A program made the translations under genes and the position numbers. Shown here piece by piece: positions 1 to 64,000 of a stretch of 64,000 bases of DNA. The notes under the pieces are model-generated. The model saw only the letters and a list, made by a program, of their open reading frames with translations. It did no database searches and had not been told where the DNA came from. This DNA is from Hoeflea prorocentri. GTDB lineage: Bacteria; Pseudomonadota; Alphaproteobacteria; Rhizobiales; Rhizobiaceae. The stretch spans positions 496,001 through 560,000 of the forward strand of contig NZ_JAPJZI010000001.1 in NCBI RefSeq assembly GCF_027944115.1, given 5' to 3'. Positions within the stretch are counted from its first letter, which is position 1. Each line of letters starts with the position of its first letter.

Positions 1-1
1 C

Positions 2-511
2 TCTCCCTCGGCCACAGTGCCGACGCTTGTTCAGGGCGATGGCGATGTGCTCGACGAGAGCCTCGACATCATGCTGTGGGCGCTGGACGGCAATGACCCG
101 GAGGGCTGGCTGACGCCCGAGACCGGCTCGCGAGATGCGATGCTGGCCCTGATCGAAGCAATGGACGGCCCGTTCAAAGAGAGCCTCGACCGCTACAAAT
201 ACGGGACGCGTTATCCGGGCTGCGATCCGCTGGAAGAGCGGGCGAAGGCGGCGGCCATTCTGCGCGGGCTGGAGGAGCAGTTGCAGCCCGGCGGCTATCT
301 CTTCGGCGGTCGGATAAGCCTGGCCGATATGGCGATCCTTCCCTTCATCCGCCAGTTCGCCAATACCGACCGCGCCTGGTTCGACGGCGAGGACTGGCCG
401 GCCTTGCGGGTATGGCTGGAGCGTTTCGAAACGTCCGAACGCTTTGCCGCGATCATGGACAAATATCCCAAATGGCAGTCGGGTGATGCGGTGACTGTGT
501 TTGGCGACTAA
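2..511 (+). CDS. Glutathione S-transferase, C-terminal part (cut by left edge)
   Basis: The frame is open from base 2, so the gene begins outside the window and the GTG at 17 is probably not its start. What remains is about 170 residues of helical GST C-terminal domain: an ILRGLEEQL helix, the GGRISLADMAILPFIRQF segment (the conserved N-cap/hydrophobic-staple Asp region of GST helix 6) and a closing WLERFETSERF helix. The missing N-terminus should hold the thioredoxin-like glutathione-binding domain. The preceding SATVPTLV fits the cis-Pro loop of that domain, so only its first half is lost. Cytosolic; substrate unknown. Ends 62 bases before the next gene. Confidence 0.8.
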   Translation, partial: SPSATVPTLVQGDGDVLDESLDIMLWALDGNDPEGWLTPETGSRDAMLALIEAMDGPFKESLDRYKYGTRYPGCDPLEERAKAAAILRGLEEQLQPGGYLFGGRISLADMAILPFIRQFANTDRAWFDGEDWPALRVWLERFETSERFAAIMDKYPKWQSGDAVTVFGD

Positions 512-573
512 GCCTTATTTTGTACAGGTGGTGCCGCCTGCTAATGTCACCTCAGAGCAAATGAGGATTGCCC

Positions 574-993
574 GTGGCCGAACAAGAAACCCAACGCCTG
601 ATCAAGGCCTATCTCGACGCTTTTAACGCCAGCGACAGCGAGGCGATGCTGGCGCTGCTTGCCGAGGATGTCATTCACGATATCAATCAGGGCGGGCGCG
701 AGATCGGCCGTGAGAAATTCCGCTGGTTCAATGCCGGAATGGCGCGGCATTACGCCGAGGAACTGAGCGACATTGCCATCATGGTCGCACCCGGCGGCGG
801 CCGTGCGGCGGCGGAGTTCACCGTGCGCGGCACCTATCTGCAGACGGCCGAGGGCCTGCCGCCGGCGAACGGCCAGCGCTACAGCCTTTCGGCCGGTATC
901 TTCTTCGAGATCGATGACGGGCTGATCTCCCGCGTGACGACCTATTATAATCTTGCCGACTGGATCGCCCAGGTGAAGGCGGACAATGACTGA
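574..993 (+). CDS. SnoaL/NTF2-like polyketide-cyclase-fold protein
   Basis: A protein of about 139 residues with the opening typical of the NTF2-like superfamily: a QRLIKAYLDAFNASD helix, then LLAEDVIHDINQGG, then a curved sheet ending in SAGIFFEIDDGLISRVTTYYN. Members of this fold are small cavity-forming proteins (isomerases, cyclases, hydrolases or binding proteins), and no catalytic set can be assigned here. I chose GTG at 574 because AGGA lies six bases upstream; the frame also allows TTG at 568. The stop overlaps the next start by 8 bases, so it is co-translated with the GNAT gene. Confidence 0.7.
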   Translation: MAEQETQRLIKAYLDAFNASDSEAMLALLAEDVIHDINQGGREIGREKFRWFNAGMARHYAEELSDIAIMVAPGGGRAAAEFTVRGTYLQTAEGLPPANGQRYSLSAGIFFEIDDGLISRVTTYYNLADWIAQVKADND

Positions 994-1588
994 GATCACC
1001 CTGCGCACGCTGACCGGCGCGGCGCTGACCGATGCGCTCGACGATCTCGCCCATCTGCGCATCACAGTCTTTCATGAATGGCCTTATCTTTATGAGGGCG
1101 ACATGGACTACGAGCGCAATTACCTCGCCAAATTCGCCGGCTCCAAGGGCGCCGTGATCATCGGCGCCTATGATGGCGACCGGCTGGTCGGGGCGGCGAC
1201 CGCCGCGCCGCTCGCCGATCATTTCGACGATTTTGCCGGACCTTTCTCGAAACACGGCCTCAAGGCCGAGGACTTTTTCTACTTCGGCGAGTCGGTGCTT
1301 TTGCCGGAGTATCGCGGACACGGTATCGGCGTGCGCTTTTTCGAGGAACGCGAGAAGGCGGCACAGGCTGAAGGCTTCGACCGCATCGTCTTTTGCGGCG
1401 TGATGCGCCCCGACGACCACCCGATGCGCCCGGCAGACTACGTGCCGCTCGACACGTTCTGGCGCAATCGCGGCTATGAAAAGATGGACGGGATCGTGTG
1501 CGACTTCCCCTGGCGCGATATCGGCGACGGGGAGGAAACCCGCAAGCCCATGCAGTTCTGGTCACGGACGCTGGCGGAAGATGGTTGA
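986..1588 (+). CDS. GNAT family N-acetyltransferase
   Basis: 200 residues with the GCN5-related fold: a VIIGAYDGDRLVGAATAAPL strand pair, FYFGESVLLPEYRGHGIGVRFF (acetyl-CoA pyrophosphate loop R-G-H-G-I-G near residues 110-115) and a C-terminal FWRNRGYEKMDGI beta-bulge region. It should transfer an acetyl group from acetyl-CoA to an amine, acceptor unknown. It overlaps the preceding NTF2-like gene by 8 bases, suggesting a two-gene operon. Similar rhizobial proteins are annotated only as GNAT family. Confidence 0.82.
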   Translation: MTEITLRTLTGAALTDALDDLAHLRITVFHEWPYLYEGDMDYERNYLAKFAGSKGAVIIGAYDGDRLVGAATAAPLADHFDDFAGPFSKHGLKAEDFFYFGESVLLPEYRGHGIGVRFFEEREKAAQAEGFDRIVFCGVMRPDDHPMRPADYVPLDTFWRNRGYEKMDGIVCDFPWRDIGDGEETRKPMQFWSRTLAEDG

Positions 1589-1634
1589 GGGAAGAGTGTT
1601 CGCAAGGATCTATTAATGCCCCCATGCGGAATGC

Positions 1635-1667
1635 GTTGCAACTTATGATTTAGCAGTAAATTCTGAC
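1635..1667 (+). repeat. 33-base direct repeat, copy A
   Basis: GTTGCAAC, two variable bases, ATGATTTAG, a variable middle, ATTCT and a final AC. The same arrangement occurs at 3812-3844 with about 25 of 33 positions identical. Copy A lies in the gap between the GNAT gene and the AT-rich gene; copy B lies in the gap after the lipoprotein gene. Could be a dispersed rhizobial intergenic repeat or a shared promoter motif. Confidence 0.5.
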
Positions 1668-1818
1668 ATGCTAGTCGAAAGGGCCTGCCGCCTCTTCTGC
1701 ACGCGGCTTTGGTTGTTTGATTTCGCAATCACTTGAGTGGTGAGATATCGCCAAGGGCGGGGAAGCAATCAATGAACTTAAGCAATGACTGACTAGCCAA
1801 ATTGCAAACGACTTACCG

Positions 1819-2316
1819 TTGAATGAGAAAATAATGATGACCAAAGATATAAAGAGAGAGTATGCATATATATTTAATAAAAAGAAATTTTCTACATTTA
1901 TGCAACTTTATATTATTATTTATATACTAATATTGATAATATCGTACTATATAAATTTCATATTTGAGTTTTATAAAAATATTTCTCTTTTCTACGTTTT
2001 TACACTAATATTTTCTATGGCTTTATTTGTTACTCTTTCAATTCTTTCGAATGAAAACGGCAGTACATTTTATGGAAAAATGATGATTTTAACGGAGAAA
2101 CTTCTGATAAATCCATTTGCCTTCTTCTTGTTTATTGTTGTTATGTTTGTGTTGAGTCCCTTTTTTATAACCGTTGACGAGAAGATCATTCACTTTTCCG
2201 GCGGAATTTTTTATCCATTCATAGTTGCGGCCTCTCACGCGCTTTCGTTAGTTTTGTTGCCGGAGATAGTGATCGGAATGCGGGGAATGTTCAGTCCTGG
2301 CAAAGATAAGACTTAA
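1819..2316 (+). CDS. AT-rich four-helix membrane protein of unknown function
   Basis: 165 residues, not recognised. Four hydrophobic segments are visible at about residues 27-48, 55-76, 98-118 and 130-150, with a lysine-rich N-terminus (KDIKREY, NKKKF). Codon use is strongly AT-ending over the first 400 bases, quite unlike every neighbour, and drifts back to normal composition near the 3' end, which suggests recent acquisition from a low-GC source. The frame starts at TTG 1819; ATG at 1834 or 1837 is equally plausible and no strong ribosome site decides. Its stop is one base from the convergent XRE gene. A role as a small immunity or stress membrane protein is only a guess. Confidence 0.6.
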   Translation: MNEKIMMTKDIKREYAYIFNKKKFSTFMQLYIIIYILILIISYYINFIFEFYKNISLFYVFTLIFSMALFVTLSILSNENGSTFYGKMMILTEKLLINPFAFFLFIVVMFVLSPFFITVDEKIIHFSGGIFYPFIVAASHALSLVLLPEIVIGMRGMFSPGKDKT

Positions 2317-2317
2317 C

Positions 2318-2539
2318 TCAGTCCCCATCATCCTTATATTCCAGAATATCACCCGGCTGGCAGTCGAGGGCCTTGCAGATCCGCTCCAGCGTGTCGAACC
2401 GCACGCCCTTGACCTTGCCGGATTTCAGCAAGGAGATGTTCTGCTCGGTGATGCCCACCATTTCGGCCAGCGTGCGCGAGCGCATTTTGCGCCGCGCCAG
2501 CATGACATCCAGGTTCACGACAATCGGCATGGCGATCAC
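2318..2539 (-). CDS. XRE/Cro-type HTH regulator partner of DUF2975
   Basis: 73 residues (70 if ATG at 2530 is used). It carries a single Cro/C1 helix-turn-helix: LDVMLARRKMRSRTLAEMVG, then ITEQNISLLKSGKVKGVRF with recognition helix EQNISLLKSG, ending KALDCQPGDILEY. This short YozG-like family is commonly paired with DUF2975 membrane proteins, as here, where the GTG start overlaps the stop of the upstream DUF2975 gene (GTGA). The pair probably forms a membrane-coupled regulatory unit; target unknown. Confidence 0.8.
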   Translation of the reverse strand: MIAMPIVVNLDVMLARRKMRSRTLAEMVGITEQNISLLKSGKVKGVRFDTLERICKALDCQPGDILEYKDDGD

Positions 2540-3099
2540 ACGAAACGGCTGTTTTCATCTGAGATGCGCGCGGCCTCCTGCATGACCCAGCCGATCACCA
2601 GGAGCAAGCCGCCGAGCAGCAGGAGCAGATAGGTGTCGCTGGAGGCGGTGACAGAGAGTTGCCGGGTGCCGGGCGGGTTGTCGAGCGTCAGGACGAGACT
2701 GCCCAGCGAATGAACCAGCGCCGTCAGCACGACATTGACAAGCATCGCCAATCCGACATTGCGGATATGGGCGGCCGGCGCTGGGCTGAACACTTCGCCG
2801 CGCGCATAACAGTCAAAAAGCATCCTGATATTCCACAATCCGTAAAGGCTGACGCCAAGCGGCAGGGCGAGGAGGAGAATGAGGGATATGCGTTTGAACA
2901 GGGTGATGCCCGTGGCGATCGGCATTCCCGGATAGGCTGTCATGACCATCGTATCGAACCAGTCCGGCACAGCTAGGACGCTGAAAGTAAAGCCGACAAA
3001 GAGGATGATGCCGAGCGTCGCAAGCCGCTTCAGCCAAAGGCTCAGCCTGACGACACGGCGGAAGGTTGCATCTGTTGGGTTGGTATCGACCGACATCAT
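2536..3099 (-). CDS. DUF2975 membrane protein
   Basis: 187 residues with four transmembrane segments at about 26-44, 70-90, 115-137 and 153-172. The DUF2975 hallmark LFDCYARGEVFSP lies in the loop before helix 3 and is followed by HIRNVGLAMLVN. The family is widespread, has no known biochemical function and is nearly always co-transcribed with a small XRE regulator, as here (4-base overlap). Divergent from the lipoprotein gene at 3169, so the AT-rich gap 3100-3168 should hold both promoters. Confidence 0.78.
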   Translation of the reverse strand: MMSVDTNPTDATFRRVVRLSLWLKRLATLGIILFVGFTFSVLAVPDWFDTMVMTAYPGMPIATGITLFKRISLILLLALPLGVSLYGLWNIRMLFDCYARGEVFSPAPAAHIRNVGLAMLVNVVLTALVHSLGSLVLTLDNPPGTRQLSVTASSDTYLLLLLGGLLLVIGWVMQEAARISDENSRFV

Positions 3100-3168
3100 T
3101 TACTCCTATTGACTCAATAATAATTTATCGTAAAACAATAAGAAAATCGTGTAAAGCAGGAAATTGAT

Positions 3169-3741
3169 ATGCGTACTCTGTTTGTCGTTCTTCTGGCGTT
3201 TGGCCTTGCGGCCTGTGGCCATGTTCCGCTCTCTTCCATACCGAAACTGAAAAGGATGGACTTCATGACCATGGAGGTCGAGGTCTTGCGCGTTGCTGTC
3301 GAAATGCCGGACGGGCTGCGGGTGCGCCCCGGCTCCGCGATCATCAATCTCGGCCTCAATGAATCGGCCGGCGAACCGGCCTTGCAGGAGCGTATTGTGC
3401 TGCAGCAGGTCCCGCTGTCGCAAAGCGCCGGGCAATTGGCGGGCCTTGCTCCCAACGCTCAAGTTTTCCGAATTGCCGAGGCCGATATTCCCCGCCTCGA
3501 AGCGATGCGCGAGACGACGCGGGCACGCAGAAAGGTGGACCCGGACGACACCAAGGGAACGCTCACCGTCACCTCCGGCGCCTGCCGCACCGCCACCCTT
3601 CCGTCCGGCCCGCTTCCGGTGACGACGAAACTGAAAACCGCGCCGGACGAACCCTATTTCACCCTGACCCGGAATGTCGATCTGCGCACGCTGGTCCCGG
3701 CGCGGCAGCTTCAGACGGAAGTGCCGCTCTGCCAGTCCTGA
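3169..3741 (+). CDS. Putative lipoprotein, unknown function
   Basis: 190 residues. A classic lipoprotein signal at the N-terminus (MRTLFVVLLAFGLAACG, lipobox LAAC with Cys16) predicts lipid anchoring after cleavage. The mature part has a beta-rich stretch (FMTMEVEVLRVAVEMPDGLRV), then a helical middle, then a paired-cysteine tail (one Cys in SGACRT, one at the C-terminus in VPLCQS) that could form a disulfide. No enzyme motif is visible. Similar hypothetical lipoproteins occur in Rhizobiaceae. Confidence 0.65.
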   Translation: MRTLFVVLLAFGLAACGHVPLSSIPKLKRMDFMTMEVEVLRVAVEMPDGLRVRPGSAIINLGLNESAGEPALQERIVLQQVPLSQSAGQLAGLAPNAQVFRIAEADIPRLEAMRETTRARRKVDPDDTKGTLTVTSGACRTATLPSGPLPVTTKLKTAPDEPYFTLTRNVDLRTLVPARQLQTEVPLCQS

Positions 3742-3811
3742 TGCCGGGCCGAGAAGGTTGATCGAATAGAGGGCGGCCATAAAAGCCCGTTAACGCAACC
3801 GTGGGGATTTG

Positions 3812-3844
3812 GTTGCAACCCATGATTTAGACGGTCATTCTTAC
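3812..3844 (+). repeat. 33-base direct repeat, copy B
   Basis: Second copy of the element at 1635-1667, same orientation, same constant blocks GTTGCAAC, ATGATTTAG and ATTCT. It sits in the 135-base gap between the lipoprotein gene and the small membrane-protein gene. The pair brackets the AT-rich gene, the XRE/DUF2975 pair and the lipoprotein gene. Confidence 0.5.
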
Positions 3845-3897
3845 GCTGACCCCTGATGTGACTGATTTCCGGACCTATGACGTGGAGGCTTTATCGC

Positions 3898-4134
3898 GTG
3901 GATAAAGACCAGATTGCCGCACGAACGAAACCCGCGGGCCCTCTCAGAACGTTCATTCGCATAGCCGTCACAGTTCTTCTGATCGTATTTGTATTCGCTC
4001 ATTTTGTGCATTTTGCACCAAGGGCGGTTTTCTGCTCGGAATGGAAGATAGACAACCCGGATCAGTGGGAGCGCATGTGTCACTGGCAGAACAAAATACT
4101 CATAGTCGACAAGTTTGTGGGTGATGTTTGGTGA
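3898..4134 (+). CDS. Small single-span membrane protein
   Basis: 78 residues from GTG 3898, preferred over ATG 3877 because GGAGG lies nine bases upstream of the GTG. One hydrophobic helix (FIRIAVTVLLIVFVFAHFVHF, residues about 20-40) follows a short basic cytoplasmic tail. A periplasmic part has two cysteines (FCSEWKID and RMCHWQN) that could pair. Not recognised as a family. The stop overlaps the next start (GTGA), so it is translationally coupled to the lipoprotein gene that follows. Confidence 0.55.
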   Translation: MDKDQIAARTKPAGPLRTFIRIAVTVLLIVFVFAHFVHFAPRAVFCSEWKIDNPDQWERMCHWQNKILIVDKFVGDVW

Positions 4135-4841
4135 GCGATCACACTGCTGGCAGTCGGACTAATCCTGTGAGGCGAGTGTGGCTTGCTCTGATGTTCTGCC
4201 TTGTGATCACGCTCACTGGTTGTCTGGATCATTACAGCTGGCGCCAGAAGATGACGATAACAGTGGAAGCGGACGGGAAGACCTATTCCGGTTCCAGTGT
4301 AACGCAGGTCAACTTTCGCAGAAACGATCCGATCAGTTCTGTGAACGGACCTGAGTGGGTTGCCAGCTTCCGGGGAGAGGCGCCGTTTGTCGAGATTCCT
4401 GGTCGAGGTGTGCTATTCGCACTGCTCAATCCGCCTGACAAGTACACCTACACTGAGGATTTAGCACTTAAAGCGTTCTCAGGTTTTCCGCGGTCCGAAC
4501 ATTTCGAAGATAGGCTCAAGCGCTTGCGATCCGATCTGAGTAAGTCCGTCACTTTGCCGGCAAGTCTCTACCCATACTTTGTGTTGTTTACCGATGTCTC
4601 TAACCCCCGAAGCATTCGCGATCTTGATGTAAACGAGGCTTCAATCTCCAGTTTTGACGACATCCGCCTAATGAATGTTACGCTGGAAATCACCAAAGAA
4701 CCGGTCACAGAAGATCAGGTATCCTCGGTGCTAACGTGGTTGAATGATCCCAGCGTGATGGAGAATCCCGGATGGTCAGAATTGCCGGTTTCGGCTCGCA
4801 AAGTCATAGGTAGGTTGCTGTCACACTACCCGAGACTATGA
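4131..4841 (+). CDS. Putative lipoprotein, unknown function
   Basis: 236 residues from GTG 4131, which overlaps the upstream stop as GTGA. The signal RRVWLALMFCLVITLTGC ends in a lipobox LTGC. The mature region is soluble and beta-rich (KMTITVEADGKTYSGSSV, VPFYLL-like strands absent); I see no enzyme motif. Co-occurrence with the small membrane protein upstream suggests an envelope pair. Its 3' end nearly touches the convergent DUF4329 gene (22 bases). Confidence 0.6.
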   Translation: MSDHTAGSRTNPVRRVWLALMFCLVITLTGCLDHYSWRQKMTITVEADGKTYSGSSVTQVNFRRNDPISSVNGPEWVASFRGEAPFVEIPGRGVLFALLNPPDKYTYTEDLALKAFSGFPRSEHFEDRLKRLRSDLSKSVTLPASLYPYFVLFTDVSNPRSIRDLDVNEASISSFDDIRLMNVTLEITKEPVTEDQVSSVLTWLNDPSVMENPGWSELPVSARKVIGRLLSHYPRL

Positions 4842-4863
4842 CACTGTACGATCGCCATCATTC

Positions 4864-5544
4864 TCAACATTCCCCCGTATCCTCCGCCGCACGTTCCACC
4901 AAACCCTTAATCGTATACTCAGCCTCCGGCTCAAAGGCCGGGCAGGGGCGGAAGGCGGGGTCTGTGTGAATGCAGCCGGGGCCGCAGAGTTCCACCGTGA
5001 TCTCCTCTTCCAGCAGATTGAGCCAGACGCGGCCGCCGGGGGTGGCGACATAGCCGTCGATACCCTCCATGAAGTCGGCGGTGAGATCGTCGACTGAGGG
5101 GACTTCCGTATCGGCCTCCGGCGAGAACGCGCCGTGGGTGTGGTAGGAGGCGATGATGTCTGCATCGTCCGGGCCGATTTCCGGCGTACAGCCGTCGGGT
5201 CCTCCCTTGCGGGCCGGGGTGGCGGCGAGTTGGCCTTGTGAATCGTGGAAGAACAGGCCGCAATATTCGGCCCTGTCGCGGATCGATCGCGGCTGAATGC
5301 TGTCCAGATGCTTGATGGCGAAAGCATCGACTTCCTCCATCGGCCCATCGCTGGATTGAGCCGTTGCATCAATGCTCATCAGACATGCGACAGCGACGAC
5401 AATATAAGCCCCCCTTGCGCGGGGGATTCCTTTCCCCGCCTGCTCATATCGGACGGAAACTGCCAGGCGGGCAAGATGGCCAAAATGGCCGCCTGAAAGA
5501 AAATTCGAGATTTTTTCTTTCCCTAATATCCTGTTCTTAAACAA
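4864..5544 (-). CDS. DUF4329 / JAMM-like exported protein
   Basis: Up to 226 residues. The motif SYHTHGAFSP followed by SVDDLTADF matches the JAMM/MPN metallopeptidase pattern H-x-H-x(n)-S-x(2)-D used by DUF4329, often found as toxin or processing domains at the ends of RHS-type proteins. Here it stands alone. A hydrophobic export signal (GAYIVVAVACLMSIDATAQS) lies 45 residues inside the longest frame, so the true start is probably an internal GTG near residue 28, and the first 27 residues are likely untranslated. Cysteines in the C-terminal part (ELCGPGCIHT, FRPCPAF, TGEC) suit a disulfide-containing periplasmic protein. Confidence 0.65.
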   Translation of the reverse strand: MFKNRILGKEKISNFLSGGHFGHLARLAVSVRYEQAGKGIPRARGAYIVVAVACLMSIDATAQSSDGPMEEVDAFAIKHLDSIQPRSIRDRAEYCGLFFHDSQGQLAATPARKGGPDGCTPEIGPDDADIIASYHTHGAFSPEADTEVPSVDDLTADFMEGIDGYVATPGGRVWLNLLEEEITVELCGPGCIHTDPAFRPCPAFEPEAEYTIKGLVERAAEDTGEC

Positions 5545-5673
5545 TAAATCCCTCCATCTGCAATGATGAACGCAATATGAACGGGCGGTTCCAAAAGCGT
5601 TCAGGCCAACATTACTAAATTGTCATCATCGCATCACAGCGATCCTGAAAACCCAGAGGATGGAGAGGACAAA

Positions 5674-6033
5674 ATGTTCGCAAGAATTGCAAAAGCAACC
5701 ACGCTGGCGGCATTGATCGCCGTTGGTGCCACCGCCGCCACGACCAGCCAGGCTTCGGCCGGCAATATCGAATTCGGCATCCAGTTCGGCACGCCCGGCT
5801 ATGGCTATTACTACGGCTCGAACCCTCGCTGGGGCGCACCGCCGCCGCGCTACCGCAAGGGCAAATGCAAACCGCGCCGCGCCGTCAACAAAGCCTGGCG
5901 CATGGGTGTCAACAACCCCCGCATCGTGCGTCGCAATCAAAAGCGTGTTGTCGTTAAAGGCTGGCGCCACGGCTACAAAACCAAAGTGGTCTTCGCCAAC
6001 GCCCGGCACTGCCCGGTCATCCGTTTCCGCTGA
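5674..6033 (+). CDS. Secreted small basic protein, unknown function
   Basis: 119 residues starting at ATG 5674 behind GGAGAGGA. A clear signal peptide (MFARIAKATTLAALIAVG... ending QASA at about residue 26) precedes a Gly/Tyr-rich segment (GTPGYGYYYGSNPRWG) and a strongly basic C-terminal half (RYRKGKCKPRRAVNKAWRMG) with two cysteines. The YxxG-rich plus basic layout recurs in rhizobial exported hypothetical proteins; function unknown. It is followed by a strong terminator. Confidence 0.72.
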   Translation: MFARIAKATTLAALIAVGATAATTSQASAGNIEFGIQFGTPGYGYYYGSNPRWGAPPPRYRKGKCKPRRAVNKAWRMGVNNPRIVRRNQKRVVVKGWRHGYKTKVVFANARHCPVIRFR

Positions 6034-6061
6034 TCGCCGCCCACCCACCGGTCAGCGGGTC

Positions 6062-6105
6062 ATCCCCGGCAACGGCCTGTAAACAGGCCACCGCCGGGGA
6101 TTTTT
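6062..6105 (+). terminator. Rho-independent terminator with a second nested arm
   Basis: ATCCCCGGC pairs with GCCGGGGAT around an inner hairpin GGCCTGT / ACAGGCC, followed by a run of five T. It ends the message of the small basic protein and faces the convergent SIMPL gene 5 bases away. Confidence 0.85.
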
Positions 6106-6109
6106 GTGT

Positions 6110-6841
6110 CTACTGGTCGATCTCGAAACTGACATTGACCGTCACCCGGTAGGTGTTTTCACCGGAGGCGACGGGCACGGCGGCATCGGCCGATGCCTTC
6201 ATCGCCATCTCCGCGCGCGCCATCGGTATAGGCTGCGGGCGGTATTGCTGTTCGCTGATCTGGGTGATGCGGCCAAGGCCCGCGCCGGCAGCTTCCACCA
6301 GCGTCGTTGCCTTGGCGAGCGCGTTTTTCATGGCGTCCTTGCGCGCCTCGGTGATGGCGGCGGATGGATCGTCATTGGTAAACATGATGTGGCCGCCTTG
6401 GTTGACACCCAGCGTGACGGATTTGTCGAGCAGGGCGCCAAGCTTGTCGAGATCGCGGATGCGTACCGTCAGCGTGTTTGAGACGCGGTAGCCAGTGATT
6501 TGCGGCTCCACCGGCTCGTTGTTCTTGCGGTCCGGGTAGAAATATTGCGGGTCGATGGAAAAGCCCGAGGTTTGCAGGTCGCGCTGTTCGACGCCATCGG
6601 CGCTCATGGCGGCGAGCACCTCCGCCATCGCGGAGTTGTTGGCGTTGAGTGCGTCGCGGGCGGTCTTGTCCTGGCGCATGACGGTCAGCGTCATGACTGC
6701 CATATCGGGCACAAGGCGGGCCGTTCCCTCGCCGGTGACGGCGACGATACCGGGTTTTTGCCCCTTATCATCGCTGGCGAGCGCCGTCACGGGCAGAACG
6801 GCAAGGGCAAGGGCGAAGGTCAGGCTGCGTCGAGAAATCAT
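6110..6841 (-). CDS. SIMPL (DUF541) periplasmic protein
   Basis: 243 residues: signal peptide about 1-22 (ending ALAS), then the SIMPL domain opening IVAVTGEGTARLVPDMAVMTLTV with the usual paired beta-alpha-beta repeats, MAEVLAAMSADGVEQRDLQTSGFSI, GYRVSNTLTVRIRDLDKLG and EARKDAMKNALAKATTLVEAAG. The family includes Brucella periplasmic immunogenic BP26, which forms large ring-like oligomers; a direct enzymatic role is not known. Length and motif order are normal. No operon partner on its strand. Confidence 0.88.
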   Translation of the reverse strand: MISRRSLTFALALAVLPVTALASDDKGQKPGIVAVTGEGTARLVPDMAVMTLTVMRQDKTARDALNANNSAMAEVLAAMSADGVEQRDLQTSGFSIDPQYFYPDRKNNEPVEPQITGYRVSNTLTVRIRDLDKLGALLDKSVTLGVNQGGHIMFTNDDPSAAITEARKDAMKNALAKATTLVEAAGAGLGRITQISEQQYRPQPIPMARAEMAMKASADAAVPVASGENTYRVTVNVSFEIDQ

Positions 6842-6995
6842 GAATAACCCCAGATAATTGTCATTGGCAGGGCTGTCTTAGAAAGCCATTGCGGCAATGT
6901 CTTGTCGGGTCCCTTGTCGTGCGGTGCGAATTGGTTTAATCGGGTCCGGTCCGCGCGCGCGAGAGGCGCTTTGGACCGGCCATTCGCGCCGGGTG

Positions 6996-7072
6996 GGGCC
7001 TGTAGCTCAATTGGTTAGAGCCGGCGGCTCATAACCGCTTGGTTGGGGGTTCGAGTCCCTCCGGGCCCACCA
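6996..7072 (+). tRNA. tRNA-Ile2 (anticodon CAT, lysidine type)
   Basis: 77 bases including CCA. The acceptor stem GGGCCTG pairs with CGGGCCC (one G-U). The D arm is GCTC/GAGC, the anticodon stem GGCGG/CCGCT encloses loop CTCATAA, and the T arm is GGGGG TTCGAGT CCCTC. The anticodon is CAT. The loop and following CCGCTTGGTTG resemble the AUA-reading Ile2 tRNA of proteobacteria more than initiator or elongator Met, so C34 is presumably converted to lysidine by TilS. Automatic tools may call it Met. A tRNA like this is a common island attachment site. Confidence 0.88.
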
Positions 7073-7350
7073 CATGGCCTTCCTAGTGCCGTAAAAAGTC
7101 CAGATCGCTGACGTGTGCCGGCGGCAGTGCCGGTGCGCCGGAAAGCGCCGGGCGTGGGCTTCCAAAGCTCTGAATATCCGCACCCCAAGCGAATCGGAAA
7201 TTGCCGCGCGATGTTGCGATGGGCCGTGACCTGCGGCCTGCATACGCCGCCTAAATCCAATAAACCCACAAACACCACTTGATTTTCGATGATCCCACTG
7301 CTACCAATTATCCCACATTTCCCACAAAGCGGGATTGATCTGGGGAAGAA
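7073..7350. other. Gap between tRNA and amidase; no gene seen
   Basis: Short overlapping frames on the minus strand have no ribosome site or recognisable protein. The last 90 bases are AT-richer and should carry the promoter of the amidase-led cluster. I see no second copy of the tRNA 3' end here. Confidence 0.5.
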
Positions 7351-8769
7351 ATGGCAAAGTCCGTGACAAAAACAGCCAGGGAAATTGCAAGGGGAGAACA
7401 GAGTTCTCGTTCAATTGTCGAGAGCTGTTTGTCCGCCATAAAAACCAAAAACTCCACGCTCAATGCGTTTTCCGATATTTATGAAGACGAAGCCCTATCG
7501 CTCGCGGAAGAGCGAGATGCGGAACGCAAAAAGGGAGAGCTTCGCGGGTCGCTTCACGGAGTTCCGGTGGGTGTGAAGGACCTGTTCTACATAAAGGATC
7601 GACGAACCGCGCGCGGTTCTGCTGCATTCTCAGAGTTTGTTCCATCCGAAACGGCGCCGATAGTCGAAAGGCTCGAGGCTGCTGGCGCCATTGTCATTGG
7701 CAAGACAACAACCACCGAAATGGGTTGGAGTGGCTCGAGCGTCTCGGAATACTATGGTTCGACAAGGAATCCCTGGAACGCCCAACTGACGAGCGGAGGA
7801 TCATCAAGTGGGTCTGCATCGGCACTCGTCTCCGGGATGGTGCCGATGACACTCGGATCTGATGGCGGCGGCTCCGTCCGAATTCCCGCCGCCTTTTGCG
7901 GTCATTTTGCGCTGAAGGGCAGTCTTGCGCGCATTCCGACATATCCGTGGAGTGCAACAGAGATGCTTTCGCATGCCGGCCCGATGACCTTGACGGCTAC
8001 CGACTCCGCCTTGCTCTTCGATATCTTGAAGGGGCCTGATCCGCGCGACCATCATGCGCTGCCGGATGACGGGTTGTGCTATTGCGGCGCCGAGGTCGAC
8101 ATGGCCAGACTTCGAGTGGCTTATGCGCCGACCCTGTTCGGGGTTGATGTTGACGATGAGGTCGACCGTGTCATTCGGCGAGCTGTTCAACGTTTGAAAG
8201 ATGCTTTCGGCATCGCTGTTGAGGCGGTATCGCCCGACTGGGTCGATCCGATAAAAATATTCGAGACATTGTGGGTGGCCGGTCGCGGCGTTGCTTACGG
8301 AAAAAAAGCGAACGGTGCAGGAAGCAGTTTTGGATCCGGCTTCGCCAACCTCGTCAGGCAGTCCTGCAGGATCGACCTTGAGGACTATCTGGACGCAACC
8401 AAGGCGCGGGCGGTCTACGCTGCCGGTGTACACCATTTCTTCGAACGTTTCGATATTTTACTGACCCCGACAATCCCCATTTTGCCGTTCGATGCTGAGC
8501 TCGAAGCGCCGGAAGGCATGGGCAGCAACTCGGACGTTCTGCCCTGGACGGGTTGGACGCCGTTTACCTATCCGTTCAACATTACCGGCAACCCAGCAGC
8601 TTCTATCCCTGCAGGCTTGTCGAGCACCGGAATGCCGGTCGGTCTACAGGTCATCGGCCGCCGGCATTCCGATGCAACTGTCCTGGCGTTCTGCCGGGAT
8701 CTTGAAGAGAAGGCTGGCTTCTTCGTCATGAAGGGTGACCTGCCCGAGCTGGTGGAGGCCGTTGAATGA
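7351..8769 (+). CDS. Amidase signature family hydrolase
   Basis: 472 residues, normal for the family. The Ser-cisSer-Lys triad is visible: Lys76 in GVPVGVKDLFY, cis-Ser151 in TSGGSSSGSA and nucleophile Ser175 in SDGGGSVRIPA. The C-terminal closing block PFNITGNPAASIPAGLSSTGMPVGLQVIG is intact. It hydrolyses a C-N amide bond in the cytosol; substrate specificity cannot be read, though GatA function is unlikely without GatB/GatC. First gene of a collinear cluster with a family-5 ABC importer immediately downstream (45 bases), so it probably cleaves the imported compound. Confidence 0.9.
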   Translation: MAKSVTKTAREIARGEQSSRSIVESCLSAIKTKNSTLNAFSDIYEDEALSLAEERDAERKKGELRGSLHGVPVGVKDLFYIKDRRTARGSAAFSEFVPSETAPIVERLEAAGAIVIGKTTTTEMGWSGSSVSEYYGSTRNPWNAQLTSGGSSSGSASALVSGMVPMTLGSDGGGSVRIPAAFCGHFALKGSLARIPTYPWSATEMLSHAGPMTLTATDSALLFDILKGPDPRDHHALPDDGLCYCGAEVDMARLRVAYAPTLFGVDVDDEVDRVIRRAVQRLKDAFGIAVEAVSPDWVDPIKIFETLWVAGRGVAYGKKANGAGSSFGSGFANLVRQSCRIDLEDYLDATKARAVYAAGVHHFFERFDILLTPTIPILPFDAELEAPEGMGSNSDVLPWTGWTPFTYPFNITGNPAASIPAGLSSTGMPVGLQVIGRRHSDATVLAFCRDLEEKAGFFVMKGDLPELVEAVE

Positions 8770-8814
8770 GCCCGAAGCCACAACAAACCAACCACAACGA
8801 CAGGGGAATACAAC

Positions 8815-10389
8815 ATGGCTATTGATAGGCGTGAGTTCCTGAAGAGGTCGTCAATGGCCGCAGCCCTGGCTGCGTCCGGCGCGCCTTTGATAAATGGAGC
8901 CTTCTTTTCAAGTCCCGCCTATGCGGGGTCGGACAAGGCGATCAATTTCCTTTCAGCCGAAAACCTGACCGGTAACTGGGACCCAAGTTCCCACACCACG
9001 CTTGGTCAGATCAATTTCGAGGGCTTTGTGTTCGGGTACCTGACGCGCGCACCAATGCGGCCTCAGAATCCCGATGAGCTGGTGATGGAACTCGCCGAAA
9101 GCATGGAGCTGCTGGATGAACACACGCTTCAGTTCAAACTCAAAAAGGGCGTGACTTTTCACAATGGAGAGCCCTTCACCGCCGCCGACGTCAAGGCGAC
9201 ATTTGAATATGCGTCAAAACCCGACCGTCCGGCGCAATGGTATCCGGGTCCGGTAACGGTAGATGTTGTCGACGACCACACAGCCAACGTGAACACAAAG
9301 GCGCACGGATATCCCGCCAGCCTGTTCTGGTTCCTCTCAGCCTTCCTTCCGATTATGTCGGCAAAGGATGTGGCCAACCCGACACGATTGTCCGAGTTCC
9401 CGAACGGAACCGGTGCTTTCAAGTTCGTCCGGCAGGATGGCAACACTTCCGTGCTGGAGGCCAACCCCGACTTTGTACTCGGCGCACCAAAGGTGCCCGG
9501 TGTGAATTTCACGTTCGTTGGCGATGCAACAACACGCATGTTGTCGTTGTTGTCCGGTGAAGCCGACATTATCGAGAGGCTTGAAGCGGAGCAGGTGCAA
9601 ACGATTGAATCCAAGCCCGGATACTCGCTCAACCAAGCCGTATCGGTGGAAAACAAGTATCTCTGGTTCCGCTGCTCAAAGCCGCCGTTTGACGATTGGC
9701 GCCTGCGCCGAGCGGTGTGCCACTCGATTGATCGAAATCTCATTCTGGAAGTACTTGGTGTTTCCGGGACTCCCTCCAACGCCTGGATATCACCGGTCAA
9801 GTTCGGATATGTGGATACACCCAACTATCCCGAATACGACCCCGATATGGCCCAGAAGTTCCTGGCAGAAGCCGGCTTCCCGGGAGCCAAGGGACTGCCG
9901 AAACTCGAATACATCACCTCCGTTGGTTTCTATCCGAAAACAAAGGAATACGGTGAAGTCATCACGGCGATGCTGCAGGAGCAGGGCTTTGACATTGAGT
10001 TCAGCGCTATGGAAATCGCTGCATGGGCCGACAGGCTTTATGACCGTCCAGGCGGCGGACCCGGTCATATGATCGATTGTGGCTGGGCGACGGGTTCGCC
10101 TGAACCTGATCTGGTTTTGCGCACACATTTCCACTCCTCGTCGAAGCGGATCTGCGGCATCGATGATCCCGAATTGGATGCGGTACTCGACAAGGAGCGC
10201 GATGCCACGGATCCCGCTGTACGCAAGAAGATCATCCAGGAGGAAGTCATGCCAATGTTGGCGGACAAGGCGCCTGCGTTGAGCCTCTTTACATCCGTAT
10301 TCATCCACGCGTTCCGTGATGAATTGAAGGGCATGTATATCTATCCGAACGGAATGATGGACGCGGTCAACGCAACGAACGAAGCCTAA
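8815..10389 (+). CDS. ABC importer substrate-binding protein, family 5 (peptide/opine type)
   Basis: 524 residues. Twin-arginine signal at the N-terminus (DRREFLKRSS, then a hydrophobic stretch ending AYAG). The family-5 signature follows: LAESMELLDEHTLQFKLKKGVTFHNGEPFTAADVKATFEY. It should capture a peptide-like or amide-bearing solute in the periplasm for the permeases next to it. Tat export fits many alphaproteobacterial family-5 binding proteins. A stem-loop directly follows the stop, as usual for binding proteins made in excess over their permeases. Confidence 0.92.
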   Translation: MAIDRREFLKRSSMAAALAASGAPLINGAFFSSPAYAGSDKAINFLSAENLTGNWDPSSHTTLGQINFEGFVFGYLTRAPMRPQNPDELVMELAESMELLDEHTLQFKLKKGVTFHNGEPFTAADVKATFEYASKPDRPAQWYPGPVTVDVVDDHTANVNTKAHGYPASLFWFLSAFLPIMSAKDVANPTRLSEFPNGTGAFKFVRQDGNTSVLEANPDFVLGAPKVPGVNFTFVGDATTRMLSLLSGEADIIERLEAEQVQTIESKPGYSLNQAVSVENKYLWFRCSKPPFDDWRLRRAVCHSIDRNLILEVLGVSGTPSNAWISPVKFGYVDTPNYPEYDPDMAQKFLAEAGFPGAKGLPKLEYITSVGFYPKTKEYGEVITAMLQEQGFDIEFSAMEIAAWADRLYDRPGGGPGHMIDCGWATGSPEPDLVLRTHFHSSSKRICGIDDPELDAVLDKERDATDPAVRKKIIQEEVMPMLADKAPALSLFTSVFIHAFRDELKGMYIYPNGMMDAVNATNEA

Positions 10390-10402
10390 CTCAAGTGCAA
10401 CG

Positions 10403-10432
10403 GGAGCCGATCGTGTAAACCCGATCGGCTCC
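10403..10432 (+). terminator. Intercistronic stem-loop after binding-protein gene
   Basis: GGAGCCGATCG and CGATCGGCTCC form a perfect 11-bp stem with an 8-base loop, 13 bases after the stop. No T run follows, so it is more likely a 3'-end stabiliser or partial attenuator than a full terminator. Confidence 0.75.
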
Positions 10433-10458
10433 TGCCCAAAACTGGGAGCTGGCGGACC

Positions 10459-11439
10459 TTGTATCTTCTGAACTTTCTCATTCGGCGTTTGCTGCAGGGC
10501 GTACTTGTCCTTTTGATCGTGACCTTCGCGATCTTTACCCTGCTCAGGGTTGTCCCTGGGGATCCCGCGCGCTTGATCGTCGGTGGAATGGCCCCCGATG
10601 AGGTGGTCGAGCAGAAGGCAGAAGAGCTTGGGCTCAATGACCCGATTCCCGTGCAGTTCGTTCGTTATCTGGGCGACATCGTCAGGGGCGATTTCGGCAA
10701 CTCATTCTTGCGACCAAAGAGCGGTGCCACTGTCGGTGCGGCCGCTCACGACGATCCGACAAGGGCGGATCGTGCGGAGGTCCTCGATCTCATACTTGAA
10801 CGAATACCGCTTACGCTACAGCTCGCAGCGCTTGCGATTGCATTTGCGCTGATTATTTCGTTTCCGCTTGGCGTTGCAGCCGGCCTGAACCCGGGAAAGT
10901 GGCAAGACAAGCTCGCATTTTTTGCCGGTTCAGTTTTTGTCTCAATCCCAAGCTTCTGGCTTGGCGTTGTCCTGGCTCTGTTACTGTCTGTGCAGTGGGG
11001 CATTCTGCCGTCCATCGGATACAAGGGTTTCGAATACACAATACTGCCGGCATTTGTCCTGGCGATCGAGATGTCGCCGTTCATCATTCGAACGCTCTCA
11101 GTTTCCATCGCTCAGGTCATGCAGGAAGAGTTTATCTCCGTCGCTCCACTTCGAGGCTTGAGGCGAGCCCGTATTGTCGCGGCTCATGCCATCCGCAATG
11201 CATCAATTCCGCTGTTGAACCTGTTCGGCATTCAGCTGGGCATCCTTTTGGGGGGAGTTCTGGTGATTGAGTTAATCTTCGACTACCCGGGGCTTGGCCG
11301 TTTGACGATCAACGCAGTTCTTCAACGTGATTTTCCGATTATTCAAGGCGTGGCAATCTTCATCGCCGGCCTGTTTGTTTTCATCAACATCGCCGTCGAT
11401 CTCGCCGCCAGTTTTATCGACCCGAGGTTGGAGTACTGA
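10459..11439 (+). CDS. ABC importer permease, DppB/OppB type
   Basis: 326 residues starting at TTG 10459 with GGAG upstream. The DppB N-terminal block is present (LNFLIRRLLQGVLVLLIVTF, then LRVVPGDPARLIVGG), followed by six transmembrane segments and the EAA-loop region near SVAPLRGLRRARIVAAHAIRNA, which contacts the ATPase. Ends YPGLGRLTINAVLQRDFPIIQG, as in DppB. Inner membrane. Pairs with the permease that begins 1 base after its stop. Confidence 0.9.
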   Translation: MYLLNFLIRRLLQGVLVLLIVTFAIFTLLRVVPGDPARLIVGGMAPDEVVEQKAEELGLNDPIPVQFVRYLGDIVRGDFGNSFLRPKSGATVGAAAHDDPTRADRAEVLDLILERIPLTLQLAALAIAFALIISFPLGVAAGLNPGKWQDKLAFFAGSVFVSIPSFWLGVVLALLLSVQWGILPSIGYKGFEYTILPAFVLAIEMSPFIIRTLSVSIAQVMQEEFISVAPLRGLRRARIVAAHAIRNASIPLLNLFGIQLGILLGGVLVIELIFDYPGLGRLTINAVLQRDFPIIQGVAIFIAGLFVFINIAVDLAASFIDPRLEY

Positions 11440-11440
11440 G

Positions 11441-12367
11441 ATGACGGATGTGGTGACAAAAACCGCCGTGCCGCCGCAATTGGCTGGAGCCGCCAATCGT
11501 CTCTCACCGACACAGAGGATGCTCAAGGAGGCCTGGACACGCACGTCGTTCAAGGTCGGGTTGTTCGTCTTTGTCGGGTTGATCGCTGCAGCGCTGATCT
11601 ATCCGGAGTTCAGCTCAACCGATCCGACAAAGATGAATATTCGGGCGCGCTTCGTGCCCCCGCTGTTTCTCGGGGAGAACTGGAGTTGGGCTCACCCGTT
11701 CGGCACCGATCATCTCGGACGCGATCTGTTTTTGCGTTGTCTCATTGGTCTTCGGTGGTCGGTCCTGATCGGCTGTTCCAGTGTGATCATGATGTTTGCC
11801 ATCGGTTGCGGTCTGGGCATGTATGCAGGTTTCAAGGGAAACTGGACTGACACCATCATCATGCGGATCACCGATGCACAACTGTCAATTCCGTTCATCA
11901 TTCTCGCGATAACCATACTTGGCGTCTCGCGTCCTACGGTCCCCGCCATTATTCTTGTGCTCGGTCTGTCCAGTTGGCCACTTTATGCGCGTGTTGCCCG
12001 CAGTGTGACTCTGTCGGAGAAGGGCAAGGAATATATCAGGGCTCAGCGCGTTCTCGGTGCCACAGACTGGCGTATCCTCATTTTGTTTCTGGCGCCTGCG
12101 ATATTGCCTCCCATAGCATTTGTCGCAGTGCTCGACGTGGCAAGAATGATGATTTTCGAAGCCATTCTCGGCTTCATTGGACTGGGCATCCAGCCGCCAA
12201 CTCCGTCGTTTGGCAGCATTATCGCAGACGGTCGAAAGTACCTCATAAACGCATGGTGGATTGCCACCATGCCAGGTGTTCTTCTGCTGGTGACGCTGAC
12301 AAGTCTCAACTTGATGGGCGCGGCGCTCGAAAAGGCGCGTAATGATGTGCTGCGGGGGGCAGCGTGA
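11441..12367 (+). CDS. ABC importer permease, DppC/OppC type
   Basis: 308 residues from ATG 11441; the longer open frame back to 11327 overlaps the DppB gene and has no homology. DppC features: an N-terminal cytosolic lead, one helix, then AHPFGTDHLGRDLFLRCLIGLRWSV (the conserved GTDxLGRD block), helices, and EAA loop KGKEYIRAQRVLGATDWRI. Ends with the GTGA overlap into the ATPase gene, showing tight coupling. Confidence 0.9.
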   Translation: MTDVVTKTAVPPQLAGAANRLSPTQRMLKEAWTRTSFKVGLFVFVGLIAAALIYPEFSSTDPTKMNIRARFVPPLFLGENWSWAHPFGTDHLGRDLFLRCLIGLRWSVLIGCSSVIMMFAIGCGLGMYAGFKGNWTDTIIMRITDAQLSIPFIILAITILGVSRPTVPAIILVLGLSSWPLYARVARSVTLSEKGKEYIRAQRVLGATDWRILILFLAPAILPPIAFVAVLDVARMMIFEAILGFIGLGIQPPTPSFGSIIADGRKYLINAWWIATMPGVLLLVTLTSLNLMGAALEKARNDVLRGAA

Positions 12368-14193
12368 TGTCTCACAAGAGCCTGGCCCTCCAAGCTCAAG
12401 GTCTAAGCGTTGGCTTGAGTTATGATCCTTCTGCGAAAATCTTGAATGACGTAAGTTTCGATCTGCAGTCCGGCAATGTTCTCGGTGTCATTGGCGAGGC
12501 CGGATCAGGCAAAACGGTCCTGGCACGGGCTTTGATCAATGGACTTTCCGACCCGCTGAAGATCAGCAACGGCGCTGTGTTGTTTCATGGAAGCGACGTC
12601 CTGCGATTGAGTGATGCGGAACTGACCGGCATTCGTGGCAATCGTATTGGATACATCGGGTCCAACCCCACCGGAGCTCTGGATCCTACGGTGCCAATTG
12701 GAAATCAGATCGTTGAGAAGCTGCGATCGGTTCGCCCGGAGCTCTCGAAAACAAAGGCAACGGAACATGTACTGGATGTATTGAGTGCGGTGCGCATCCC
12801 TTCGCCGGAGGTTCGGTTTCACGAGTTTCCATTTCAGTTTTCGGGCGGCATGATGCAACGCGTGATGATCGTGGATGCGTTGGTGACAAACCCTGAAGTT
12901 CTGATTGCCGACAATATTACCCAAGCGCTTGATGTGACCGTGGCAGCGCAGATCATTCGCCTGATCAAGGAGCTGAGGGATCAGTTTTCGACCGCGATCC
13001 TTTTTATCTCATCCTCCTTGCCAGTCGTAGAGACCATTGCCGATGAGGTTATGGTTCTCCAGGCAGGTAGAATTGTCGAGACAGCCGAGCCCAAAAATCT
13101 GATTTCGAGCCCGCAACATGGGTACACAAAATCGATTTTGGAGCGCCTGCCGCGGATATGGGGCGAAGACATTGAGCCTCCCAGGGCGCAGGTCGCACCC
13201 ACGCTTATGTCGGTGACGGATGTCTACAGAACTTACCATGTCCGCAAGAAAGGCTCTTTCAGCGGGACAAATGCCGTTCAGGCGGTACGTGGGATGTCGA
13301 TAGATATCCGGCAGGGGGAAAATATCGGCATTGTCGGCGAGTCGGGCTGCGGAAAGTCAACGCTCACACGATTGCTCGCCTGGCTGGAAGAGCCGGACAA
13401 CGGAGCGATAACTTTCGAAGGTAAGGATCTGTCGCAACTCAGCCGGCAAGAACTGACCAAGATGCGTCAGTCCTTTCAACTTCTTTTGCAGGATCCCTAC
13501 AGCTCGTTGCCTTCGCGCATGTCAGTGGGACGCATCATAGCAGAACCTCTTCTTATCCACGGAACCTGCCCAAAGGCGGAGATCAAGGATCGTGTTCGGG
13601 CAGCGATGACCGAAGTCGGGCTTGATGCTGCGATCGAGAACGAACTGACGGTGGGGCTTGGTGCCGGCGACCGGCAACGCATAAATATCGCGCGTGCTCT
13701 GGTGCTTGAGCCAAAGCTCATGATTCTTGATGAGACACTGTCGGCGCTCGATCAGATTGAGCAGTCGAAGCTTTTTGAGCTTTTTGACAAGCTTCAGAAA
13801 TCACACGGATTTACCTACATATTCATCTCACATGATATGGCGCTTGTGCGCAAGGTCTGCCATCGCATCGCGGTCATGTATCTCGGCCGCGTCGTTGAGT
13901 TGGCGGACAATCAGACATTGTTTGAAAATCCGTCCCACCCATATTCGAGGGCGCTGTTGAGCGCCGTTCCCACCTTGGACGACCATCCGTTCAAGTCGCA
14001 GGAATACCTCTTGGAAGGGGAGCCACCCAGCCCGGTCCACATACCACCAGGGTGTTCTTACCGCACCCGTTGCCCGCGAGCCTTGGAGATATGTAAAACT
14101 GTCGATCCAAGCGCAACGGAATTGCCCGGCGGCGGGCAGGTGTCTTGCCATCTTGCCGATGACAATCAACGGTCCTCGGCGGCGGCTGGATGA
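12364..14193 (+). CDS. Fused two-domain ATPase (DppD-DppF-like) with complementary defects
   Basis: 609 residues with two ABC domains. Domain 1 has Walker A GEAGSGKT and an intact signature FSGGMMQR, but its Q-loop reads IGSNP, its Walker B ends ADN (Asn about 184 in place of catalytic Glu) and its switch region reads FISSSL (Ser about 217 in place of His). Domain 2 has Walker A GESGCGKST, Q-loop LLQDPYSS, Walker B LMILDE and switch FISHDM, all intact, but a degraded signature GLGAGDRQR. The C-terminal oligopeptide-type Cys motif (GCSYRTRCP, ICK, SCHL) is present. One ATP site should be hydrolytic and one dead. Powers the importer at the membrane. Confidence 0.9.
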   Translation: MMSHKSLALQAQGLSVGLSYDPSAKILNDVSFDLQSGNVLGVIGEAGSGKTVLARALINGLSDPLKISNGAVLFHGSDVLRLSDAELTGIRGNRIGYIGSNPTGALDPTVPIGNQIVEKLRSVRPELSKTKATEHVLDVLSAVRIPSPEVRFHEFPFQFSGGMMQRVMIVDALVTNPEVLIADNITQALDVTVAAQIIRLIKELRDQFSTAILFISSSLPVVETIADEVMVLQAGRIVETAEPKNLISSPQHGYTKSILERLPRIWGEDIEPPRAQVAPTLMSVTDVYRTYHVRKKGSFSGTNAVQAVRGMSIDIRQGENIGIVGESGCGKSTLTRLLAWLEEPDNGAITFEGKDLSQLSRQELTKMRQSFQLLLQDPYSSLPSRMSVGRIIAEPLLIHGTCPKAEIKDRVRAAMTEVGLDAAIENELTVGLGAGDRQRINIARALVLEPKLMILDETLSALDQIEQSKLFELFDKLQKSHGFTYIFISHDMALVRKVCHRIAVMYLGRVVELADNQTLFENPSHPYSRALLSAVPTLDDHPFKSQEYLLEGEPPSPVHIPPGCSYRTRCPRALEICKTVDPSATELPGGGQVSCHLADDNQRSSAAAG

Positions 14194-14213
14194 AACAGAG
14201 ACGGAAGAGAACA

Positions 14214-14972
14214 ATGCTCAACAGCCATCGTCACGAATACATTCTGGAAAAACTTCAGGCGAGTGACAAGGTAACGGTCGCCGATCTGATGACGGGGCTG
14301 GATGTTTCCGATGAAACGGTTCGGCGTGATCTGAAGGATCTGGAATCGAAGGGGCTGCTTCGTCGCATACATGGCGGAGCGATTGGGGTCGCAAAAATAC
14401 GCGATGAACCGATCCGGGAACGTGCTCGGAAATCGGCCAAAGAGAAGATTGTTATTGCCCAACGGGCCGTAGAGCTGATCTCAGACCATACGTCAATATT
14501 TCTGGACACCGGTTCAACGACCGAAGCTCTGGCAAAGCAGCTCGGCCGGTTCACGGATCTGAAACTCTACACCAACTCCTTGAACGTGGCGCTGGCAGCC
14601 CGTGAGCATTTTGGCGTTTCGGTCTTTGTTACTCCAGGTGAACTTCGCAAAGTCGAACTTGATCTCGTGGGCTACGATACTGTCGATTACATACGGAACT
14701 ACCTTTTTGACACGGTTTTCATGGGTACCGCAGGAGTTGACGGTGAACGCGGGTTTATGGATTTCGAAGAGGATGAATCCCGAATTCGTCAGGCCCTGAT
14801 GAAAAGTGCGCGCAATAAGGTGATGCTCGCTGACGGCAGTAAATTCGGAAAGACCGCCAATATCTGCACGGCCAGGTTTGAAGCGATCGATCGTCTCGTG
14901 ACAGATGCCAAGCCGGCGAAGAACTTTTATTCCGTCTTCGAACGATCCGGGATGGACGTGACGCATGGATAG
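14214..14972 (+). CDS. DeoR/GlpR family transcriptional regulator
   Basis: 252 residues from ATG 14214, behind GGAAGAG; an in-frame ATG at 14190 overlapping the ATPase stop is possible but lacks a ribosome site. The winged HTH is clear: HEYILEKLQASDKVTVADLM, then VSDETVRRDLKDLESKGLLRRIHGGA, the DeoR signature. The sensor domain carries the sugar-phosphate-binding pattern FLDTGSTTEALAKQL and YTNSLNVALA. DeoR regulators respond to phosphorylated metabolites, which fits the two kinases and the phosphatase encoded just downstream. Overlaps the M20 gene by 8 bases. Confidence 0.9.
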   Translation: MLNSHRHEYILEKLQASDKVTVADLMTGLDVSDETVRRDLKDLESKGLLRRIHGGAIGVAKIRDEPIRERARKSAKEKIVIAQRAVELISDHTSIFLDTGSTTEALAKQLGRFTDLKLYTNSLNVALAAREHFGVSVFVTPGELRKVELDLVGYDTVDYIRNYLFDTVFMGTAGVDGERGFMDFEEDESRIRQALMKSARNKVMLADGSKFGKTANICTARFEAIDRLVTDAKPAKNFYSVFERSGMDVTHG

Positions 14973-16254
14973 TGTCTTTTCTGACCACAGAGCGCTTCGG
15001 CCCCTCCTTTTGGAACTGCTGAATGCGTTTGGAGAGTTCGGCAAGGCCGAAGACGGCGGGTATTCGCGCCTTGCAGCAAGTCCAGAGGAAAAACTGGCGA
15101 GAGATCATTTATGTGAGTGGCTGAGAGCGCATGATTTTGCGGTTCTCGTTGATCCCATCGGGAATATCTTCGGTGTTCTTGATCTCGGTGAGGTCGATAC
15201 CGCACGTGCTTTTTTCTGCGGGTCGCATCTCGATAGCCAGCCCAACGGCGGGAACTATGATGGTTGTCTGGGGGTGGTGTGCGCCTGCATCGCCGCGCTC
15301 TTTTTGAAAGACAAGATTGACAGGGACGAGATCAAGCCAACTTTTCGCTACTACGTCGTGGTGTGCTGGACGGGTGAGGAGGGCGCGCGCTTTCAGCCAA
15401 GTCTTATTGGCAGCAGTGTCTTTTCAGGTGCCCTCAGTCTTCAGGATGCATGGCGCCTGAAGGACAGCGAAGGTGTAACTCTGAAAGATGCGCTGGCAGC
15501 ATCAAATTATCTGGGCGCCGACAGCCCTCCGTCGCCTGACCATTATCTCGAACTGCACATAGAACAGGGCCCTGAACTTGAGAAATCGGGAGACCCAGTC
15601 GCGTTGGTTGAAGCCTGTTGGGGCGCAGAGAAACTTCGCGTTCTTGCAAAAGGAAAGGCTGCCCACACAGGCCCGACGCCGATGGATGAACGCAACAATG
15701 CATTGCTTGCGGCTTCACAACTGGTCGTCTATGCCGAGGAAATTTCCCGACGCTGCGGGGAAACTCTTTATAGTTCAGTCGGCCGCATGGAGCTGGCGCC
15801 AAATTCTCCCAATACCGTTGTCGAGCGGGCTGAGCTGTGGCTTGAGTTTCGTTCGCCCGGTGAAGCCGCGTTAAGCGATGCGGTGTCCCAGTTCAAGGAT
15901 TGTATGTCCGCTGTCTCCGGGCAAACAGGATGCGACCTCTCCATAGTCTCACGCGAGAGCCGAAACATCACTTGCTTCGATGAAGCTTCTATCAGCAATG
16001 CCGAGTGTGCTCTTGGTGCATCCAACACCGGCTATCTGAAGCTGAAAACAGTCGCTGGACACGATGCGGTCCGGCTACAGGCTATCTGCCCTTCGACACT
16101 TCTGTTTGTTCCATCGAAGGGCGGTATCACACATTCACCGTCCGAATACACAGCCGATGAGGATGTCTGCGCCGGGTTCGACGCCATGGCAGTTGTTCTT
16201 GCAAGTCTGATTGCGCGACCGGCGGGAGCTTCCGCTTTCAGGAGGTCTACGTAA
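14965..16254 (+). CDS. M20 family amidohydrolase (hydantoinase/carbamoylase type)
   Basis: 429 residues of the M20 di-zinc family. Ligands in order: His88 in GSHLDSQPNGG, Asp99 in NYDGCLGV, Glu138/Glu139 in WTGEEGARF (catalytic base and metal ligand), His198 in YLELHIEQGP, and a late His in GGITHSPSEYT. The LELHIEQGP block and the lid domain (GKAAHTGPTPMDERNNALLAA) mark the N-carbamoyl-amino-acid/allantoate amidohydrolase branch. Probably hydrolyses an N-carbamoyl or ureido-type bond in the cytosol. Start overlaps DeoR; stop overlaps the next ATG (TAATG). Confidence 0.9.
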   Translation: MDSVFSDHRALRPLLLELLNAFGEFGKAEDGGYSRLAASPEEKLARDHLCEWLRAHDFAVLVDPIGNIFGVLDLGEVDTARAFFCGSHLDSQPNGGNYDGCLGVVCACIAALFLKDKIDRDEIKPTFRYYVVVCWTGEEGARFQPSLIGSSVFSGALSLQDAWRLKDSEGVTLKDALAASNYLGADSPPSPDHYLELHIEQGPELEKSGDPVALVEACWGAEKLRVLAKGKAAHTGPTPMDERNNALLAASQLVVYAEEISRRCGETLYSSVGRMELAPNSPNTVVERAELWLEFRSPGEAALSDAVSQFKDCMSAVSGQTGCDLSIVSRESRNITCFDEASISNAECALGASNTGYLKLKTVAGHDAVRLQAICPSTLLFVPSKGGITHSPSEYTADEDVCAGFDAMAVVLASLIARPAGASAFRRST

Positions 16255-17213
16255 TGAAAACGCTAGGTTCACCTGGTAATGCGATGGATGAGGCTGCCGA
16301 GATGGTCTTGCATGCATTCAGCGTAACAAGGGGACCGGGTGCCACTTATGAGGCAAGCATCGGCTCGGTCGTGTCGCCGGTACACCGGGGTGTCGAGAGC
16401 GCTTGCTACAATGTGGATGCGGCCGGCAGCGAGTTTTTTCTGAAAATTCGATATCCGGATATGGCGGACTTGTTTGATGAGACAGTCGTGCACGCAGGTG
16501 CCCGACGTGCATCCGATCTTGCGGTCGGAGCGTGTCTCGTAGACGCCCATGAAAAGTCCGGAAGTTATCTTTTTGAACGGCTGGACGAAAACTGGCGTTG
16601 GGGCAAAGTCGATGATTTTAGAGACCCTTCGGTCCTTGAAAACACGGTCATTGCAAAAAAGAAGATCCATGGAGGTGATGCGCTGCCGTCAGGCCGTTCT
16701 GTCTTTGACACTATCGAATATTACCGAGCCATTGTGGAAGCCGAAAACATCAAGGTCCCGAAGACATCCGCGCGTGTTTTGGAGAAGGTGCGTGAGTGTG
16801 CCAAAGCTTTGGCTGCCGCCGGCATCTCTCCGTCGCCCGCGCATGGAGACGGAGTCGCCTCGAACATTATGATTGCGAAATCCGGAGAAGTCTGTCTTGT
16901 CGATTTTGACAGCACCGGCAATCATGACCCCTATTTCGATCTTGGAAGTTTAATTGTTGAGATTACGCAGTTTCCGGAGGTGGCGCGCGCCGTGCTGGAA
17001 ATCTACGACGGCCAGTGCCGCGATGCGCAATTCGGACGCTGCATGCTTTACGGCATTGCCGATGATCTGAAATGGGCACTCTGGGGCTTTATCAGCTTTG
17101 CAAGGTCATCCCGCTCGCATGTGGAGTTTGTCAAATACGCGGAATGGCGGATGTTGCGTGCGCTTTTCAATGCAGAAGGTCCAGACTTCGACCGCTGGAT
17201 GGCAAAGCTTTGA
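16254..17213 (+). CDS. APH/choline-kinase-like small-molecule kinase, copy 1
   Basis: 319 residues of the aminoglycoside-phosphotransferase fold. ATP-lobe Lys in EFFLKIRYP; catalytic loop AHGDGVASN (His197, Asp199, Asn204) and metal-binding LVDFDSTGNHDPYFDLGS (Asp217). In a catabolic operon this family usually phosphorylates an amino alcohol, amino sugar or similar hydroxyl compound. It is paralogous to the next gene: both end with DLKWA-W, -KYA-W/-KYG-W and a final W-x-x-W-x-K helix. Start overlaps the M20 stop. Confidence 0.85.
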   Translation: MKTLGSPGNAMDEAAEMVLHAFSVTRGPGATYEASIGSVVSPVHRGVESACYNVDAAGSEFFLKIRYPDMADLFDETVVHAGARRASDLAVGACLVDAHEKSGSYLFERLDENWRWGKVDDFRDPSVLENTVIAKKKIHGGDALPSGRSVFDTIEYYRAIVEAENIKVPKTSARVLEKVRECAKALAAAGISPSPAHGDGVASNIMIAKSGEVCLVDFDSTGNHDPYFDLGSLIVEITQFPEVARAVLEIYDGQCRDAQFGRCMLYGIADDLKWALWGFISFARSSRSHVEFVKYAEWRMLRALFNAEGPDFDRWMAKL

Positions 17214-17226
17214 GGAGGTTCATGTG

Positions 17227-18168
17227 ATGTCGCGTCGTCATCTGGGTAAGGCTACCAATGAAGCTGAAAGCAAAGTTGAGGCAGCGATCAGGGCAGTACA
17301 GGGTTGGACACTCGATGGGCTTTCCTACGAGCCAGTCCCCGGCGGTATCAGCAATGCAAACTGGCGCATATTTCTGGCCGATCAGGAGCGAACCTATTTT
17401 CTGAAGGTGCCCGGTGAAGGCACGGAGCACTTCATTCAAAGAACGGCTGCAAACGAAGCAAGTACCAGGGCTTTCGAGGTCGGCGTCGGGGCCGAGGTCA
17501 TTCACTTTGACCCGCAATCCGGGGTGGAGGTGTTCGAGTTCATCGATGGCCTGAGAACGTCTACGAATGGAGACTTCCTGGATCGGACTGTTCGTTGCAA
17601 TGCCGTTAAAGCTTTGAGAGCCTTCAACAATGCCAGGGGACTTGCGCTGCAAAAGACGACCATGGACATGATCGAGGAGCACTTTGATCAAGCCTTGGAA
17701 TTTGGTGGTTATTTTCCGCAGGATTTCACTTGGATTAACGCCAAATACCGACAGGCCAAAGACGCTCTTATCGCTTCCGGCCTCGATCTGGTCCCATGCA
17801 TGAATGATACGCTTGCCGGCAACTTTCTCCTGGACGCTGAGAACAATGTCACGCTTGTTGACTTCGAATATGCCTCAAACAACGACCGCTGTGCTGAACT
17901 TGCGCTTTGGTTCGTCGAGATGTGCTTTGATCCCGACATCGAGAATGAAGTCATCGAGGAGTATTTTGGATCGGTGGATCCAAGGATCAGCACACGCATA
18001 ACGATTTTCAAGGCGCTTGTTGATTTGAAATGGGCGACATGGGCAATGGTCCAGAACCGGCTATCCGCACTTGATTTCGACTATTTCAAATATGGTGTGT
18101 GGAAACATATGCGCGCACGCCATGTGATGCGCGACCCAAGATGGGATGACTGGTTAAAAGCAGTTTAG
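17227..18168 (+). CDS. APH/choline-kinase-like small-molecule kinase, copy 2
   Basis: 313 residues from ATG 17227, eight bases after GAGGAGG at 17212; the frame extends upstream into the previous gene without homology. Choline/LicA-type features: GGISNANWRIF, FLKVPGEG (ATP Lys), a catalytic loop MNDTLAGNF with the usual His replaced by Met but Asp and Asn kept, and LVDFEYASNNDRCAELA. Clearly a tandem relative of the gene before it but considerably diverged, so the two may act on different substrates or form a heterodimer. Confidence 0.85.
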   Translation: MSRRHLGKATNEAESKVEAAIRAVQGWTLDGLSYEPVPGGISNANWRIFLADQERTYFLKVPGEGTEHFIQRTAANEASTRAFEVGVGAEVIHFDPQSGVEVFEFIDGLRTSTNGDFLDRTVRCNAVKALRAFNNARGLALQKTTMDMIEEHFDQALEFGGYFPQDFTWINAKYRQAKDALIASGLDLVPCMNDTLAGNFLLDAENNVTLVDFEYASNNDRCAELALWFVEMCFDPDIENEVIEEYFGSVDPRISTRITIFKALVDLKWATWAMVQNRLSALDFDYFKYGVWKHMRARHVMRDPRWDDWLKAV

Positions 18169-18240
18169 CCAAGCCAGCTCCGGATATTTTTTAACCTGAA
18201 ACCGCGTCACCGAACGTGAGAAATGTAAGCGGAAACGGAA

Positions 18241-19023
18241 ATGATGAGCGCGGTGCTGGAAACGGCAAATGAGGTACAAAGGGAAGCGGCGGTCACGGCT
18301 ATGAAGCATTTCCGCTCCGGTCTGGACGTTGATCTCAAGTCCGACGAAAGCCCTGTCACCGCCGCCGATCTGGCCATTGAATTCGATGCCCGTGCCCGCA
18401 TCGAAGCACGCTTTCCCGGTCACGCAATTCTGGGTGAAGAATATGGGGCAGGGGACCTGACCAAGGATCATATTTGGGTCATCGACCCGATAGATGGCAC
18501 CCGATCCTTCATCTCTGGTCATCCGGCATTCGGGTTTCTCCTCGCCTATCTGGAAAGTGGCCACAACCAGCTCTCCATGGTGTCCATGCCGGCGTTGAAT
18601 GAGATTTTTGTTGGACAGGCCGGGCAGGGGGCAACGCTCAACGGCACTCCCATTTCCTGTTCGAAGAAGACGGACCTGTCGAAGGCGATTCTTTACATCA
18701 ATGAGGGTGAGAAGCTCTTTGCCGATCATCCGGAGATTCATAAACGGCTTGTGAAATCGGGACACACAAGACGGTTAGCCTATGATTGTTATCCCCATGC
18801 GATGATGGCTGCAGGCTTTGTCGATTGTGTCGTCGACTACGATCTGAAGCCCTTTGACTTTCTTCCGCTTGCCGGTGTGATCGAAGCCGCTGGTGGCACC
18901 ATCACCGACTGGCAAGGCAATACTCTTGACTTCAATTCGGACGGCAGGGTCGTCTCGGCCGCGACGCCGGAGCTGCACCGCGATTTGCTTGATATTCTGT
19001 CTTCGAACGATCCGAACGCGTGA
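18241..19023 (+). CDS. Inositol-monophosphatase family phosphatase
   Basis: 260 residues with the full IMPase metal set: Glu66 in LGEEYGAG, Asp82 and Asp85 in WVIDPIDGTRSF, and a late Asp in LKPFDFLPLAGVIEAAGG. A normal-length member of the branch that includes histidinol-phosphatase-like enzymes. It dephosphorylates a small sugar- or polyol-type phosphate with Mg2+. Last gene of the cluster. A phosphatase after two kinases is unusual unless the phosphate is needed only for intermediate steps, such as trapping or activation for cleavage. Confidence 0.88.
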   Translation: MMSAVLETANEVQREAAVTAMKHFRSGLDVDLKSDESPVTAADLAIEFDARARIEARFPGHAILGEEYGAGDLTKDHIWVIDPIDGTRSFISGHPAFGFLLAYLESGHNQLSMVSMPALNEIFVGQAGQGATLNGTPISCSKKTDLSKAILYINEGEKLFADHPEIHKRLVKSGHTRRLAYDCYPHAMMAAGFVDCVVDYDLKPFDFLPLAGVIEAAGGTITDWQGNTLDFNSDGRVVSAATPELHRDLLDILSSNDPNA

Positions 19024-19323
19024 GAGCGGCGACCGTGTATGTCCGAAACGATGATCACCTCCCGAAAACCAAGGATACCCACCGTTTGAGTTCGCCATGG
19101 CTGAACACGGCCGTGGATTTCTCGATGCCGTCGATAGCCAGGCGGAACTGATTTGTGTCTCTGGGACATGTTCTTGTGACCTGCGTCCGAGGGTATTGTG
19201 TGGACAAGGTGGGGTTAGAGAGCCGCAAAGTCGTCGATACAAACGTCTGCACTTTCGCAAAGGCACTATTCAACCGGGGGGATATAAAATATCTCTGTGC
19301 GAGGTATCAGGAGCGGAGTGTCA
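19024..19323. promoter_or_regulatory. LacI-gene upstream region
   Basis: 300 bases with no convincing gene. It holds a degenerate copy of the LacI operator (19236-19253) and an AT-rich GATATAAAATAT block near 19280 that could be the -10 region of the regulator's own promoter. Confidence 0.5.
19236..19253 (+). promoter_or_regulatory. Degenerate LacI operator (autoregulation)
   Basis: GATACAAACGTCTGCACT matches 14 of 18 positions of the perfect palindrome found at 20447 and 29494. It lies 70-90 bases upstream of the LacI start, so the regulator probably controls itself. Confidence 0.5.
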
Positions 19324-20334
19324 ATGGCGAAGGTTGGGATCAAGCACCTTGCGGAGGAGTTGAACGTGGATGTGTCCACGGTGTCCCGCGCTTTGCGCAA
19401 TGATCCAAGAGTTAAGCCGGAGACCACCAGGATGGTCCAAAATCTGGCGAAAAAGCTGGGATATCGTCCGAACTCGGCCGCAAGGGCTTTGCGGGGAGGC
19501 AAAACCGGCAGGGTGGCCGTTTTGCTCTCTCCGCCGCAACAGCGTTTTGCCAGCCCGGTTTTTCTGGAACTTCTTGCGACCCTGGACGGTTACCTCAGAC
19601 AGGAGAAAATGTCGCTTGCCGTCTTTGCCGCGCGGGATTGGGATGAAGAGGTGGAGATTGTCCGCTCGGTTGTGGACGATCGCATGGCCGATGCGATCAT
19701 TCTCGGCCGCACGCGGGTCAACGACGAACGGATCAGATATCTGCTGGACCAAAATGTACCGTTTGTCAGCTTCGGACGCTCGTCCTGGCCGGATGAGCAC
19801 TCCTGGGTTGAGATCGACTATCTTGAGGCCGGGCAGATCGCGGTTTCCGCCCTGTCGGAAAACCGGCCGGACTCGCTGACCATTGTCGCTGCGTCGGAGG
19901 GGCTTCGTTTTGCGGACAACTTCGTCAGGGGCGCCCTTGATGAAGCCAGAGGCCGCGATCTGGATGACATAGCCGTGCGCCGGGTGGAGATGTCGGAGAG
20001 CGAGGGAGAAAGACTCGCCAAAGAGGTTCTGACTGAAGCGAGCCGATCTGCATTTGCCTGTATTCAGGATTCACTTGCTTTTGGATTTTATCGTGGCGCT
20101 GCCCAACAAGAGCGCAAGATCGGCCGTGAGATTGCGCTTTTCGGCGGCCAGAATTTTCCGGGTGCGGAACATACCGCCCCACCGCTATCGACCTTCTCGA
20201 CACAGGACAAAAAGGTTGCCGATCTATTGAGCCGGGTCATGATCCGGCGATTGGGCTCGGAAGGTGCGTCTGCCCCACAACACCACACGGTTTCTCCGGA
20301 GCCCTTGTTACGGTCATCCCATTTCCTGGAATAG
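19324..20334 (+). CDS. LacI family transcriptional regulator
   Basis: 336 residues from ATG 19324 (AGGAG upstream). The N-terminal HTH is textbook: VGIKHLAEELNVDVSTVSRALRNDP with hinge GYRPNSAARALRGGKTGRVAVLL. The periplasmic-binding-protein-like sensor domain follows. The HTH-hinge class recognises palindromes with a central CpG and half-sites like those at 20447 and 29494 (AAACG/CGTTT centre), so it is the obvious controller of the sugar importer downstream and of the GH31 gene 10 kb away. The inducer should be a sugar. Confidence 0.92.
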   Translation: MAKVGIKHLAEELNVDVSTVSRALRNDPRVKPETTRMVQNLAKKLGYRPNSAARALRGGKTGRVAVLLSPPQQRFASPVFLELLATLDGYLRQEKMSLAVFAARDWDEEVEIVRSVVDDRMADAIILGRTRVNDERIRYLLDQNVPFVSFGRSSWPDEHSWVEIDYLEAGQIAVSALSENRPDSLTIVAASEGLRFADNFVRGALDEARGRDLDDIAVRRVEMSESEGERLAKEVLTEASRSAFACIQDSLAFGFYRGAAQQERKIGREIALFGGQNFPGAEHTAPPLSTFSTQDKKVADLLSRVMIRRLGSEGASAPQHHTVSPEPLLRSSHFLE

Positions 20335-20446
20335 TATCGGTCCGCAACCGACAACCGCGCACTTGCCCGGGTTTGAGTGACCGGAACTCCAGTTTTCCCT
20401 AGGGTGCGATATGAAATTCCAATCGTTTGCATAGCTAAAAAACAAA

Positions 20447-20464
20447 AATACAAACGTTTGTATT
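20447..20464 (+). promoter_or_regulatory. LacI operator, perfect 18-bp palindrome, importer promoter
   Basis: AATACAAACGTTTGTATT is its own reverse complement. Its last bases overlap the -35 box (TTGACG at 20463), a classic repressor position. The identical 18 bases recur at 29494-29511 in the same relation to a promoter. Confidence 0.85.
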
Positions 20465-20491
20465 GACGATTTAGAGTAAAGCCCATAGTGT
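20463..20491 (+). promoter_or_regulatory. Sigma70-type promoter of the sugar importer
   Basis: TTGACG (20463-20468), 17-base spacer, TAGTGT (20486-20491). The predicted start is near 20498, leaving a leader of about 195 bases before the binding-protein gene. The rest of the 20335-20693 gap shows no gene; a 60-codon frame ending 2 bases before the binding-protein ATG is not convincing. Confidence 0.65.
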
Positions 20492-20693
20492 CCGGTTATT
20501 GGGAGGAGGTTGGCTGAAAATCTGTTTGTGGCGACATGCGCGCCCTTCCGGCACTTCTCGTTTTTATCCGGAAGTGAACACCTGAATTCAAACTGCGTCA
20601 TTGATACCCGGATATGTTTCAGCGAAAGGCTGGCCCGGCTGTCTGACATAAAACGAAACGCCATAACCATCCTAGCCTTGAGGGAGGAATGAT

Positions 20694-21902
20694 ATGAAAA
20701 GACTTTTAGTGGCGGCAGTCGCGGCGACGGCAATTGCATCCGCATCGGTCGCGGCCTTTGCCGAAACCAAACTCGATGTCTGGCACGTGATCAATATCGA
20801 CAAGGACATGGTCCATGACGGGATCAAGTCCTTCAACGAAATCGATCAAAATGTACAGGCGGAAGAACGCATCGTTCCGTTTGCCCAGCTTGAACCTGAA
20901 CTCTTGAAGGCAATCGCCACCGGCGATGTGCCGGACGCGGTGATGCTGGCAAGCAACTCGGTTCCCGCATTTGTGGTTGGAAACGCGCTGATGGATCTGA
21001 CCGAAATGGTTGCCGGCTCAGACAAGGTGAATGGCGAGGACTATCACCCCGGTCCCTGGAACTCCGCGCAGTGGGACGGCAAGGTTTACGCGGTGCCGCG
21101 CGCGGCGAATACACTCGCCCTCTACTACAATAAGGACCTGCTCGACGAGAAAGGGATTTCCGTTGAATCACTTGGTACATGGGATGGTCTGATTTCGGCC
21201 GCAGAAGCGCTTACCGTTCCCGGCGAACGGTTCGGCCTTGCATTCTCAGCGATTGCGACGGAAGAGGGAACGTTCCAGTTTCTGCCTTGGCTGTGGCAAG
21301 CCGGCGCGGATATCGATACGCTCGATACACCCGAAGCCGCGTCTGCCCTGCAGGTCTGGGTCGATCTTGTGAAGAACGGTCATTCGTCAAAAGACGTTCT
21401 GACGATGCGCCAGTTTGAAGGCACATCCACGTTTATGGCTGAAAACGCGGCCCTGGTCATCTCCGGCCCTTGGGAGCTGCCGCGGATCGAGAAGGACGCC
21501 AAGTTCAACTGGGGGGTGCGCACACTACCAGTCAAGGACGGCGTGAATATCGAAGCCTCTGCGCTTGGCGACTATAACTGGGTTATTCCAACCGGGGCCA
21601 AGGATCCGGGCGCGTCGTTCAAGTTCATCGAATACATGACCTCCGAGGACGTTGTAAAAAACGCCTGGGACAGCGGACGCCTTTCCGCCCGCGCCGACAT
21701 CGACGTTCTGGTCAATCAATGGCCTGACGCCTTTGCAACCTTCAACGAGCAGATGAAGTCCGCGCGTCAGCGCGGCCCGGATCCGAAATATGGTGAGAAA
21801 TCCCGCGTGATCCAGAAGGCCATTCAGCAGGCGATGACCGAGGAACTGACCGTTGAAGCGGCCCTGACCGAGGCTGCAGCGGCCATTGCAAAGATCAAGT
21901 AA
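20694..21902 (+). CDS. Sugar ABC importer substrate-binding protein, family 1
   Basis: 402 residues; Sec signal peptide about 1-23 (ending AAFAE). The mature protein has the family-1 pattern: KLDVWHVINIDKDMVHDGIKSFNE, LLKAIATGDVPDAVML, GKVYAVPRAANTLALYYNKDLL and EDVVKNAW near the C-terminus. It should bind a mono- or oligosaccharide. Followed by a 14-bp perfect stem-loop and then two permeases and an ATPase, a complete CUT1-type importer. Transcribed from the LacI-controlled promoter at 20463. Confidence 0.92.
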   Translation: MKRLLVAAVAATAIASASVAAFAETKLDVWHVINIDKDMVHDGIKSFNEIDQNVQAEERIVPFAQLEPELLKAIATGDVPDAVMLASNSVPAFVVGNALMDLTEMVAGSDKVNGEDYHPGPWNSAQWDGKVYAVPRAANTLALYYNKDLLDEKGISVESLGTWDGLISAAEALTVPGERFGLAFSAIATEEGTFQFLPWLWQAGADIDTLDTPEAASALQVWVDLVKNGHSSKDVLTMRQFEGTSTFMAENAALVISGPWELPRIEKDAKFNWGVRTLPVKDGVNIEASALGDYNWVIPTGAKDPGASFKFIEYMTSEDVVKNAWDSGRLSARADIDVLVNQWPDAFATFNEQMKSARQRGPDPKYGEKSRVIQKAIQQAMTEELTVEAALTEAAAAIAKIK

Positions 21903-21916
21903 CGCCTAAGACCAGT

Positions 21917-21954
21917 GCCGATCACTCCGACGCGTGGATTTCGGAGTGATCGGC
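21917..21954 (+). terminator. Intercistronic stem-loop after binding-protein gene
   Basis: GCCGATCACTCCGA and TCGGAGTGATCGGC form a perfect 14-bp stem with a 10-base loop, 14 bases after the stop. No T run; a likely mRNA stabiliser that keeps binding-protein levels above permease levels. Confidence 0.8.
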
Positions 21955-22042
21955 GCCTCCCGATACGGTAAAAAGCATGGCAGCTATGTTGCTGCTCGGT
22001 TGAATCCATCCGCACACATGCATCCAAGACCGCAATGAGGAA

Positions 22043-22897
22043 ATGGGAAAAATGGTAAGAGTTTTTCTGGCCTTGCCCATGGCCTTTCTGCTGATCCTCA
22101 TCGGATTTCCGGTTCTCTACAACGTCCTGATGAGTTTTCAGGACGTAACGTTGATGACGCTTCCACAATTCATGCGTCCCTGGATTGGAATCAGCAACTA
22201 CACCACCTTGTTGGGAGAAAAAGTCACCTATGAGGTGTTGGCGAATACGTTTGTCTTTGTCGGCGGCAACGTGGTGTTCCAGATCGCCATAGGCCTCAGC
22301 CTGGCGCTGTTTTTTGAACTGAGCTTTCCGGGTGCAAAGTTCATGCGTGGCCTGTTTCTGGTCGCATGGATGCTGCCGCCGCTGGTGATCGGCTCGGTTT
22401 GGAAGTGGCTCTTTGCCACGGAATCCGGCGCCATCAATGCGATATTGGGCTCCAATATGAACTGGCTTTCGGACCCGTCAACGGCGCTGTGGGCCGTAAC
22501 GACAGCGAACATATGGTTTGGAACGCCGTTTTCGATGATCCTGCTGTCCGCCGCGGTGTCCAATGTTCCAAAGGAACTGCTTGAGGCGGCCTCGCTGGAT
22601 GGTGCCGGCCCGATCCGCCGCTTCATCTACATCACATTGCCTGCAATCTCGGCCAGCCTTCTGGCTGTCGTGAGCCTCACAATCATCTATTCGATGCGCG
22701 CCTTCGATGTGATCTGGGCCATGACAAAGGGCGGGCCTGTGGATTCATCGACCATTCTGCCGCTCTTTTCCTATCGGCTGTCCTTTGACGAGTTCAAGTT
22801 CGGCGGCGGTGCCGCGGCGGCAAACTTCGCCTTTATCATCGTGTTCATTGTGGCGCTCATCTATGTGCGCTCCATCAAACATGAGAAAATACTATGA
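22043..22897 (+). CDS. Sugar ABC importer permease, MalF/UgpA type
   Basis: 284 residues, six transmembrane segments. MalF-type features: LPMAFLLILIGFPVLYNVLMSF at the N-terminus and the EAA loop VPKELLEAASLDGAGPIRRFIYITLP that docks on the ATPase. Starts at ATG 22043 behind ATGAGGA. Ends with the 4-base ATGA overlap into the second permease, so the two inner-membrane subunits are made in equal amounts. Confidence 0.9.
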   Translation: MGKMVRVFLALPMAFLLILIGFPVLYNVLMSFQDVTLMTLPQFMRPWIGISNYTTLLGEKVTYEVLANTFVFVGGNVVFQIAIGLSLALFFELSFPGAKFMRGLFLVAWMLPPLVIGSVWKWLFATESGAINAILGSNMNWLSDPSTALWAVTTANIWFGTPFSMILLSAAVSNVPKELLEAASLDGAGPIRRFIYITLPAISASLLAVVSLTIIYSMRAFDVIWAMTKGGPVDSSTILPLFSYRLSFDEFKFGGGAAAANFAFIIVFIVALIYVRSIKHEKIL

Positions 22898-23733
22898 GAA
22901 CGTTTGGCACCTTTACCGGGTACCGGAGCCTGATTCTGTTTGCGATCGGTATCACGCTGGTTTCGATTTACCTGTTCCCGGTTTACTGGATGGTGATCTC
23001 AGCACTCAAAACCTCCACGGAAATCTTTGTTCGCCCGCCGACTTTTGTGCCGGAAGCTCCGACGCTTGAAAACTTCCTCTGGATTGCCGAACAGCCGAAG
23101 CTGCTGACATTCCTGGCAAACTCATTCATCATTGCGACCTTCACCACCATCATCACCTTGATACTCGGATCCATCGGTGCTTACGCCATGGCCCGCTGGC
23201 GTTCATGGGTGGTCGATGCGGCTCTGGTGCTTGTGCTGGTCATGCAGGCATTTCCGGAAGCTCTTTTGGCGACACCACTGTTCCTTTTGTTCAAGCAGGT
23301 AGACCTGTTGAACACCTATACCGGCGTCATTTTGGCGACATCCACCAAAACGCTCACACTCGCGCTTGTCGTGCTTCGCCCGATGTTTGCACAGGTGCCA
23401 AAGGAGCTGGAGGAAGCGGCGTTCGTTGACGGTTGCAATTCCTTCCAGTCCTTTATCCAGATCGTCTTGCCCATCATGCTGCCCGGACTGCTGGTGATCG
23501 GAGCGCTGTGTTTCATCCTCGCCTACGGACAATTCGTCTACCCGCTCTCGCTGACGACACGCGCTGATTTGCATCCGGCAACCGTCGGTCTTTATGGATT
23601 TGTCGGTGCTGAATATGCGGATTGGCACCGAGTCATGGCTTATGCAACGATCGTCGTCTCTCCGGTTGTCGTGCTGTTTCTGCTGCTGCAACGGCGCATC
23701 GTTGGCGGACTGACCGCAGGAGCCCTCAAATGA
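22894..23733 (+). CDS. Sugar ABC importer permease, MalG/UgpE type
   Basis: 279 residues. The MalG-type N-terminal helix is followed by YWMVISALKTSTEIFVRPPTFVP, the typical LxxFLP-like region, and EAA loop VPKELEEAAFVDGCNSFQSFIQIVLP. Six helices. Start overlaps the stop of the partner permease. The ATPase gene begins 49 bases later. Confidence 0.9.
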   Translation: MRTFGTFTGYRSLILFAIGITLVSIYLFPVYWMVISALKTSTEIFVRPPTFVPEAPTLENFLWIAEQPKLLTFLANSFIIATFTTIITLILGSIGAYAMARWRSWVVDAALVLVLVMQAFPEALLATPLFLLFKQVDLLNTYTGVILATSTKTLTLALVVLRPMFAQVPKELEEAAFVDGCNSFQSFIQIVLPIMLPGLLVIGALCFILAYGQFVYPLSLTTRADLHPATVGLYGFVGAEYADWHRVMAYATIVVSPVVVLFLLLQRRIVGGLTAGALK

Positions 23734-23782
23734 CCGTTCGTAGAAAATCAAAAGGCTGTCGGAAAAGATCGGAGCTCTGCCA

Positions 23783-24829
23783 ATGGGCCGTCTAAGCATA
23801 AAAAATGCCCAGAAGGCATATGGGACCGTCAAGGTCCTGCACGGGATCGACCTTGATATCAATGATGGTGAGTTTGTTGTCCTGGTCGGTCCTTCCGGTT
23901 GCGGTAAATCGACCCTTTTGCGGATGATCGCGGGACTGGAATCGATCAGTGGCGGTGCGATCGAAATTGCTGATCGGGAAGTGAACAATGTCGCGCCAAA
24001 GAACCGTGACATTGCGATGGTTTTTCAGAACTATGCGCTTTACCCGCATATGACTGTTGCCAGGAATATGGGCTTCTCGCTCAAGATGCGCGGCCTGTCG
24101 CGCAAGGAGATCGACGCAAGGATCAAGACGGCTGCCGGCATACTCGGTTTGGACCAGTTGCTTGATCGATATCCCAAGCAGCTTTCAGGTGGTCAGCGGC
24201 AACGGGTGGCGATGGGCCGCGCGATTGTTCGCGATCCCGCTGTTTTTCTTTTCGATGAGCCGCTTTCAAACCTCGATGCCAAGATGCGCATCAGCATGCG
24301 CGGCGAGATCAAGGAGCTTCACGAGCGCCTAAGGACCACCATCGTTTATGTTACCCACGATCAGATTGAAGCCATGACCATGGCCGACCGAATAGTGATC
24401 ATGAAAGATGGCGCCATTCAGCAAGTTGGCACGCCAGACGATATCTACAGCGATCCTGCCAACCTGTTCGTCGCCGATTTCATCGGCAGCCCGGCAATGA
24501 ACCTGATGCAAGGCCGGATTGAAGACGGCGCCTTCAAGTCGGGATCGTCGCTTGTCCTTCAAGTCCAGCAGCCACGCTCCGATGTCGGGCAGATCGTTCT
24601 TGGTGTTCGGCCGGAACAGATACAACTTGGTCAGGAAGGTGTCGCGGCAACGGTAAAACGGGTGGAGCCAACGGGATCGGAGACCGTTGTGACCCTCGAT
24701 GCAGGCGGCGTGACCGTGACGGCCCTGTCCCGATCAGAGAAACATTACCAGGTGGGAGATGCCGAAACGTTCGGTGTGTCTCCCGCGGCATACCGTTTCT
24801 TCGACGCGAGCTCCGGACAAAAAGTCTGA
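23783..24829 (+). CDS. Sugar ABC importer ATPase, UgpC/MalK/MsmK type
   Basis: 348 residues: Walker [11 protein letters not shown]-loop [14 protein letters not shown], signature [14 protein letters not shown], Walker [16 protein letters not shown], switch His in [15 protein letters not shown], then the OB-fold regulatory (TOBE) domain with [10 protein letters not shown]. All catalytic residues are intact, in contrast to the fused ATPase at 12364. It completes a CUT1 importer controlled by LacI. Confidence 0.92.
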
Positions 24830-24884
24830 CGCCTGTCCGGATAAGGTCCGGCGGATCCGGCTGTGTTTGTCGTGGCGGCCTGTC

Positions 24885-25751
24885 CTATTGACGCTCTCCG
24901 GCGTTGGGAGAAATGCCTTCAGTCGAATGCCAGGCCTCGCGTCTCGCCTGCGTTGGCGTCATCCCGGTTCGATCTTTGAAGAGCCGGGAGAAATGGTAGG
25001 GATTGGCGAACCCGACCCGCTCCGCGACTTCGGACACGTTCAGTCCCGTGTTTCTCAGAAGGCCATGACCTCTTGTCACCCGCTCATTCCAGAGCCATTG
25101 AGCGGGTGTGGGTTTGCCATGTGTTCTGCATAGCCTGACCAGGTAACTCTCCGTCACCTTGGCGGCCCCGGCCATGTCAGTCAGGGATATTTGCCGTGCA
25201 TAATTCTGTTCGATAAACCGCGCCAGCCTGGCCAGCGGGCGAGGCCTGTTGTAAATCTCCTGCCCGGTCTTGTCTTCCGACCACTGATCGGCAAAGGCGG
25301 TGAGATAAGCCTTCACAAGAAGCATCTGCACATCCGGCCAGGATCGATCGGATATCAACTGCGGGGTTTCCTCCATATGGATGCCCGGTCCATTCCTGAC
25401 AGCTTCGAACAGCCCTCGCATCAATGGTGTTTCGCTTGCAAATTTCGGCAGTATCCCACGCAGATCAAGCATTTTCGATGTTGCGTGATCGCCTTCCGGT
25501 GAAATCGCGATCCACCGGTGACTGGAGGCCTGATGCTTGTCGAACACATAGGTTTCGCGAAATCCCGGCCATTGACAGCAGACCTGGCCGGGATGAAGCG
25601 TGATTTTTGTGCCGTCCGTATCGATTGAAACGGACCCGTGATCCAACATCACCAGTTGTAAGCCGGTCTGTATCCTGGGCCCCAAAGAGCGGCCCGGAGC
25701 GTAATTGATCTGACCGGTCTCAATTCGCTTGATCTCTCCAATGTCAATCAT
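24885..25751 (-). CDS. AraC family transcriptional regulator
   Basis: 288 residues. An N-terminal cupin-like sensor region (IQTGLQLVMLDHGSVSIDTDG, HPGQVCCQWPG) precedes the C-terminal double HTH: ISLTDMAGAAKVTESYLVRLCRTHGKPTPAQWL, then LNVSEVAERVGFANPYHFSRLFKDRTGMTPTQ. Divergent from the desaturase-like oxygenase gene, so its likely target is the oxygenase promoter and the 62-base stem-loop between them. Convergent with the importer ATPase. Confidence 0.9.
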   Translation of the reverse strand: MIDIGEIKRIETGQINYAPGRSLGPRIQTGLQLVMLDHGSVSIDTDGTKITLHPGQVCCQWPGFRETYVFDKHQASSHRWIAISPEGDHATSKMLDLRGILPKFASETPLMRGLFEAVRNGPGIHMEETPQLISDRSWPDVQMLLVKAYLTAFADQWSEDKTGQEIYNRPRPLARLARFIEQNYARQISLTDMAGAAKVTESYLVRLCRTHGKPTPAQWLWNERVTRGHGLLRNTGLNVSEVAERVGFANPYHFSRLFKDRTGMTPTQARREAWHSTEGISPNAGERQ

Positions 25752-25830
25752 GGATATTTTTCGGCTCCTCTCAGATATGGGAAATGCATAGCTGATCAGA
25801 CATTATTTTTGCAAGTGACGACCTCCCAGT

Positions 25831-25892
25831 GCCCGGCTCTCGAGGATTGGATCAAGGCTTGCAGATCTCAATCCGAGGCACGAGAGCCGGGC
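25831..25892 (+). promoter_or_regulatory. Long structured leader/operator upstream of the oxygenase gene
   Basis: GCCCGGCTCTCG (25831-25842) and CGAGAGCCGGGC (25881-25892) form a perfect 12-bp outer stem; inside it GGATTG (25844-25849) pairs with CAATCC (25869-25874). It ends 37 bases before the oxygenase start. It could be an RNA leader, a transcription attenuator without a T run, or a long protein-binding palindrome for the divergent AraC regulator. Confidence 0.65.
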
Positions 25893-25929
25893 CACATGGA
25901 GGCCGGCTGGCTTGAGGAGGCTGCGGACA

Positions 25930-27009
25930 GTGAAGACAATGAGGGACTACTCGCTTGTGGGTGCAAGCACGAAGTCGGCCGAAGAAACCGGTTTGGTGTC
26001 GGCCGAGTGGTATATGTCGGATGTACCCCGCAAGACGATGAAAGACCTCATGCGCCGGACTGACGGCCCCGCTATCCGTGACACGATCATCTGGTTCGGT
26101 TTGCTGCTGGCGACAGGCGTTGGAGCCTATCTGCTATGGCCGAGCTGGTGGTGTCTGCCTTTGTTTATCACTTACGGTGTCCTCTACGGCTCGGTGTCGG
26201 ATTCCCGTTGGCACGAGTGTTCTCATCGGACCGCATTCAAGACAAGGTGGATGAATGACGTCATCTATGAAATCGCCTGTTTCATGATCATCCGGAACCC
26301 GACCGTTTGGAGATGGAGCCATACGCGCCACCACACGGATACCTATATTGTCGGCCAGGATCCGGAAATTGTCGTTATGCGGCCTCCGGATCTGTTTCGA
26401 GTGATCCTGAGCTTCTTCGGCCTTGAGGGCGCACTTGGCAACGTCAAGGACATGTTCCGGTATAGCGTCGGCATCATCAATGACGAAGAGAAGAGCTTTA
26501 TTCCAGAAACAGAGCGCTACAAGGTTGTGCGCACAGCCAGAATTTGGGTTCTGATCTATGCCTCCGTCATTGGTCTGGCAATCTGGTCACTGAGCATCCT
26601 CCCGCTGATGTTTGTCGGGCTTCCGCGCTTTTATGGCGGCTGGCATGTGCCGCTGACCGGACTGCTCCAGCATGGCGGGCTTGCAGACAATGTTCTCGAT
26701 CATCGGCTGAACTCCCGGACCGTCTACATGAACCCGATCAGCCGATGGATCTATTGGAATATGAACTACCACATCGAGCATCACATGTTTCCAATGGTCC
26801 CGTACCATCGCCTTCCCGAACTCCATGAGCTTTTAAAGAACGACATGCCCGCGCCTGATACATCGATGTTGGCAGCGTACCGAAAAGTCATCCCGGTGTG
26901 GCTGCGCCAATTGAAATATGAGGACCACTTCCTGAAGCGGGAACTGCCGCCGACTGCAAAGCCCTACAAGGAATTCAAGGAAGAGCTGCCAGCGGCTGCA
27001 AATGCATGA
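25930..27009 (+). CDS. Desaturase-type di-iron oxygenase, MocD-like
   Basis: 359 residues from GTG 25930, nine bases after GAGGAGG at 25914. Membrane fatty-acid-desaturase/hydroxylase fold with all three histidine boxes: HECSH, HTRHH and HIEHH, plus an extra His in LLQHGGLADN, and about four transmembrane helices. The next two genes supply a Rieske ferredoxin and a ferredoxin reductase. The trio matches rhizopine mocDEF of Sinorhizobium (established: needed to use the O-methylated 3-O-methyl-scyllo-inosamine). I infer hydroxylation of an O-methyl group with release of formaldehyde; the real substrate is not determined. Confidence 0.78.
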   Translation: MKTMRDYSLVGASTKSAEETGLVSAEWYMSDVPRKTMKDLMRRTDGPAIRDTIIWFGLLLATGVGAYLLWPSWWCLPLFITYGVLYGSVSDSRWHECSHRTAFKTRWMNDVIYEIACFMIIRNPTVWRWSHTRHHTDTYIVGQDPEIVVMRPPDLFRVILSFFGLEGALGNVKDMFRYSVGIINDEEKSFIPETERYKVVRTARIWVLIYASVIGLAIWSLSILPLMFVGLPRFYGGWHVPLTGLLQHGGLADNVLDHRLNSRTVYMNPISRWIYWNMNYHIEHHMFPMVPYHRLPELHELLKNDMPAPDTSMLAAYRKVIPVWLRQLKYEDHFLKRELPPTAKPYKEFKEELPAAANA

Positions 27010-27019
27010 GGGAGGAACA

Positions 27020-27337
27020 ATGGGAAACTGGGTAGAGGCGTGTGCTGCGGATGATATCGATGGGGAGGACTTGATCCGTTTTGATTATGACGGTCATTCC
27101 TATGCCATTTACCGCAGCCCGGAGGATGAGTATTTCGCCACCGACGGCTTGTGTACCCACGAACAGGTGCATCTGGAAGATGGTCTCGTGATGGGCGATA
27201 CCATCGAATGCCCCAAGCACAACGGTGTCTTCAACTATAAGACCGGCGAAGCCAAGGGCGCACCCGTCTGCGTGAATTTGAAGACTTATGCGGTAAAGGT
27301 CGAAGGCGGCTCGGTATTTATCGATGTCGGCCGCTGA
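27020..27337 (+). CDS. Rieske [2Fe-2S] ferredoxin, MocE-like
   Basis: 105 residues from ATG 27020 behind GGGAGGA. The Rieske ligands are complete: CTH in LCTHEQVHLEDG and CPKH in IECPKHNGVFNYKTGEAKG. A single-domain soluble electron carrier between the FAD reductase and the di-iron oxygenase. Begins 10 bases after the oxygenase stop and overlaps the reductase gene by 14 bases, so the three are produced together. Confidence 0.9.
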   Translation: MGNWVEACAADDIDGEDLIRFDYDGHSYAIYRSPEDEYFATDGLCTHEQVHLEDGLVMGDTIECPKHNGVFNYKTGEAKGAPVCVNLKTYAVKVEGGSVFIDVGR

Positions 27338-28526
27338 CGAGGCAATCGCCATTGTCGGCGCCGGGGAATGCGGGGTCGCGGCGGCCTTCGCGCTGCGCGA
27401 TCTCGGACACCACGCCGGCATTTCCCTGATTGGAGATGAGCCGCACATACCGTACGAGCGGCCGCCCTTGTCAAAGACGGTACCGGCATCACTGAAGCCC
27501 ATTCGTGACAGCAGCGATTATGATGCTGCGGACATTACTCTGCTGAGAGGTCATGCGGTTGCCGGAATTGACCCGGAAGCCCAATGCCTCCGTTTCTTCG
27601 ACGGGGGCACGCTTCAATTTGAAAAGCTGCTTCTCGCAACAGGTGCAAGGCCTCGCGTGTTTCCCGGCCTTGAACAGGCTCGGACCTTTCGGACGCTCGA
27701 TGATGCGGACGCGATCCTTTCCGCCCTGTCCGCTCAAACGCGGCTTGTTGTCATCGGCGGCGGGTTTATCGGTCTGGAACTGGCCGCCTGTGCCCGCTTG
27801 CTTGGAGCGAGTGTCACCGTTCTTGAAGCAGGCGCGCGGACCATGGCGCGTGCCGTGCCGCCATCCATCTCCGACTATGTGGCCACTCGACATAAACAGG
27901 AAGGTGTCGACATTCGTTACGGGGCACATGTGAGCGATATTTGCGGCGGTGAAGTTCGCTGCCTGGACGGTCGGACCTTTGCCCATGATGTTGTCGTTGC
28001 CGGCACGGGATCGTGGCCAAATGTGGAACTGGCTGCGGACGCAGGCCTTGCCATCGACAATGGTATTGTCGTCGACCAGAAGTTTCTGACATCAAGCCCG
28101 GGAATCTATGCCGCCGGCGACTGCTGCTCTTTTCCTTACAATGGGCGGCATATCAGGCTCGAGAGCTGGCGTGCGGCGCGGGAGCAGGGACGTAGCGTGG
28201 CGGCAAGCATGCTGGGCCATGACATCGCCCACGAAGACATCCCATGGCTATGGTCGGATCAATATGACCTTGGCCTCCAGGTCGTCGGCCTTCCGGCGGG
28301 CACGGAGATTTCCGCCCGTCGTCCGGTCGCGGATGCCCATGGTTTCATCGATATTCAATGTGACGGACGAGGCCGGATCGTATTCGCGGCCGGTGTGGGG
28401 AAGGGCAACAAGATCGCAAAGGACATGAGGCTGTTGGAGATGATGATTCGAAAGCAAGCCAGGCCCACTCGCGCCGCGCTGGCAGATCCGTCAACCAATC
28501 TTAAGGCGCTTTTGAAAGCGGCATAG
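27324..28526 (+). CDS. FAD-dependent ferredoxin reductase, MocF-like
   Basis: 400 residues. FAD site IVGAGECGVAAAFAL at the N-terminus, YERPPLSKTV as in rubredoxin/ferredoxin reductases, NAD(P)H site VVIGGGFIGLELAAC, and second FAD block GIYAAGDCCSFPYNG; C-terminal reductase domain after about residue 310. It passes electrons from NAD(P)H to the Rieske ferredoxin. Overlaps the ferredoxin gene; the PanB-like gene follows 10 bases later. Confidence 0.9.
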   Translation: MSAADEAIAIVGAGECGVAAAFALRDLGHHAGISLIGDEPHIPYERPPLSKTVPASLKPIRDSSDYDAADITLLRGHAVAGIDPEAQCLRFFDGGTLQFEKLLLATGARPRVFPGLEQARTFRTLDDADAILSALSAQTRLVVIGGGFIGLELAACARLLGASVTVLEAGARTMARAVPPSISDYVATRHKQEGVDIRYGAHVSDICGGEVRCLDGRTFAHDVVVAGTGSWPNVELAADAGLAIDNGIVVDQKFLTSSPGIYAAGDCCSFPYNGRHIRLESWRAAREQGRSVAASMLGHDIAHEDIPWLWSDQYDLGLQVVGLPAGTEISARRPVADAHGFIDIQCDGRGRIVFAAGVGKGNKIAKDMRLLEMMIRKQARPTRAALADPSTNLKALLKAA

Positions 28527-28536
28527 GGAGACAAAC

Positions 28537-29328
28537 ATGGGCAGGCCAACCGTCGCGGACATTCGCGCACTCAAGGGCAAACGCAAACTGAGCATGCTCT
28601 ATGTTCAGACAACCGATGAAGCGGCGGCGGCGAGCAAGGCCGGCATTGATATGCTGTGCGTTCTGTTGACCAACTGGACGATGGAAATGCGCGAGGCGGC
28701 AGGCGACTGCTTCGTGCAGGTCGGTTTTCCCTACTACAAAATCGTCACGATCGAAGAGCATCAACGCGCGGCCAGGGACGCGCTGGTCATCGGTGGCGAC
28801 AGTATTTACTGTGCGTCCTCCTATGCCACACTGAAGACCCTTGCAGATGACGGCATCCCCGTTGTTGGGCATGCGGGATTGATCCCCCAGAAACGAACCT
28901 GGACGGGTGGCTGGAAGGCCGTCGGCAAAACGGCTGAAAGCGCGAGGCAGGTCTTCGATCATGTCAAGAAGATTGAAGAGATCGGCTGTTTCGGTGTGGA
29001 GCTTGAAGTGGTGCCAGATCGTGTTGCGGAAGAAATCGCAAAGCGGACCAGTCTGGTCATTCTCGGTATGGGTGCCGGACCCCACTGCGATGCCCAATAT
29101 CTGTTTGCCGATGATGTGCTGGGATGTACCAGGGGCCGTGTCCCCAGACACGCTAAAACCTATCGCGATTTTGATCGCGAATACAAACGTTTGCAGGTAG
29201 AGCGCATCGCCGCGTTTCAGGAGTTCAAGCAGGACGTCGACGGCGCGGCCTATCCCGCAAGCGAACACATCGTGCCGATCAGCGACGATGAGCTGAAGAG
29301 CTTCAAATCCATGTTGGATGACGCCTGA
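28537..29328 (+). CDS. Divergent PanB-like (ketopantoate hydroxymethyltransferase family) protein
   Basis: 263 residues. The C-terminal half aligns well with PanB: VVGHAGLIPQ, GGWKAVGKTAE, VELEVVPDRVAEEI, GMGAGPHCDAQYL. The N-terminal half does not. The VGDS Asp, the ADLPF Asp and the VK-EGG Lys/Glu that bind Mg2+ and ketopantoate in PanB appear as LCVLLTN, VQVGFPY and IYCASS. His (GHAGL) and the late Glu (ELEVVP) remain. So it is not a working PanB by sequence. Placed directly after an oxygenase set predicted to release formaldehyde, it might handle a one-carbon or aldol step; that is inference. Confidence 0.75.
   Translation: MGRPTVADIRALKGKRKLSMLYVQTTDEAAAASKAGIDMLCVLLTNWTMEMREAAGDCFVQVGFPYYKIVTIEEHQRAARDALVIGGDSIYCASSYATLKTLADDGIPVVGHAGLIPQKRTWTGGWKAVGKTAESARQVFDHVKKIEEIGCFGVELEVVPDRVAEEIAKRTSLVILGMGAGPHCDAQYLFADDVLGCTRGRVPRHAKTYRDFDREYKRLQVERIAAFQEFKQDVDGAAYPASEHIVPISDDELKSFKSMLDDA
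29180..29197 (+). promoter_or_regulatory. Auxiliary LacI operator inside the PanB-like gene
   Basis: AATACAAACGTTTGCAGG matches 15 of 18 positions of the perfect operator, with the first 14 identical. It lies 314 bases upstream of the operator at 29494, which is close to 30 helical turns, so the two could support repression looping. It also encodes ordinary residues (EYKRLQV), so chance cannot be excluded. Confidence 0.45.
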
Positions 29329-29493
29329 CGCAGTATTCATTTGAACACGGACGTGCTGAATGGGCTCGAGCCTCCAGTCACAAACTCTACCCGTTTCGGT
29401 GTATATTGGAAGTTGATCCTCTGAAAGGATCATGAACTCATCATTTCGTCCATCACCCGCTTTCGGTTTCAATGGGTTACCGCGTAAAGAGAA

Positions 29494-29511
29494 AATACAA
29501 ACGTTTGTATT
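29494..29511 (+). promoter_or_regulatory. LacI operator, perfect 18-bp palindrome, GH31 promoter
   Basis: AATACAAACGTTTGTATT, identical to the operator at 20447-20464 and likewise overlapping the first bases of a -35 box (TTGACC at 29510). Places the GH31 gene under the LacI regulator at 19324. Confidence 0.85.
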
Positions 29512-29538
29512 GACCGGTTTTTGAAGAGTGGCTATCGT
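29510..29538 (+). promoter_or_regulatory. Sigma70-type promoter of the GH31 gene
   Basis: TTGACC (29510-29515), 17-base spacer, TATCGT (29533-29538); predicted start near 29545. A GGGAGGA lies right after the start point, as it also does in the importer promoter. The remainder of the 29329-29696 gap shows no separate gene. Confidence 0.65.
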
Positions 29539-29696
29539 TCACAGATGGGAGGAAACCGGTGACACGCTTTCGTCGCCTGCGCATCGCGTGTGTCGACCGA
29601 CAACCCTCAATAGTTACCAATACCGTGCTGTGCCGCAATGAGCTGCAGGGTCGGAGACCTGTGCGCGTGGCTCGCGATCTGTTGCCTGGAGGGCCA

Positions 29697-31799
29697 ATGA
29701 CAAGGAAAATTGCTTCACCGTTTACTGAAGATAACGGCGCTTTGGTCGCCCGCTTTCTGGGGGAGACGCTCCACATCATGCCGTGGGGTGATGATGGGCT
29801 TCGCGTACGCGCATCTCCCGGACCCGTGATCAGAGAAGCACCGGTGAGTGCCCTGGTGCGTGGAGAGGGGGGGAGCGGGGAGAGCCCGCCAAAAATTGAT
29901 ATTGATTGCGAAGCCGCTTCCATCACGAACGGACGAGTGACTGCTCGTCTCAAGGTGGTGACGCGATATGGCGCCGAGATCAAGCGTGAAGTTGTGGTCA
30001 GCTATGTGCGCTCGGATACGGGCGAGGAACTGCTTGCTGAAACGCGAAGCCATTTTGCAGGCCCGAAGACGCGCAACTTTAAAGGCCAGATCGGCGGGGC
30101 CTTCAAACTGGAAGCGACTTTCAAGTCCTATGACGATGAGTTTCTGCACGGTCTCGGCCAGCCGCAACATGGCAAGGCCAACCTGAAAGGTGTGTCAACG
30201 ACACTTATGCAGCAGAATGCACATGCCGTTATTCCCTTCGTCATATCGTCGCGCGGATACGGTTTCCTGTGGAACAACCCGGCCGTGGGGCGTTGCGAGT
30301 TTGCTTCCAACATCACTCGGTGGACCGCAGAGGCAACACGGTGTCTGGATTACTGGATCACCGCGGGCGACAACGACCGCGAAGTTCTCAGCGCCTATCA
30401 CAAGGTTACCGGGCATTCGCCCGTTTTGCCGCAATGGGCCACCGGTTTCTGGCAATGCAAACTCAGATATCGCACCCAGGAAGAGCTCCTGAACGTAGCC
30501 CATGAATACAAGCGCCGCGGATTGCCGCTCTCTTGCATCGTGATCGACTTTTTCCACTGGACCCGGCAAGGCGACTGGAAGTTTGATCCTGCGGAATGGC
30601 CGGACCCGAAGGGTATGGTCAAGGAACTGCGCTCAATAGGTGTTGAGCTCATGGTGTCGGTCTGGCCCACAGTCTCAGTGACATCGGAGAACTACAAGGA
30701 GTTGAATGAGCGGGGCATGTTGATCACCACGGATCGGGGTGTCGATGCTGTGGTCGGGCTAATCGACAAAGATCCGTTCGGACCAATGTATCTGACCTAT
30801 TACGATGCCTTCAATCGCGAAGCCCGCGATTTCCATTGGTCCACCGTCAAGCGCAACTATGTAGACAATGGCATCGATCATTTCTGGATCGATGCGTGTG
30901 AACCGGAGATGCGCCCGGCCAATCCTGAGAACGTGCGCACGGCGCTCGGCAATGGCGCGGAGGTCATGTGCGCCTATCCGCTGTTGCACGAGAAACGCTT
31001 TCGCGAGGGGCTGAACAAGGAAGGCCGCGATGGCGTGTTGCTGTGTCGTTCTGCCTGGGCCGGCTCTCATGCCCACGGGGTTATTCTCTGGTCGGGAGAC
31101 ATCTGGTCGAACTGGGAGTGGTTCCGTGCGCAAATCCCCGCCGGTTTGCACTCCGGAATGTCAGGGCTCGGATGGTGGACGACGGATATCGGCGGATTTT
31201 ACGACGGGCAGGGCAATCGCCCCGAATTCCGTGAACTGCTGGTGCGGTGGTTCGAGTTCGGTGTCTTTTCGCCCATTTGCCGTCTGCACGGCTTTCGCAT
31301 TCCGGACGATATTCCAGCACCGGGGCCGGGCGAAGAGGTTACGTATGGTGAAGACACGGTTCGCCTGTTTATCGAATCCGGAGGTTCGAACGAAGTTTGG
31401 TCCTTCGGCGGAGAGGTGGAAGCCGTTTTGACGAAGCTGCTGCAGGTCAGAGAAGATCTGCGACCTTATCTGCAGGATTGTTTTGTAGAGTTCTCCAAAA
31501 GCGGCATGCCGGTGATGGCTCCCATTTACTTGCATTTTGAAGAGGAGATCCGGTCACGTGAAGATGCAGGGCGATACATGCTTGGGCCGGACATACTGGT
31601 CGCGCCTGTGCTCGATGCAGGAACGGAGACGATGAAGGTTGCCCTGCCTAAAGGCGAGGATTGGGTACATGCCTGGACAGGAGCCGAATATCGGGGTGGC
31701 GAAGTCGCTGATGTCGCCTGCCCTTGGGGTGAGTGCCCCGTCTTTGTACGCGCGACCGCCTCCTCAAAGGTGAAAGATGCATTCCCTGCGCTTGGCTGA
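29697..31799 (+). CDS. Glycoside hydrolase family 31 (alpha-xylosidase/alpha-glucosidase)
   Basis: 700 residues from ATG 29697 (GGAGGG upstream). In-frame GTG at 29559 also has a strong ribosome site and would add 46 residues of no recognisable fold. GH31 landmarks: nucleophile Asp in DHFWIDACEPEMRP and acid/base Asp in VILWSGDIWSNWEWF, followed by SGLGWWTTDIGGFY and the C-terminal beta domain (MLGPDILVAPVLDAG). No signal peptide, so it should act in the cytosol on imported alpha-linked oligosaccharide. The WIDACEPE form resembles the alpha-xylosidase branch. Controlled by LacI through the operator at 29494. Confidence 0.88.
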   Translation: MTRKIASPFTEDNGALVARFLGETLHIMPWGDDGLRVRASPGPVIREAPVSALVRGEGGSGESPPKIDIDCEAASITNGRVTARLKVVTRYGAEIKREVVVSYVRSDTGEELLAETRSHFAGPKTRNFKGQIGGAFKLEATFKSYDDEFLHGLGQPQHGKANLKGVSTTLMQQNAHAVIPFVISSRGYGFLWNNPAVGRCEFASNITRWTAEATRCLDYWITAGDNDREVLSAYHKVTGHSPVLPQWATGFWQCKLRYRTQEELLNVAHEYKRRGLPLSCIVIDFFHWTRQGDWKFDPAEWPDPKGMVKELRSIGVELMVSVWPTVSVTSENYKELNERGMLITTDRGVDAVVGLIDKDPFGPMYLTYYDAFNREARDFHWSTVKRNYVDNGIDHFWIDACEPEMRPANPENVRTALGNGAEVMCAYPLLHEKRFREGLNKEGRDGVLLCRSAWAGSHAHGVILWSGDIWSNWEWFRAQIPAGLHSGMSGLGWWTTDIGGFYDGQGNRPEFRELLVRWFEFGVFSPICRLHGFRIPDDIPAPGPGEEVTYGEDTVRLFIESGGSNEVWSFGGEVEAVLTKLLQVREDLRPYLQDCFVEFSKSGMPVMAPIYLHFEEEIRSREDAGRYMLGPDILVAPVLDAGTETMKVALPKGEDWVHAWTGAEYRGGEVADVACPWGECPVFVRATASSKVKDAFPALG

Positions 31800-32187
31800 G
31801 GCGTGAACGACGCGGATTGCGCGTAGCGACAGAGAGGCTAGCCAGTGCCCACTTTCAGGTGACCCAATTCCTGATTGCGGGAGGAAATTCCCTGTTCTTG
31901 AAATGTCAGGATCGCATGGGAACATCCCGCCTTCCGGACAGCAGTGGCAAAAACAGTGAGATATTGGTGCCGAACATGCCGATTTTCCCTGCATCTTTCC
32001 GATAGCGTGGAGTTTCAGCGGAGACGGGCTCGCGGCTGACTGTGTCCATCACCATTCAGTCTCTGCGCGATGAAAAGAAAAATGATTGTTCATGACCTGG
32101 GGTTAGAAGTTCGTTGGCATCGAAGTGTCGGATGCGAACAGGAGCTGGGACAATCGGGGACCAGGTCACCGGCGATGAAACGTTCAG
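31800..32187. other. 388-base gap, no gene seen
   Basis: Lies between the GH31 stop and the stop of the minus-strand secretion adaptor. A 76-codon minus-strand frame (31764-31994) overlaps the GH31 end and shows no ribosome site or family. I see no clear terminator hairpin. Confidence 0.5.
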
Positions 32188-33519
32188 TCATCTCTCGCGA
32201 AAGGCGCGGTGGAACGAGTCTGTGATTGGCTTTACGAGATATTCCAGGAACGTACGCTTTTCCGTGGCAATAAGCACTTCTGCGGACATGCCGGGATAAA
32301 TCTGGCCGGAAGCCAATTCCACGGGCAGATCGTCCGTAATGGACAGCCGGGCAGCAAAGTACTCCCGGCCTGTTGCTTTATCCTGCAACCTGTCCGGTGA
32401 AACGAAGACCACCGTTGCCTCAACCTGCGGCGTCATGCGTGTATTGAGTGCCACAAGCCGCAATTGTGCGTCCTGTCCAACACGAACCGCGTCGATATCT
32501 TCAGGGTCGAGCCGGGTTTCAACAATCAACTCCGAACTTGTCGGCAACAGTTCAGCGAGGACTGCTCCCGCACCGACAACACTGCCCGGTGATGTGTGCG
32601 GAAGGTGCACGATCAGACCATCGGCAGGTGCCGTGACAACCAGCCGCTCGAGCACATGCCAGGCCGCTACGATCTGCTCCTCAAGACGGCCGATCTCCGT
32701 GCTCATGTTGCTCAATTCCGACAACGCCTGCTCCACCCGCTCGATATCGACGCGAACCAGTTGTTCTTCGGCCTCGACGATACGCGATTGCGCTTGTTCG
32801 GTCTCCGACACCAGCGACCCGATCTGCCCGACGAGGCTGGCCTGTGAACGCAGCAAGGCTGTGTATTCGCTTCGTTTCGCCAGACCTTTGTCCAGCAAAG
32901 TACGCTTGCGTTCGATTTCCTCAATGATCAGCGCCTTTTGTTCCTCAAGTGCAAGGCGTTGGCTTTCGTAACCGGCAATGCTTTGCCTTGCCGCCGCAAC
33001 CCGTTGACGAAGGATTACCTCCTCGGATTGGTAGCGTGACAGCCGAGCCCGAAACTCGTGAGCCTGTTCATCCAACAGGTGCTGCAGCTTGTGGCGGTCG
33101 GCAAGGACAAGCAGGCTGTCATCAAAGACCATCGCCGCTGATTTGTCGCGCTGGCTTTCAAGCCGCGCCTGCCGCGCCAGAAGGCCGATCCATCTTTTGA
33201 TGTGCATGTTCAGTTCCGCGCGCTTTGCGGTGTCATCCAGGGTAACCAGGGGTGCACCGGAAGCGACGCGTTCCCCTTCGCTCACATGCACCTTGCTGAT
33301 AATGCCGCCTTCAAGATGCTGGATTTCATTGTTGTTTCCCGCCGCTTCGACGACGCCCGGCACAATCACCGCTCCGGCAAGCGGTACGCCGGCCGCCCAG
33401 ATGCCAAATCCGCCCAGGAAAAGTGCGATCAGGGCGTAGCCTGTCAGGGATACTGCACGAATGCCGGTGCGTATCGTGACGGCCCAGTTTTCGTTGTTCT
33501 TTGCGTCGTTGGCTTTCAT
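32188..33519 (-). CDS. Type I secretion membrane-fusion protein, HlyD/PrtE family
   Basis: 443 residues: one N-terminal transmembrane helix (VSLTGYALIALFLGGFGIWAAGVPLAGA), split biotinyl-lipoyl halves (VHVSEGERVASGAPLVTLDD early; LVVTAPADGLIVHLPHTSPGSVVGAG late), a long coiled-coil hairpin between about residues 95 and 290, then the HlyD C-terminal beta-barrel (VEATVVFVSPDRLQDKATGREYFAARL). It links the ABC exporter to an outer-membrane TolC-type protein, which is not encoded here. Start overlaps the exporter stop by 4 bases. Confidence 0.92.
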   Translation of the reverse strand: MKANDAKNNENWAVTIRTGIRAVSLTGYALIALFLGGFGIWAAGVPLAGAVIVPGVVEAAGNNNEIQHLEGGIISKVHVSEGERVASGAPLVTLDDTAKRAELNMHIKRWIGLLARQARLESQRDKSAAMVFDDSLLVLADRHKLQHLLDEQAHEFRARLSRYQSEEVILRQRVAAARQSIAGYESQRLALEEQKALIIEEIERKRTLLDKGLAKRSEYTALLRSQASLVGQIGSLVSETEQAQSRIVEAEEQLVRVDIERVEQALSELSNMSTEIGRLEEQIVAAWHVLERLVVTAPADGLIVHLPHTSPGSVVGAGAVLAELLPTSSELIVETRLDPEDIDAVRVGQDAQLRLVALNTRMTPQVEATVVFVSPDRLQDKATGREYFAARLSITDDLPVELASGQIYPGMSAEVLIATEKRTFLEYLVKPITDSFHRAFRER

Positions 33520-35405
33520 TGCAGATCGACCGACGTTGCCGTCGCTCCCTTGTTTGTTGCGGTGACTGAAGCAATCGGCGCAACGTCCATATCGGCTTTC
33601 GATGATGGGCGCTGCATACGGGTTTGCTCCGCGGCAAGTTGGGGTTTGGATCCTGAACCAAGGCGCTTCAGGACATCTGACCGTAAACCGTAATCCTCGA
33701 CCGCCCCTGCGTTGAGGACTAGGAGCCGGTCGACCTTGCGCACAATTGCTTTGCGCTGCGTGACAATCAAAACGGTGGTTCCCGCTTCGCGTGCCATATC
33801 AATGGCGCGCTCGAGCGCCTTCTCCCCGGCATCGTCCAGATGTGCGTTGGGTTCGTCCAGAACAAGCAGACGCGGTTGCCCGAAAAAGGCGCGCGCCAAA
33901 CCGATCCGTTGACGTTGACCGCCGGACAGTGTCAGTCCCCGCGGCCCGATCATCGTGCCATAGCCGTCCGGCATGGTCTGGATCAGATCATGAACCTGAG
34001 CCCGTTTGGCGGCATCGATGATGGCGGCATCGCCGGCATCGGGATCAAACCGGGCAATGTTCTGCGCGATCGTTCCGGGCAGGAGTTCGATATCCTGTGG
34101 CAGGTAGCCAATATGTTGCCCCAAGCTTTCGGGCGCCCAATGCGTTATATCGGCGCCGTCGATCCGCACGCAGCCGTTACCGGGCGTGATCGCCCCGACA
34201 ATCATCCTGGCCAGTGTCGACTTGCCTGCGCCGCTTGGCCCCACGATACCGACGGCGGCACCTGCGGGTACCTCAAAACTGATCCGGTTGAGCAGTGTGC
34301 GCGGCGTGCCCCGAGCGCCCGTTGTGGCCGCATATTGCACGTCTTCCATCCGCAGTGTTCCCTTCGGGGCCGGCAGTTCGATGTGCTCATGCGCTGTGGC
34401 TTTCTTGGCGATCGCCTTGTTGAAACGGCGCCATGCAGCGTGAACGTCGACATATTGACGCCAGCCACCAATCAGCTGGTCAATCGGCTGCAATCCGCGC
34501 CCCGAAATGATTGACGCCGCAAAAATCATGCCGGCCGTCATTTCCGAGCGCAAAACCAAAAGCGCGCCAAAACCCAGGACCGCAATCTGGAGAGACAGGC
34601 GGACAAAGCGCGAAAGCCCTGCAAACATCGCGTTGGTTTTCGAAACATGATCAGCCTCGCTGAGAGATTGTCCATGCTGCAGACCAAAGACTTCGATCAC
34701 GTTGTTTGTCATACCCATCGCTTGCAACGTGTCCGCGTTGCGCACGAAGGACTGAGCGGTCGACATCGCGGCCATGCCTCTTTCGGTTTCTTTCCCAGCC
34801 CGTTTTGCAGTCACCATCTGGTTGGCGATGGCCAAGCCCGCCAGGAGCAAAGCGCCAACCGCCGTTAGCGAGAACAGCATGGGGTGGATAAACCAGAGCA
34901 ATGCGATGAACATCGGTGCAAATGGCAGATCGAACAGCGCAAACACTGTGCGCGATGCAATAAAGCTGCGTATGGAAGCAAGATCGCGCAGCGACTGGAT
35001 GTCGCCCAATGGCGCGCGATCCGAACGCATCGCTGCCAGCATTGCCTTGCGCGTGTTGGCGATATCGAACCGCGCTGCAATGCGGGCGGCATAGATGCTG
35101 CGTACGACCTCCAGTCCGGCCACGAGTCCGAGTGCGAATACAGCCATGATGGACAAATAGATGAGCGTCTCCCGGCTGGCCGATGGCAGCACGCGGTCGT
35201 AAACCTGCAGCATATAGATCGGCACCACGAGCATCAGCGCGTTGATCGCAAACGAGAAAATTCCGATCTCCGTGAACGGGCGCTTCAACCCCGCGCGCTG
35301 ATTGTCGCGGACCCGGACCGGAACGCCAGAGGCGGTTTCGATCTTTTCAGTAATTTCGCGATCGGTTGTTGCTTCATTTCCGGTTGTCATCACAGGCGCC
35401 TCCAA
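33516..35405 (-). CDS. Type I secretion ABC exporter, PrtD/PrsD family, with Gln in the switch position
   Basis: 629 residues (an internal ATG at 35390 is also possible). N-terminal transmembrane half with PrtD-type SFAINALMLVVPIYMLQVYDRVLPS, then the ABC domain: Walker A GPSGAGKST, Q-loop GYLPQDIEL, signature [15 protein letters not shown], Walker B LLVLDEPNAHLD. The H-loop reads IVTQRKAIVRKVD: codon CAG gives Gln where exporters have His. The C-terminal 60 residues are low-complexity. Exports RTX-type proteins; the RTX protein at 40287-42866 is the obvious cargo, 5 kb away. Confidence 0.92.
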   Translation of the reverse strand: MEAPVMTTGNEATTDREITEKIETASGVPVRVRDNQRAGLKRPFTEIGIFSFAINALMLVVPIYMLQVYDRVLPSASRETLIYLSIMAVFALGLVAGLEVVRSIYAARIAARFDIANTRKAMLAAMRSDRAPLGDIQSLRDLASIRSFIASRTVFALFDLPFAPMFIALLWFIHPMLFSLTAVGALLLAGLAIANQMVTAKRAGKETERGMAAMSTAQSFVRNADTLQAMGMTNNVIEVFGLQHGQSLSEADHVSKTNAMFAGLSRFVRLSLQIAVLGFGALLVLRSEMTAGMIFAASIISGRGLQPIDQLIGGWRQYVDVHAAWRRFNKAIAKKATAHEHIELPAPKGTLRMEDVQYAATTGARGTPRTLLNRISFEVPAGAAVGIVGPSGAGKSTLARMIVGAITPGNGCVRIDGADITHWAPESLGQHIGYLPQDIELLPGTIAQNIARFDPDAGDAAIIDAAKRAQVHDLIQTMPDGYGTMIGPRGLTLSGGQRQRIGLARAFFGQPRLLVLDEPNAHLDDAGEKALERAIDMAREAGTTVLIVTQRKAIVRKVDRLLVLNAGAVEDYGLRSDVLKRLGSGSKPQLAAEQTRMQRPSSKADMDVAPIASVTATNKGATATSVDLQ

Positions 35406-35697
35406 AAACGCGACTGGCCCTTAGATACCGGTTCTGAGGCTCGATGCACGGGCGCATCGGCATGGCGCGATATGCCGAAGGATATCGGATGCAAGGGCCC
35501 GCGCCTTCCGGGGCGCGTCCACGTCCGCAAAGAAGCCAACACTTTGGTCTGAAAGCGCAGAAATACGCGTCTGCCCGTGCCAAATAGCGCCGAAAACGGT
35601 CTGAACTATACTTTTGGATAGGGTACTATTCCGATGCGCCTCACGCACGGGAATAAAGAGGCGCTATCTGCATTGAACAGCATTTATGGAGGCGAAT

Positions 35698-36843
35698 TTG
35701 AAGATCACCGTGGAGAGTGCGGCAACGGCGGAAGACCTGGCCCGGCAACTCAATGCCGGTCCATATGACTTTGTGTCCGTCCATAACAATCATGAGGCAA
35801 AGCCGGCGGCATTGCAGGGCCTTAGTAATCTTCCGCGCCTGCATGGTGCCACCTCTTGCCTCGGTGCCATGACACAGGCCGGTATGGTCGAGGGGCTTTC
35901 CGCCTTTGCGATCAAGGATCCCGTAGGTGCCTATGGCACGGCGCTCGCGAGTCTGGAGGACGATCCGAGGGCCGCGGCCCGGGACGCAACCAACAGGGCG
36001 CTCATGGATGCGGACCGGATTGGCGAGCGGCCCGAGATCATCTGGGTTTCGGCAACGCCGGGCACTGAGGAGGACGTTTTGGCCGGCATAGAAGATGTCA
36101 CGGGCCCCGAGGTGCCGATCATCGGCGGCAGCGCTGCTGACAACAGCGTCGCCGGAGACTGGTATGTCTTTGACCAGGCGGAAAAGTGCAGTGCGGGTGT
36201 CGTGGTGTCGGTCCTGTTCCCCTCCCAGCCCGTGTCCTTCGCCTATCAGAACGGCTATTCACCATCTCAGCATTCCGGCCTTGTCACACGTGCCACCGAT
36301 CGCACAATACACGAGATCGATGGCCGGCCTGCGCTTGATGTCTATGGCGAATGGACCGGCGGCGCGATCTCAATCGACAAATCCGAAGAGAGCGTGCAGA
36401 CCATTCTTTCCGAAAGCACGCTGTGGCCGCTTGGCCGCGAAATCAGCCAGGTCGGTCAGGTGCCCTTTTACCTTCTGGCGCACCCGGCCTATGCGGATCA
36501 ATCCGGTGACCTGCAGCTCTTTGCAACAGTCGCCGAGGGCGAAGAACTGACGCTTATGAACGGGACCGTCGAAGGCCTCATAGAGCGCGCCGGCCGGGTG
36601 GCTGCGCTCGCCCGTGCAAGTGGACGCACGACGGACAAGCCGATTGACGGCGCCCTGATGATTTATTGCGGCGGGTGCATGCTGTCAGTGCGCGATCAAA
36701 TGCCCGAGGTCGTGGCCGGGGTGAATGCGGCGCTTGGTGATGCGCCGTTCCTGGGCGCCTTTACGTTTGGAGAGCAAGGCAGCCTGCTGAGGGCTGGAAA
36801 CCGCCATGGCAATCTGATGATTTCCTGTATAGTCTTTGGATAG
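35698..36843 (+). CDS. FIST-domain sensory protein, NosP-like
   Basis: 381 residues from TTG 35698, placed 5 bases after GGAGG; the upstream ATG at 35686 sits on that ribosome site. FIST_N (about 20-190: YDFVSVHNNH, HGATSCLGAMTQAGM, EVPIIGGSAADNSVAGDWYVF) and FIST_C (about 215-375: YGEWTGGAISIDKS, GALMIYCGGCMLSVRDQM, PFLGAFTFGEQGSL). NosP proteins are FIST-domain haem proteins that sense nitric oxide and regulate a co-encoded hybrid histidine kinase (established in Pseudomonas and others). The kinase and a response regulator follow at once, so the same role is inferred; haem binding is unproven. Confidence 0.82.
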   Translation: MKITVESAATAEDLARQLNAGPYDFVSVHNNHEAKPAALQGLSNLPRLHGATSCLGAMTQAGMVEGLSAFAIKDPVGAYGTALASLEDDPRAAARDATNRALMDADRIGERPEIIWVSATPGTEEDVLAGIEDVTGPEVPIIGGSAADNSVAGDWYVFDQAEKCSAGVVVSVLFPSQPVSFAYQNGYSPSQHSGLVTRATDRTIHEIDGRPALDVYGEWTGGAISIDKSEESVQTILSESTLWPLGREISQVGQVPFYLLAHPAYADQSGDLQLFATVAEGEELTLMNGTVEGLIERAGRVAALARASGRTTDKPIDGALMIYCGGCMLSVRDQMPEVVAGVNAALGDAPFLGAFTFGEQGSLLRAGNRHGNLMISCIVFG

Positions 36844-36861
36844 AACAACCAGGGCGGATTT

Positions 36862-39624
36862 ATGAAACAAGATGAGCGGTTGCGCGAGGCGCTGCTCGAA
36901 CTGCAACTCCTCAGCGACAGGGAAGCCCGGACGCTGGCGGAGACACAAACACTTCTGGAGTGTCTGGAAGCCTATTCGACCGCGCCCAGCCCCGCCGCAG
37001 CGCTGGCATCGATATTCGTCTCGCTGCAGCAAAAGATCGATGCTTCGGCTTCAATGGTTGTGCATGCGAAGGCAGACGGAAAAATCTCCGTCCTGGCCAG
37101 CAACATACCCGAGCTGATCGATACCGAACTCTCCGCGCCTATCGATCTGTTTGCGCGGCCGCGCAACGTGACAAACCTCAGCATGATCGGGGTTTGGAAA
37201 GGCCGTCTGAACTTCTATAATTTTGCCGGACTGCTGGTCGTGCCTGCCCGGGACGAAACGGCACTCCTATGCTTGCGGGATAGGCCCTCGGCCTTCGGCA
37301 AAGACAGTCTCAGCCTTGTGACGAGGCTGGCGGGACTTGCCGCGCAGGCGGTCCAGAACAGCAAGATCGCGGCGGAAAACAATTTGCTTGCAGCAACGAT
37401 CGCCGGTTCTTCATCGGGTTTTGCTATTTCCGATGCTGCCGCCGACGACCGGCCGCTCATCTACGTGAACGCTGCATTTGAGAAGCTGTCGGGCTACCGG
37501 GCCGAGGAGGCGCTGGGGCAAAACTGCCGGTTCCTGACTGCCGAACCTGAGGATTCGCCGGAACGAACAAGACTGCGCGAAGCCGTCAAACTGCGCACAA
37601 GCGGCAAGTTCCTTCTGCGCAACCGGCGCAAGTCGGGCGAACTGTTCTGGAATGAGCTGACCCTGTTTCCCGTGCGCGACAGCGCAGGCAAGATCAGCAA
37701 TCTGGTTGCCACCCAGTCCGATGTCACCGAACGTGTGGAGGCCGCCCAGGAGCGCGACCGGGCGCGGGCCAGCATGGAGGGTGCGCTGGCCGCGACGGGC
37801 GACGCCTTCCTGGTCCTGGAAGCAAATGGGCGCGTGTCCTTCACCAATACAGCAGTCAACGACCTGTTTCCGGCGCCGAAATACAAATGGGCGATCGGGT
37901 CGGATTTCGAGGACAATTGGGCCGATTACCTTGACGAGGCGAGGAATCAGCCGGGGCGCATTACCCGCCTGTTTAAGGATGCCGACTTTGCGGTGCTGGC
38001 CGGGATGTCGGGACCGCAGGAGTTGGACCTGCCGGGTGGCCGCAGCGTCCTGCTTCGCACGGCGCGGCTTGACGACGGAGGTCTTGTGGTTTCAGCCACT
38101 GACGTAACGGCGATGAAGTCCGCCCAGCAATTGCTGGCCGAACGTCTGGCTTCCATTGAAGCGGCAACCGATGGCATTGCTGTGACCAACGATGCTGGAC
38201 GCCTTACCTATCTCAACTCCGCTGCAGCCGCTCTTTTGGGTTTCGACTCGGCCTCGAACGGTTTGGGCCGCCGATGGTTTCGCCAGTATACCGACTCGGT
38301 TTCAGTGACAGCCGGTCAACCATTCGAGGCAACGCTCACGCGCGATGGAGGCGCCCAAACCCTCACCCACGAAATCACCGGTTCGCCACTTGAAAATGGT
38401 GGTGCCGTCATCGTTGTTCGCGACATCACCGACAGCCTGGAAACGGAGGCGCGCGAAGAAGAACTCATGCAGGACCTTATCCGGCTGCAGCGGCAGGAAG
38501 CAATTGCCCAGCTGACGGCAGGGGTTGCGCATGACTTCAACAACCTGCTTTCGGCGATCAATGGTTCTGCCGCGCTGATCGGCACGTCGGAAAACCTTCC
38601 GGATGATGTCCGGCCTCATCTGGAGCGCATTACGGCAGCCGGCGCGCAATCGGCCAAGCTTGTCAACCGGCTGCTTGACATCGGTGCCGGTTCCGAAGCC
38701 GGAGGCGTGTTCGATCTCTCCTCCGTTCTGGCCGATCTGACAGAGCTGGTTCGTCCGAGTCTGCCGCATAGCATCACGTTTGATGTCGTTGCGGCCCGGT
38801 CCGGCGTGGCGCTGAGGGGCGCGCCTGACGCGCTGAGTCAGGTTCTGATCAATCTGTGCATGAACGGGCGCGATGCAATTGGCGCAGAATCGGGCCAGAT
38901 CGAACTCAATGCCTCGCAAGTCAAAGGAAGCGATGTGCCGCCGGTGACCGTGGGTCAGATCGACGAGAATGGCCGTTATGCCTGCCTTGCAGTACGCGAC
39001 ACCGGCGCCGGCATGGATGCTGAAACGGCGGATAGTATTTTCAAACCTTACTTCACCACCAAGGGGCGTATGGGCACGGGTCTGGGCCTGGCCATTGTTG
39101 CCATGCAGGTCCAGTCAGTTGGTGGGGCCATAGATGTGGCGTCTGCGCCCGGCCGCGGCACGACGGTTTCGGTTTATTGGCCGCTCGCCTCCTTGCGCCG
39201 TGATGCGGCAGACACGGCACATCAGGAATTGTTCGATCTGTCAGACATGACGGTCATCGTTGTCGACGACGATCCCGATGTCGCGCATGTCATTTCCAGA
39301 TATCTTGAAGCCAATGGCGCCGAAGTGGCGACGTGCCAGGATCCGCGTGACGCCCTGACAGCGATCACCGAGGATCCGGAGAGCTGGTCGGCGTTAATCA
39401 CTGATTACGACATGCCTGCTATGAATGGCGGCGAATTGGCGGCCCGTGTGCGCGATGTGGCGCCGGATTTGCCGATCATTGTCGTCACGGCGCTGGCCCG
39501 CCGGCTGACCGACCCGCGTCTGGTGAATGGTCAGGTGACCGGTATCCTTTCAAAGCCGGTGGAACTGGACCAGTTGTGCGGGACGCTTGCGGAGGCGCAG
39601 GCGCCCGCGAAAGAAGGGGCATAA
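36862..39624 (+). CDS. Hybrid sensor histidine kinase with a LOV-like PAS domain
   Basis: 920 residues. GAF-like N-terminus (about 40-165), then a PAS domain of LOV type (about 180-300: YVNAAFEKLSGYRAEEALGQ, NCRFL with Cys222, LFWNELTLFPVRD, ATQSDVTERV), two further PAS-like regions (about 310-410 and 425-515), dimerisation/phosphoacceptor LTAGVAHDFNNLLSA (His557), HATPase with GMGTGLGLAIVAMQ, and a receiver domain with Asp848 in ITDYDMPAMNGGE. Cytosolic, no transmembrane helix. Partner of the FIST protein and of the LuxR regulator that starts 1 base after its stop. Confidence 0.9.
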   Translation: MKQDERLREALLELQLLSDREARTLAETQTLLECLEAYSTAPSPAAALASIFVSLQQKIDASASMVVHAKADGKISVLASNIPELIDTELSAPIDLFARPRNVTNLSMIGVWKGRLNFYNFAGLLVVPARDETALLCLRDRPSAFGKDSLSLVTRLAGLAAQAVQNSKIAAENNLLAATIAGSSSGFAISDAAADDRPLIYVNAAFEKLSGYRAEEALGQNCRFLTAEPEDSPERTRLREAVKLRTSGKFLLRNRRKSGELFWNELTLFPVRDSAGKISNLVATQSDVTERVEAAQERDRARASMEGALAATGDAFLVLEANGRVSFTNTAVNDLFPAPKYKWAIGSDFEDNWADYLDEARNQPGRITRLFKDADFAVLAGMSGPQELDLPGGRSVLLRTARLDDGGLVVSATDVTAMKSAQQLLAERLASIEAATDGIAVTNDAGRLTYLNSAAAALLGFDSASNGLGRRWFRQYTDSVSVTAGQPFEATLTRDGGAQTLTHEITGSPLENGGAVIVVRDITDSLETEAREEELMQDLIRLQRQEAIAQLTAGVAHDFNNLLSAINGSAALIGTSENLPDDVRPHLERITAAGAQSAKLVNRLLDIGAGSEAGGVFDLSSVLADLTELVRPSLPHSITFDVVAARSGVALRGAPDALSQVLINLCMNGRDAIGAESGQIELNASQVKGSDVPPVTVGQIDENGRYACLAVRDTGAGMDAETADSIFKPYFTTKGRMGTGLGLAIVAMQVQSVGGAIDVASAPGRGTTVSVYWPLASLRRDAADTAHQELFDLSDMTVIVVDDDPDVAHVISRYLEANGAEVATCQDPRDALTAITEDPESWSALITDYDMPAMNGGELAARVRDVAPDLPIIVVTALARRLTDPRLVNGQVTGILSKPVELDQLCGTLAEAQAPAKEGA

Positions 39625-39625
39625 G

Positions 39626-40240
39626 ATGCGACTGTTGCTGGCCGATGATCATGATCTGGTGCTTGAGACACTCAGCGCCTTTTTGACCGCCCAGGGCGAG
39701 TTTGAGGTGGAAACCTGCGGTTCCCTCGATGCAGCCTGCGAAAAGATGGCCAATGACATCCTTTACGACCTTGTTCTGCTCGATTACTCGATGCCCGGCA
39801 TGAACGGGCTCGAGGGTCTGGCGCGAGCCTTGGAGACATCGTTCGGAAAACCGGTTGCGATCATGTCCGGCACGGCAAACAAGTCCGTCGCCCAGGAAGC
39901 GATCGATGCAGGCGCCATCGGGTTCCTTCCAAAAACCATGGCGGCCAAGTCACTTGTCAACGCCGTCCGGTTCATGGCGATGGGCGAGACCTATGTTCCG
40001 CTCGACTTCATCAACGCGGAAGACGAGGTATCAGACGCGCCCCTTGCAAAGCTACTTTCCGAACGGGAGCTGCAGGTCCTGGGCGGCCTGTGCAGAGGGC
40101 TCTCCAACAAGGAGATTGCCCGCGAACTGGACCTGCAGGAAGTGACCATCAAGCTGCATGTGAAAACGCTGAGCCGCAAGCTGGAAGCCAAGAACCGCAC
40201 ACATGCTGCCATGATCGCAAAAGAGGCCGGGATCGTTTGA
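39626..40240 (+). CDS. NarL/LuxR-type response regulator
   Basis: 204 residues from ATG 39626. Receiver domain with the acidic pocket DDHD, phosphoacceptor Asp in LVLLDYSMPGMNG and Lys in FLPKTMAAK; C-terminal LuxR HTH with LLSERELQVLGGLCRGLSNKEIARELDLQEVTIKLHVKTLSRKL. Probably receives phosphate from the hybrid kinase and controls nearby genes such as the polymer or RTX cluster, though no binding site can be identified. A strong hairpin covers its stop codon. Confidence 0.9.
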   Translation: MRLLLADDHDLVLETLSAFLTAQGEFEVETCGSLDAACEKMANDILYDLVLLDYSMPGMNGLEGLARALETSFGKPVAIMSGTANKSVAQEAIDAGAIGFLPKTMAAKSLVNAVRFMAMGETYVPLDFINAEDEVSDAPLAKLLSERELQVLGGLCRGLSNKEIARELDLQEVTIKLHVKTLSRKLEAKNRTHAAMIAKEAGIV

Positions 40241-40251
40241 TCCCGGCCTCT
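40222..40251 (+). terminator. Terminator hairpin over the LuxR stop
   Basis: AGAGGCCGGGATC and GATCCCGGCCTCT form a perfect 13-bp stem with a 4-base loop (GTTT); the right arm begins within the TGA stop region. A weak T-rich GATTTC follows. It separates the operon from the convergent RTX gene 36 bases away and may act in both directions. Confidence 0.8.
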
Positions 40252-40286
40252 GATTTCAGATGCATTCCCGGTTCAACGGGCTGCTG

Positions 40287-42866
40287 TCAGAGCAGAACAC
40301 TGTCGGCAAAAACGTCCAGTGTGTCGAACTCGTACTGGGCCTGCACATAGACGGTGGCGCCGCCCAGATCGACAAGCAGACTGCCGTCGTCGTTCTGCTG
40401 AACGTTGTTGGCGATCCATTCACCGCCATCCGCTTCAAGGCCGAGGCCGCGCAGGTCCAGTATGTCTGCGTCAGGTCCCGTGCAAACGAAGTCCGAGATG
40501 GTATCGCGTGATCCATCAAGGTCTTCAGCACGGAAGATGAAACGGTCTGATCCGCCACCACCCGAAGCGACATCCTCACCGGCGCCAAGATAAATGCGGT
40601 CTGCACCTTCTCCGCCATTGAGCACATCGTCTCCGGACCCGCCGTTCAGATAGTCCTTGCCATCTCCGCCGCGAAGGTCGTCAGCGCCGGACCCGCCCTT
40701 GATGTAGTCGGCACCGTCGCCGCCTGTCAGGCTGTCATCGCCCTTACCGCCGTCGAGTTTGTCATCGCCGGTGCCGCCGTCGAGCGCATCGTTCCCCGAC
40801 CCGCCTTTCAATGCGTCATTGCCGATGCCGCCCTCAAGCGTGTCTGCTCCGGAACCGCCTTCAAGGCTGTCGTCACCGGCTCCGCCGCGCAATGTGTCAT
40901 CGCCGGAACTACCGGTGAGTTGGTCTGCTCCATTGCCGCCGTCGAGCATGTCATTGCCCGATCCGCCATCAAGACTGTCATTGCCGGCCTCGCCATAGAG
41001 CATGTCGTTCTCGCGGCCGCCGGACAGCACATCTTCGCCGAGGCCACCGAACAGCGTGTCGAGCCCTGAGCCACCCGAGAGCGTGTCGTTTCCGCCACCC
41101 CCCGACAACGTATCGTGTCCGGCGGAACCATCGAGCAGGTCATCACCCTCTCCACCAAAGAGAGAGTCATCGTCTTCCGGCAGGAGGTTGCCGAATTGGT
41201 CGAAGCGCAAGCCGTCATCGTCATAAAATGACTGGATCGCCGAGTTCTTCTGCGGTCCGGCGCCTCCATAAAGAGCATCGGCACCGTCATCGCCATTGAT
41301 CGTGTCGCCCAATGACGCGCCGACCAGCAGGTCCGTACCATAACCGCCGTGGATTTCGTCGTTTCCTGCACCGGCATCGATAGTGTCATCATAGCTCTTG
41401 GCGGCGTCTTCGGCCTCGTACAGTTCCGGTCCTCGAATGAGCACCATGGCAGACGGGTCGAAATTGGTGAAGGGATCCATCGCCCGCGGATCGACAGCGC
41501 CGTCATTGCTGTAGGCCTTGGGCGCATCGGATACGAGCACAAGCTGCGCTGCGCCGTCATCGGTCAACTCGACCCGGTAGATGCCGCCGGACGTGCCTGT
41601 GGCGTCGTTCATGTCGTGATCGCCGCCATTGCCGCCGGCATAGAAGTTGCCATCGCCATCAATGACGAATGCACCGAACGTAATTGCCGGAACGCCGTCG
41701 ACCATGGTCCCGTCAATCTCGGTCCCGGTCACTGCCCGGGTCGAGAATTGCGGCTCGCCGCCGCCTGCCACTGCCGAGACATCGATTTGCATCAGTTTGG
41801 CTTCACCGCCCTCGGATTTCGGCTTGACCAGCCCGTAAAAGCTCTGGCTGTCGGTGTCGAAAGCTACGTCCCACACCTTGTCACCGATCATGTCGGTGGG
41901 GAATTTGAAGGTTTTCGCCAGCGGGTTTCCATCCGTATCACGCTGGTCGACATCGACCATGGTCACCCGGTCGAAATCCGCTTCAAATACCCACAGATTG
42001 CCCTTGTCGTCAAAGTCGCCCGTCCATGAGCGGTAGGGCGTTTCACCGACACGGTAGGCATTGCCCTCGGCATCGTACATGACGAGATCCGTTTTGGAGA
42101 CAGCTTCGCCGCGCGCGTCGACACCGTCCTTGACCGCAATGCCGTAAATCAGGTCGTCCTGCTGGTTGAAACCGATCGCATTGACAACGACCGTCGCCTT
42201 GGCACCGGCGGGCGTGTAAGTCTCCGATTCAGGATCAAAGACATTCAACTGACCGTCCATCACCTGATAGATGTTGGCCTGGCCTTCCGCAAAGGCCTTG
42301 ACCGTGACCTGTTCGCCGCCAAGCTCCACCTGCTTTTCGTACCAAAACACTGGTCCGTCGGTGTTGATCTCATATCCGGGCCCGCTGTTGCCAGGCAATG
42401 CACGGAACGTCAGTTCGCCTGGCTCCCCGGTGCCCTGGAAGTCTAGGACAGCATCCGAGAAGACAGCACTGTCGGTGTTGACCGTTCCAATGACGGTGTT
42501 GTTCCAGAGCACCTCAACCATGCCGGAGATATTGCCGGATGCATAGTTGGCTGCCACCTCGAATGACACTTCATACTGAGCGCCCTTCAAAGTGTTGACC
42601 GTCTGGGTCATCTGGCGGTTGCCGGCATCGTCTTCGCCGACGATCCAGTTGCCGCTTGCGCCATACTGGTCGAAGCTGGTTGCACCGTCAGTGTCTTTGA
42701 GCAGGTTCTCGGCAGCAAAGTCACCATAGATGGTATCGCCTGTGGCTTTGCCGTCGATTTTATCGTCACCGGCAAGACCGATGATCAGATCCGCAGATGC
42801 GGTTCCGGCGATCACGTCGTGTTGGGCAGTGCCCAGCACAGGTTTTTTCTCATCTGGCGTCAACAT
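40287..42866 (-). CDS. Large RTX (Ca2+-binding) protein with a beta-propeller-like middle, T1SS substrate
   Basis: 859 residues. A short RTX block at the N-terminus (VIAGTASADLIIGLAGDDKIDG) precedes a large middle (about 50-480) containing a carbohydrate-binding-like opening (FDQYGASGNWIVGED, YEVSFEVAANYASGN) and DUF6923/propeller-like strands (VVVNAIGFNQQDDLIYGIAV, GDFDDKGNLWVFEADFD). The C-terminal third holds about twenty GGxGxDxLx nonapeptides, then the type I secretion tail (TISDF, DILDLRGLG, ending DTLDVFADSVLL). No signal peptide. Stop lies next to the LuxR hairpin; start is 48 bases after the dehydrogenase stop, so both probably share a message. Confidence 0.88.
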   Translation of the reverse strand: MLTPDEKKPVLGTAQHDVIAGTASADLIIGLAGDDKIDGKATGDTIYGDFAAENLLKDTDGATSFDQYGASGNWIVGEDDAGNRQMTQTVNTLKGAQYEVSFEVAANYASGNISGMVEVLWNNTVIGTVNTDSAVFSDAVLDFQGTGEPGELTFRALPGNSGPGYEINTDGPVFWYEKQVELGGEQVTVKAFAEGQANIYQVMDGQLNVFDPESETYTPAGAKATVVVNAIGFNQQDDLIYGIAVKDGVDARGEAVSKTDLVMYDAEGNAYRVGETPYRSWTGDFDDKGNLWVFEADFDRVTMVDVDQRDTDGNPLAKTFKFPTDMIGDKVWDVAFDTDSQSFYGLVKPKSEGGEAKLMQIDVSAVAGGGEPQFSTRAVTGTEIDGTMVDGVPAITFGAFVIDGDGNFYAGGNGGDHDMNDATGTSGGIYRVELTDDGAAQLVLVSDAPKAYSNDGAVDPRAMDPFTNFDPSAMVLIRGPELYEAEDAAKSYDDTIDAGAGNDEIHGGYGTDLLVGASLGDTINGDDGADALYGGAGPQKNSAIQSFYDDDGLRFDQFGNLLPEDDDSLFGGEGDDLLDGSAGHDTLSGGGGNDTLSGGSGLDTLFGGLGEDVLSGGRENDMLYGEAGNDSLDGGSGNDMLDGGNGADQLTGSSGDDTLRGGAGDDSLEGGSGADTLEGGIGNDALKGGSGNDALDGGTGDDKLDGGKGDDSLTGGDGADYIKGGSGADDLRGGDGKDYLNGGSGDDVLNGGEGADRIYLGAGEDVASGGGGSDRFIFRAEDLDGSRDTISDFVCTGPDADILDLRGLGLEADGGEWIANNVQQNDDGSLLVDLGGATVYVQAQYEFDTLDVFADSVLL

Positions 42867-42914
42867 ATCATTACTCCATGTTTTTCAGTTGGTTATGAGA
42901 AATTGCGGCAAGGG

Positions 42915-44324
42915 TCACCAACCGATGCCGCGATACTCCGAACAGGTCGGGAGTTTTTCAAAAGCGCGCACCACGTCGATGACAGGTGTCTTCGAATGTT
43001 CCATCGCCCGGCGTGTCAGCGTCGCATAGAACGGGTGGCGCTGTGTGACGATGATGGCGTCGGCCTGCTCGGCCACGTCAGCGGCGTCTTCGGCGAGGAA
43101 GCTGCGCAGTTCTTTGGCCAATGCGGCCAATCCGGGGCTGCCATGCTTCACATAGCCAAGCTGGCCCTCAATATTGGTCGCGGTTGTAATAGCCGGGTCG
43201 TGGGCGATGATTTCGACCCCTTCGGCGCGCAGGGCGGCAATCACTTCGAGGATCGGGCTTTCGCGCAGATCATCGGTGCCCGGTTTGAACGCGATGCCAA
43301 GAACACCGACCCGTTTGGCGCCGGTGGCGCGCACCATCTGGATTGCCTCTTCGATTTGTGCGTTGTTGGAGGTGCCGAGATTCTCGATCATCGGAACCGA
43401 TACACCGGCCGATTTGGCGATATGGGCGACCGCGCGCACCTCTTTGGGCAGGCAGGAGCCGCCATAGGCGAAGCCGGGCTTGAGGTAGTAGGGTGAAAGG
43501 TTCAGCTTCTGGTCCTGGCAGAAGACATCCATCACCTCGTGGCTGTCGACACCCTGCGACTTGGCCAGACGGCCGACTTCGTTGGCAAAGCAAACCTTTG
43601 CCGCATGCCAGACATTGTCGACATATTTGACCATTTCGGCGGTTTCGATCGATGTAAGAATCGGGGCCTCATCAACCGGCGCATAGATCTGGCTCAGAGT
43701 ATTGGCCGTGCGGTCGCAGGTGGCACCAATGACCGTTTTGGGTGGGGCGTAGAAGTCATCGACGGCGACACCTTCGCGCAGAAACTCCGGGTTGAATGCA
43801 ACGCCGAAATCCTTGCCGAGCGTCTTGCCCGATACGGCCTCAAGGATTGGGGTCATCACTTTCATGGTGGTGCCGGGCGGAATCGAGCAGCGCATCACGA
43901 AGACATGGAACTTGGATTTTCGCGCCAGGCCGGCAGCCATGGACTTTGCTGCCGCCTCAATGAAACGGTAGTCGCAGCCGCCATCCGGCGCAGTCGGCGT
44001 GCCGACTGAAACAAAGGTGACATCCGTGTCTTCGACGGCACGGGCAAGATCGTCAGTTGCAGTAACCAGTCCGTCTTCCACTCCTTCCGTCAACAGACGC
44101 TCAAGGTCCTTTTCGTGAATCGGAGACCGGCCAGCCGCGATATCGCTGACTTTTTCAGGATCGATGTCGACACCGACCACGCGGTGTCCGAGGCTTGAGA
44201 GGCAAGCGGTCGACACCGCACCGACATATCCGAGCCCGACAACAGAAATCGCCGGTTTGGATATGACGGTGTGGAACGGGAGGGGCCGGGCACCGGCGGT
44301 GGAGAAGGGAGCAAGATTGGTCAT
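42915..44324 (-). CDS. algD: Nucleotide-sugar dehydrogenase, GDP-mannose 6-dehydrogenase type (AlgD-like)
   Basis: 469 residues. NAD site SVVGLGYVGAVSTACLSSLG; catalytic Cys291 in YGGSCLPKEVRAV; substrate region AFNPEFLREGVAVDDF and ESPILEVIAALRAEGVEI. The GGSCLPKE form and the neighbouring AlgA-like enzyme favour GDP-mannose over UDP-glucose. It makes GDP-mannuronate by a four-electron oxidation in the cytosol, the committed step of alginate-type polymers. Symbol given by analogy; a Ugd/TuaD-type role cannot be excluded from sequence alone. Confidence 0.82.
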   Translation of the reverse strand: MTNLAPFSTAGARPLPFHTVISKPAISVVGLGYVGAVSTACLSSLGHRVVGVDIDPEKVSDIAAGRSPIHEKDLERLLTEGVEDGLVTATDDLARAVEDTDVTFVSVGTPTAPDGGCDYRFIEAAAKSMAAGLARKSKFHVFVMRCSIPPGTTMKVMTPILEAVSGKTLGKDFGVAFNPEFLREGVAVDDFYAPPKTVIGATCDRTANTLSQIYAPVDEAPILTSIETAEMVKYVDNVWHAAKVCFANEVGRLAKSQGVDSHEVMDVFCQDQKLNLSPYYLKPGFAYGGSCLPKEVRAVAHIAKSAGVSVPMIENLGTSNNAQIEEAIQMVRATGAKRVGVLGIAFKPGTDDLRESPILEVIAALRAEGVEIIAHDPAITTATNIEGQLGYVKHGSPGLAALAKELRSFLAEDAADVAEQADAIIVTQRHPFYATLTRRAMEHSKTPVIDVVRAFEKLPTCSEYRGIGW

Positions 44325-44487
44325 GGCTACGTCCTTTCGAGACTGCTTTCGTCGTGATTTGACGTCAATCTAACTCACTCTTTTCATTGATGAATTTGCT
44401 GAAAAGACTAGTGGAAGGAGCAAAAGCCTGACACGCATGTCCGAAAGGATAGGCACCTGCGCAAAGGCATCGCCTCAGCACAAGAAA

Positions 44488-44519
44488 GGCCCGCGGAAGG
44501 CGAAACCTTCGCGCGGGCC
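44488..44519 (-). terminator. Rho-independent terminator after the AlgA-like gene
   Basis: Read on the minus strand, GGCCCGCGCGAAGG pairs with CCTTCCGCGGGCC (one bulge) and is followed by TTTCTT. It lies about 75 bases downstream of the AlgA-like stop. It separates alg44-alg8-algA from the dehydrogenase/RTX pair, whose promoter should lie in 44325-44480. Confidence 0.75.
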
Positions 44520-44594
44520 AGGTGTGCAAGTGAACAGTGAAACAGAACCAAAGTTGAGGTCTGGCGGGAGGAACCGGTTTGCCTGGCTTTGCCG

Positions 44595-46022
44595 TCAGGC
44601 GGTAGCCTCCTCCACGCGGGCATAGATGTCCTCGTAGCGGGTGATATCGTCCTCACCCAGATAGGCGCCCGACTGAACTTCGATCAGTGTCAACGGCACC
44701 TTGCCCTGGTTTTCGAGACGGTGAACGGCGCCCAGAGGAATATATGTTGACTCGTTTTCTGACAGCATTGAAACGGTCTCACCGACCACCACCGTAGCGG
44801 TTCCTTCAACAACGACCCAGTGCTCGGCACGGTGCTGATGGCTCTGCAGGCTCAGTCGGCCACCCGGTTTGACCACAATGCGCTTGACCTGAAAGCGGGC
44901 ACCGAGCGACAGCGTCTCATAGTGGCCCCAGGGTCGCTCGCAACGGCGGAACTCATCCGCCTGCGGTGCTTCGATCAGTTTCAGTTCGGCAACGACATCC
45001 TTTACCTGTTCACTGTCATTCATGTTGGCGACAAGGATTGCATCATCGGTTGCAATGGCGGCGATGTTTTCAAGGCCGAGCCCGACAATCCGCGTATCTG
45101 CGCGATCAGACCGCAGCATGGAGTTGGAGCAGCCGATCTGCGTGGCCGAACCTGACAGTGCATTGCCATCGCTGTCCTGATCCGAGGTGCCGTGCACCGC
45201 CCGCCAGGAGCCAAGGTCTGACCAGCCGCAATCGACCGGCACTACGTGCAAAGAGTCCGCTGCCTCCATCACCGCATAATCGACGGAAATGCTTTCGCAG
45301 CGGCTGTAGGCCTCAGCGCCCAGACGAAAGAAGCAGAGATCCTTTGCGCCCGTCGCCAATGCGGCCCGGCAAGGTATCACGAGCTGAGGCGCCAGTGTGT
45401 CAAAAGCTCTGATAATCGTGTCGACACGGAACATGAAGATCCCGGCGTTCCAAAGGTGCCGCCCGCCCTCGACGAGTTCGACGGCAACACCGCGCCCCGG
45501 TTTTTCGACAAAGGATTTGAGCGGTTGGCTTTTACCGGCACGTGGCGGCTTGCTGAGTTCAAGATACCCGTAACCCGTTTCCGGGCTGGAGGGTGTGATG
45601 CCGAATGTGACGATCTCGCCATTCTCAGCTGCCCTTACCCCGGCATCAACTGCCTCGGCAAACGCGGCACCATCGAGGACCTGGTGATCGGACGGCGCAA
45701 CCAACAGGATTGTATCGGGTGTGTCCTCATGGCACAGGGCGGCGGCCAGGATGGCCGGAGCCGTGTTGCGCGCATCCGGTTCCAGAAGAATATCAGCGCC
45801 GTCAATGCCGATCTGGTCAAGTTGATCGGCAACGATGAAACGGAAATCGGTGCCGGTCACCACCATGGGCGGGGCGAACCGCTCTCCGGACAACCGAACA
45901 ACGCTTTCCTGAAACAGACTGTGGTCACCGACTAGGTTGGTGAACTGCTTGGGGTAGCTTTTACGTGAGGCAGGCCACAGGCGTGTGCCGGAACCGCCGG
46001 CCAGAATAACGGGGACAATCAT
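44595..46022 (-). CDS. algA: Bifunctional mannose-1-phosphate guanylyltransferase / mannose-6-phosphate isomerase (AlgA-like)
   Basis: 475 residues. N-terminal guanylyltransferase with AGGSGTRLWPASRKSYPKQF, EPDARNTAPAI and KSFVEKPGRG; C-terminal type II phosphomannose isomerase cupin with WGHYETL, VKPGGRLSLQSHQHRAEHW and YIPLGAVHRLEN. The two activities convert fructose-6-phosphate to mannose-6-phosphate and mannose-1-phosphate to GDP-mannose (phosphomannomutase must come from elsewhere). Full length. Follows the Alg8-like gene by 130 bases on the same strand. Confidence 0.92.
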   Translation of the reverse strand: MIVPVILAGGSGTRLWPASRKSYPKQFTNLVGDHSLFQESVVRLSGERFAPPMVVTGTDFRFIVADQLDQIGIDGADILLEPDARNTAPAILAAALCHEDTPDTILLVAPSDHQVLDGAAFAEAVDAGVRAAENGEIVTFGITPSSPETGYGYLELSKPPRAGKSQPLKSFVEKPGRGVAVELVEGGRHLWNAGIFMFRVDTIIRAFDTLAPQLVIPCRAALATGAKDLCFFRLGAEAYSRCESISVDYAVMEAADSLHVVPVDCGWSDLGSWRAVHGTSDQDSDGNALSGSATQIGCSNSMLRSDRADTRIVGLGLENIAAIATDDAILVANMNDSEQVKDVVAELKLIEAPQADEFRRCERPWGHYETLSLGARFQVKRIVVKPGGRLSLQSHQHRAEHWVVVEGTATVVVGETVSMLSENESTYIPLGAVHRLENQGKVPLTLIEVQSGAYLGEDDITRYEDIYARVEEATA

Positions 46023-46153
46023 GGGTCAAACTCCAGTAAAGATTTAACTGCAGTCTTTCTAACGGTTTGAAATCACGTAATCTTCTGCACGGGAGTAGAG
46101 GGTGTGGCCTCATTGGGATGGACCGCTATGCGAACGGATAGCCGGCGGCCCGA

Positions 46154-47740
46154 TCAAATCGGCGTCGGCAGGAGGCCGATATACATGGCAAGAACGGTGA
46201 TAAACGTGGAAACCGAGACGACGAGTTGGGCCTTGGCAATGGCGCTCTGCAGTCTTGCCACCCAGCCCATTGCGCTACCGGCCGTCTGGTTGCCCCGGTT
46301 GGACCATTTCTGCTTGGAGAGATGGAAAATCATGAAAATCTTCACCGATGCATTGATAACCTGATTGAGGTAGAGAATGAACGGCCAGCTGAGATCGACC
46401 TCGCGGCTGTAACGGAACAGAAAAAGGCACAGAACCAGACGGCTGAACGCGACCCAGATCAGGCATGACCACAGATAGAACGGGTCTTGCAGGGCTGCCA
46501 GAATGGCAAGTGTTGGAGACACCATCATGGTCCACATGGCGATCCGCTGATCAACGACGCACCACCAGATAAACGGGTTCACCTTGCGTGGGCCAAGGGC
46601 GATCGCCCGGCTGCCGTTGCGCAGCATGTTTCCCGACCATCGCCGGAAGTTCTGGACCATGCGCTCAAGACCGTTCTCCTTGATGACCTCGATCGTGTAG
46701 ACGGTCGCGTCCGGCACATAGGTCATCTTCGCACCGCAGGTGAGCATGTGATACCAGGTCGATTTGTCGTCGCCTGACAGAAAACGGAAGCGTCCCCACA
46801 GCCAGTGATCGAGATGGTCTGCTTCGATGGTGCGGATGAAGCGCTCCGAGCGCATGTGCTGCGCGCGGAAAACCGACATGCGGCCGGTCAGTGTCAGCAC
46901 CTTGCCGGACAAGGCATGGCTCTGCATGGCCAAACGCCGTTGAGCAAAACGCATGTTGAGCCACGCGCCAATCCACTTCGGCCCGTAGCAGATCACTTCC
47001 TCGTCGGTTGTCAGTGCCTGAAGTTCGGGATCGGCGCCGAACATTGAAAGGGTTTTTTCCAGCACGTCATTGCCGAAAAGCGCATCACCATCCATGAAGA
47101 TGACCAGGTCATCCGGATCGACACCGTTGCGGTTGATCGACCGAAGAATCATGCCGATCGCCATGCGCTTGCCGGGCTGGTTCTGCCGCAGGAAAACCAG
47201 TTCAGCCAGATCATCCGGGATGTCCTGAGCGTGGGTTTCCATGAACGAACGGATGATCAACTCGTCATAGGCCGAGCCTGTGCCGACATAGATCGTTGTG
47301 GGAATCTGCTCGCGGCGGATCTGGCCGAGAATTGACCCGATCACGCGTTTGGTGATGGCCGGTTCCTCATAGTAGGTGGTCATCTGGATATGCAGCCGAC
47401 GAGGCCGCCAGCCGCTTTTCCAGACTGCTTCGGCTTCAGCCCGCATGCCGGGCCAGCGCAGGCGCCGGTAGATTTCGGCCCGGACGGCGTGGGTGAACCA
47501 CCAGCCAAACCGCCATATACCGAGAGTGGCGAGAACGACCGTGATGTGCATGACACCCGGCTCGAAGAATCTGTTCGGCACAGCAAACAGCAAAAAGAAG
47601 ATGATCTGGGCGAACACGAGCAGACAAAAGATCTTGCCCGCAGACCAGCGTTGGAGGCCTCGCGGCGCGGGGCCGGTCAAACCGCGCAGGCGCGCGGTCA
47701 GATCCTTGTCGAAAGCGTATTCGCTCCCGGGCATGCTCAT
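46154..47740 (-). CDS. alg8: Alg8-like polymannuronate synthase (GT2)
   Basis: 528 residues. N-terminal transmembrane pair (IFCLLVFAQIIFFLLFAVPN and the next helix), cytosolic GT-A domain with IQMTTYYEEPAI, VIFMDGDALFGND (DxD), LSGDDKSTWYH (catalytic Asp region) and NFRRWSGNMLRNG (processive R-x-W motif), then about four C-terminal helices. It should polymerise GDP-mannuronate and export the chain across the inner membrane. The start overlaps the co-polymerase stop by 4 bases, as expected for the Alg8-Alg44 complex. Confidence 0.88.
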   Translation of the reverse strand: MSMPGSEYAFDKDLTARLRGLTGPAPRGLQRWSAGKIFCLLVFAQIIFFLLFAVPNRFFEPGVMHITVVLATLGIWRFGWWFTHAVRAEIYRRLRWPGMRAEAEAVWKSGWRPRRLHIQMTTYYEEPAITKRVIGSILGQIRREQIPTTIYVGTGSAYDELIIRSFMETHAQDIPDDLAELVFLRQNQPGKRMAIGMILRSINRNGVDPDDLVIFMDGDALFGNDVLEKTLSMFGADPELQALTTDEEVICYGPKWIGAWLNMRFAQRRLAMQSHALSGKVLTLTGRMSVFRAQHMRSERFIRTIEADHLDHWLWGRFRFLSGDDKSTWYHMLTCGAKMTYVPDATVYTIEVIKENGLERMVQNFRRWSGNMLRNGSRAIALGPRKVNPFIWWCVVDQRIAMWTMMVSPTLAILAALQDPFYLWSCLIWVAFSRLVLCLFLFRYSREVDLSWPFILYLNQVINASVKIFMIFHLSKQKWSNRGNQTAGSAMGWVARLQSAIAKAQLVVSVSTFITVLAMYIGLLPTPI

Positions 47741-49188
47741 TGGAACATGTCCAGAGCGGCATGGGCCTGTTCCAAAACCCAGTCATCGATACGGGTCAGC
47801 CGGTCGCGATGAATGGTCAGATTGACCGGCGCGTCGGCGGGAAACGTCTCACGCAGCGTGTCGGCATCCATGCCGGTCGGCGCAATGGTCACCAGCATGC
47901 CAAACGCGTTGGGCTGACCCGGATCGGGGCCGGCGACGACGTTTGAAACACGTCCTTCAGCACTCAATACCTCATCGCCGTTTGCAAAGGAGATCCCGAC
48001 GCGCTGGCCAAGATGAACACGGTCCGCCACCTCGGAGCTGACCCAGCCCAGCATGGTGCGCGGCTCGTTGTGCTCAATCTGAAGGACGGCCGCATTTTCA
48101 GTCACAAACTGGTCCTTGTGCGCTGCGATCTGCAGGACAATCCCGTCGAAAAGCGCGACGACGCGCGCCTCTTCCAGACGTTTTTTGCGCAAAGCTTCGA
48201 TCTCGCGCAGATTATTGAGCTCGGTTTCAAGTTCGCCGATCAGCGCATGCAGACGTTCGGCGATGACCGTGTCCGGTGCAAACGCCGGCGCGAGTTCGAC
48301 ATTGATGTCACGCAGCGAAAGCCACAGCTTGTGCATGTTCTCCGTGTCGCCATCGGCAAAGAATTCGGCTTGATAGCGCGCAGCAAGGGCGTGGCGCGCT
48401 GTGATAGGCAGGGCCGGCTCACCTTCAAGCCCCATCGCCACACGCAGGGCCGCCAGGGCTGTTTTGGCCTTCTGAAGTTTGCGTGCGACCGTGTCGCTCA
48501 ATTGTCGGGCATTGGCGATTTCATCGTCGAGATTTGCGCTGCCGAGAACCATCAGGACATCGCCGGCGTGTACATGATCGCCTGGTGCCACACGGATTTC
48601 CCGCACGAAAGCGTCGGTCGGGGCAACGTGGGGCATTACCGGTGCAACCACACGCCCGCGATCGACGTCGATCCTGTCGAGAAGTGAAGCAACCTGGCCG
48701 CCCATCAAGCCGAACACCAAGGTGGCAAGTACGGCGTAGACGCACAGGTTCCAGGCAATGCGAAAGGCACGGGGCAAGGTCCTTGAAACAGCGACCGTCT
48801 TTTCAGCCTCCGTTTCCTCCATCGGGACAAGGTCAACCGGCGTGTCGAGGCTTGTGATGACATCCTCGGTCGAGGCCATCCGCCCCGACAGGATCGAGCG
48901 GTAGAACACGGCAAGCGTCTCGCGCTGCCGGCCTGTCAACTCTTCAAATGTCAGAAACCGGGTGCCCGGTTCAGTGCCCAGTTTGATCGGGAACCGGATA
49001 TCGACGCCCTGAAACGGGATCGAGAGAGTTGCGTCCGTGGGCAGGATGTCGCTGGTGCCGGGAAACTCAAAACCCCGTAACGACCAGTTCTCGACCGTCA
49101 CGGTTTCGCCCGTGGCCAGCTCAAGGCCAAGCGGCGCGCGTACCTGGAACGACAAGTCGGCCATTGGGCGTTCGTGACGGATATTCAC
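47737..49188 (-). CDS. alg44: Alg44-like c-di-GMP-binding co-polymerase (PilZ + HlyD)
   Basis: 483 residues from GTG 49188, preceded by AAAGGAG; the frame extends 13 codons upstream. PilZ domain (about 1-100): an N-terminal R-x-x-R (RHERP, one residue shorter than the usual RxxxR) and NWSLRG, which fits (D/N)xSxxG. A transmembrane helix at about 143-165 is followed by periplasmic HlyD-like lipoyl/hairpin/barrel parts (EIRVAPGDHVHAGDVLMVLGS, ADRVHLGQRVGISFANGDEV). In Pseudomonas, c-di-GMP binding to this protein activates Alg8; the same is inferred here, subject to the altered Arg spacing. First gene of alg44-alg8-algA. Confidence 0.88.
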   Translation of the reverse strand: MNIRHERPMADLSFQVRAPLGLELATGETVTVENWSLRGFEFPGTSDILPTDATLSIPFQGVDIRFPIKLGTEPGTRFLTFEELTGRQRETLAVFYRSILSGRMASTEDVITSLDTPVDLVPMEETEAEKTVAVSRTLPRAFRIAWNLCVYAVLATLVFGLMGGQVASLLDRIDVDRGRVVAPVMPHVAPTDAFVREIRVAPGDHVHAGDVLMVLGSANLDDEIANARQLSDTVARKLQKAKTALAALRVAMGLEGEPALPITARHALAARYQAEFFADGDTENMHKLWLSLRDINVELAPAFAPDTVIAERLHALIGELETELNNLREIEALRKKRLEEARVVALFDGIVLQIAAHKDQFVTENAAVLQIEHNEPRTMLGWVSSEVADRVHLGQRVGISFANGDEVLSAEGRVSNVVAGPDPGQPNAFGMLVTIAPTGMDADTLRETFPADAPVNLTIHRDRLTRIDDWVLEQAHAALDMFQ

Positions 49189-49571
49189 CTGCTCCACTCC
49201 TTTCGATGTACAGGTTTGATACCGCACTTGAGAGAGTGTTTGGTTGTGGGAACGGTATAGCGGGAGTCTCAGAAGTATAGTTTGACCGCATCGTGGGCTA
49301 AAAGCGCGGCGATGCGATGCATAGGCTCCGGAGGCATACCTCTCGACAAAGCGAATGCGATCAAAAATGCTCCGCCAAAATCTTGCGTCCGCTTCTGGTA
49401 TGTTTGCCAGCAGGTTTTAATGGAATTTGAGAACGGTTCGACGGACCCTCGAAGCCGGCCCAAACAGACCGGCTCAATCATGCCCGCATTATCCCTAACG
49501 CGGCTGGATTCGTGTTAACCTTTAAAGGTTAGACTTTAGCTTTCTGTACCTCACGCGCATCGAGGAAGGCC
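49189..49571. other. Upstream region of alg44 and of the small peptide gene
   Basis: 383 bases with short opposing frames (49269-49481 minus, 49282-49518 plus) that lack ribosome sites or known families, so I do not call them. Divergent promoters for alg44 and the peptide gene must lie here, together with the palindrome at 49516. Confidence 0.45.
49516..49531 (+). promoter_or_regulatory. Perfect 16-bp palindrome
   Basis: TAACCTTTAAAGGTTA, self-complementary throughout, about 40 bases upstream of the small peptide gene and 330 bases from alg44. Probably a protein-binding operator; regulator unknown. Confidence 0.6.
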
Positions 49572-49721
49572 ATGAAGAAGATTTATGAGCGCCCGGTCAT
49601 CAAAAGGCTGGGCAGACTTGAATTGAACACAGCCGCAACAGTGACGTCCGGGGTTGGACCTACGGGATCGGTCACGAGGCCGACTATCCCCGATGACGCG
49701 GGCATTATTTTTATACATTGA
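49572..49721 (+). CDS. Small lasso-leader-like peptide
   Basis: 49 residues with a strong ribosome site (GAGGAAGG, 49562-49569). The N-terminus MKKIYERPVIKRLGRLELNT fits the leader pattern of lasso-type RiPP precursors (YxxP, then LG, then a penultimate-type Thr). The remaining Gly/Thr/Pro-rich tail (ATVTSGVGPTGSVTRPT, then IPDDAGIIFIH) has no Asp or Glu at ring position 7-9 after any plausible cleavage point, so it is not a standard lasso core. No asparagine-synthetase-like cyclase or protease is nearby. Such leader-like peptides also occur in exopolysaccharide loci without macrolactam chemistry. Confidence 0.6.
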   Translation: MKKIYERPVIKRLGRLELNTAATVTSGVGPTGSVTRPTIPDDAGIIFIH

Positions 49722-50457
49722 ATTTCCGGGACGTTTCAGCGGCGGGTCCGCCATACATGTCAGCGCCGAGTCCAGCTAACCGACGATCCGGATGCTGATG
49801 ACCTGCACTTGATCTCTGCGCGTCGGCGATGCGGTTGAAGCGGCGCCAACGGGTAAACCCGCTCGGTCACTCCGGCTGACAATCGACTATTTTCCAGTTG
49901 CCGCAACGGTTGTGGGACCATTGGGCGTGCGATGGTTGTTGTAGGTCTGCCAACCGGAAACGGGCACATCTTCCAAACATGTGCCGTCGGTCGTATGACG
50001 AATATTCTCGGAGAGCCCCCCAAAGAGTCCCACCGACCGGCATTCATCGACACGCAACCCAGAGAATCCGGTTTTCTGACCTTCGACAACTGTATCGGTG
50101 TAGCCCTACACGTGCCCGCGCATATGCGGGATCCCGGCATTGACCCAAAATAACTGACGACCCAAAGCTGCGACCCGGAGAAGCCGCCGTTTTACCAATG
50201 TCCTCCGGCGAGCCTCGTGGTTCGTAAGACAGCATACAGGATGCATCTGTTTGGTCACCCCTGCGGTGTCGTGGTTCCTTCTTGTTCCCACGATTACCCG
50301 GTGACAAATCCTATTACGCGCTGCTGGTTTGTGCGATCCCGCACTATAGGCATACCCTATAGCCACAAGTAAAAATGAAGGTCTTCAGAGTAAGTGGTGG
50401 CCACTGTACTCTTGTAGTGGAATCGGGCCTGAACCGACTTCGACAAGGGAGGACACA
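49722..50457. other. 736-base stretch without a confident gene
   Basis: Several overlapping frames exist on both strands around 49760-50150 (for example plus 49932-50153 and minus 49760-50140). None has both a good ribosome site and a recognisable family, and all may be remnants. The last 120 bases contain the LysR-type inverted repeat at 50344 and the promoter of the branched-chain-type importer. Confidence 0.45.
50344..50362 (+). promoter_or_regulatory. LysR-type operator upstream of the LivJ-like gene
   Basis: CTATAGG-N5-CCTATAG, perfect 7-bp arms. The same layout occurs at 62550-62568 and 63546-63564, both next to genes tied to the LysR regulator at 62584. About 96 bases upstream of the importer binding-protein start. 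Confidence 0.7.
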
Positions 50458-51753
50458 ATGAACTTCAAGAAACTTTTGCAGTTGGCCGTTCCGCTGGTGT
50501 TTGCGGCGACATCTGCCTTTGCGGCGGAAAAACCCGAAAAGCTCCATATCGGAATCACGGCGTTTCTTTCCGGTCCAGCCGCGGTCTTCGGTGTCCCGGC
50601 AAAGGCAGCAGCCGAGATGATGATTGAAGACATCAATGAGGCCGGCGGTATCGGTGGTGTTCCATTGTCTGCAACCTTCATCGATGAAGGTGCCGGTGGA
50701 GAGGCGTTGCTTGCCGAGTACCGGCGTCTGGTTCAGGACGAGGGAGTAGATGCAATGTTCGCATCCATCTCCTCCGGCAATTGCAACAAGATTGCTCCAC
50801 TCGCCGATGATCTAAAAATCCTGAACATTATGTGGGATTGCGGAACGCAGCGGATATTTGAAGAGAACGATTACCGCTATGTGTTCAGGACTCAGTCAAA
50901 CGCGACGCCGGAGATGTTGTCGGCGGTTCTTTACCTTCTGAAAACCAAGCCTGACTTCAAAACGATTGCGGTTGTCAACCAGGACTACTCGTGGGGACGC
51001 GACAGCTGGGAAATCTTCTCAACCGCCTTGAAGACGCTTAAGCCGGATGTCGAAGTCGTTGCGGAGTTTTTCCCGAAATTCGGCAGTCCTGATTTCTCGA
51101 CTGAAATCTCCCGTCTGCTGGCCTTGCGGCCGGACGTTATTCTTTCAACGTCCTGGGGCGGCGATCTCGACACATTTGTCCGTCAGGCCAGCCAGAGGGG
51201 TCTTACCAACAATTCAACCCTGGTTCTTCCCCTTGCCGAAAGCTCACTCGAGAGACTGGGTGACGCCCTGCCATCCGGCCAGATTGTGGGAACCCGCGGA
51301 GACCACTATTTTCTCCATCCGGAAAAACTGAGTGACCCGGCATTCACCGGCTTCGTGGAGGAGTTCAAGGATGCGACCGGTTCGTATCCCATCTATCCCG
51401 TCTATCACATGAGCCAGGCACTCAATGCCTTCAAAGGCGCCTATGAAAAGGCCATGGAAGCAAACGGAGGAGAGTGGCCGGACAAGGAGCAGGTTGTCGA
51501 TGCGATGACGGGTCTGACATTTGTCGGCCTTGGCCGGGAGGTGACGATCCGTGAAGACGGGCAAGGCGTGGAAGATCAACTGCTGGGCACGACCGTCAAC
51601 TCGGACGATTATGACTTTGCGACGCTCGGTCAGATCATGATCTTCGATGGCGATCAAATCACGACACCGGTCGGAAAAGTATCTGCCGATTGGCTTAAGG
51701 CGCTCAATCCTGACTTTATTGATGCCGTTAACGTCGACACGTTTGAGCAGTAA
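50458..51753 (+). CDS. ABC importer substrate-binding protein, branched-chain amino acid type (LivJ-like)
   Basis: 431 residues; Sec signal about 1-22 (ending SAFAAE). Type I periplasmic-binding fold of the LivJ/AmiC class: LHIGITAFLSGPAAVFGVPAKAAAEMMIEDINEAGGIGGVP, then TIAVVNQDYSWGRDSWEIF. In alphaproteobacteria this class also carries urea, amides and aromatic or short organic acids; with citrate-lyase-like enzymes downstream, a carboxylic acid is a better guess than an amino acid. A 9-bp stem-loop follows. Confidence 0.9.
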   Translation: MNFKKLLQLAVPLVFAATSAFAAEKPEKLHIGITAFLSGPAAVFGVPAKAAAEMMIEDINEAGGIGGVPLSATFIDEGAGGEALLAEYRRLVQDEGVDAMFASISSGNCNKIAPLADDLKILNIMWDCGTQRIFEENDYRYVFRTQSNATPEMLSAVLYLLKTKPDFKTIAVVNQDYSWGRDSWEIFSTALKTLKPDVEVVAEFFPKFGSPDFSTEISRLLALRPDVILSTSWGGDLDTFVRQASQRGLTNNSTLVLPLAESSLERLGDALPSGQIVGTRGDHYFLHPEKLSDPAFTGFVEEFKDATGSYPIYPVYHMSQALNAFKGAYEKAMEANGGEWPDKEQVVDAMTGLTFVGLGREVTIREDGQGVEDQLLGTTVNSDDYDFATLGQIMIFDGDQITTPVGKVSADWLKALNPDFIDAVNVDTFEQ

Positions 51754-51768
51754 AAAGGACTTCAATGA

Positions 51769-51797
51769 GCGGGCAGCCGACAAAATGTGCTGCCCGC
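51769..51797 (+). terminator. Intercistronic stem-loop after binding-protein gene
   Basis: GCGGGCAGC and GCTGCCCGC form a perfect 9-bp stem with an 11-base loop between the binding-protein stop and the permease start. The third binding-protein gene in the window with such a hairpin. Confidence 0.7.
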
Positions 51798-51825
51798 CTT
51801 TGTGGAAAGTCTGGAGCTCAGCAAG

Positions 51826-52731
51826 ATGAATATTCAGCTGATTGCATTGGCTTTTTTTGACGGCGTTGCTTATGCGGCGCTCGTTTTCATGGTGGCGGTG
51901 GGCCTGACGCTCATATTCGGAGTGATGCGCATCCTGAATGTCGCGCATGGCTCCTTCTACGCCATAGGCGCATATTTTACCGTCTCCGTTGGTGGTGCGA
52001 TATTTGCCGCTGGATACTCTCACTGGCTGGCATTTCCGCTCATGATGGTAACCGCGGCTCTCGTCGGCGTGGTCATCGGCGGCCCGATTGAACGATTTCT
52101 GTTAAAGAGGATATACGCGAAGGAAGACGTCCTGCAGCTGCTGGTCACCTTTGCCGTCTTCATGATCTTTGAGGACGTTCAGCGTCTGATATGGGGCGCT
52201 CAGCCCTATTTTGACAGTTCGGCCCTGACGCTGATGGGCAACATCGAGGTGCTCGGAATATCCTATACCGCGTACCAGCTTTTGTTTCTGCCCATTGTGG
52301 CCGTCGCTGTGCTGATTGGCCTGAGGCTTTTTCTCAGGAAAACCCTCGCGGGAAAGCTGGTTCAAGCAGTGACAGAGGACCGCGAGATGGCGACAGCCAT
52401 CGGAATTGATGCCGACAAGGTCTTTCTGATTACCTTTGTCATCGGCGCCGCCCTTGCGGGTTTTGGCGGGGCGCTGGCATCGGCAACCACATCCGTTGTG
52501 CCCGGTATGGGCGCGGACATGATCGTTCTTTCATTCGCTGTCGCGGCCACGGCCGGTCTTGGTCAGGTGGAGGGAGCTGCGGTGGCCGCCCTTCTGATCG
52601 GTTTGGGCAGGAGCTTCGCGGTTTATCTGATGCCGGAACTCTCCGTTCTGGTTCCGTATCTCATCATGCTCGCTGTCCTTCTGCTGCGTCCGGAAGGCCT
52701 GTTTGGCAAGCAACAATTGCGAAAGATTTGA
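51826..52731 (+). CDS. Branched-chain-type ABC permease, LivH
   Basis: 301 residues from ATG 51826 (GGAG upstream; the upstream part of the frame overlaps the hairpin and is not coding). LivH pattern: FFDGVAYAALVFMVAVGLTLIFGVMRILNVAHGSFYAIGAY, and EDREMATAIGIDADKVFLITFVIGAALAGFGGALA. Eight or so helices, inner membrane. Followed by LivM after 7 bases. Confidence 0.9.
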   Translation: MNIQLIALAFFDGVAYAALVFMVAVGLTLIFGVMRILNVAHGSFYAIGAYFTVSVGGAIFAAGYSHWLAFPLMMVTAALVGVVIGGPIERFLLKRIYAKEDVLQLLVTFAVFMIFEDVQRLIWGAQPYFDSSALTLMGNIEVLGISYTAYQLLFLPIVAVAVLIGLRLFLRKTLAGKLVQAVTEDREMATAIGIDADKVFLITFVIGAALAGFGGALASATTSVVPGMGADMIVLSFAVAATAGLGQVEGAAVAALLIGLGRSFAVYLMPELSVLVPYLIMLAVLLLRPEGLFGKQQLRKI

Positions 52732-52738
52732 GGAAGAA

Positions 52739-53710
52739 GTGCTCAACTACCGCTTCGTAATCCCGCTGGGCCTGATTGCTCTGGTAGCAGTTCTTCCAGT
52801 CTTTGTGCCGTGGGCAAAGATCGTGCTGACACTTGCATTCGCCAAGGGATTGGCTGTGCTTGGTATCATCGTCCTTTTGAGGGCGGGACAGGTCTCATTT
52901 GGTCATGCCCTCTATTTCGGCGTGGCTGCCTATGCATCGGCATTCCTCGGAAGGCAATTCGCCGGCGGCGAGCTGATTTCCATGCTGCTCGTGGGCTTGC
53001 TGGTGTCAGGAGCACTCTCGATTGTCGTCGGTCTGTTTGTCGTACGATACAGGGGCATCTTCTTTGGAATGCTGAACCTGGCATTCTCGATGATCCTCTA
53101 TTCCGTTCTGGAGAAATTCTATCACCTTACCGGTGGGTCGGACGGTATGCAGGTCGCCCGGCCGACGGTTCTGGGTCTCAGTCTCGAAAGGGATAACTTC
53201 GAGGTTCTTCTGTTCTACGGTACGGTGCTTGCCGCGATTTCGGCAGGTTTCGCCGTTCACAAATTCCTTCGATCGCCAATCGGTCAAATCTACCAGGCGA
53301 TAGCAACCAACGAAACCCGACTTGAATATCTTGGTGTGTCAGCGCGAAACACCCTTCTGACCGGGTATGTCATCTCCGCTGTTCTTTGCGGTCTCGGCGG
53401 TTCAATCATGGCCGTCGCCCAAGGAATTGTTACCCCTGAATATACGTGGTGGATACGCTCCGGCGAGTTTGTTTTTATCGCCGTACTGGGCGGATCCGGG
53501 TCCGTTGGCGGCGCATTCATAGGCGCGATCACATACGAGCTGGTTCGCACTTATGCGGCGGCCTTTGCCGCAGATATCTGGCAAATGGTGCTTGGTTTCT
53601 TCCTCCTGGGCATCATTTTGTATGCGTCCCGCGGTCTCTACGGACTTTACGATGATCTGCTAAAGCCGCTTGATCTGAAGCTGGCCCGATCCAGGGGAGC
53701 CGGCAAATGA
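52739..53710 (+). CDS. Branched-chain-type ABC permease, LivM
   Basis: 323 residues from GTG 52739, behind GAGGAAGA. LivM hallmarks: GLAVLGIIVLLRAGQVSFGHALYFGVAAYASAFL, GGSDGMQV, IGQIYQAIATNETRLEYLGVSARNTLLTGYVISAVLCGLGGSI and the GGSGSVGGAFIGA turn. Ends in the ATGA overlap with LivG. Confidence 0.9.
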   Translation: MLNYRFVIPLGLIALVAVLPVFVPWAKIVLTLAFAKGLAVLGIIVLLRAGQVSFGHALYFGVAAYASAFLGRQFAGGELISMLLVGLLVSGALSIVVGLFVVRYRGIFFGMLNLAFSMILYSVLEKFYHLTGGSDGMQVARPTVLGLSLERDNFEVLLFYGTVLAAISAGFAVHKFLRSPIGQIYQAIATNETRLEYLGVSARNTLLTGYVISAVLCGLGGSIMAVAQGIVTPEYTWWIRSGEFVFIAVLGGSGSVGGAFIGAITYELVRTYAAAFAADIWQMVLGFFLLGIILYASRGLYGLYDDLLKPLDLKLARSRGAGK

Positions 53711-54459
53711 CCAGAAACACGGTTTTGGAAACCAGAGGCCTTGAAATCCGATTTGGCGGCGTGGTTGCCGCCGACAACGTCAATGTGCAGATTTTTGAAG
53801 GGCAAAATCTGGCAATTATCGGACCGAATGGGGCGGGCAAGACGACGTTTCTCAATATCTGCACGGGATATGTCAAACCCACTCATGGAACCGTCGAGTT
53901 TTTCGGCAAGGATATCACTCGAAAGTCACCGCGGCAGATCACACGTCTCGGTATTGCGAGGGCTTTTCAGATCCCTCAACTGTTCGCCGATCATACGGCT
54001 CTGGAGAACCTTCTCATTGCGGCGTCGGCGCGCACACGAAACTGGGCTCCCTTTCAGGATCTGGACGATATTCCGGAAAAGGATGAAATGAACGACCTTC
54101 TGAGACTGGTCGATTGTCAGGACGTCGCCAATCAGTTGGTTTCGGAGCTGCCGGAAGGCAAGAGAAAACTTGTCGACATTGCCATTGCACTGGCCCTGAA
54201 ACCAAAATTGCTGCTCCTCGATGAACCAACGTCAGGGGTTGCATCGGCGGAGAAGTTTCAAATTATGGATATCCTTCATCATGCACTTGCCGAGGCGCAG
54301 GTCACAAGCGTTTTCGTTGAGCACGATATGGCAGTTGTCGAAAAGTATGCAGACGAGGTTGCTGTATGGTCACTCGGAGCGGTGCAAATGCGTGGTACGC
54401 CTGAGGAAATATTATCCAACCCGGAAGTGCGCCGCGATGTCATTGGTGAAGTGTTGTAA
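53707..54459 (+). CDS. Branched-chain-type ABC ATPase, LivG
   Basis: 250 residues: Walker A GPNGAGKTT, signature LPEGKRKLVDIAIALA, Walker B LLLDEPTSGV and switch VEHDMAVVEKYADE. The signature reads PEGKRK in place of the usual SGGQQR-like form; LivG proteins vary here. Pairs with LivF, whose ATG overlaps this stop. Confidence 0.88.
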   Translation: MTRNTVLETRGLEIRFGGVVAADNVNVQIFEGQNLAIIGPNGAGKTTFLNICTGYVKPTHGTVEFFGKDITRKSPRQITRLGIARAFQIPQLFADHTALENLLIAASARTRNWAPFQDLDDIPEKDEMNDLLRLVDCQDVANQLVSELPEGKRKLVDIAIALALKPKLLLLDEPTSGVASAEKFQIMDILHHALAEAQVTSVFVEHDMAVVEKYADEVAVWSLGAVQMRGTPEEILSNPEVRRDVIGEVL

Positions 54460-55118
54460 TGCTGGAGTTTTCGTCCGTTAACGTCTCGGTCGGTGGCGTC
54501 AGAATACTGCGGGACCTTCACTTCGAGGTTGGTGAAGCACAAACGGTCGCTTTGATCGGTCACAATGGCGCCGGTAAAACCACGACTCTTCGCACTGTCA
54601 TGGGATTGATTGAGAAGACCGGCACGATTGAGTTTGATGGCGTCAGTTTGGACAGTGTTGCGCCGTCGGGCCGACCGGGATTGGGCATCGGCTACGCGCC
54701 GGAAGATCGCCGTTTGTTTTCATCCTTCACGGTTGAAGAGAACATTCTGCTTGCGGGAGAGGTCGCGGGCCTTGATGCAGGTGAAATGCAGCGGCGGAGA
54801 TCCCGCATTGACGAAATTCTGCCGGAACTACGGGAGCTTGGAAACCGGCCAGCCGGTGGTGTTTCCGGCGGCCAAGGCAAAATGGTTGCGCTGGGCCGTG
54901 CGTTGATGATCGGTACCAAGCTGATCATGCTTGATGAGCCGTTCCAAGGTTTGGCTCCGGCCCTCGCCGTTCGATATGCGGATGCTTTGCGACGCCTGAG
55001 AGATGCAGACAGGTCCGTCTCGATGATAATCACAGAGTCAAATCCTGCCCTCCTTGACGATTTTGCTGATCGCGTCTTGATGATGGAACGCGGAGAAATC
55101 ACGGAGAAAGCACGGTAG
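54459..55118 (+). CDS. Branched-chain-type ABC ATPase, LivF
   Basis: 219 residues, slightly shorter than typical LivF. Walker A GHNGAGKTT, signature VSGGQGKMVALGRALM, Walker B LIMLDEPFQGLAP, and ITESNPALLDDFADRVLMM in the switch region, where LivF proteins usually have an E-Q or H pair. Completes the five-gene importer. Stops 206 bases before the citrate-lyase alpha gene. Confidence 0.87.
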   Translation: MLEFSSVNVSVGGVRILRDLHFEVGEAQTVALIGHNGAGKTTTLRTVMGLIEKTGTIEFDGVSLDSVAPSGRPGLGIGYAPEDRRLFSSFTVEENILLAGEVAGLDAGEMQRRRSRIDEILPELRELGNRPAGGVSGGQGKMVALGRALMIGTKLIMLDEPFQGLAPALAVRYADALRRLRDADRSVSMIITESNPALLDDFADRVLMMERGEITEKAR

Positions 55119-55149
55119 CGGTTGATCCGGGTTTCCAGAAATCACAAGA

Positions 55150-55181
55150 GCCCTGCGCCGTTGCCGTCAGGCAACAGGGCC
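55150..55181 (+). promoter_or_regulatory. Stem-loop between LivF and CitF-like genes
   Basis: GCCCTG...GTTGCC gtca GGCAAC AGGGC: two stacked arms separated by a 4-base one-sided bulge. No T run. It may process or attenuate the message between transport and catabolic genes. Confidence 0.5.
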
Positions 55182-55199
55182 CGTCCATGGCCAATCCCG

Positions 55200-55328
55200 A
55201 TGATACACACCGACATTTCTGAGGCTGCCGCATCATTTGGGTTCAAACAGGAAAAACTTGAGGTTGAAACAGGTGCAATCGACGCTCATTTCAAAGGGCA
55301 CATGATTGGAGATGATACCGGCCGATGA
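55200..55328 (+). CDS. Small uncharacterised gene coupled to the CitF-like gene
   Basis: About 42 residues from ATG 55200 (the frame stays open back to TTG 55122). The stop overlaps the CitF-like start as ATGA, which argues for real translation, but the ribosome site is weak. The content MIHTDISEAAASFGF and KLEVETGAIDAHFKG is not recognised. A faint likeness to the C-terminal CitD pattern (KGALD-x-x-I-x-A) is too weak to call. Confidence 0.4.
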   Translation: MIHTDISEAAASFGFKQEKLEVETGAIDAHFKGHMIGDDTGR

Positions 55329-56857
55329 CAAAAGGCGTAAAACACAAAGACCGATTGGCATTGGGCGCGACAAATCAGGGTCCACTTGCCGGAATTACCG
55401 GCAACAGTGTTGTTCGAGCAGCTTTGCAAAAGACATCCGGGCCAAAGGAGCGCGCCGGTGAACTGCTTTTGTTGTCGAGTATCGATGAGGTCTTCGAAAG
55501 GTTTGACATCGACAGCGGTTCAACCCTGGCGTTTCATCACCATTTCCGCAATGGCGACCGCGTTTTGCAGGCTGTTGTCGATTGTGCAGCAAAACATGGT
55601 GTTGACGATCTCACCATTGCCGCAAGCTCCATTTTCCCTGTCCATGCCGGGCTCGTACCGCACATTGAAAGTGGCGTCATAACGAACATTGTGACCGACT
55701 ACATGACAGGTCCGGTTGCAGATGCTGTCACCGCCGGATTGCTGAGCGGAACCGTTGTTTTCCAAAGTCATGGGGGTCGAGCGAGAGCAATTTCGTCTGG
55801 AGAACTTCCAATCGATTTTGCATTTGTGGGAGCCTCTTGCGCTGATCGTTCAGGAGCGGCAACCGGCCGGCAAGGTCAGCTGGCTTGCGGACCACTCGGA
55901 TACTCAATGGTCGATGCGGCCCATGCCAGGGCAACCATAATCCTGGCGCATGAGATATCTGTCGAGGCGATCGGCAAAGTTGATATTCCAGCATCTCAGG
56001 TCGACGCCGTTGTGCCGTATCCCTATCCCGGCCTACCTGATGGCATTTCATTTGGATCAACAGTTCCCCTTCGCAGCCCCGAGGCCGATCTGATTGGCCG
56101 GCGCACTGTCGATGTCATTCGAGCGGCGGGCCTGTTTCGCGACGGATTCTCGTTTCAAACCGGCGCCGGTGGGTATCCACTTGCTACGGTGCCGCACATT
56201 GGCCGCCTGCTCGAAGAAGAGGACCTTGTAGGAGAATTTGTGTCCGGTGGCATAACTGGTGCGCATGTGGAAATCGCGCGACAGCGACATGTGAAGTACA
56301 TCAAGGATGTTCAGTGTTTTGATCAGGCCGCCGTGGCCTCTTCCACGACGGATGTTTTTCATCTGCCAATGTCTGCTGCCGAGTATGCCTCTCCAATTTA
56401 TCCGAACCCGATCGTGGATAATCTCTCGGTCATGGTTCTCGGTGCCTCGGAAGTGGATGCGAACTTCAACATCAACGTCATCACGGGTGGAAATGGCAGG
56501 ATCATAGGCGGTCCGGGTGGCCATCCTGATGCTGCGTCCGGAGCAAAACTGACGATCGTGACAACACGCCTGGCCGGAGGAGGCTATGCAAAACTGGTCG
56601 AAGAGGTGGGCTGTATTGCGACACCGGGAGATGACGTGGATGTCGTGATAACAGATGTCGGAATTGCCGTGAATCCTAAGAAACCGCAGCTGGTTGAAGA
56701 TCTTGAAAACTCCGGCACTCGAACAACCCCAATCGCAGAACTGATTGATCAGGCAAAGGGTCAGGCGTCGCGGACCCGAAAGCAAAATGCCGGAGAGGTT
56801 TGCAGCCTGGTGGAGGATCGGAACGGCCATTTACTGGACGTCATATTGGGAGACTGA
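55325..56857 (+). CDS. Citrate-lyase alpha subunit (CoA/ACP-transferase) homologue, CitF-like
   Basis: 510 residues, full CitF length. Matching blocks: LAFHHHFRNGDRVLQAVVD, HSGL-type AGLVPHIESGVITNIVTDY, QSHGGRARAISSGELPIDFA, GPLGYSMVDAAHARA, RRTVDVIRAAGLFRDGFSFQTGAGG, GGITGAHVEIARQ, VDANFNINVITGG, ITDVGIAVNPKKPQL. Established role: exchanges the acyl group of the acyl carrier subunit for citrate. Here the gamma carrier CitD and CitX/CitG are not visible, so it may act as a free CoA-transferase on a citrate-like acid such as citramalate. Confidence 0.88.
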   Translation: MTKGVKHKDRLALGATNQGPLAGITGNSVVRAALQKTSGPKERAGELLLLSSIDEVFERFDIDSGSTLAFHHHFRNGDRVLQAVVDCAAKHGVDDLTIAASSIFPVHAGLVPHIESGVITNIVTDYMTGPVADAVTAGLLSGTVVFQSHGGRARAISSGELPIDFAFVGASCADRSGAATGRQGQLACGPLGYSMVDAAHARATIILAHEISVEAIGKVDIPASQVDAVVPYPYPGLPDGISFGSTVPLRSPEADLIGRRTVDVIRAAGLFRDGFSFQTGAGGYPLATVPHIGRLLEEEDLVGEFVSGGITGAHVEIARQRHVKYIKDVQCFDQAAVASSTTDVFHLPMSAAEYASPIYPNPIVDNLSVMVLGASEVDANFNINVITGGNGRIIGGPGGHPDAASGAKLTIVTTRLAGGGYAKLVEEVGCIATPGDDVDVVITDVGIAVNPKKPQLVEDLENSGTRTTPIAELIDQAKGQASRTRKQNAGEVCSLVEDRNGHLLDVILGD

Positions 56858-56867
56858 GGCATTGAGT

Positions 56868-57698
56868 TTGAAATCGATATTGTTTGTTCCTGCGCTTCGG
56901 ATTGATTTGCTCGAAAAGGCTGTGAAGGGAGCCGCCACGGCGATTTGCATCGATCTGGAGGACTCCATTGCTCCGGAATTGAAATCAGAGGCGCGGGCCA
57001 GACTCGGCGATTGCATTTCCCTGTTGGGGTCGGCTTCCAAAACGGCGCTTCTGCGCGTGAACAGTGAGCCGGAACTCCTGTCAGCCGACTTGAAGCATCT
57101 TTCCCCTGAATTCGACTATGTTGTCCTTCCCAAGGTCGTCAGTTCCGGACAAGTGGACGGTGTCGGTTCGGAGCTTGATCGACTGTTTGGGGGCGGGGGA
57201 CCGGGGATCGTCGGTCTTGTTGAATCCGGGGCGGATCTCGACCGGCTTCGTCAGGATACCGAACCTCTTCATGCGCGTGTCGCGGGAATGGCCCTGGGAA
57301 CCGAGGATCTTTCAGCTGACTTTTCGACCAATGCGGATGCCGAAATCATCCGGCACTGTTATTTTGAGCTTGGCATTTTGTGCCGACGTTGGAATGTCTC
57401 CCTGCTCGGATATCCCGGTTCCATTGCCGAATACAAAGATCTGGAGCGGTTCCGCCTGGGGGTGTGGCGAGGCGTCGAAGCTGGTGCAAGCGGAGGGTTT
57501 TGCATACACCCGTCCCAAGTCGACGTCCTCAACTCTGCCTTTAGCCCCTCGGACGAAGCGGTAGCGAATGCCCAACGCATTGTCGATGCGTTTGAAGCCG
57601 CGATTGCAAAGGGTGAAGGCGTTTGTTCCCTTAACGGGAAGATGATTGACCGACCGATCTATCTGAATGCGAAAGCCGTTCTGTCCCGCGCGATGTGA
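56868..57698 (+). CDS. Citrate-lyase beta / citramalyl-CoA-lyase-type protein, CitE-like
   Basis: 276 residues from TTG 56868, eight bases after GAGG; the longer frame overlaps the CitF-like gene. HpcH/HpaI aldolase fold: SILFVPALRIDLLEKAVKGAATAICIDLEDSIAPELK, VLLR-type ALLRVNS, VVLPKV, VGLVESGADL, MALGTEDLSADF and GGFCIHPSQVDVLNSAF. It should cleave an acyl-CoA (or acyl carrier) citrate-type thioester to an acetyl/acyl thioester and an oxo acid with Mg2+. Also consistent with citramalyl-CoA lyase. Convergent with the cytochrome gene. Confidence 0.88.
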   Translation: MKSILFVPALRIDLLEKAVKGAATAICIDLEDSIAPELKSEARARLGDCISLLGSASKTALLRVNSEPELLSADLKHLSPEFDYVVLPKVVSSGQVDGVGSELDRLFGGGGPGIVGLVESGADLDRLRQDTEPLHARVAGMALGTEDLSADFSTNADAEIIRHCYFELGILCRRWNVSLLGYPGSIAEYKDLERFRLGVWRGVEAGASGGFCIHPSQVDVLNSAFSPSDEAVANAQRIVDAFEAAIAKGEGVCSLNGKMIDRPIYLNAKAVLSRAM

Positions 57699-57798
57699 GG
57701 AACTCCCTCAAACGGACGCGTATCTTATTTGCTCACACGACGAAGGGACCGAACGATCCGATGGCCCGCAGTCACGTTTCAAGGAGCACCAACCCCTC

Positions 57799-58215
57799 TT
57801 AGTTCCCTGACAAGGAGGTTAGATAAGCTGCTATATCGATCCCACCTTCCGCCAGCGCATAGGGCATCTTGGAGCGGATATCCAAGCCGGTTGCTTCCTC
57901 CAGAAAGACATTCGGGTTCGCTACGAAATCTGCAAAGTTCTGTGGTGTCCAAACCAGACCAGCCTCGCGCGCTTCAATAAGCCCGGGACTATATTTGTAT
58001 TTTTCGAGACCGGCAGCAGGCCGCCCGATCACACCGTATAGATTTGGCCCGGCACTGCCACCGCGCACAAGGCGCTCTGTGCCAATTCGCACCTCATGGC
58101 AGGCTTTACAGTTGCGATATAGTTTCTCGCCGTTTTGTACATCGCCTTCAGCCATCGCCAGGGTGGTGGAAGCGACTAACATCGCTGTGCTTAGAAGCCT
58201 ATGAGAAATAGTCAT
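57799..58215 (-). CDS. Periplasmic cytochrome c, class I
   Basis: 138 residues from ATG 58215 (a GTG 12 bases earlier is possible). Signal peptide about 1-23 (ending LAMAE), haem motif CKACH in LYRNCKACHEVRIG, and axial Met in SKMPYALAEGG with the C-terminal helix IDIAAYLTSLSG. Single haem. It lies directly downstream of the GMC dehydrogenase on the same strand with a hairpin between, so it is the likely electron acceptor of that enzyme, passing electrons to the respiratory chain. Confidence 0.9.
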   Translation of the reverse strand: MTISHRLLSTAMLVASTTLAMAEGDVQNGEKLYRNCKACHEVRIGTERLVRGGSAGPNLYGVIGRPAAGLEKYKYSPGLIEAREAGLVWTPQNFADFVANPNVFLEEATGLDIRSKMPYALAEGGIDIAAYLTSLSGN

Positions 58216-58246
58216 GAAACAAGCCACCGTAAAAAAGCTTCAAGGG

Positions 58247-58279
58247 CGCAGCGCCCATCGGGAGGTAATGGGCGCTGCG
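58247..58279 (-). terminator. Intercistronic hairpin between GMC gene and cytochrome c gene
   Basis: CGCAGCGCCCA and TGGGCGCTGCG form a perfect 11-bp stem with an 11-base loop; on the minus strand six T follow about ten bases later. It may partly terminate after the GMC gene and lower cytochrome expression. Confidence 0.65.
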
Positions 58280-58327
58280 TGGAGCAATGCCGATATACGG
58301 CACATGCCCTGGGGAATAACCGAAGCC

Positions 58328-60043
58328 CTAGGCGGACTGTGCGATCATGTCACCAGCTTTCCATCCAATGACCATGGAAGGTGCGTTTGTGTTGGAGGTC
58401 GTGATTGACGGCATCACGGATGCATCGGCGACACGAAGTCCTTCAATACCGTAGACTTTGAGTTCCGGATCGACGACGGCAGCATCTCCCACACCCATCT
58501 GACAGGTTGATGTGGGATGGAAGTAGGTGTTGAGCGATTTGCCCAGGAATTCCCTCCATTCCGCATCCGTCAGATCTCCATCCTTCTGCGGAAGTGACTC
58601 GCGTTTGCGGAACGGATCATAGGCCTTGTCCGCTCCGATCTCCCGGCAAATCTCCGTTGCCCGGCGATACGCAACCCAGTCCTGCTCTTCCTTGAGGTAG
58701 TTTGCCTCAATGAGCGGTGCGTCCGACGCAAGGTTGGATTGCAGTTTGACAAATCCGCGCGAATGCGGACGGGCAACACCGGACAAGATGCAGTAACCAT
58801 CCGTGTAATCGAGCTTGTGTCCGGTTGAAGCGAACGGAACCGAGACATAGAGCATGATCATATCCGGAGCCGTTAACCTGCTGTCGGAACGCTCCCACAT
58901 ATAGACTTCCGAATGGTTGTAGTGGGAAACCGGTACCGGGCCGCTTGCCTCGTAGTTCACCCCGGCACCAAGAACGTGGTCCTGAAGGCCTTGTCCGACC
59001 GGAAGATCCACGACTGCATCAATGCCGACCGCCTTGAGGTCTTCGGCGATGCCGATACCCGACAGCATGAGCAGTTTGGGGGAATCGATTGCACCTGCAG
59101 ACAGGACAACTTCCTTGGCGGCATTTACAGATACAGGCTCGTCATTGTGAAGATAGGTGACGCCTGTACACTTCGTGCCATCCAGGTTGAGTTTTTGAAC
59201 CGGCGCATCGGTCAGAACCGTAACATTTTTCATGTCCATGACCGGCCGCAGGAACGCGGTGGCGGAAGACTGACGTCTTTGATCCTTGATATTGAAATCC
59301 ACCCAGGCCTGGCCCGACATGCGTTCCGAGTTGAGGCTCGGCGTTTCCTTGTAGCCAAGGCTGGAGCAGGCATCCATAAAGGCTTTGGCGCCTTCGTGCT
59401 TATGTTCGTCTTGCGGCTGGGAAATGAAGATCGGTCCGCTGGTGCCTCGGTTGTCGCCGCCGGGTTCGTAGGTTTCCATCGCCATGAAATGCGGAAGCAT
59501 CTCTTCAAACGACCAACCGGCGTTGCCGTCATAGGCCCAGCTGTCCCAGTCGCTGCGATGACCGCGAGCAAATATCATTGCGTTGAGCGCAGACGTGCCG
59601 CCAAGAACGTTGCCGCGCGGCCAGAGATGAGTCCGTCCGTCAGCAAAGTTCTGGGGGGTCGTCTCAAACCACTTTGTGGCGTCCGTGCCCAGTGAGGCGG
59701 CCCACAACCGGGAATCGTGAACTTCCTCCAGATCGTCATTGCGACCGGCTTCAAGGACCAGGATGCTGGCACCCGTTTTGGCCAGTTGGTGAACCACTGC
59801 CGCACCGGCCGAACCGGTACCGATTACAATATAGTCGAATTCTCCAGCTGGTTTGTCTGTGCTGGTGGTTGATTGAGCCAGGGCCTTGCCGGACCAAGAT
59901 GTGGCCAATGCACCGGCCATGCCGGCAGTCACGCCCAGCGCCATTACTTTTTTGATGAATGAGCGCCGGCTCATCGCTCCCGAGTTGAATTCCAGGACGG
60001 CTTCTTCCAAAGCGCCAGGTTTATTTGAAGAAAAATAGGACAT
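58328..60043 (-). CDS. Tat-exported GMC family alcohol dehydrogenase/oxidoreductase
   Basis: 571 residues. A 24-residue lead, twin-arginine motif SRRSFIKKVM, hydrophobic stretch and cleavage near KALAQS, so the enzyme is periplasmic. FAD site IVIGTGSAGAAVVHQLAKTG, GMC signatures NVLGGTSALNAMIFARGH and AGAIDSPKLLMLSGIG, and the C-terminal pair of active sites YFHPTSTCQMG and NTNAPSMVIGWKAGDM. Likely oxidises an alcohol with cytochrome c as acceptor, analogous to periplasmic choline- or polyol-dehydrogenase relatives. Ribosome site GGGAGGAG. Substrate unknown. Confidence 0.9.
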   Translation of the reverse strand: MSYFSSNKPGALEEAVLEFNSGAMSRRSFIKKVMALGVTAGMAGALATSWSGKALAQSTTSTDKPAGEFDYIVIGTGSAGAAVVHQLAKTGASILVLEAGRNDDLEEVHDSRLWAASLGTDATKWFETTPQNFADGRTHLWPRGNVLGGTSALNAMIFARGHRSDWDSWAYDGNAGWSFEEMLPHFMAMETYEPGGDNRGTSGPIFISQPQDEHKHEGAKAFMDACSSLGYKETPSLNSERMSGQAWVDFNIKDQRRQSSATAFLRPVMDMKNVTVLTDAPVQKLNLDGTKCTGVTYLHNDEPVSVNAAKEVVLSAGAIDSPKLLMLSGIGIAEDLKAVGIDAVVDLPVGQGLQDHVLGAGVNYEASGPVPVSHYNHSEVYMWERSDSRLTAPDMIMLYVSVPFASTGHKLDYTDGYCILSGVARPHSRGFVKLQSNLASDAPLIEANYLKEEQDWVAYRRATEICREIGADKAYDPFRKRESLPQKDGDLTDAEWREFLGKSLNTYFHPTSTCQMGVGDAAVVDPELKVYGIEGLRVADASVMPSITTSNTNAPSMVIGWKAGDMIAQSA

Positions 60044-60210
60044 ATGCTCCTCCCATGGAGCCGGAGGGTGGCCTCAGGCTCTGTTGCTGCGGACTCTCGT
60101 CCAGTTGTGGACCGAAGTCCGTTCACGAGTGGCACGTCGGGGTTAGTTGGACCTGAGCCCGGCGTGTCATGTTTTGCTCAAATCATCCGAGCAAAATTGG
60201 ATCGTCCATG

Positions 60211-60960
60211 TCAGATCGTTCTGCCACCATCGACCTCCAGGATTACGCCGGTGATGAAATTCGCTTCGTCCGATGCCAGGTATAGAGCAGCGTTTGCCAT
60301 GTCTTCCGGCTCGCACAGTCGGCCAAGCGGAATCGTCGATAGGAATTTCTCCCGGTTTTCCGGTGTGTCGGGCATGCCCATAAATGTTTCCAATAGAGCC
60401 GTTGCGCCCATGACCGGCGCGAGACAACAGACACGTATTTTGTCGGGAGCAAGTTCGACCGCCAGACCCTTGGTGAGGAGATTAACGGCGCCCTTTGAGC
60501 TGTTGTACCAGGTCAATCCGGGTCGCGGACGTATGCCGGCGGTTGAGCCGACATTGATCATGACACCGCCGCCTGCATCTCGAAAATGCGGTACGATTGC
60601 CTTGGTCATGTGAAAAATGCTGTCCACATTGACTTCGTAGACGCGTTTGAACGTTTCGAAATCAACATCCAGCAAGGGTTGATTTCGATGGCTCCAACCA
60701 GCGTTGTTGATGACGATATCGATCTGCCCAAAAGCCTTGATCGTTGTCTCTACGCTCTCAGCGACATCTTCTGCTTTCGAAACATCACAGCGGATTGGAC
60801 AGGCGTGGTTGCCGATTTCCCCTGCCACGTCTCTGGCACCGGCTTCGTTAAGGTCAACGACGGCAACCTTTGCGCCTTCCCTGGCGAACCGTCGCGCGAT
60901 TTCCCGACCAAAGCCGGACGCCGCTCCGGTAACAAGTGCCGTTTTTCCTTCAAGTCTCAT
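60211..60960 (-). CDS. Short-chain dehydrogenase/reductase
   Basis: 249 residues from ATG 60960 (GGAG upstream; 18 more bases are open). Classic SDR: TGAASGFG cofactor loop, NNAG, catalytic Ser in INVGSTAG, and YNSSK (Tyr/Lys), ending VDGG. Asp at the end of the second strand (VVDLNE) predicts NAD preference. Oxidises or reduces an alcohol or ketone in the cytosol, probably a later step of the pathway that starts with the GMC enzyme. The aldehyde dehydrogenase lies 18 bases upstream on the same strand. Confidence 0.9.
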   Translation of the reverse strand: MRLEGKTALVTGAASGFGREIARRFAREGAKVAVVDLNEAGARDVAGEIGNHACPIRCDVSKAEDVAESVETTIKAFGQIDIVINNAGWSHRNQPLLDVDFETFKRVYEVNVDSIFHMTKAIVPHFRDAGGGVMINVGSTAGIRPRPGLTWYNSSKGAVNLLTKGLAVELAPDKIRVCCLAPVMGATALLETFMGMPDTPENREKFLSTIPLGRLCEPEDMANAALYLASDEANFITGVILEVDGGRTI

Positions 60961-60978
60961 AGTTTCTCCGATCGCCAC

Positions 60979-62448
60979 TCAACCATGGTTCTGAACTATC
61001 GTTTTGAGCTGCGAGAATTCATGCAGCGCCGCAAAGCCCTTTTCACGCCCGTGTCCAGATTTTCTGACGCCGCCAAACGGCAGTTCTATCCCGCCACCGG
61101 CGCCGTAAACGTTGAGGAATACCTGGCCGCATCGCAGTGCTTTCGCCATACGCATCTGGCGACCTCCGTCCGCGCTCCAGACCGAGGCAACCAGGCCATA
61201 GTCGGTATCATTGGCAATGCGGATCGCATCCGCCTCGTCCGTAAATGGGATGCAGGAAAGGACCGGGCCAAAAACCTCTTCCTTGGCAAGCGGGTCATTT
61301 TCCTCGACCGGCCCGAACAATGCGGGCGCAACAAAGTGCCCTTCGGAGGGTGCGTTTTCCGACAGCTTTCCCCGGGCAAGCAGCGGCGCCGCTTTGTCTC
61401 CCGCGTTGTCGATAAACCTCTGAACACGCTCTTTCTGCTTTGCAGAGATCAGGGCTCCGAGGTTGCCCGCTTCAGACCACGGAGCAGCGATGAGATCTTC
61501 GAAGCCCTGTTTCAGACGGTTTGTAACGTCTTCGAATATGCTCTTCTGGATGAGCGCCCGCGAACCCGCAGAACACGTCTGCCCTCCATTTTGAACGATT
61601 GCGTTGAGCAATACCGGGATAGCTGCGTCCAGATCGGCATCTTCAAACACGATTTGAGGAGATTTGCCGCCAAGTTCCAAGGTGCAGCCGATATGGTTCC
61701 TGGCGGCTGCGGTTTGAACCATGACGCCAACCTCGGGCGATCCCGTAAAGGAAATGAAATCCACGCCCGGATGTGCGGTCAGTGCAGCTCCGGCTTCATG
61801 ACCAAGTCCGGTAACCACATTTATCGATCCGTTTGGAAAACCGACTTCAGTCGCCAATTCTGCAATTCTAAGGGGGGCAAGGCAGGCTTCTTCGGCAGGT
61901 TTGAGCACAATCGCGTTGCCCATGGCGAGGGCCGGGGCACAGGAACGCCCAAACATCTGGGCAGGGTAGTTCCAGGGAATGATATGTCCGGTAACGCCAA
62001 AGGGTTCCCGAATTGTCTGGACCTGAAACCCGGCCATGAACGGGATCGTTTCGCCATGTACCTTGTCTGCCGCTGCCCCATAGAACTCAAAATACCGGGT
62101 GGTCGCGATCATATCGGCTTGCGCTTGGGAGAAAGGCTTACCCGTATCCATTGCCTCCAATCTGGCCAGTTCGTCGGCATTTTCCGACACTTTGATTGCA
62201 AGCGCGTGGAGCAATCTGCCACGGTCAACAGCCGTAAGCCTGGACCATTCCCCGCCGTCAAAGGCACTTCTGGCCGCGCGCACGGCCATATCTATTTCTC
62301 TTGTTCCACCAGCCGCAATATTTGCGATTACTTGTCCGTCACTAGGGCAGTGAAGCTTTATTGTCTTGTCGCCATCGGCCGCAACTTGCTGCCCGTCAAT
62401 CAGGCAGTGCTTGACAGGTGTCGCGGAGCGGGGATTGTTTATTTCCAT
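60979..62448 (-). CDS. Aldehyde dehydrogenase (NAD(P)+)
   Basis: 489 residues from ATG 62448, behind GGAAAG; the open frame continues 33 codons into the promoter and the operator. Motifs: IPWNYPAQ, GHEAGAALTAHPGVDFISFTGSPEVG, catalytic Glu in LELGGKSPQIV, catalytic Cys in NGGQTCSAGSR, EVFGPVLSCIPF and PFGGVRKSGHGRE. Oxidises an aldehyde to the acid, the natural next step after an alcohol dehydrogenase. Its promoter holds a LysR-type repeat at 62550. Confidence 0.93.
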   Translation of the reverse strand: MEINNPRSATPVKHCLIDGQQVAADGDKTIKLHCPSDGQVIANIAAGGTREIDMAVRAARSAFDGGEWSRLTAVDRGRLLHALAIKVSENADELARLEAMDTGKPFSQAQADMIATTRYFEFYGAAADKVHGETIPFMAGFQVQTIREPFGVTGHIIPWNYPAQMFGRSCAPALAMGNAIVLKPAEEACLAPLRIAELATEVGFPNGSINVVTGLGHEAGAALTAHPGVDFISFTGSPEVGVMVQTAAARNHIGCTLELGGKSPQIVFEDADLDAAIPVLLNAIVQNGGQTCSAGSRALIQKSIFEDVTNRLKQGFEDLIAAPWSEAGNLGALISAKQKERVQRFIDNAGDKAAPLLARGKLSENAPSEGHFVAPALFGPVEENDPLAKEEVFGPVLSCIPFTDEADAIRIANDTDYGLVASVWSADGGRQMRMAKALRCGQVFLNVYGAGGGIELPFGGVRKSGHGREKGFAALHEFSQLKTIVQNHG

Positions 62449-62549
62449 CTTCTTTCCAACTTCCTGCCGTTTGCTGGCGGCATAAAACAGTTGCGAAGAA
62501 TGGTATTGAGATGGGCGCGTTCCCACAACGTAGTGGTTTGCAATCACCC

Positions 62550-62568
62550 ATATAGGTATAAGCTATAG
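62550..62568 (-). promoter_or_regulatory. LysR-type operator at the aldehyde-dehydrogenase promoter
   Basis: ATATAGG-N5-GCTATAG, 6 of 7 arm positions of the 50344 copy, about 100 bases upstream of the ATG at 62448 and just past the 3' end of the LysR gene. Confidence 0.65.
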
Positions 62569-62583
62569 CCGGAATCCAACGCC

Positions 62584-63522
62584 TCACTTCGCGCAGAATT
62601 CCCCCTTCCAGATGTCGCGCTCAACAAGTTCCTTGACGACTGAGACCGTCAGTTTCTGCACTTCTCTTGAAGCCCTTTTGAGAACCTTGTCGGGATTTCT
62701 GACCAGATAAACCGATCGACGTATTGTGGGCTCGACGATCGGAGCGCTGACCAGTTCACCCTGGTTTTCGAAATCGTAGGCTGCCGCCGGGGCCAATATC
62801 GTGCTGGCGCTGCCTCTCGAAACCAGGGATTTGATCTGGGTCAGAGAGTCCATCTCTACCACCACATTCAGCGTTTTGCCGGAGGACTTGCAGAAGCGGT
62901 CAATCAAGATTCTCAACCCGTGCGATTTGGACGGCAGAACCAGCTCCACCGTTTTCAGTTTCTCCATGGGAACAGGGCAGCCGGGAGGCGTATCAAAGGG
63001 CCAATTGTCTTTGGCGGAATAAAAGTACATATCCTCATTCAAGAGCAGTTTACTCTGACTGCTGCGCAAGTTGTTGGTGTCATAGAGAATTGCCAAATCA
63101 ATACTTTGGTCGTCGACCCAGTCCTTGATAAAACCGCTCATCGCATCAACGGCCCGAAATCTGATCTGAGGATAATCGTTTCGGATTGTCTCGACCAAAG
63201 GAACAGACAACACCATGGAAACGGAACTGGGAAATCCAAAAACCACCATTCCGGTTGGTTCGGTGCCGGCAAGGCGCACGTCTTCCATTGCGACGTCAAC
63301 ATTGCTGAGTATTTTTTTGGCGTGTTCAAGAAATGTTGCGCCGGCCTCTGTCAGCGTGACACCACGCGATGACCTGATCAAAAGCTCGGTGCCGATACGC
63401 TCCTCCAGATTTTTCACCTGTTGTGAAAGCGATGGCTGCGCAATACCGATTTCCGAAGCTGCCGAGGCCAAAGACCCTTGTTCCGCTACCTCAATGAAAT
63501 AGCGCATCTGTCTTATTTCCAT
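62584..63522 (-). CDS. LysR family transcriptional regulator
   Basis: 312 residues. N-terminal winged HTH with MEIRQMRYFIEVAEQGSLASAASEIGIAQPSLSQQVKNLEERIGTELLIR, then GVTLTEAGATFLEHAKKIL; the inducer-binding domain begins GMVVFGFPSSVSMVLSVPL. Divergent from the CoA-transferase gene; the 118 bases between hold one of the three shared inverted repeats, the usual LysR autoregulation arrangement. Predicted to control the importer, the aldehyde-dehydrogenase/SDR/GMC run and the CoA-transferase. Confidence 0.93.
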   Translation of the reverse strand: MEIRQMRYFIEVAEQGSLASAASEIGIAQPSLSQQVKNLEERIGTELLIRSSRGVTLTEAGATFLEHAKKILSNVDVAMEDVRLAGTEPTGMVVFGFPSSVSMVLSVPLVETIRNDYPQIRFRAVDAMSGFIKDWVDDQSIDLAILYDTNNLRSSQSKLLLNEDMYFYSAKDNWPFDTPPGCPVPMEKLKTVELVLPSKSHGLRILIDRFCKSSGKTLNVVVEMDSLTQIKSLVSRGSASTILAPAAAYDFENQGELVSAPIVEPTIRRSVYLVRNPDKVLKRASREVQKLTVSVVKELVERDIWKGEFCAK

Positions 63523-63545
63523 GGCTGAAACATCCTCAATAGTGA

Positions 63546-63564
63546 CTATAGTTATTTCCTATGG
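63546..63564 (+). promoter_or_regulatory. LysR-type operator in the LysR/CoA-transferase gap
   Basis: CTATAGT-N5-CCTATGG, an imperfect copy of the 50344 repeat with the same 5-base spacer. Lies between divergent genes. Confidence 0.6.
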
Positions 63565-63640
63565 CCCGTCAAGGAAACGCATATTTGCAGCTTAGTGGAG
63601 GTTAAATCACACTCAGGATGGTTCAACTGAAAGGGCGAAG

Positions 63641-64000
63641 ATGCGCGATTTGGAGTCACTGCTGGTCATAACGTTGGAACACGCAGTGGCGGCACCTTAC
63701 GCATCCTGCAAGCTCGCGGATGCGGGAGCCAGAGTTATAAAGGTGGAGCGCCCGGAGGGCGATTTCGCCCGGAACTACGATCAGCTGGTCAACGGATTGA
63801 GTGCCTATTTTATCTGGATAAACCGGGGCAAGGAATCGATCTGCCTGAATCTGAAAGCGGCTGAGGACCTGAAACTGTTCAAAAACATGCTTGCCGCCGC
63901 CGACGTGTTTATCCAGAATTTGGGGCCCGGTGTGATTGAGCGGCTGGGCATCGATATCAAGCAAGTGCGGCGCGACAATCCCAAACTCATCGCCTGTTCT
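63641..64000 (+). CDS. CaiB/BaiF type III CoA-transferase, N-terminal part (cut by right edge)
   Basis: The first 120 residues only, from ATG 63641. Family III N-terminal pattern: LVITLEHAVAAPYASCKLADAGARVIKVERPEGDFAR, then YFIWINRGKESICLNLK (R-G-K-x-S CoA region) and LAAADVFIQNLGPGVIERLG with IKQVRRDNPKLIACS. The catalytic Asp lies beyond the window. It would move CoA from a donor thioester to a carboxylic acid, which would supply the CoA ester needed by the CitE-like lyase. Divergent from LysR. Confidence 0.88.
   Translation, partial: MRDLESLLVITLEHAVAAPYASCKLADAGARVIKVERPEGDFARNYDQLVNGLSAYFIWINRGKESICLNLKAAEDLKLFKNMLAAADVFIQNLGPGVIERLGIDIKQVRRDNPKLIACS

What the first reader, a model, noticed from the sequence alone, without database searches (positions are those of the whole stretch)
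19236..31799. Candidate O-methyl-sugar catabolic regulon: importer, GH31, MocDEF-like oxygenase set and PanB-like protein bracketed by identical LacI operators
Seen: a CUT1 sugar importer and a GH31 glycosidase share an identical operator-promoter arrangement, and the genes between them encode a three-His-box di-iron oxygenase, a Rieske ferredoxin and its reductase. Known: MocDEF is needed for use of the O-methylated rhizopine 3-O-methyl-scyllo-inosamine, and oxidative O-demethylation releases formaldehyde. Inference: the region imports an alpha-linked oligosaccharide carrying an O-methyl sugar, trims it and demethylates it. No classical rhizopine genes (mocA, mocB, mocC, mocR) are present, so the substrate is probably different.
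Basis: partly seen in the sequence, partly recalled or inferred. Interest (0 to 1): 0.8.

Follow-up and report, generated by a model that had tools for sequence, protein, structure and literature searches.

The report
Sugar-ether demethylation operon with PanB-like protein
A bacterium carries genes that probably import an alpha-linked methylated sugar, cut it and strip off its methyl group, and they include a look-alike of a vitamin B5 enzyme that probably hands the resulting one-carbon unit to folate.

Summary
A LacI gene, a CUT1 importer, an AraC gene, MocD/MocE/MocF homologues, a PanB-like gene and a GH31 gene lie where stated, and the palindrome ATACAAACGTTTGTAT occurs at exactly two places in the genome (up to 1 mismatch), before the importer and before GH31. 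The oxygenase operon lacks that operator; it starts divergently from araC. The operator recurs in 14 of 15 related GH31 loci; six of these carry xylA, so GH31 is best read as alpha-xylosidase-like. GH31 is joined to MocD and PanB-like genes in three separate branches of its tree. The main new result concerns the PanB-like protein. All six loci opened beside rhizopine-type MocR read mocR-mocD-mocE-mocF-PanB-like-purU (mocD perhaps broken in one). The family lacks the metal and keto-acid residues of ketopantoate synthase (64 of 64), no panC was found in the genome, and a published R. etli relative fails to complement panB. I propose that MocDEF oxidises an O-methyl ether and the PanB-like protein passes the one-carbon unit to tetrahydrofolate, for FolD and PurU. 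The PanB-like function and the exact substrate are inference.

The parts
19237..19252 (.). degenerate LacI operator (3 mismatches) upstream of lacI; possible autoregulation
19324..20334 (+). LacI-family regulator, 55-67% identical to the LacI next to GH31 in 13 related loci
20448..20463 (.). perfect 16-bp palindromic operator ATACAAACGTTTGTAT before the importer (23 bp identical to the GH31 site)
20694..21902 (+). CUT1 sugar-binding protein; only 36-42% identical to the binding proteins of the related GH31 loci
22043..22897 (+). CUT1 permease (MalF-like)
   Evidence: no family scan
22894..23733 (+). CUT1 permease (MalG-like)
   Evidence: no family scan
23783..24829 (+). CUT1 ATPase (UgpC/MsmK type)
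   Evidence: NF008653 over cut-off
24885..25751 (-). AraC-family regulator, divergent from the oxygenase operon
25831..25892 (.). imperfect inverted repeat (22-nt arms, 82%) in the araC-mocD gap; candidate AraC site, untested
25930..27009 (+). MocD-like three-His-box di-iron oxygenase
27020..27337 (+). MocE-family Rieske [2Fe-2S] ferredoxin
27324..28526 (+). MocF-like FAD ferredoxin reductase (start overlaps end of mocE)
28537..29328 (+). PanB-like protein lacking the canonical metal and keto-acid residues; proposed tetrahydrofolate-dependent acceptor of the one-carbon unit
29181..29196 (.). operator-like site (2 mismatches) inside the 3' end of the PanB-like CDS, 314 bp before the GH31 operator; it codes for a conserved protein motif, so it may be coincidence
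29495..29510 (.). perfect 16-bp operator before GH31
29697..31799 (+). GH31 glycosidase, alpha-xylosidase-like (PDB best match MeXyl31); an upstream GTG at 29559 is also possible

Best explanation
The region is a catabolic locus for an alpha-linked, O-methylated glycoside, most likely of xylose type. LacI releases two units on the same signal: a CUT1 importer and a GH31 that cuts the alpha link. The MocD di-iron oxygenase, fed electrons by MocF and MocE, hydroxylates an O-methyl group to an O-CH2OH hemiacetal, which gives the free sugar (or cyclitol) and a formaldehyde-level one-carbon unit. The PanB-like protein is not ketopantoate synthase; it catalyses or assists transfer of that unit to tetrahydrofolate, giving methylene-tetrahydrofolate, which FolD and PurU oxidise to formate. 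SHOWN: gene content, operators, recurrent linkage of GH31 with MocD and PanB-like genes, frequent linkage of PanB-like with MocE and a di-iron oxygenase, linkage with purU (and twice with an apparently whole folD), loss of the ketopantoate site. INFERRED: hydroxylation of a methyl ether (from the known role of mocDEF in rhizopine use), the tetrahydrofolate reaction of the PanB-like protein, and the xylose-type substrate. In this genome the C1 genes would have to be general copies, which I did not look for outside the window.
For: Rhizopine loci: six of six loci opened, beside a MocR over the rhizopine_MocR cut-off (L230) or 86-100% identical to it, read mocR-mocD-mocE-mocF-PanB-like-purU (in RCAM1115 mocD matches in two pieces and is not annotated). 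Mesorhizobium huakuii: mocD-mocE-mocF-PanB-like-purU-folD; folD also follows in Phyllobacterium. Family sample of 199 genomes: 43 of the 58 best MocD rows have a PanB-like gene within 6 kb, and 43 of the 50 best PanB-like rows have MocD. Around 46 PanB-like genes read, within 6 kb and at 40% identity or more: MocE in 41, MocD or a sterol-desaturase-family oxygenase in 40, PurU in 8; around 20 canonical panB genes: 0 of 20 for each. Oxygenases of another family (PF04116) take MocD's place beside PanB-like. Active site: 64 of 64 PanB-like proteins lack the Mg ligands and keto-acid Lys kept by 20 of 20 canonical PanB; His136 and Glu181 (E. coli numbering and roles recalled) are kept in all. Own genome: no panC, no other panB. 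R. etli RHE_PE00443 does not complement panB (PMC3082293, passages); the panB-annotated gene on the part of that plasmid that I opened follows mocDEF and is 52% identical to ours. Precedent: purU-mabO-folD operon of a demethylase that forms methylene-tetrahydrofolate (PMC3891541, passages). GH31: best PDB match MeXyl31 alpha-xylosidase, E 1.2e-175; xylA beside 6 related loci; xylA in own genome. GH31 with MocD and PanB-like in three separate tree branches.
Against: 15 of 58 MocD rows have no PanB-like row within 6 kb (contig ends not checked; one of them, G139, has a 47-residue PanB-like match). Three annotated plasmid loci with MocD show no PanB-like gene: R. leguminosarum Vaf-108, Burkholderia cenocepacia, Jiella pelagia. 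So PanB-like is not strictly needed. Conversely L162, L203, L221 and L223 have PanB-like without MocD within 6 kb. purU is near in only 8 of 46 family-sample loci and folD in none of them; neither is in the window. The oxygenase operon has an AraC gene and no LacI operator, and many relatives sit with inositol-type genes, so its substrate might be a methyl cyclitol unrelated to GH31. The class A GH31 loci lack MocD within the DNA held (up to about 10 kb). No structure supports a folate site: the AlphaFold model is weak (pLDDT 61.9, six sequences). I found no biochemistry for any of these proteins.
Confidence: 0.55

Rival explanations
1. Two pathways side by side: LacI, importer and GH31 form a plain alpha-xyloside locus, and an AraC-flanked mocDEF/PanB-like cassette for a methyl cyclitol or other methyl ether has landed between them by chance.
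For: Class A GH31 loci have no MocD in the DNA held; the cassette has its own AraC gene and no LacI operator; many other cassettes sit with iolG, IolE-like TIM barrels and CUT2 importers.
Against: GH31 of this clade is linked to MocD and PanB-like genes in three separate branches of its tree, and in genome G099 a cluster otherwise like the class B loci has a GH31 of the other lineage. The window importer is not the one of the plain loci: its binding protein is 36-42% identical while LacI and GH31 are 55-78%, which suggests a changed substrate.
Confidence: 0.27
2. The PanB-like protein is a C1-using aldolase: it adds formaldehyde (free or from methylene-tetrahydrofolate) to a sugar- or inosose-derived ketone and so assimilates the methyl carbon.
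For: Canonical PanB does such a hydroxymethyl addition (PMC4814558 and PMC3082293, passages); His136 and Glu181 are kept.
Against: All four residues that hold the metal and the keto acid are gone (64 of 64). purU and folD after the gene point to oxidation to formate, not assimilation.
Confidence: 0.15
3. MocD acts as a lipid desaturase or hydroxylase and the neighbours are unrelated.
For: It belongs to Pfam FA_desaturase.
Against: It clusters with MocD genes, many beside cyclitol/sugar importers, and away from the genome's two other FA_desaturase proteins; matches to the DesA, DesB and CrtR models are 26-36 bits against cut-offs of 475-500; 66% identity to the MocD of a rhizopine locus.
Confidence: 0.05
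4. The PanB-like gene makes ketopantoate for pantothenate, as its relatives are annotated.
For: PF02548 match; no other panB in the genome.
Against: Ligands lost, panC not found, 98.3 and 125.2 bits against NCBIfam panB cut-offs of 207.55 and 272, and the R. etli relative fails to complement (PMC3082293, passages).
Confidence: 0.02

Closest known systems
Rhizopine (3-O-methyl-scyllo-inosamine) catabolism, moc genes of S. meliloti and R. leguminosarum
   Same: mocDEF homologues in the same order, MocD 66% identical to a MocR-linked one; PanB-like gene directly after, as in the six rhizopine-type loci opened
   Different: AraC instead of MocR beside mocD; no mocA/B/C-like gene in the window; CUT1 importer and GH31 glycosidase added; no purU or folD in the window
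Cytochrome P450 oxidative demethylation of 6-O-methyl-D-galactose in marine Flavobacteriia (PMC10033563, passages)
   Same: Oxygenase plus ferredoxin plus reductase next to glycoside hydrolases; removes a sugar methyl ether
   Different: Di-iron MocD instead of P450; PanB-like protein; different glycosidase family and phylum
purU-mabO-folD operon of nicotine catabolism in Arthrobacter (PMC3891541, passages)
   Same: Demethylation coupled to methylene-tetrahydrofolate, then FolD and PurU
   Different: N-methyl substrate and an oxidase; no PanB-like protein named in the passages
Ketopantoate hydroxymethyltransferase PanB
   Same: Same Pfam family; conserved His136 and Glu181
   Different: All Mg and keto-acid residues lost; new near-invariants W122, E155, H205, R223 (window numbering)
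MeXyl31-type GH31 alpha-xylosidase (PDB 5zn6)
   Same: Near full-length match, shared FWQCKLRYRTQ and DFFHW segments
   Different: Different stretch after the nucleophile (DACEPEMRPANPENVRTALGNG); activity untested

Membership tests
MocDEF-type O-demethylating oxygenase system | MocD with three His boxes | tested here: met
   HECSH, HTRHH, HIEHH; 59 or 60 of 60
MocDEF-type O-demethylating oxygenase system | MocE-family Rieske ferredoxin and ferredoxin reductase adjacent | tested here: met
   TIGR02377 over cut-off; reductase by Pyr_redox_2 and Reductase_C
MocDEF-type O-demethylating oxygenase system | Close to mocD of a rhizopine locus | tested here: met
   66% identity to MocD beside rhizopine_MocR
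MocDEF-type O-demethylating oxygenase system | Removes a methyl ether from a cyclitol or sugar | not testable with these tools
   needs enzyme assay or mutant growth
Rhizopine catabolism locus (mocCABRDEF) | mocA, mocB, mocC, mocR with mocDEF | tested here: not met
   no match in the window for the MocR, Gfo/Idh, IolG, TIM-barrel or CUT2 SBP probes; genome has a rhizopine-type MocR elsewhere
Ketopantoate hydroxymethyltransferase (PanB) | Mg ligands and keto-acid residues (E. coli D45, D84, K112, E114; numbering recalled) | tested here: not met
   absent in 64 of 64 PanB-like, present in 20 of 20 canonical
Ketopantoate hydroxymethyltransferase (PanB) | NCBIfam panB cut-off | tested here: not met
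   98.3 and 125.2 bits against 207.55 and 272
GH31 glycoside hydrolase | GH31 barrel with catalytic nucleophile and acid/base Asp (roles recalled) | tested here: met
   PF01055; D399 and D468 in 36 of 36
GH31 alpha-xylosidase | Activity on alpha-xylosides | tested here: inconclusive
   nearest PDB entry MeXyl31; xylA beside 6 related loci; no assay
LacI/GH31/CUT1 alpha-xyloside regulon (class A here) | Shared operator ATACAAACGTTTGTAT and related LacI | tested here: met
   operator in 14 of 15 loci; LacI 55-67% in the 13 that hold it
LacI/GH31/CUT1 alpha-xyloside regulon (class A here) | Oxygenase operon under the same operator | tested here: not met
   no site with up to 3 mismatches in the araC-mocD gap

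The most novel reading that the evidence does not exclude
The PanB-like family is a new kind of one-carbon enzyme, without the canonical PanB metal site, that takes the hydroxymethyl group made by di-iron O-demethylases (MocD or sterol-desaturase type) onto tetrahydrofolate, so that free formaldehyde is not released; the rhizopine operon is really mocDEF-PanB-like-purU(-folD), and the window shows the module captured for an alpha-linked methylated sugar.
Probability: 0.42. Interest if true: 0.82.

Novelty: new variant of a known kind. Interest (0 to 1): 0.62.

Why it matters
Methyl ethers block sugar catabolism, and for the MocDEF route the fate of the methyl carbon was not described in any paper passage I saw. 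A partner protein annotated as a vitamin B5 enzyme in the annotated plasmid records opened would be the missing one-carbon acceptor; that would correct an annotation, explain purU and folD in rhizopine operons and predict which methylated sugars and cyclitols such bacteria can use. It is directly testable by one gene deletion and one folate assay.

Tried and rejected
Ordinary pantothenate role of the PanB-like gene: rejected. Plain lipid desaturase: rejected. LacI control of the oxygenase operon: no operator found. AlphaFold model of the PanB-like protein: too weak to place a folate site, so no fold search was run. PDB sequence search with MocD gave only one match at E 0.02 to an unrelated kinase. 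The MocD tree has only two lipid-type outgroups plus two distant homologues, and no experimentally characterised MocD. A search of plasmids with GH31 gave 39 records, none at 60% identity or more, and was not used. The literature search for O-methyl-xylose catabolism gave nothing usable. The Arthrobacter review says 'formaldehyde' as the PurU product; PurU makes formate (recalled). The 'mocD' of a mannopine plasmid serves another step (PMC6341043, passages) and was not taken as evidence. PMC12478193 (passages) was looked at and not used. PanB relatives at 31-38% identity (L213-L219) lie without MocD or MocE and were not explained.


Full report
WHAT IS THERE. The window lies in an unnamed 5.04-Mb genome of two contigs (G000, window at C1:496001-560000); its family is probably Rhizobiaceae (inferred, not named by a call). 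Order: lacI > [operator] > SBP-permease-permease-ATPase >, < araC, mocD-mocE-mocF-PanB-like > [operator] > GH31. The 16-bp palindrome is perfect at 20448 and 29495 and occurs nowhere else in the genome with up to one mismatch. Degenerate copies lie at 19237 and 29181. The scan shows no terminator-like site on the + strand between the PanB-like gene and GH31, so read-through is possible.

REGULON TEST. Some are short. Of these 21, 11 hold a LacI at 58-67%, 11 a CUT1 binding protein, 10 an EthD protein and an SDR, and 5 MocD with PanB-like. I call the LacI/CUT1 kind class A and tested 15 loci of it for the operator, adding L051 (genome G095) and L106; 13 of the 15 hold LacI (55-67%). The operator is present in 14 of 15 (22 sites with up to 3 mismatches; permuted palindromes give a mean of 0.23, maximum 2); the exception, L077, starts at GH31. 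It is absent from 7 other loci. Six of the 15 carry xylA (L070, L074, L076, L079, L104, L106; xylA and xylB of L074 are over the NCBIfam cut-offs), ten a SMP-30/gluconolactonase and four a GMC oxidoreductase. The nearest PDB entry is the alpha-xylosidase MeXyl31. This makes an alpha-xyloside the likely class A substrate; the own genome has xylA elsewhere.

OXYGENASE AND GH31 TOGETHER MORE THAN ONCE. In six loci (L050 = G099, L080, L082, L083, L084, L088) GH31 lies within about 10 kb of MocD, PanB-like, a GH13 alpha-glycosidase, another LacI (30-33%) and CUT2-type importer genes; the SBP in G099 resembles the rhizopine SBP model but is far below its cut-off, 80.5 against 420 bits: class B. In the GH31 tree the MocD-linked enzymes fall in three places: the window (sister of L070, whose contig starts 1.4 kb upstream of GH31, so linkage there is open), G099 (sister of class A locus L071), and the class B clade (branch support was computed but not shown). 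G099 therefore has class B neighbours but a class A type GH31. In the 199-genome family sample GH31 (E up to 1e-60) occurs in 3 genomes: the window's, G099 and G095. The window importer differs from the class A importers (SBP 36-42% while LacI and GH31 are 55-78%), and a close SBP relative (E up to 1e-90) was found in one other of 397 genomes of the order (G399, 50%), in a cluster with ThuA, UPF0261 and PEP-hydrolase genes and without the operator.

THE PANB-LIKE PROTEIN. In 11 annotated plasmid loci that hold it (four of them found through MocD, so not a random sample), MocE is within 6 kb in 10, MocD in 9, a sterol-desaturase-family oxygenase in 1, an IolE-like TIM barrel in 7 and iolG in 5; L162 has none of the oxygenase genes. 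In the 199-genome family sample, 43 of the 58 best MocD rows (54-100% identity; 7 rows at 31-38% dropped) have one of the 50 best PanB-like rows (44-100%; lower rows, mostly canonical panB, dropped) within 6 kb, and 43 of these 50 have MocD (chance about 0.2% per locus). Of 46 PanB-like loci read, 40 have MocD or a sterol-desaturase-family oxygenase within 6 kb, 41 MocE and 8 PurU; of 20 canonical panB loci none has any of these (thresholds 40% identity). When the oxygenase is of the PF04116 family, MocE is also present in seven loci (L044, L059, L060, L209, L220, L249, L251) and absent in two (L210, L250). In 398 genomes of the phylum PanB-like (E up to 1e-38) is seen in 19, each of the same class as the window genome; of ten further such loci opened, eight hold MocD, MocE or a sterol-desaturase homologue and two (L242, L248) none. 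Against: Vaf-108, B. cenocepacia and Jiella plasmid loci have MocD but no PanB-like gene.

RHIZOPINE LOCI. S. meliloti KH35c pSymA (L230) has a MocR at 764 bits against the 650-bit rhizopine_MocR cut-off, then mocD, mocE, mocF, PanB-like and purU. Five more MocR loci (Phyllobacterium zundukense Tri-48, S. meliloti RCAM1115, R. indicum, R. lentis, R. leguminosarum A1) have the same order, with 9 to 41 bp between the annotated PanB-like and purU genes; in RCAM1115 mocD matches in two pieces and is not annotated, so it may be broken. I opened 6 of the 14 plasmid records with 80% or more MocR identity. folD follows purU as one match of 288 of 299 residues in Phyllobacterium and as an annotated gene in Mesorhizobium huakuii, and as partial or broken matches in the three Rhizobium records; none was matched in the two S. 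meliloti loci. Published accounts that I saw in passages describe the unit as mocDEF (PMC10107442) or mocCABRDEF (PMC6668481).

WHY IT IS NOT PANTOTHENATE SYNTHASE. Aligned with 20 canonical PanB, 64 distinct PanB-like proteins lack the GDS segment with the first Mg ligand, and have G/A/S for the second Asp, Y/I for the Lys and A/S/G/P/T for the Glu, while His136 and Glu181 stay (E. coli numbering and roles recalled). In the genome no panC and no other panB were found. In R. etli the second 'MOHMT' on p42e keeps 5 of 12 active-site residues, has no metal domain by CD-search and does not complement a panB mutant (PMC3082293, passages); the stretch of p42e opened shows a panB-annotated gene after mocD-mocE-mocF, 52% identical to ours. 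That the two are the same gene is inferred from plasmid, annotation and length (270 and 271 aa).

HOW IT MAY WORK. Shown: linkage and site loss. Inferred: MocDEF hydroxylates O-CH3 to O-CH2OH; the PanB-like protein brings tetrahydrofolate to this hemiacetal or to the formaldehyde it gives; FolD and PurU finish to formate. Canonical PanB uses methylene-tetrahydrofolate (PMC4814558, passages), and a purU-mabO-folD operon serves a known demethylase (PMC3891541, passages). In P. syringae mocDEF sits next to a second xylose isomerase gene (PMC5132102, passages), an independent hint of a xylose-type substrate.

PRINT CHECK. Searches of the open PMC library listed no paper that joins PanB or PurU to mocDEF or rhizopine (0 papers with mocDEF and purU; 0; 12 of 253 listed, none of those with 'rhizopine'; 10 papers, none with both PanB and mocD or mocE; searches are listings of 30 of 83, 15 of 63 and 15 of 336). 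Subscription papers, including Bahar et al. 1998, and the supplementary synteny figure of PMC10107442 were not seen, so the PanB-like gene may already be drawn there.

VERDICT. The locus is a real assembly with a real operator pair; O-methyl glycoside use is the best reading, with chance neighbourhood the main rival. The most valuable result is the PanB-like partner of MocDEF.

Noticed in passing
window 12364-19023: Upstream genes on the + strand: a double ABC ATPase and an amidohydrolase (read by eye, not scanned), a DeoR regulator and an APH-type kinase, a second similar kinase (not scanned), and a HisN-like phosphatase below its cut-off; a separate catabolic operon of unknown substrate.
   Followed up: partly
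L052 (G000:C1:2858700-2864500): Second MocD-MocE-MocF-PanB-like cassette in the same genome with a LacI-like regulator (by eye), CUT2-type importer genes and two Gfo/Idh/MocA dehydrogenases.
   Followed up: partly
L238 (G000:C1:3459301-3460734): Rhizopine-type MocR regulator over the curated cut-off, near iolE-like and Gfo/Idh-like matches but without mocDEF in the 20 kb fetched.
   Followed up: partly
G000 whole genome: No panC and no canonical panB found although the assembly is rated 99.82% complete: possible pantothenate auxotroph.
   Followed up: partly
L044, L059, L060, L209, L210, L220, L249-L251: Sterol-desaturase-family (PF04116 in L044) oxygenases in place of MocD near PanB-like genes, in seven of nine with MocE.
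   Followed up: partly
L213-L219: A further PanB-related group (31-38% identity) that also lacks the metal residues but has no MocD or MocE; five of seven lie near CUT2-type ATPases.
   Followed up: no
L082, L083: PhyH-type dioxygenase gene directly before GH31 in class B clusters; in L083 also a Rieske ring-hydroxylating oxygenase downstream.
   Followed up: no
window 32188-35405: Apparent type I secretion pair (HlyD-like adaptor and ABC ATPase, by eye only) on the - strand next to the locus.
   Followed up: no
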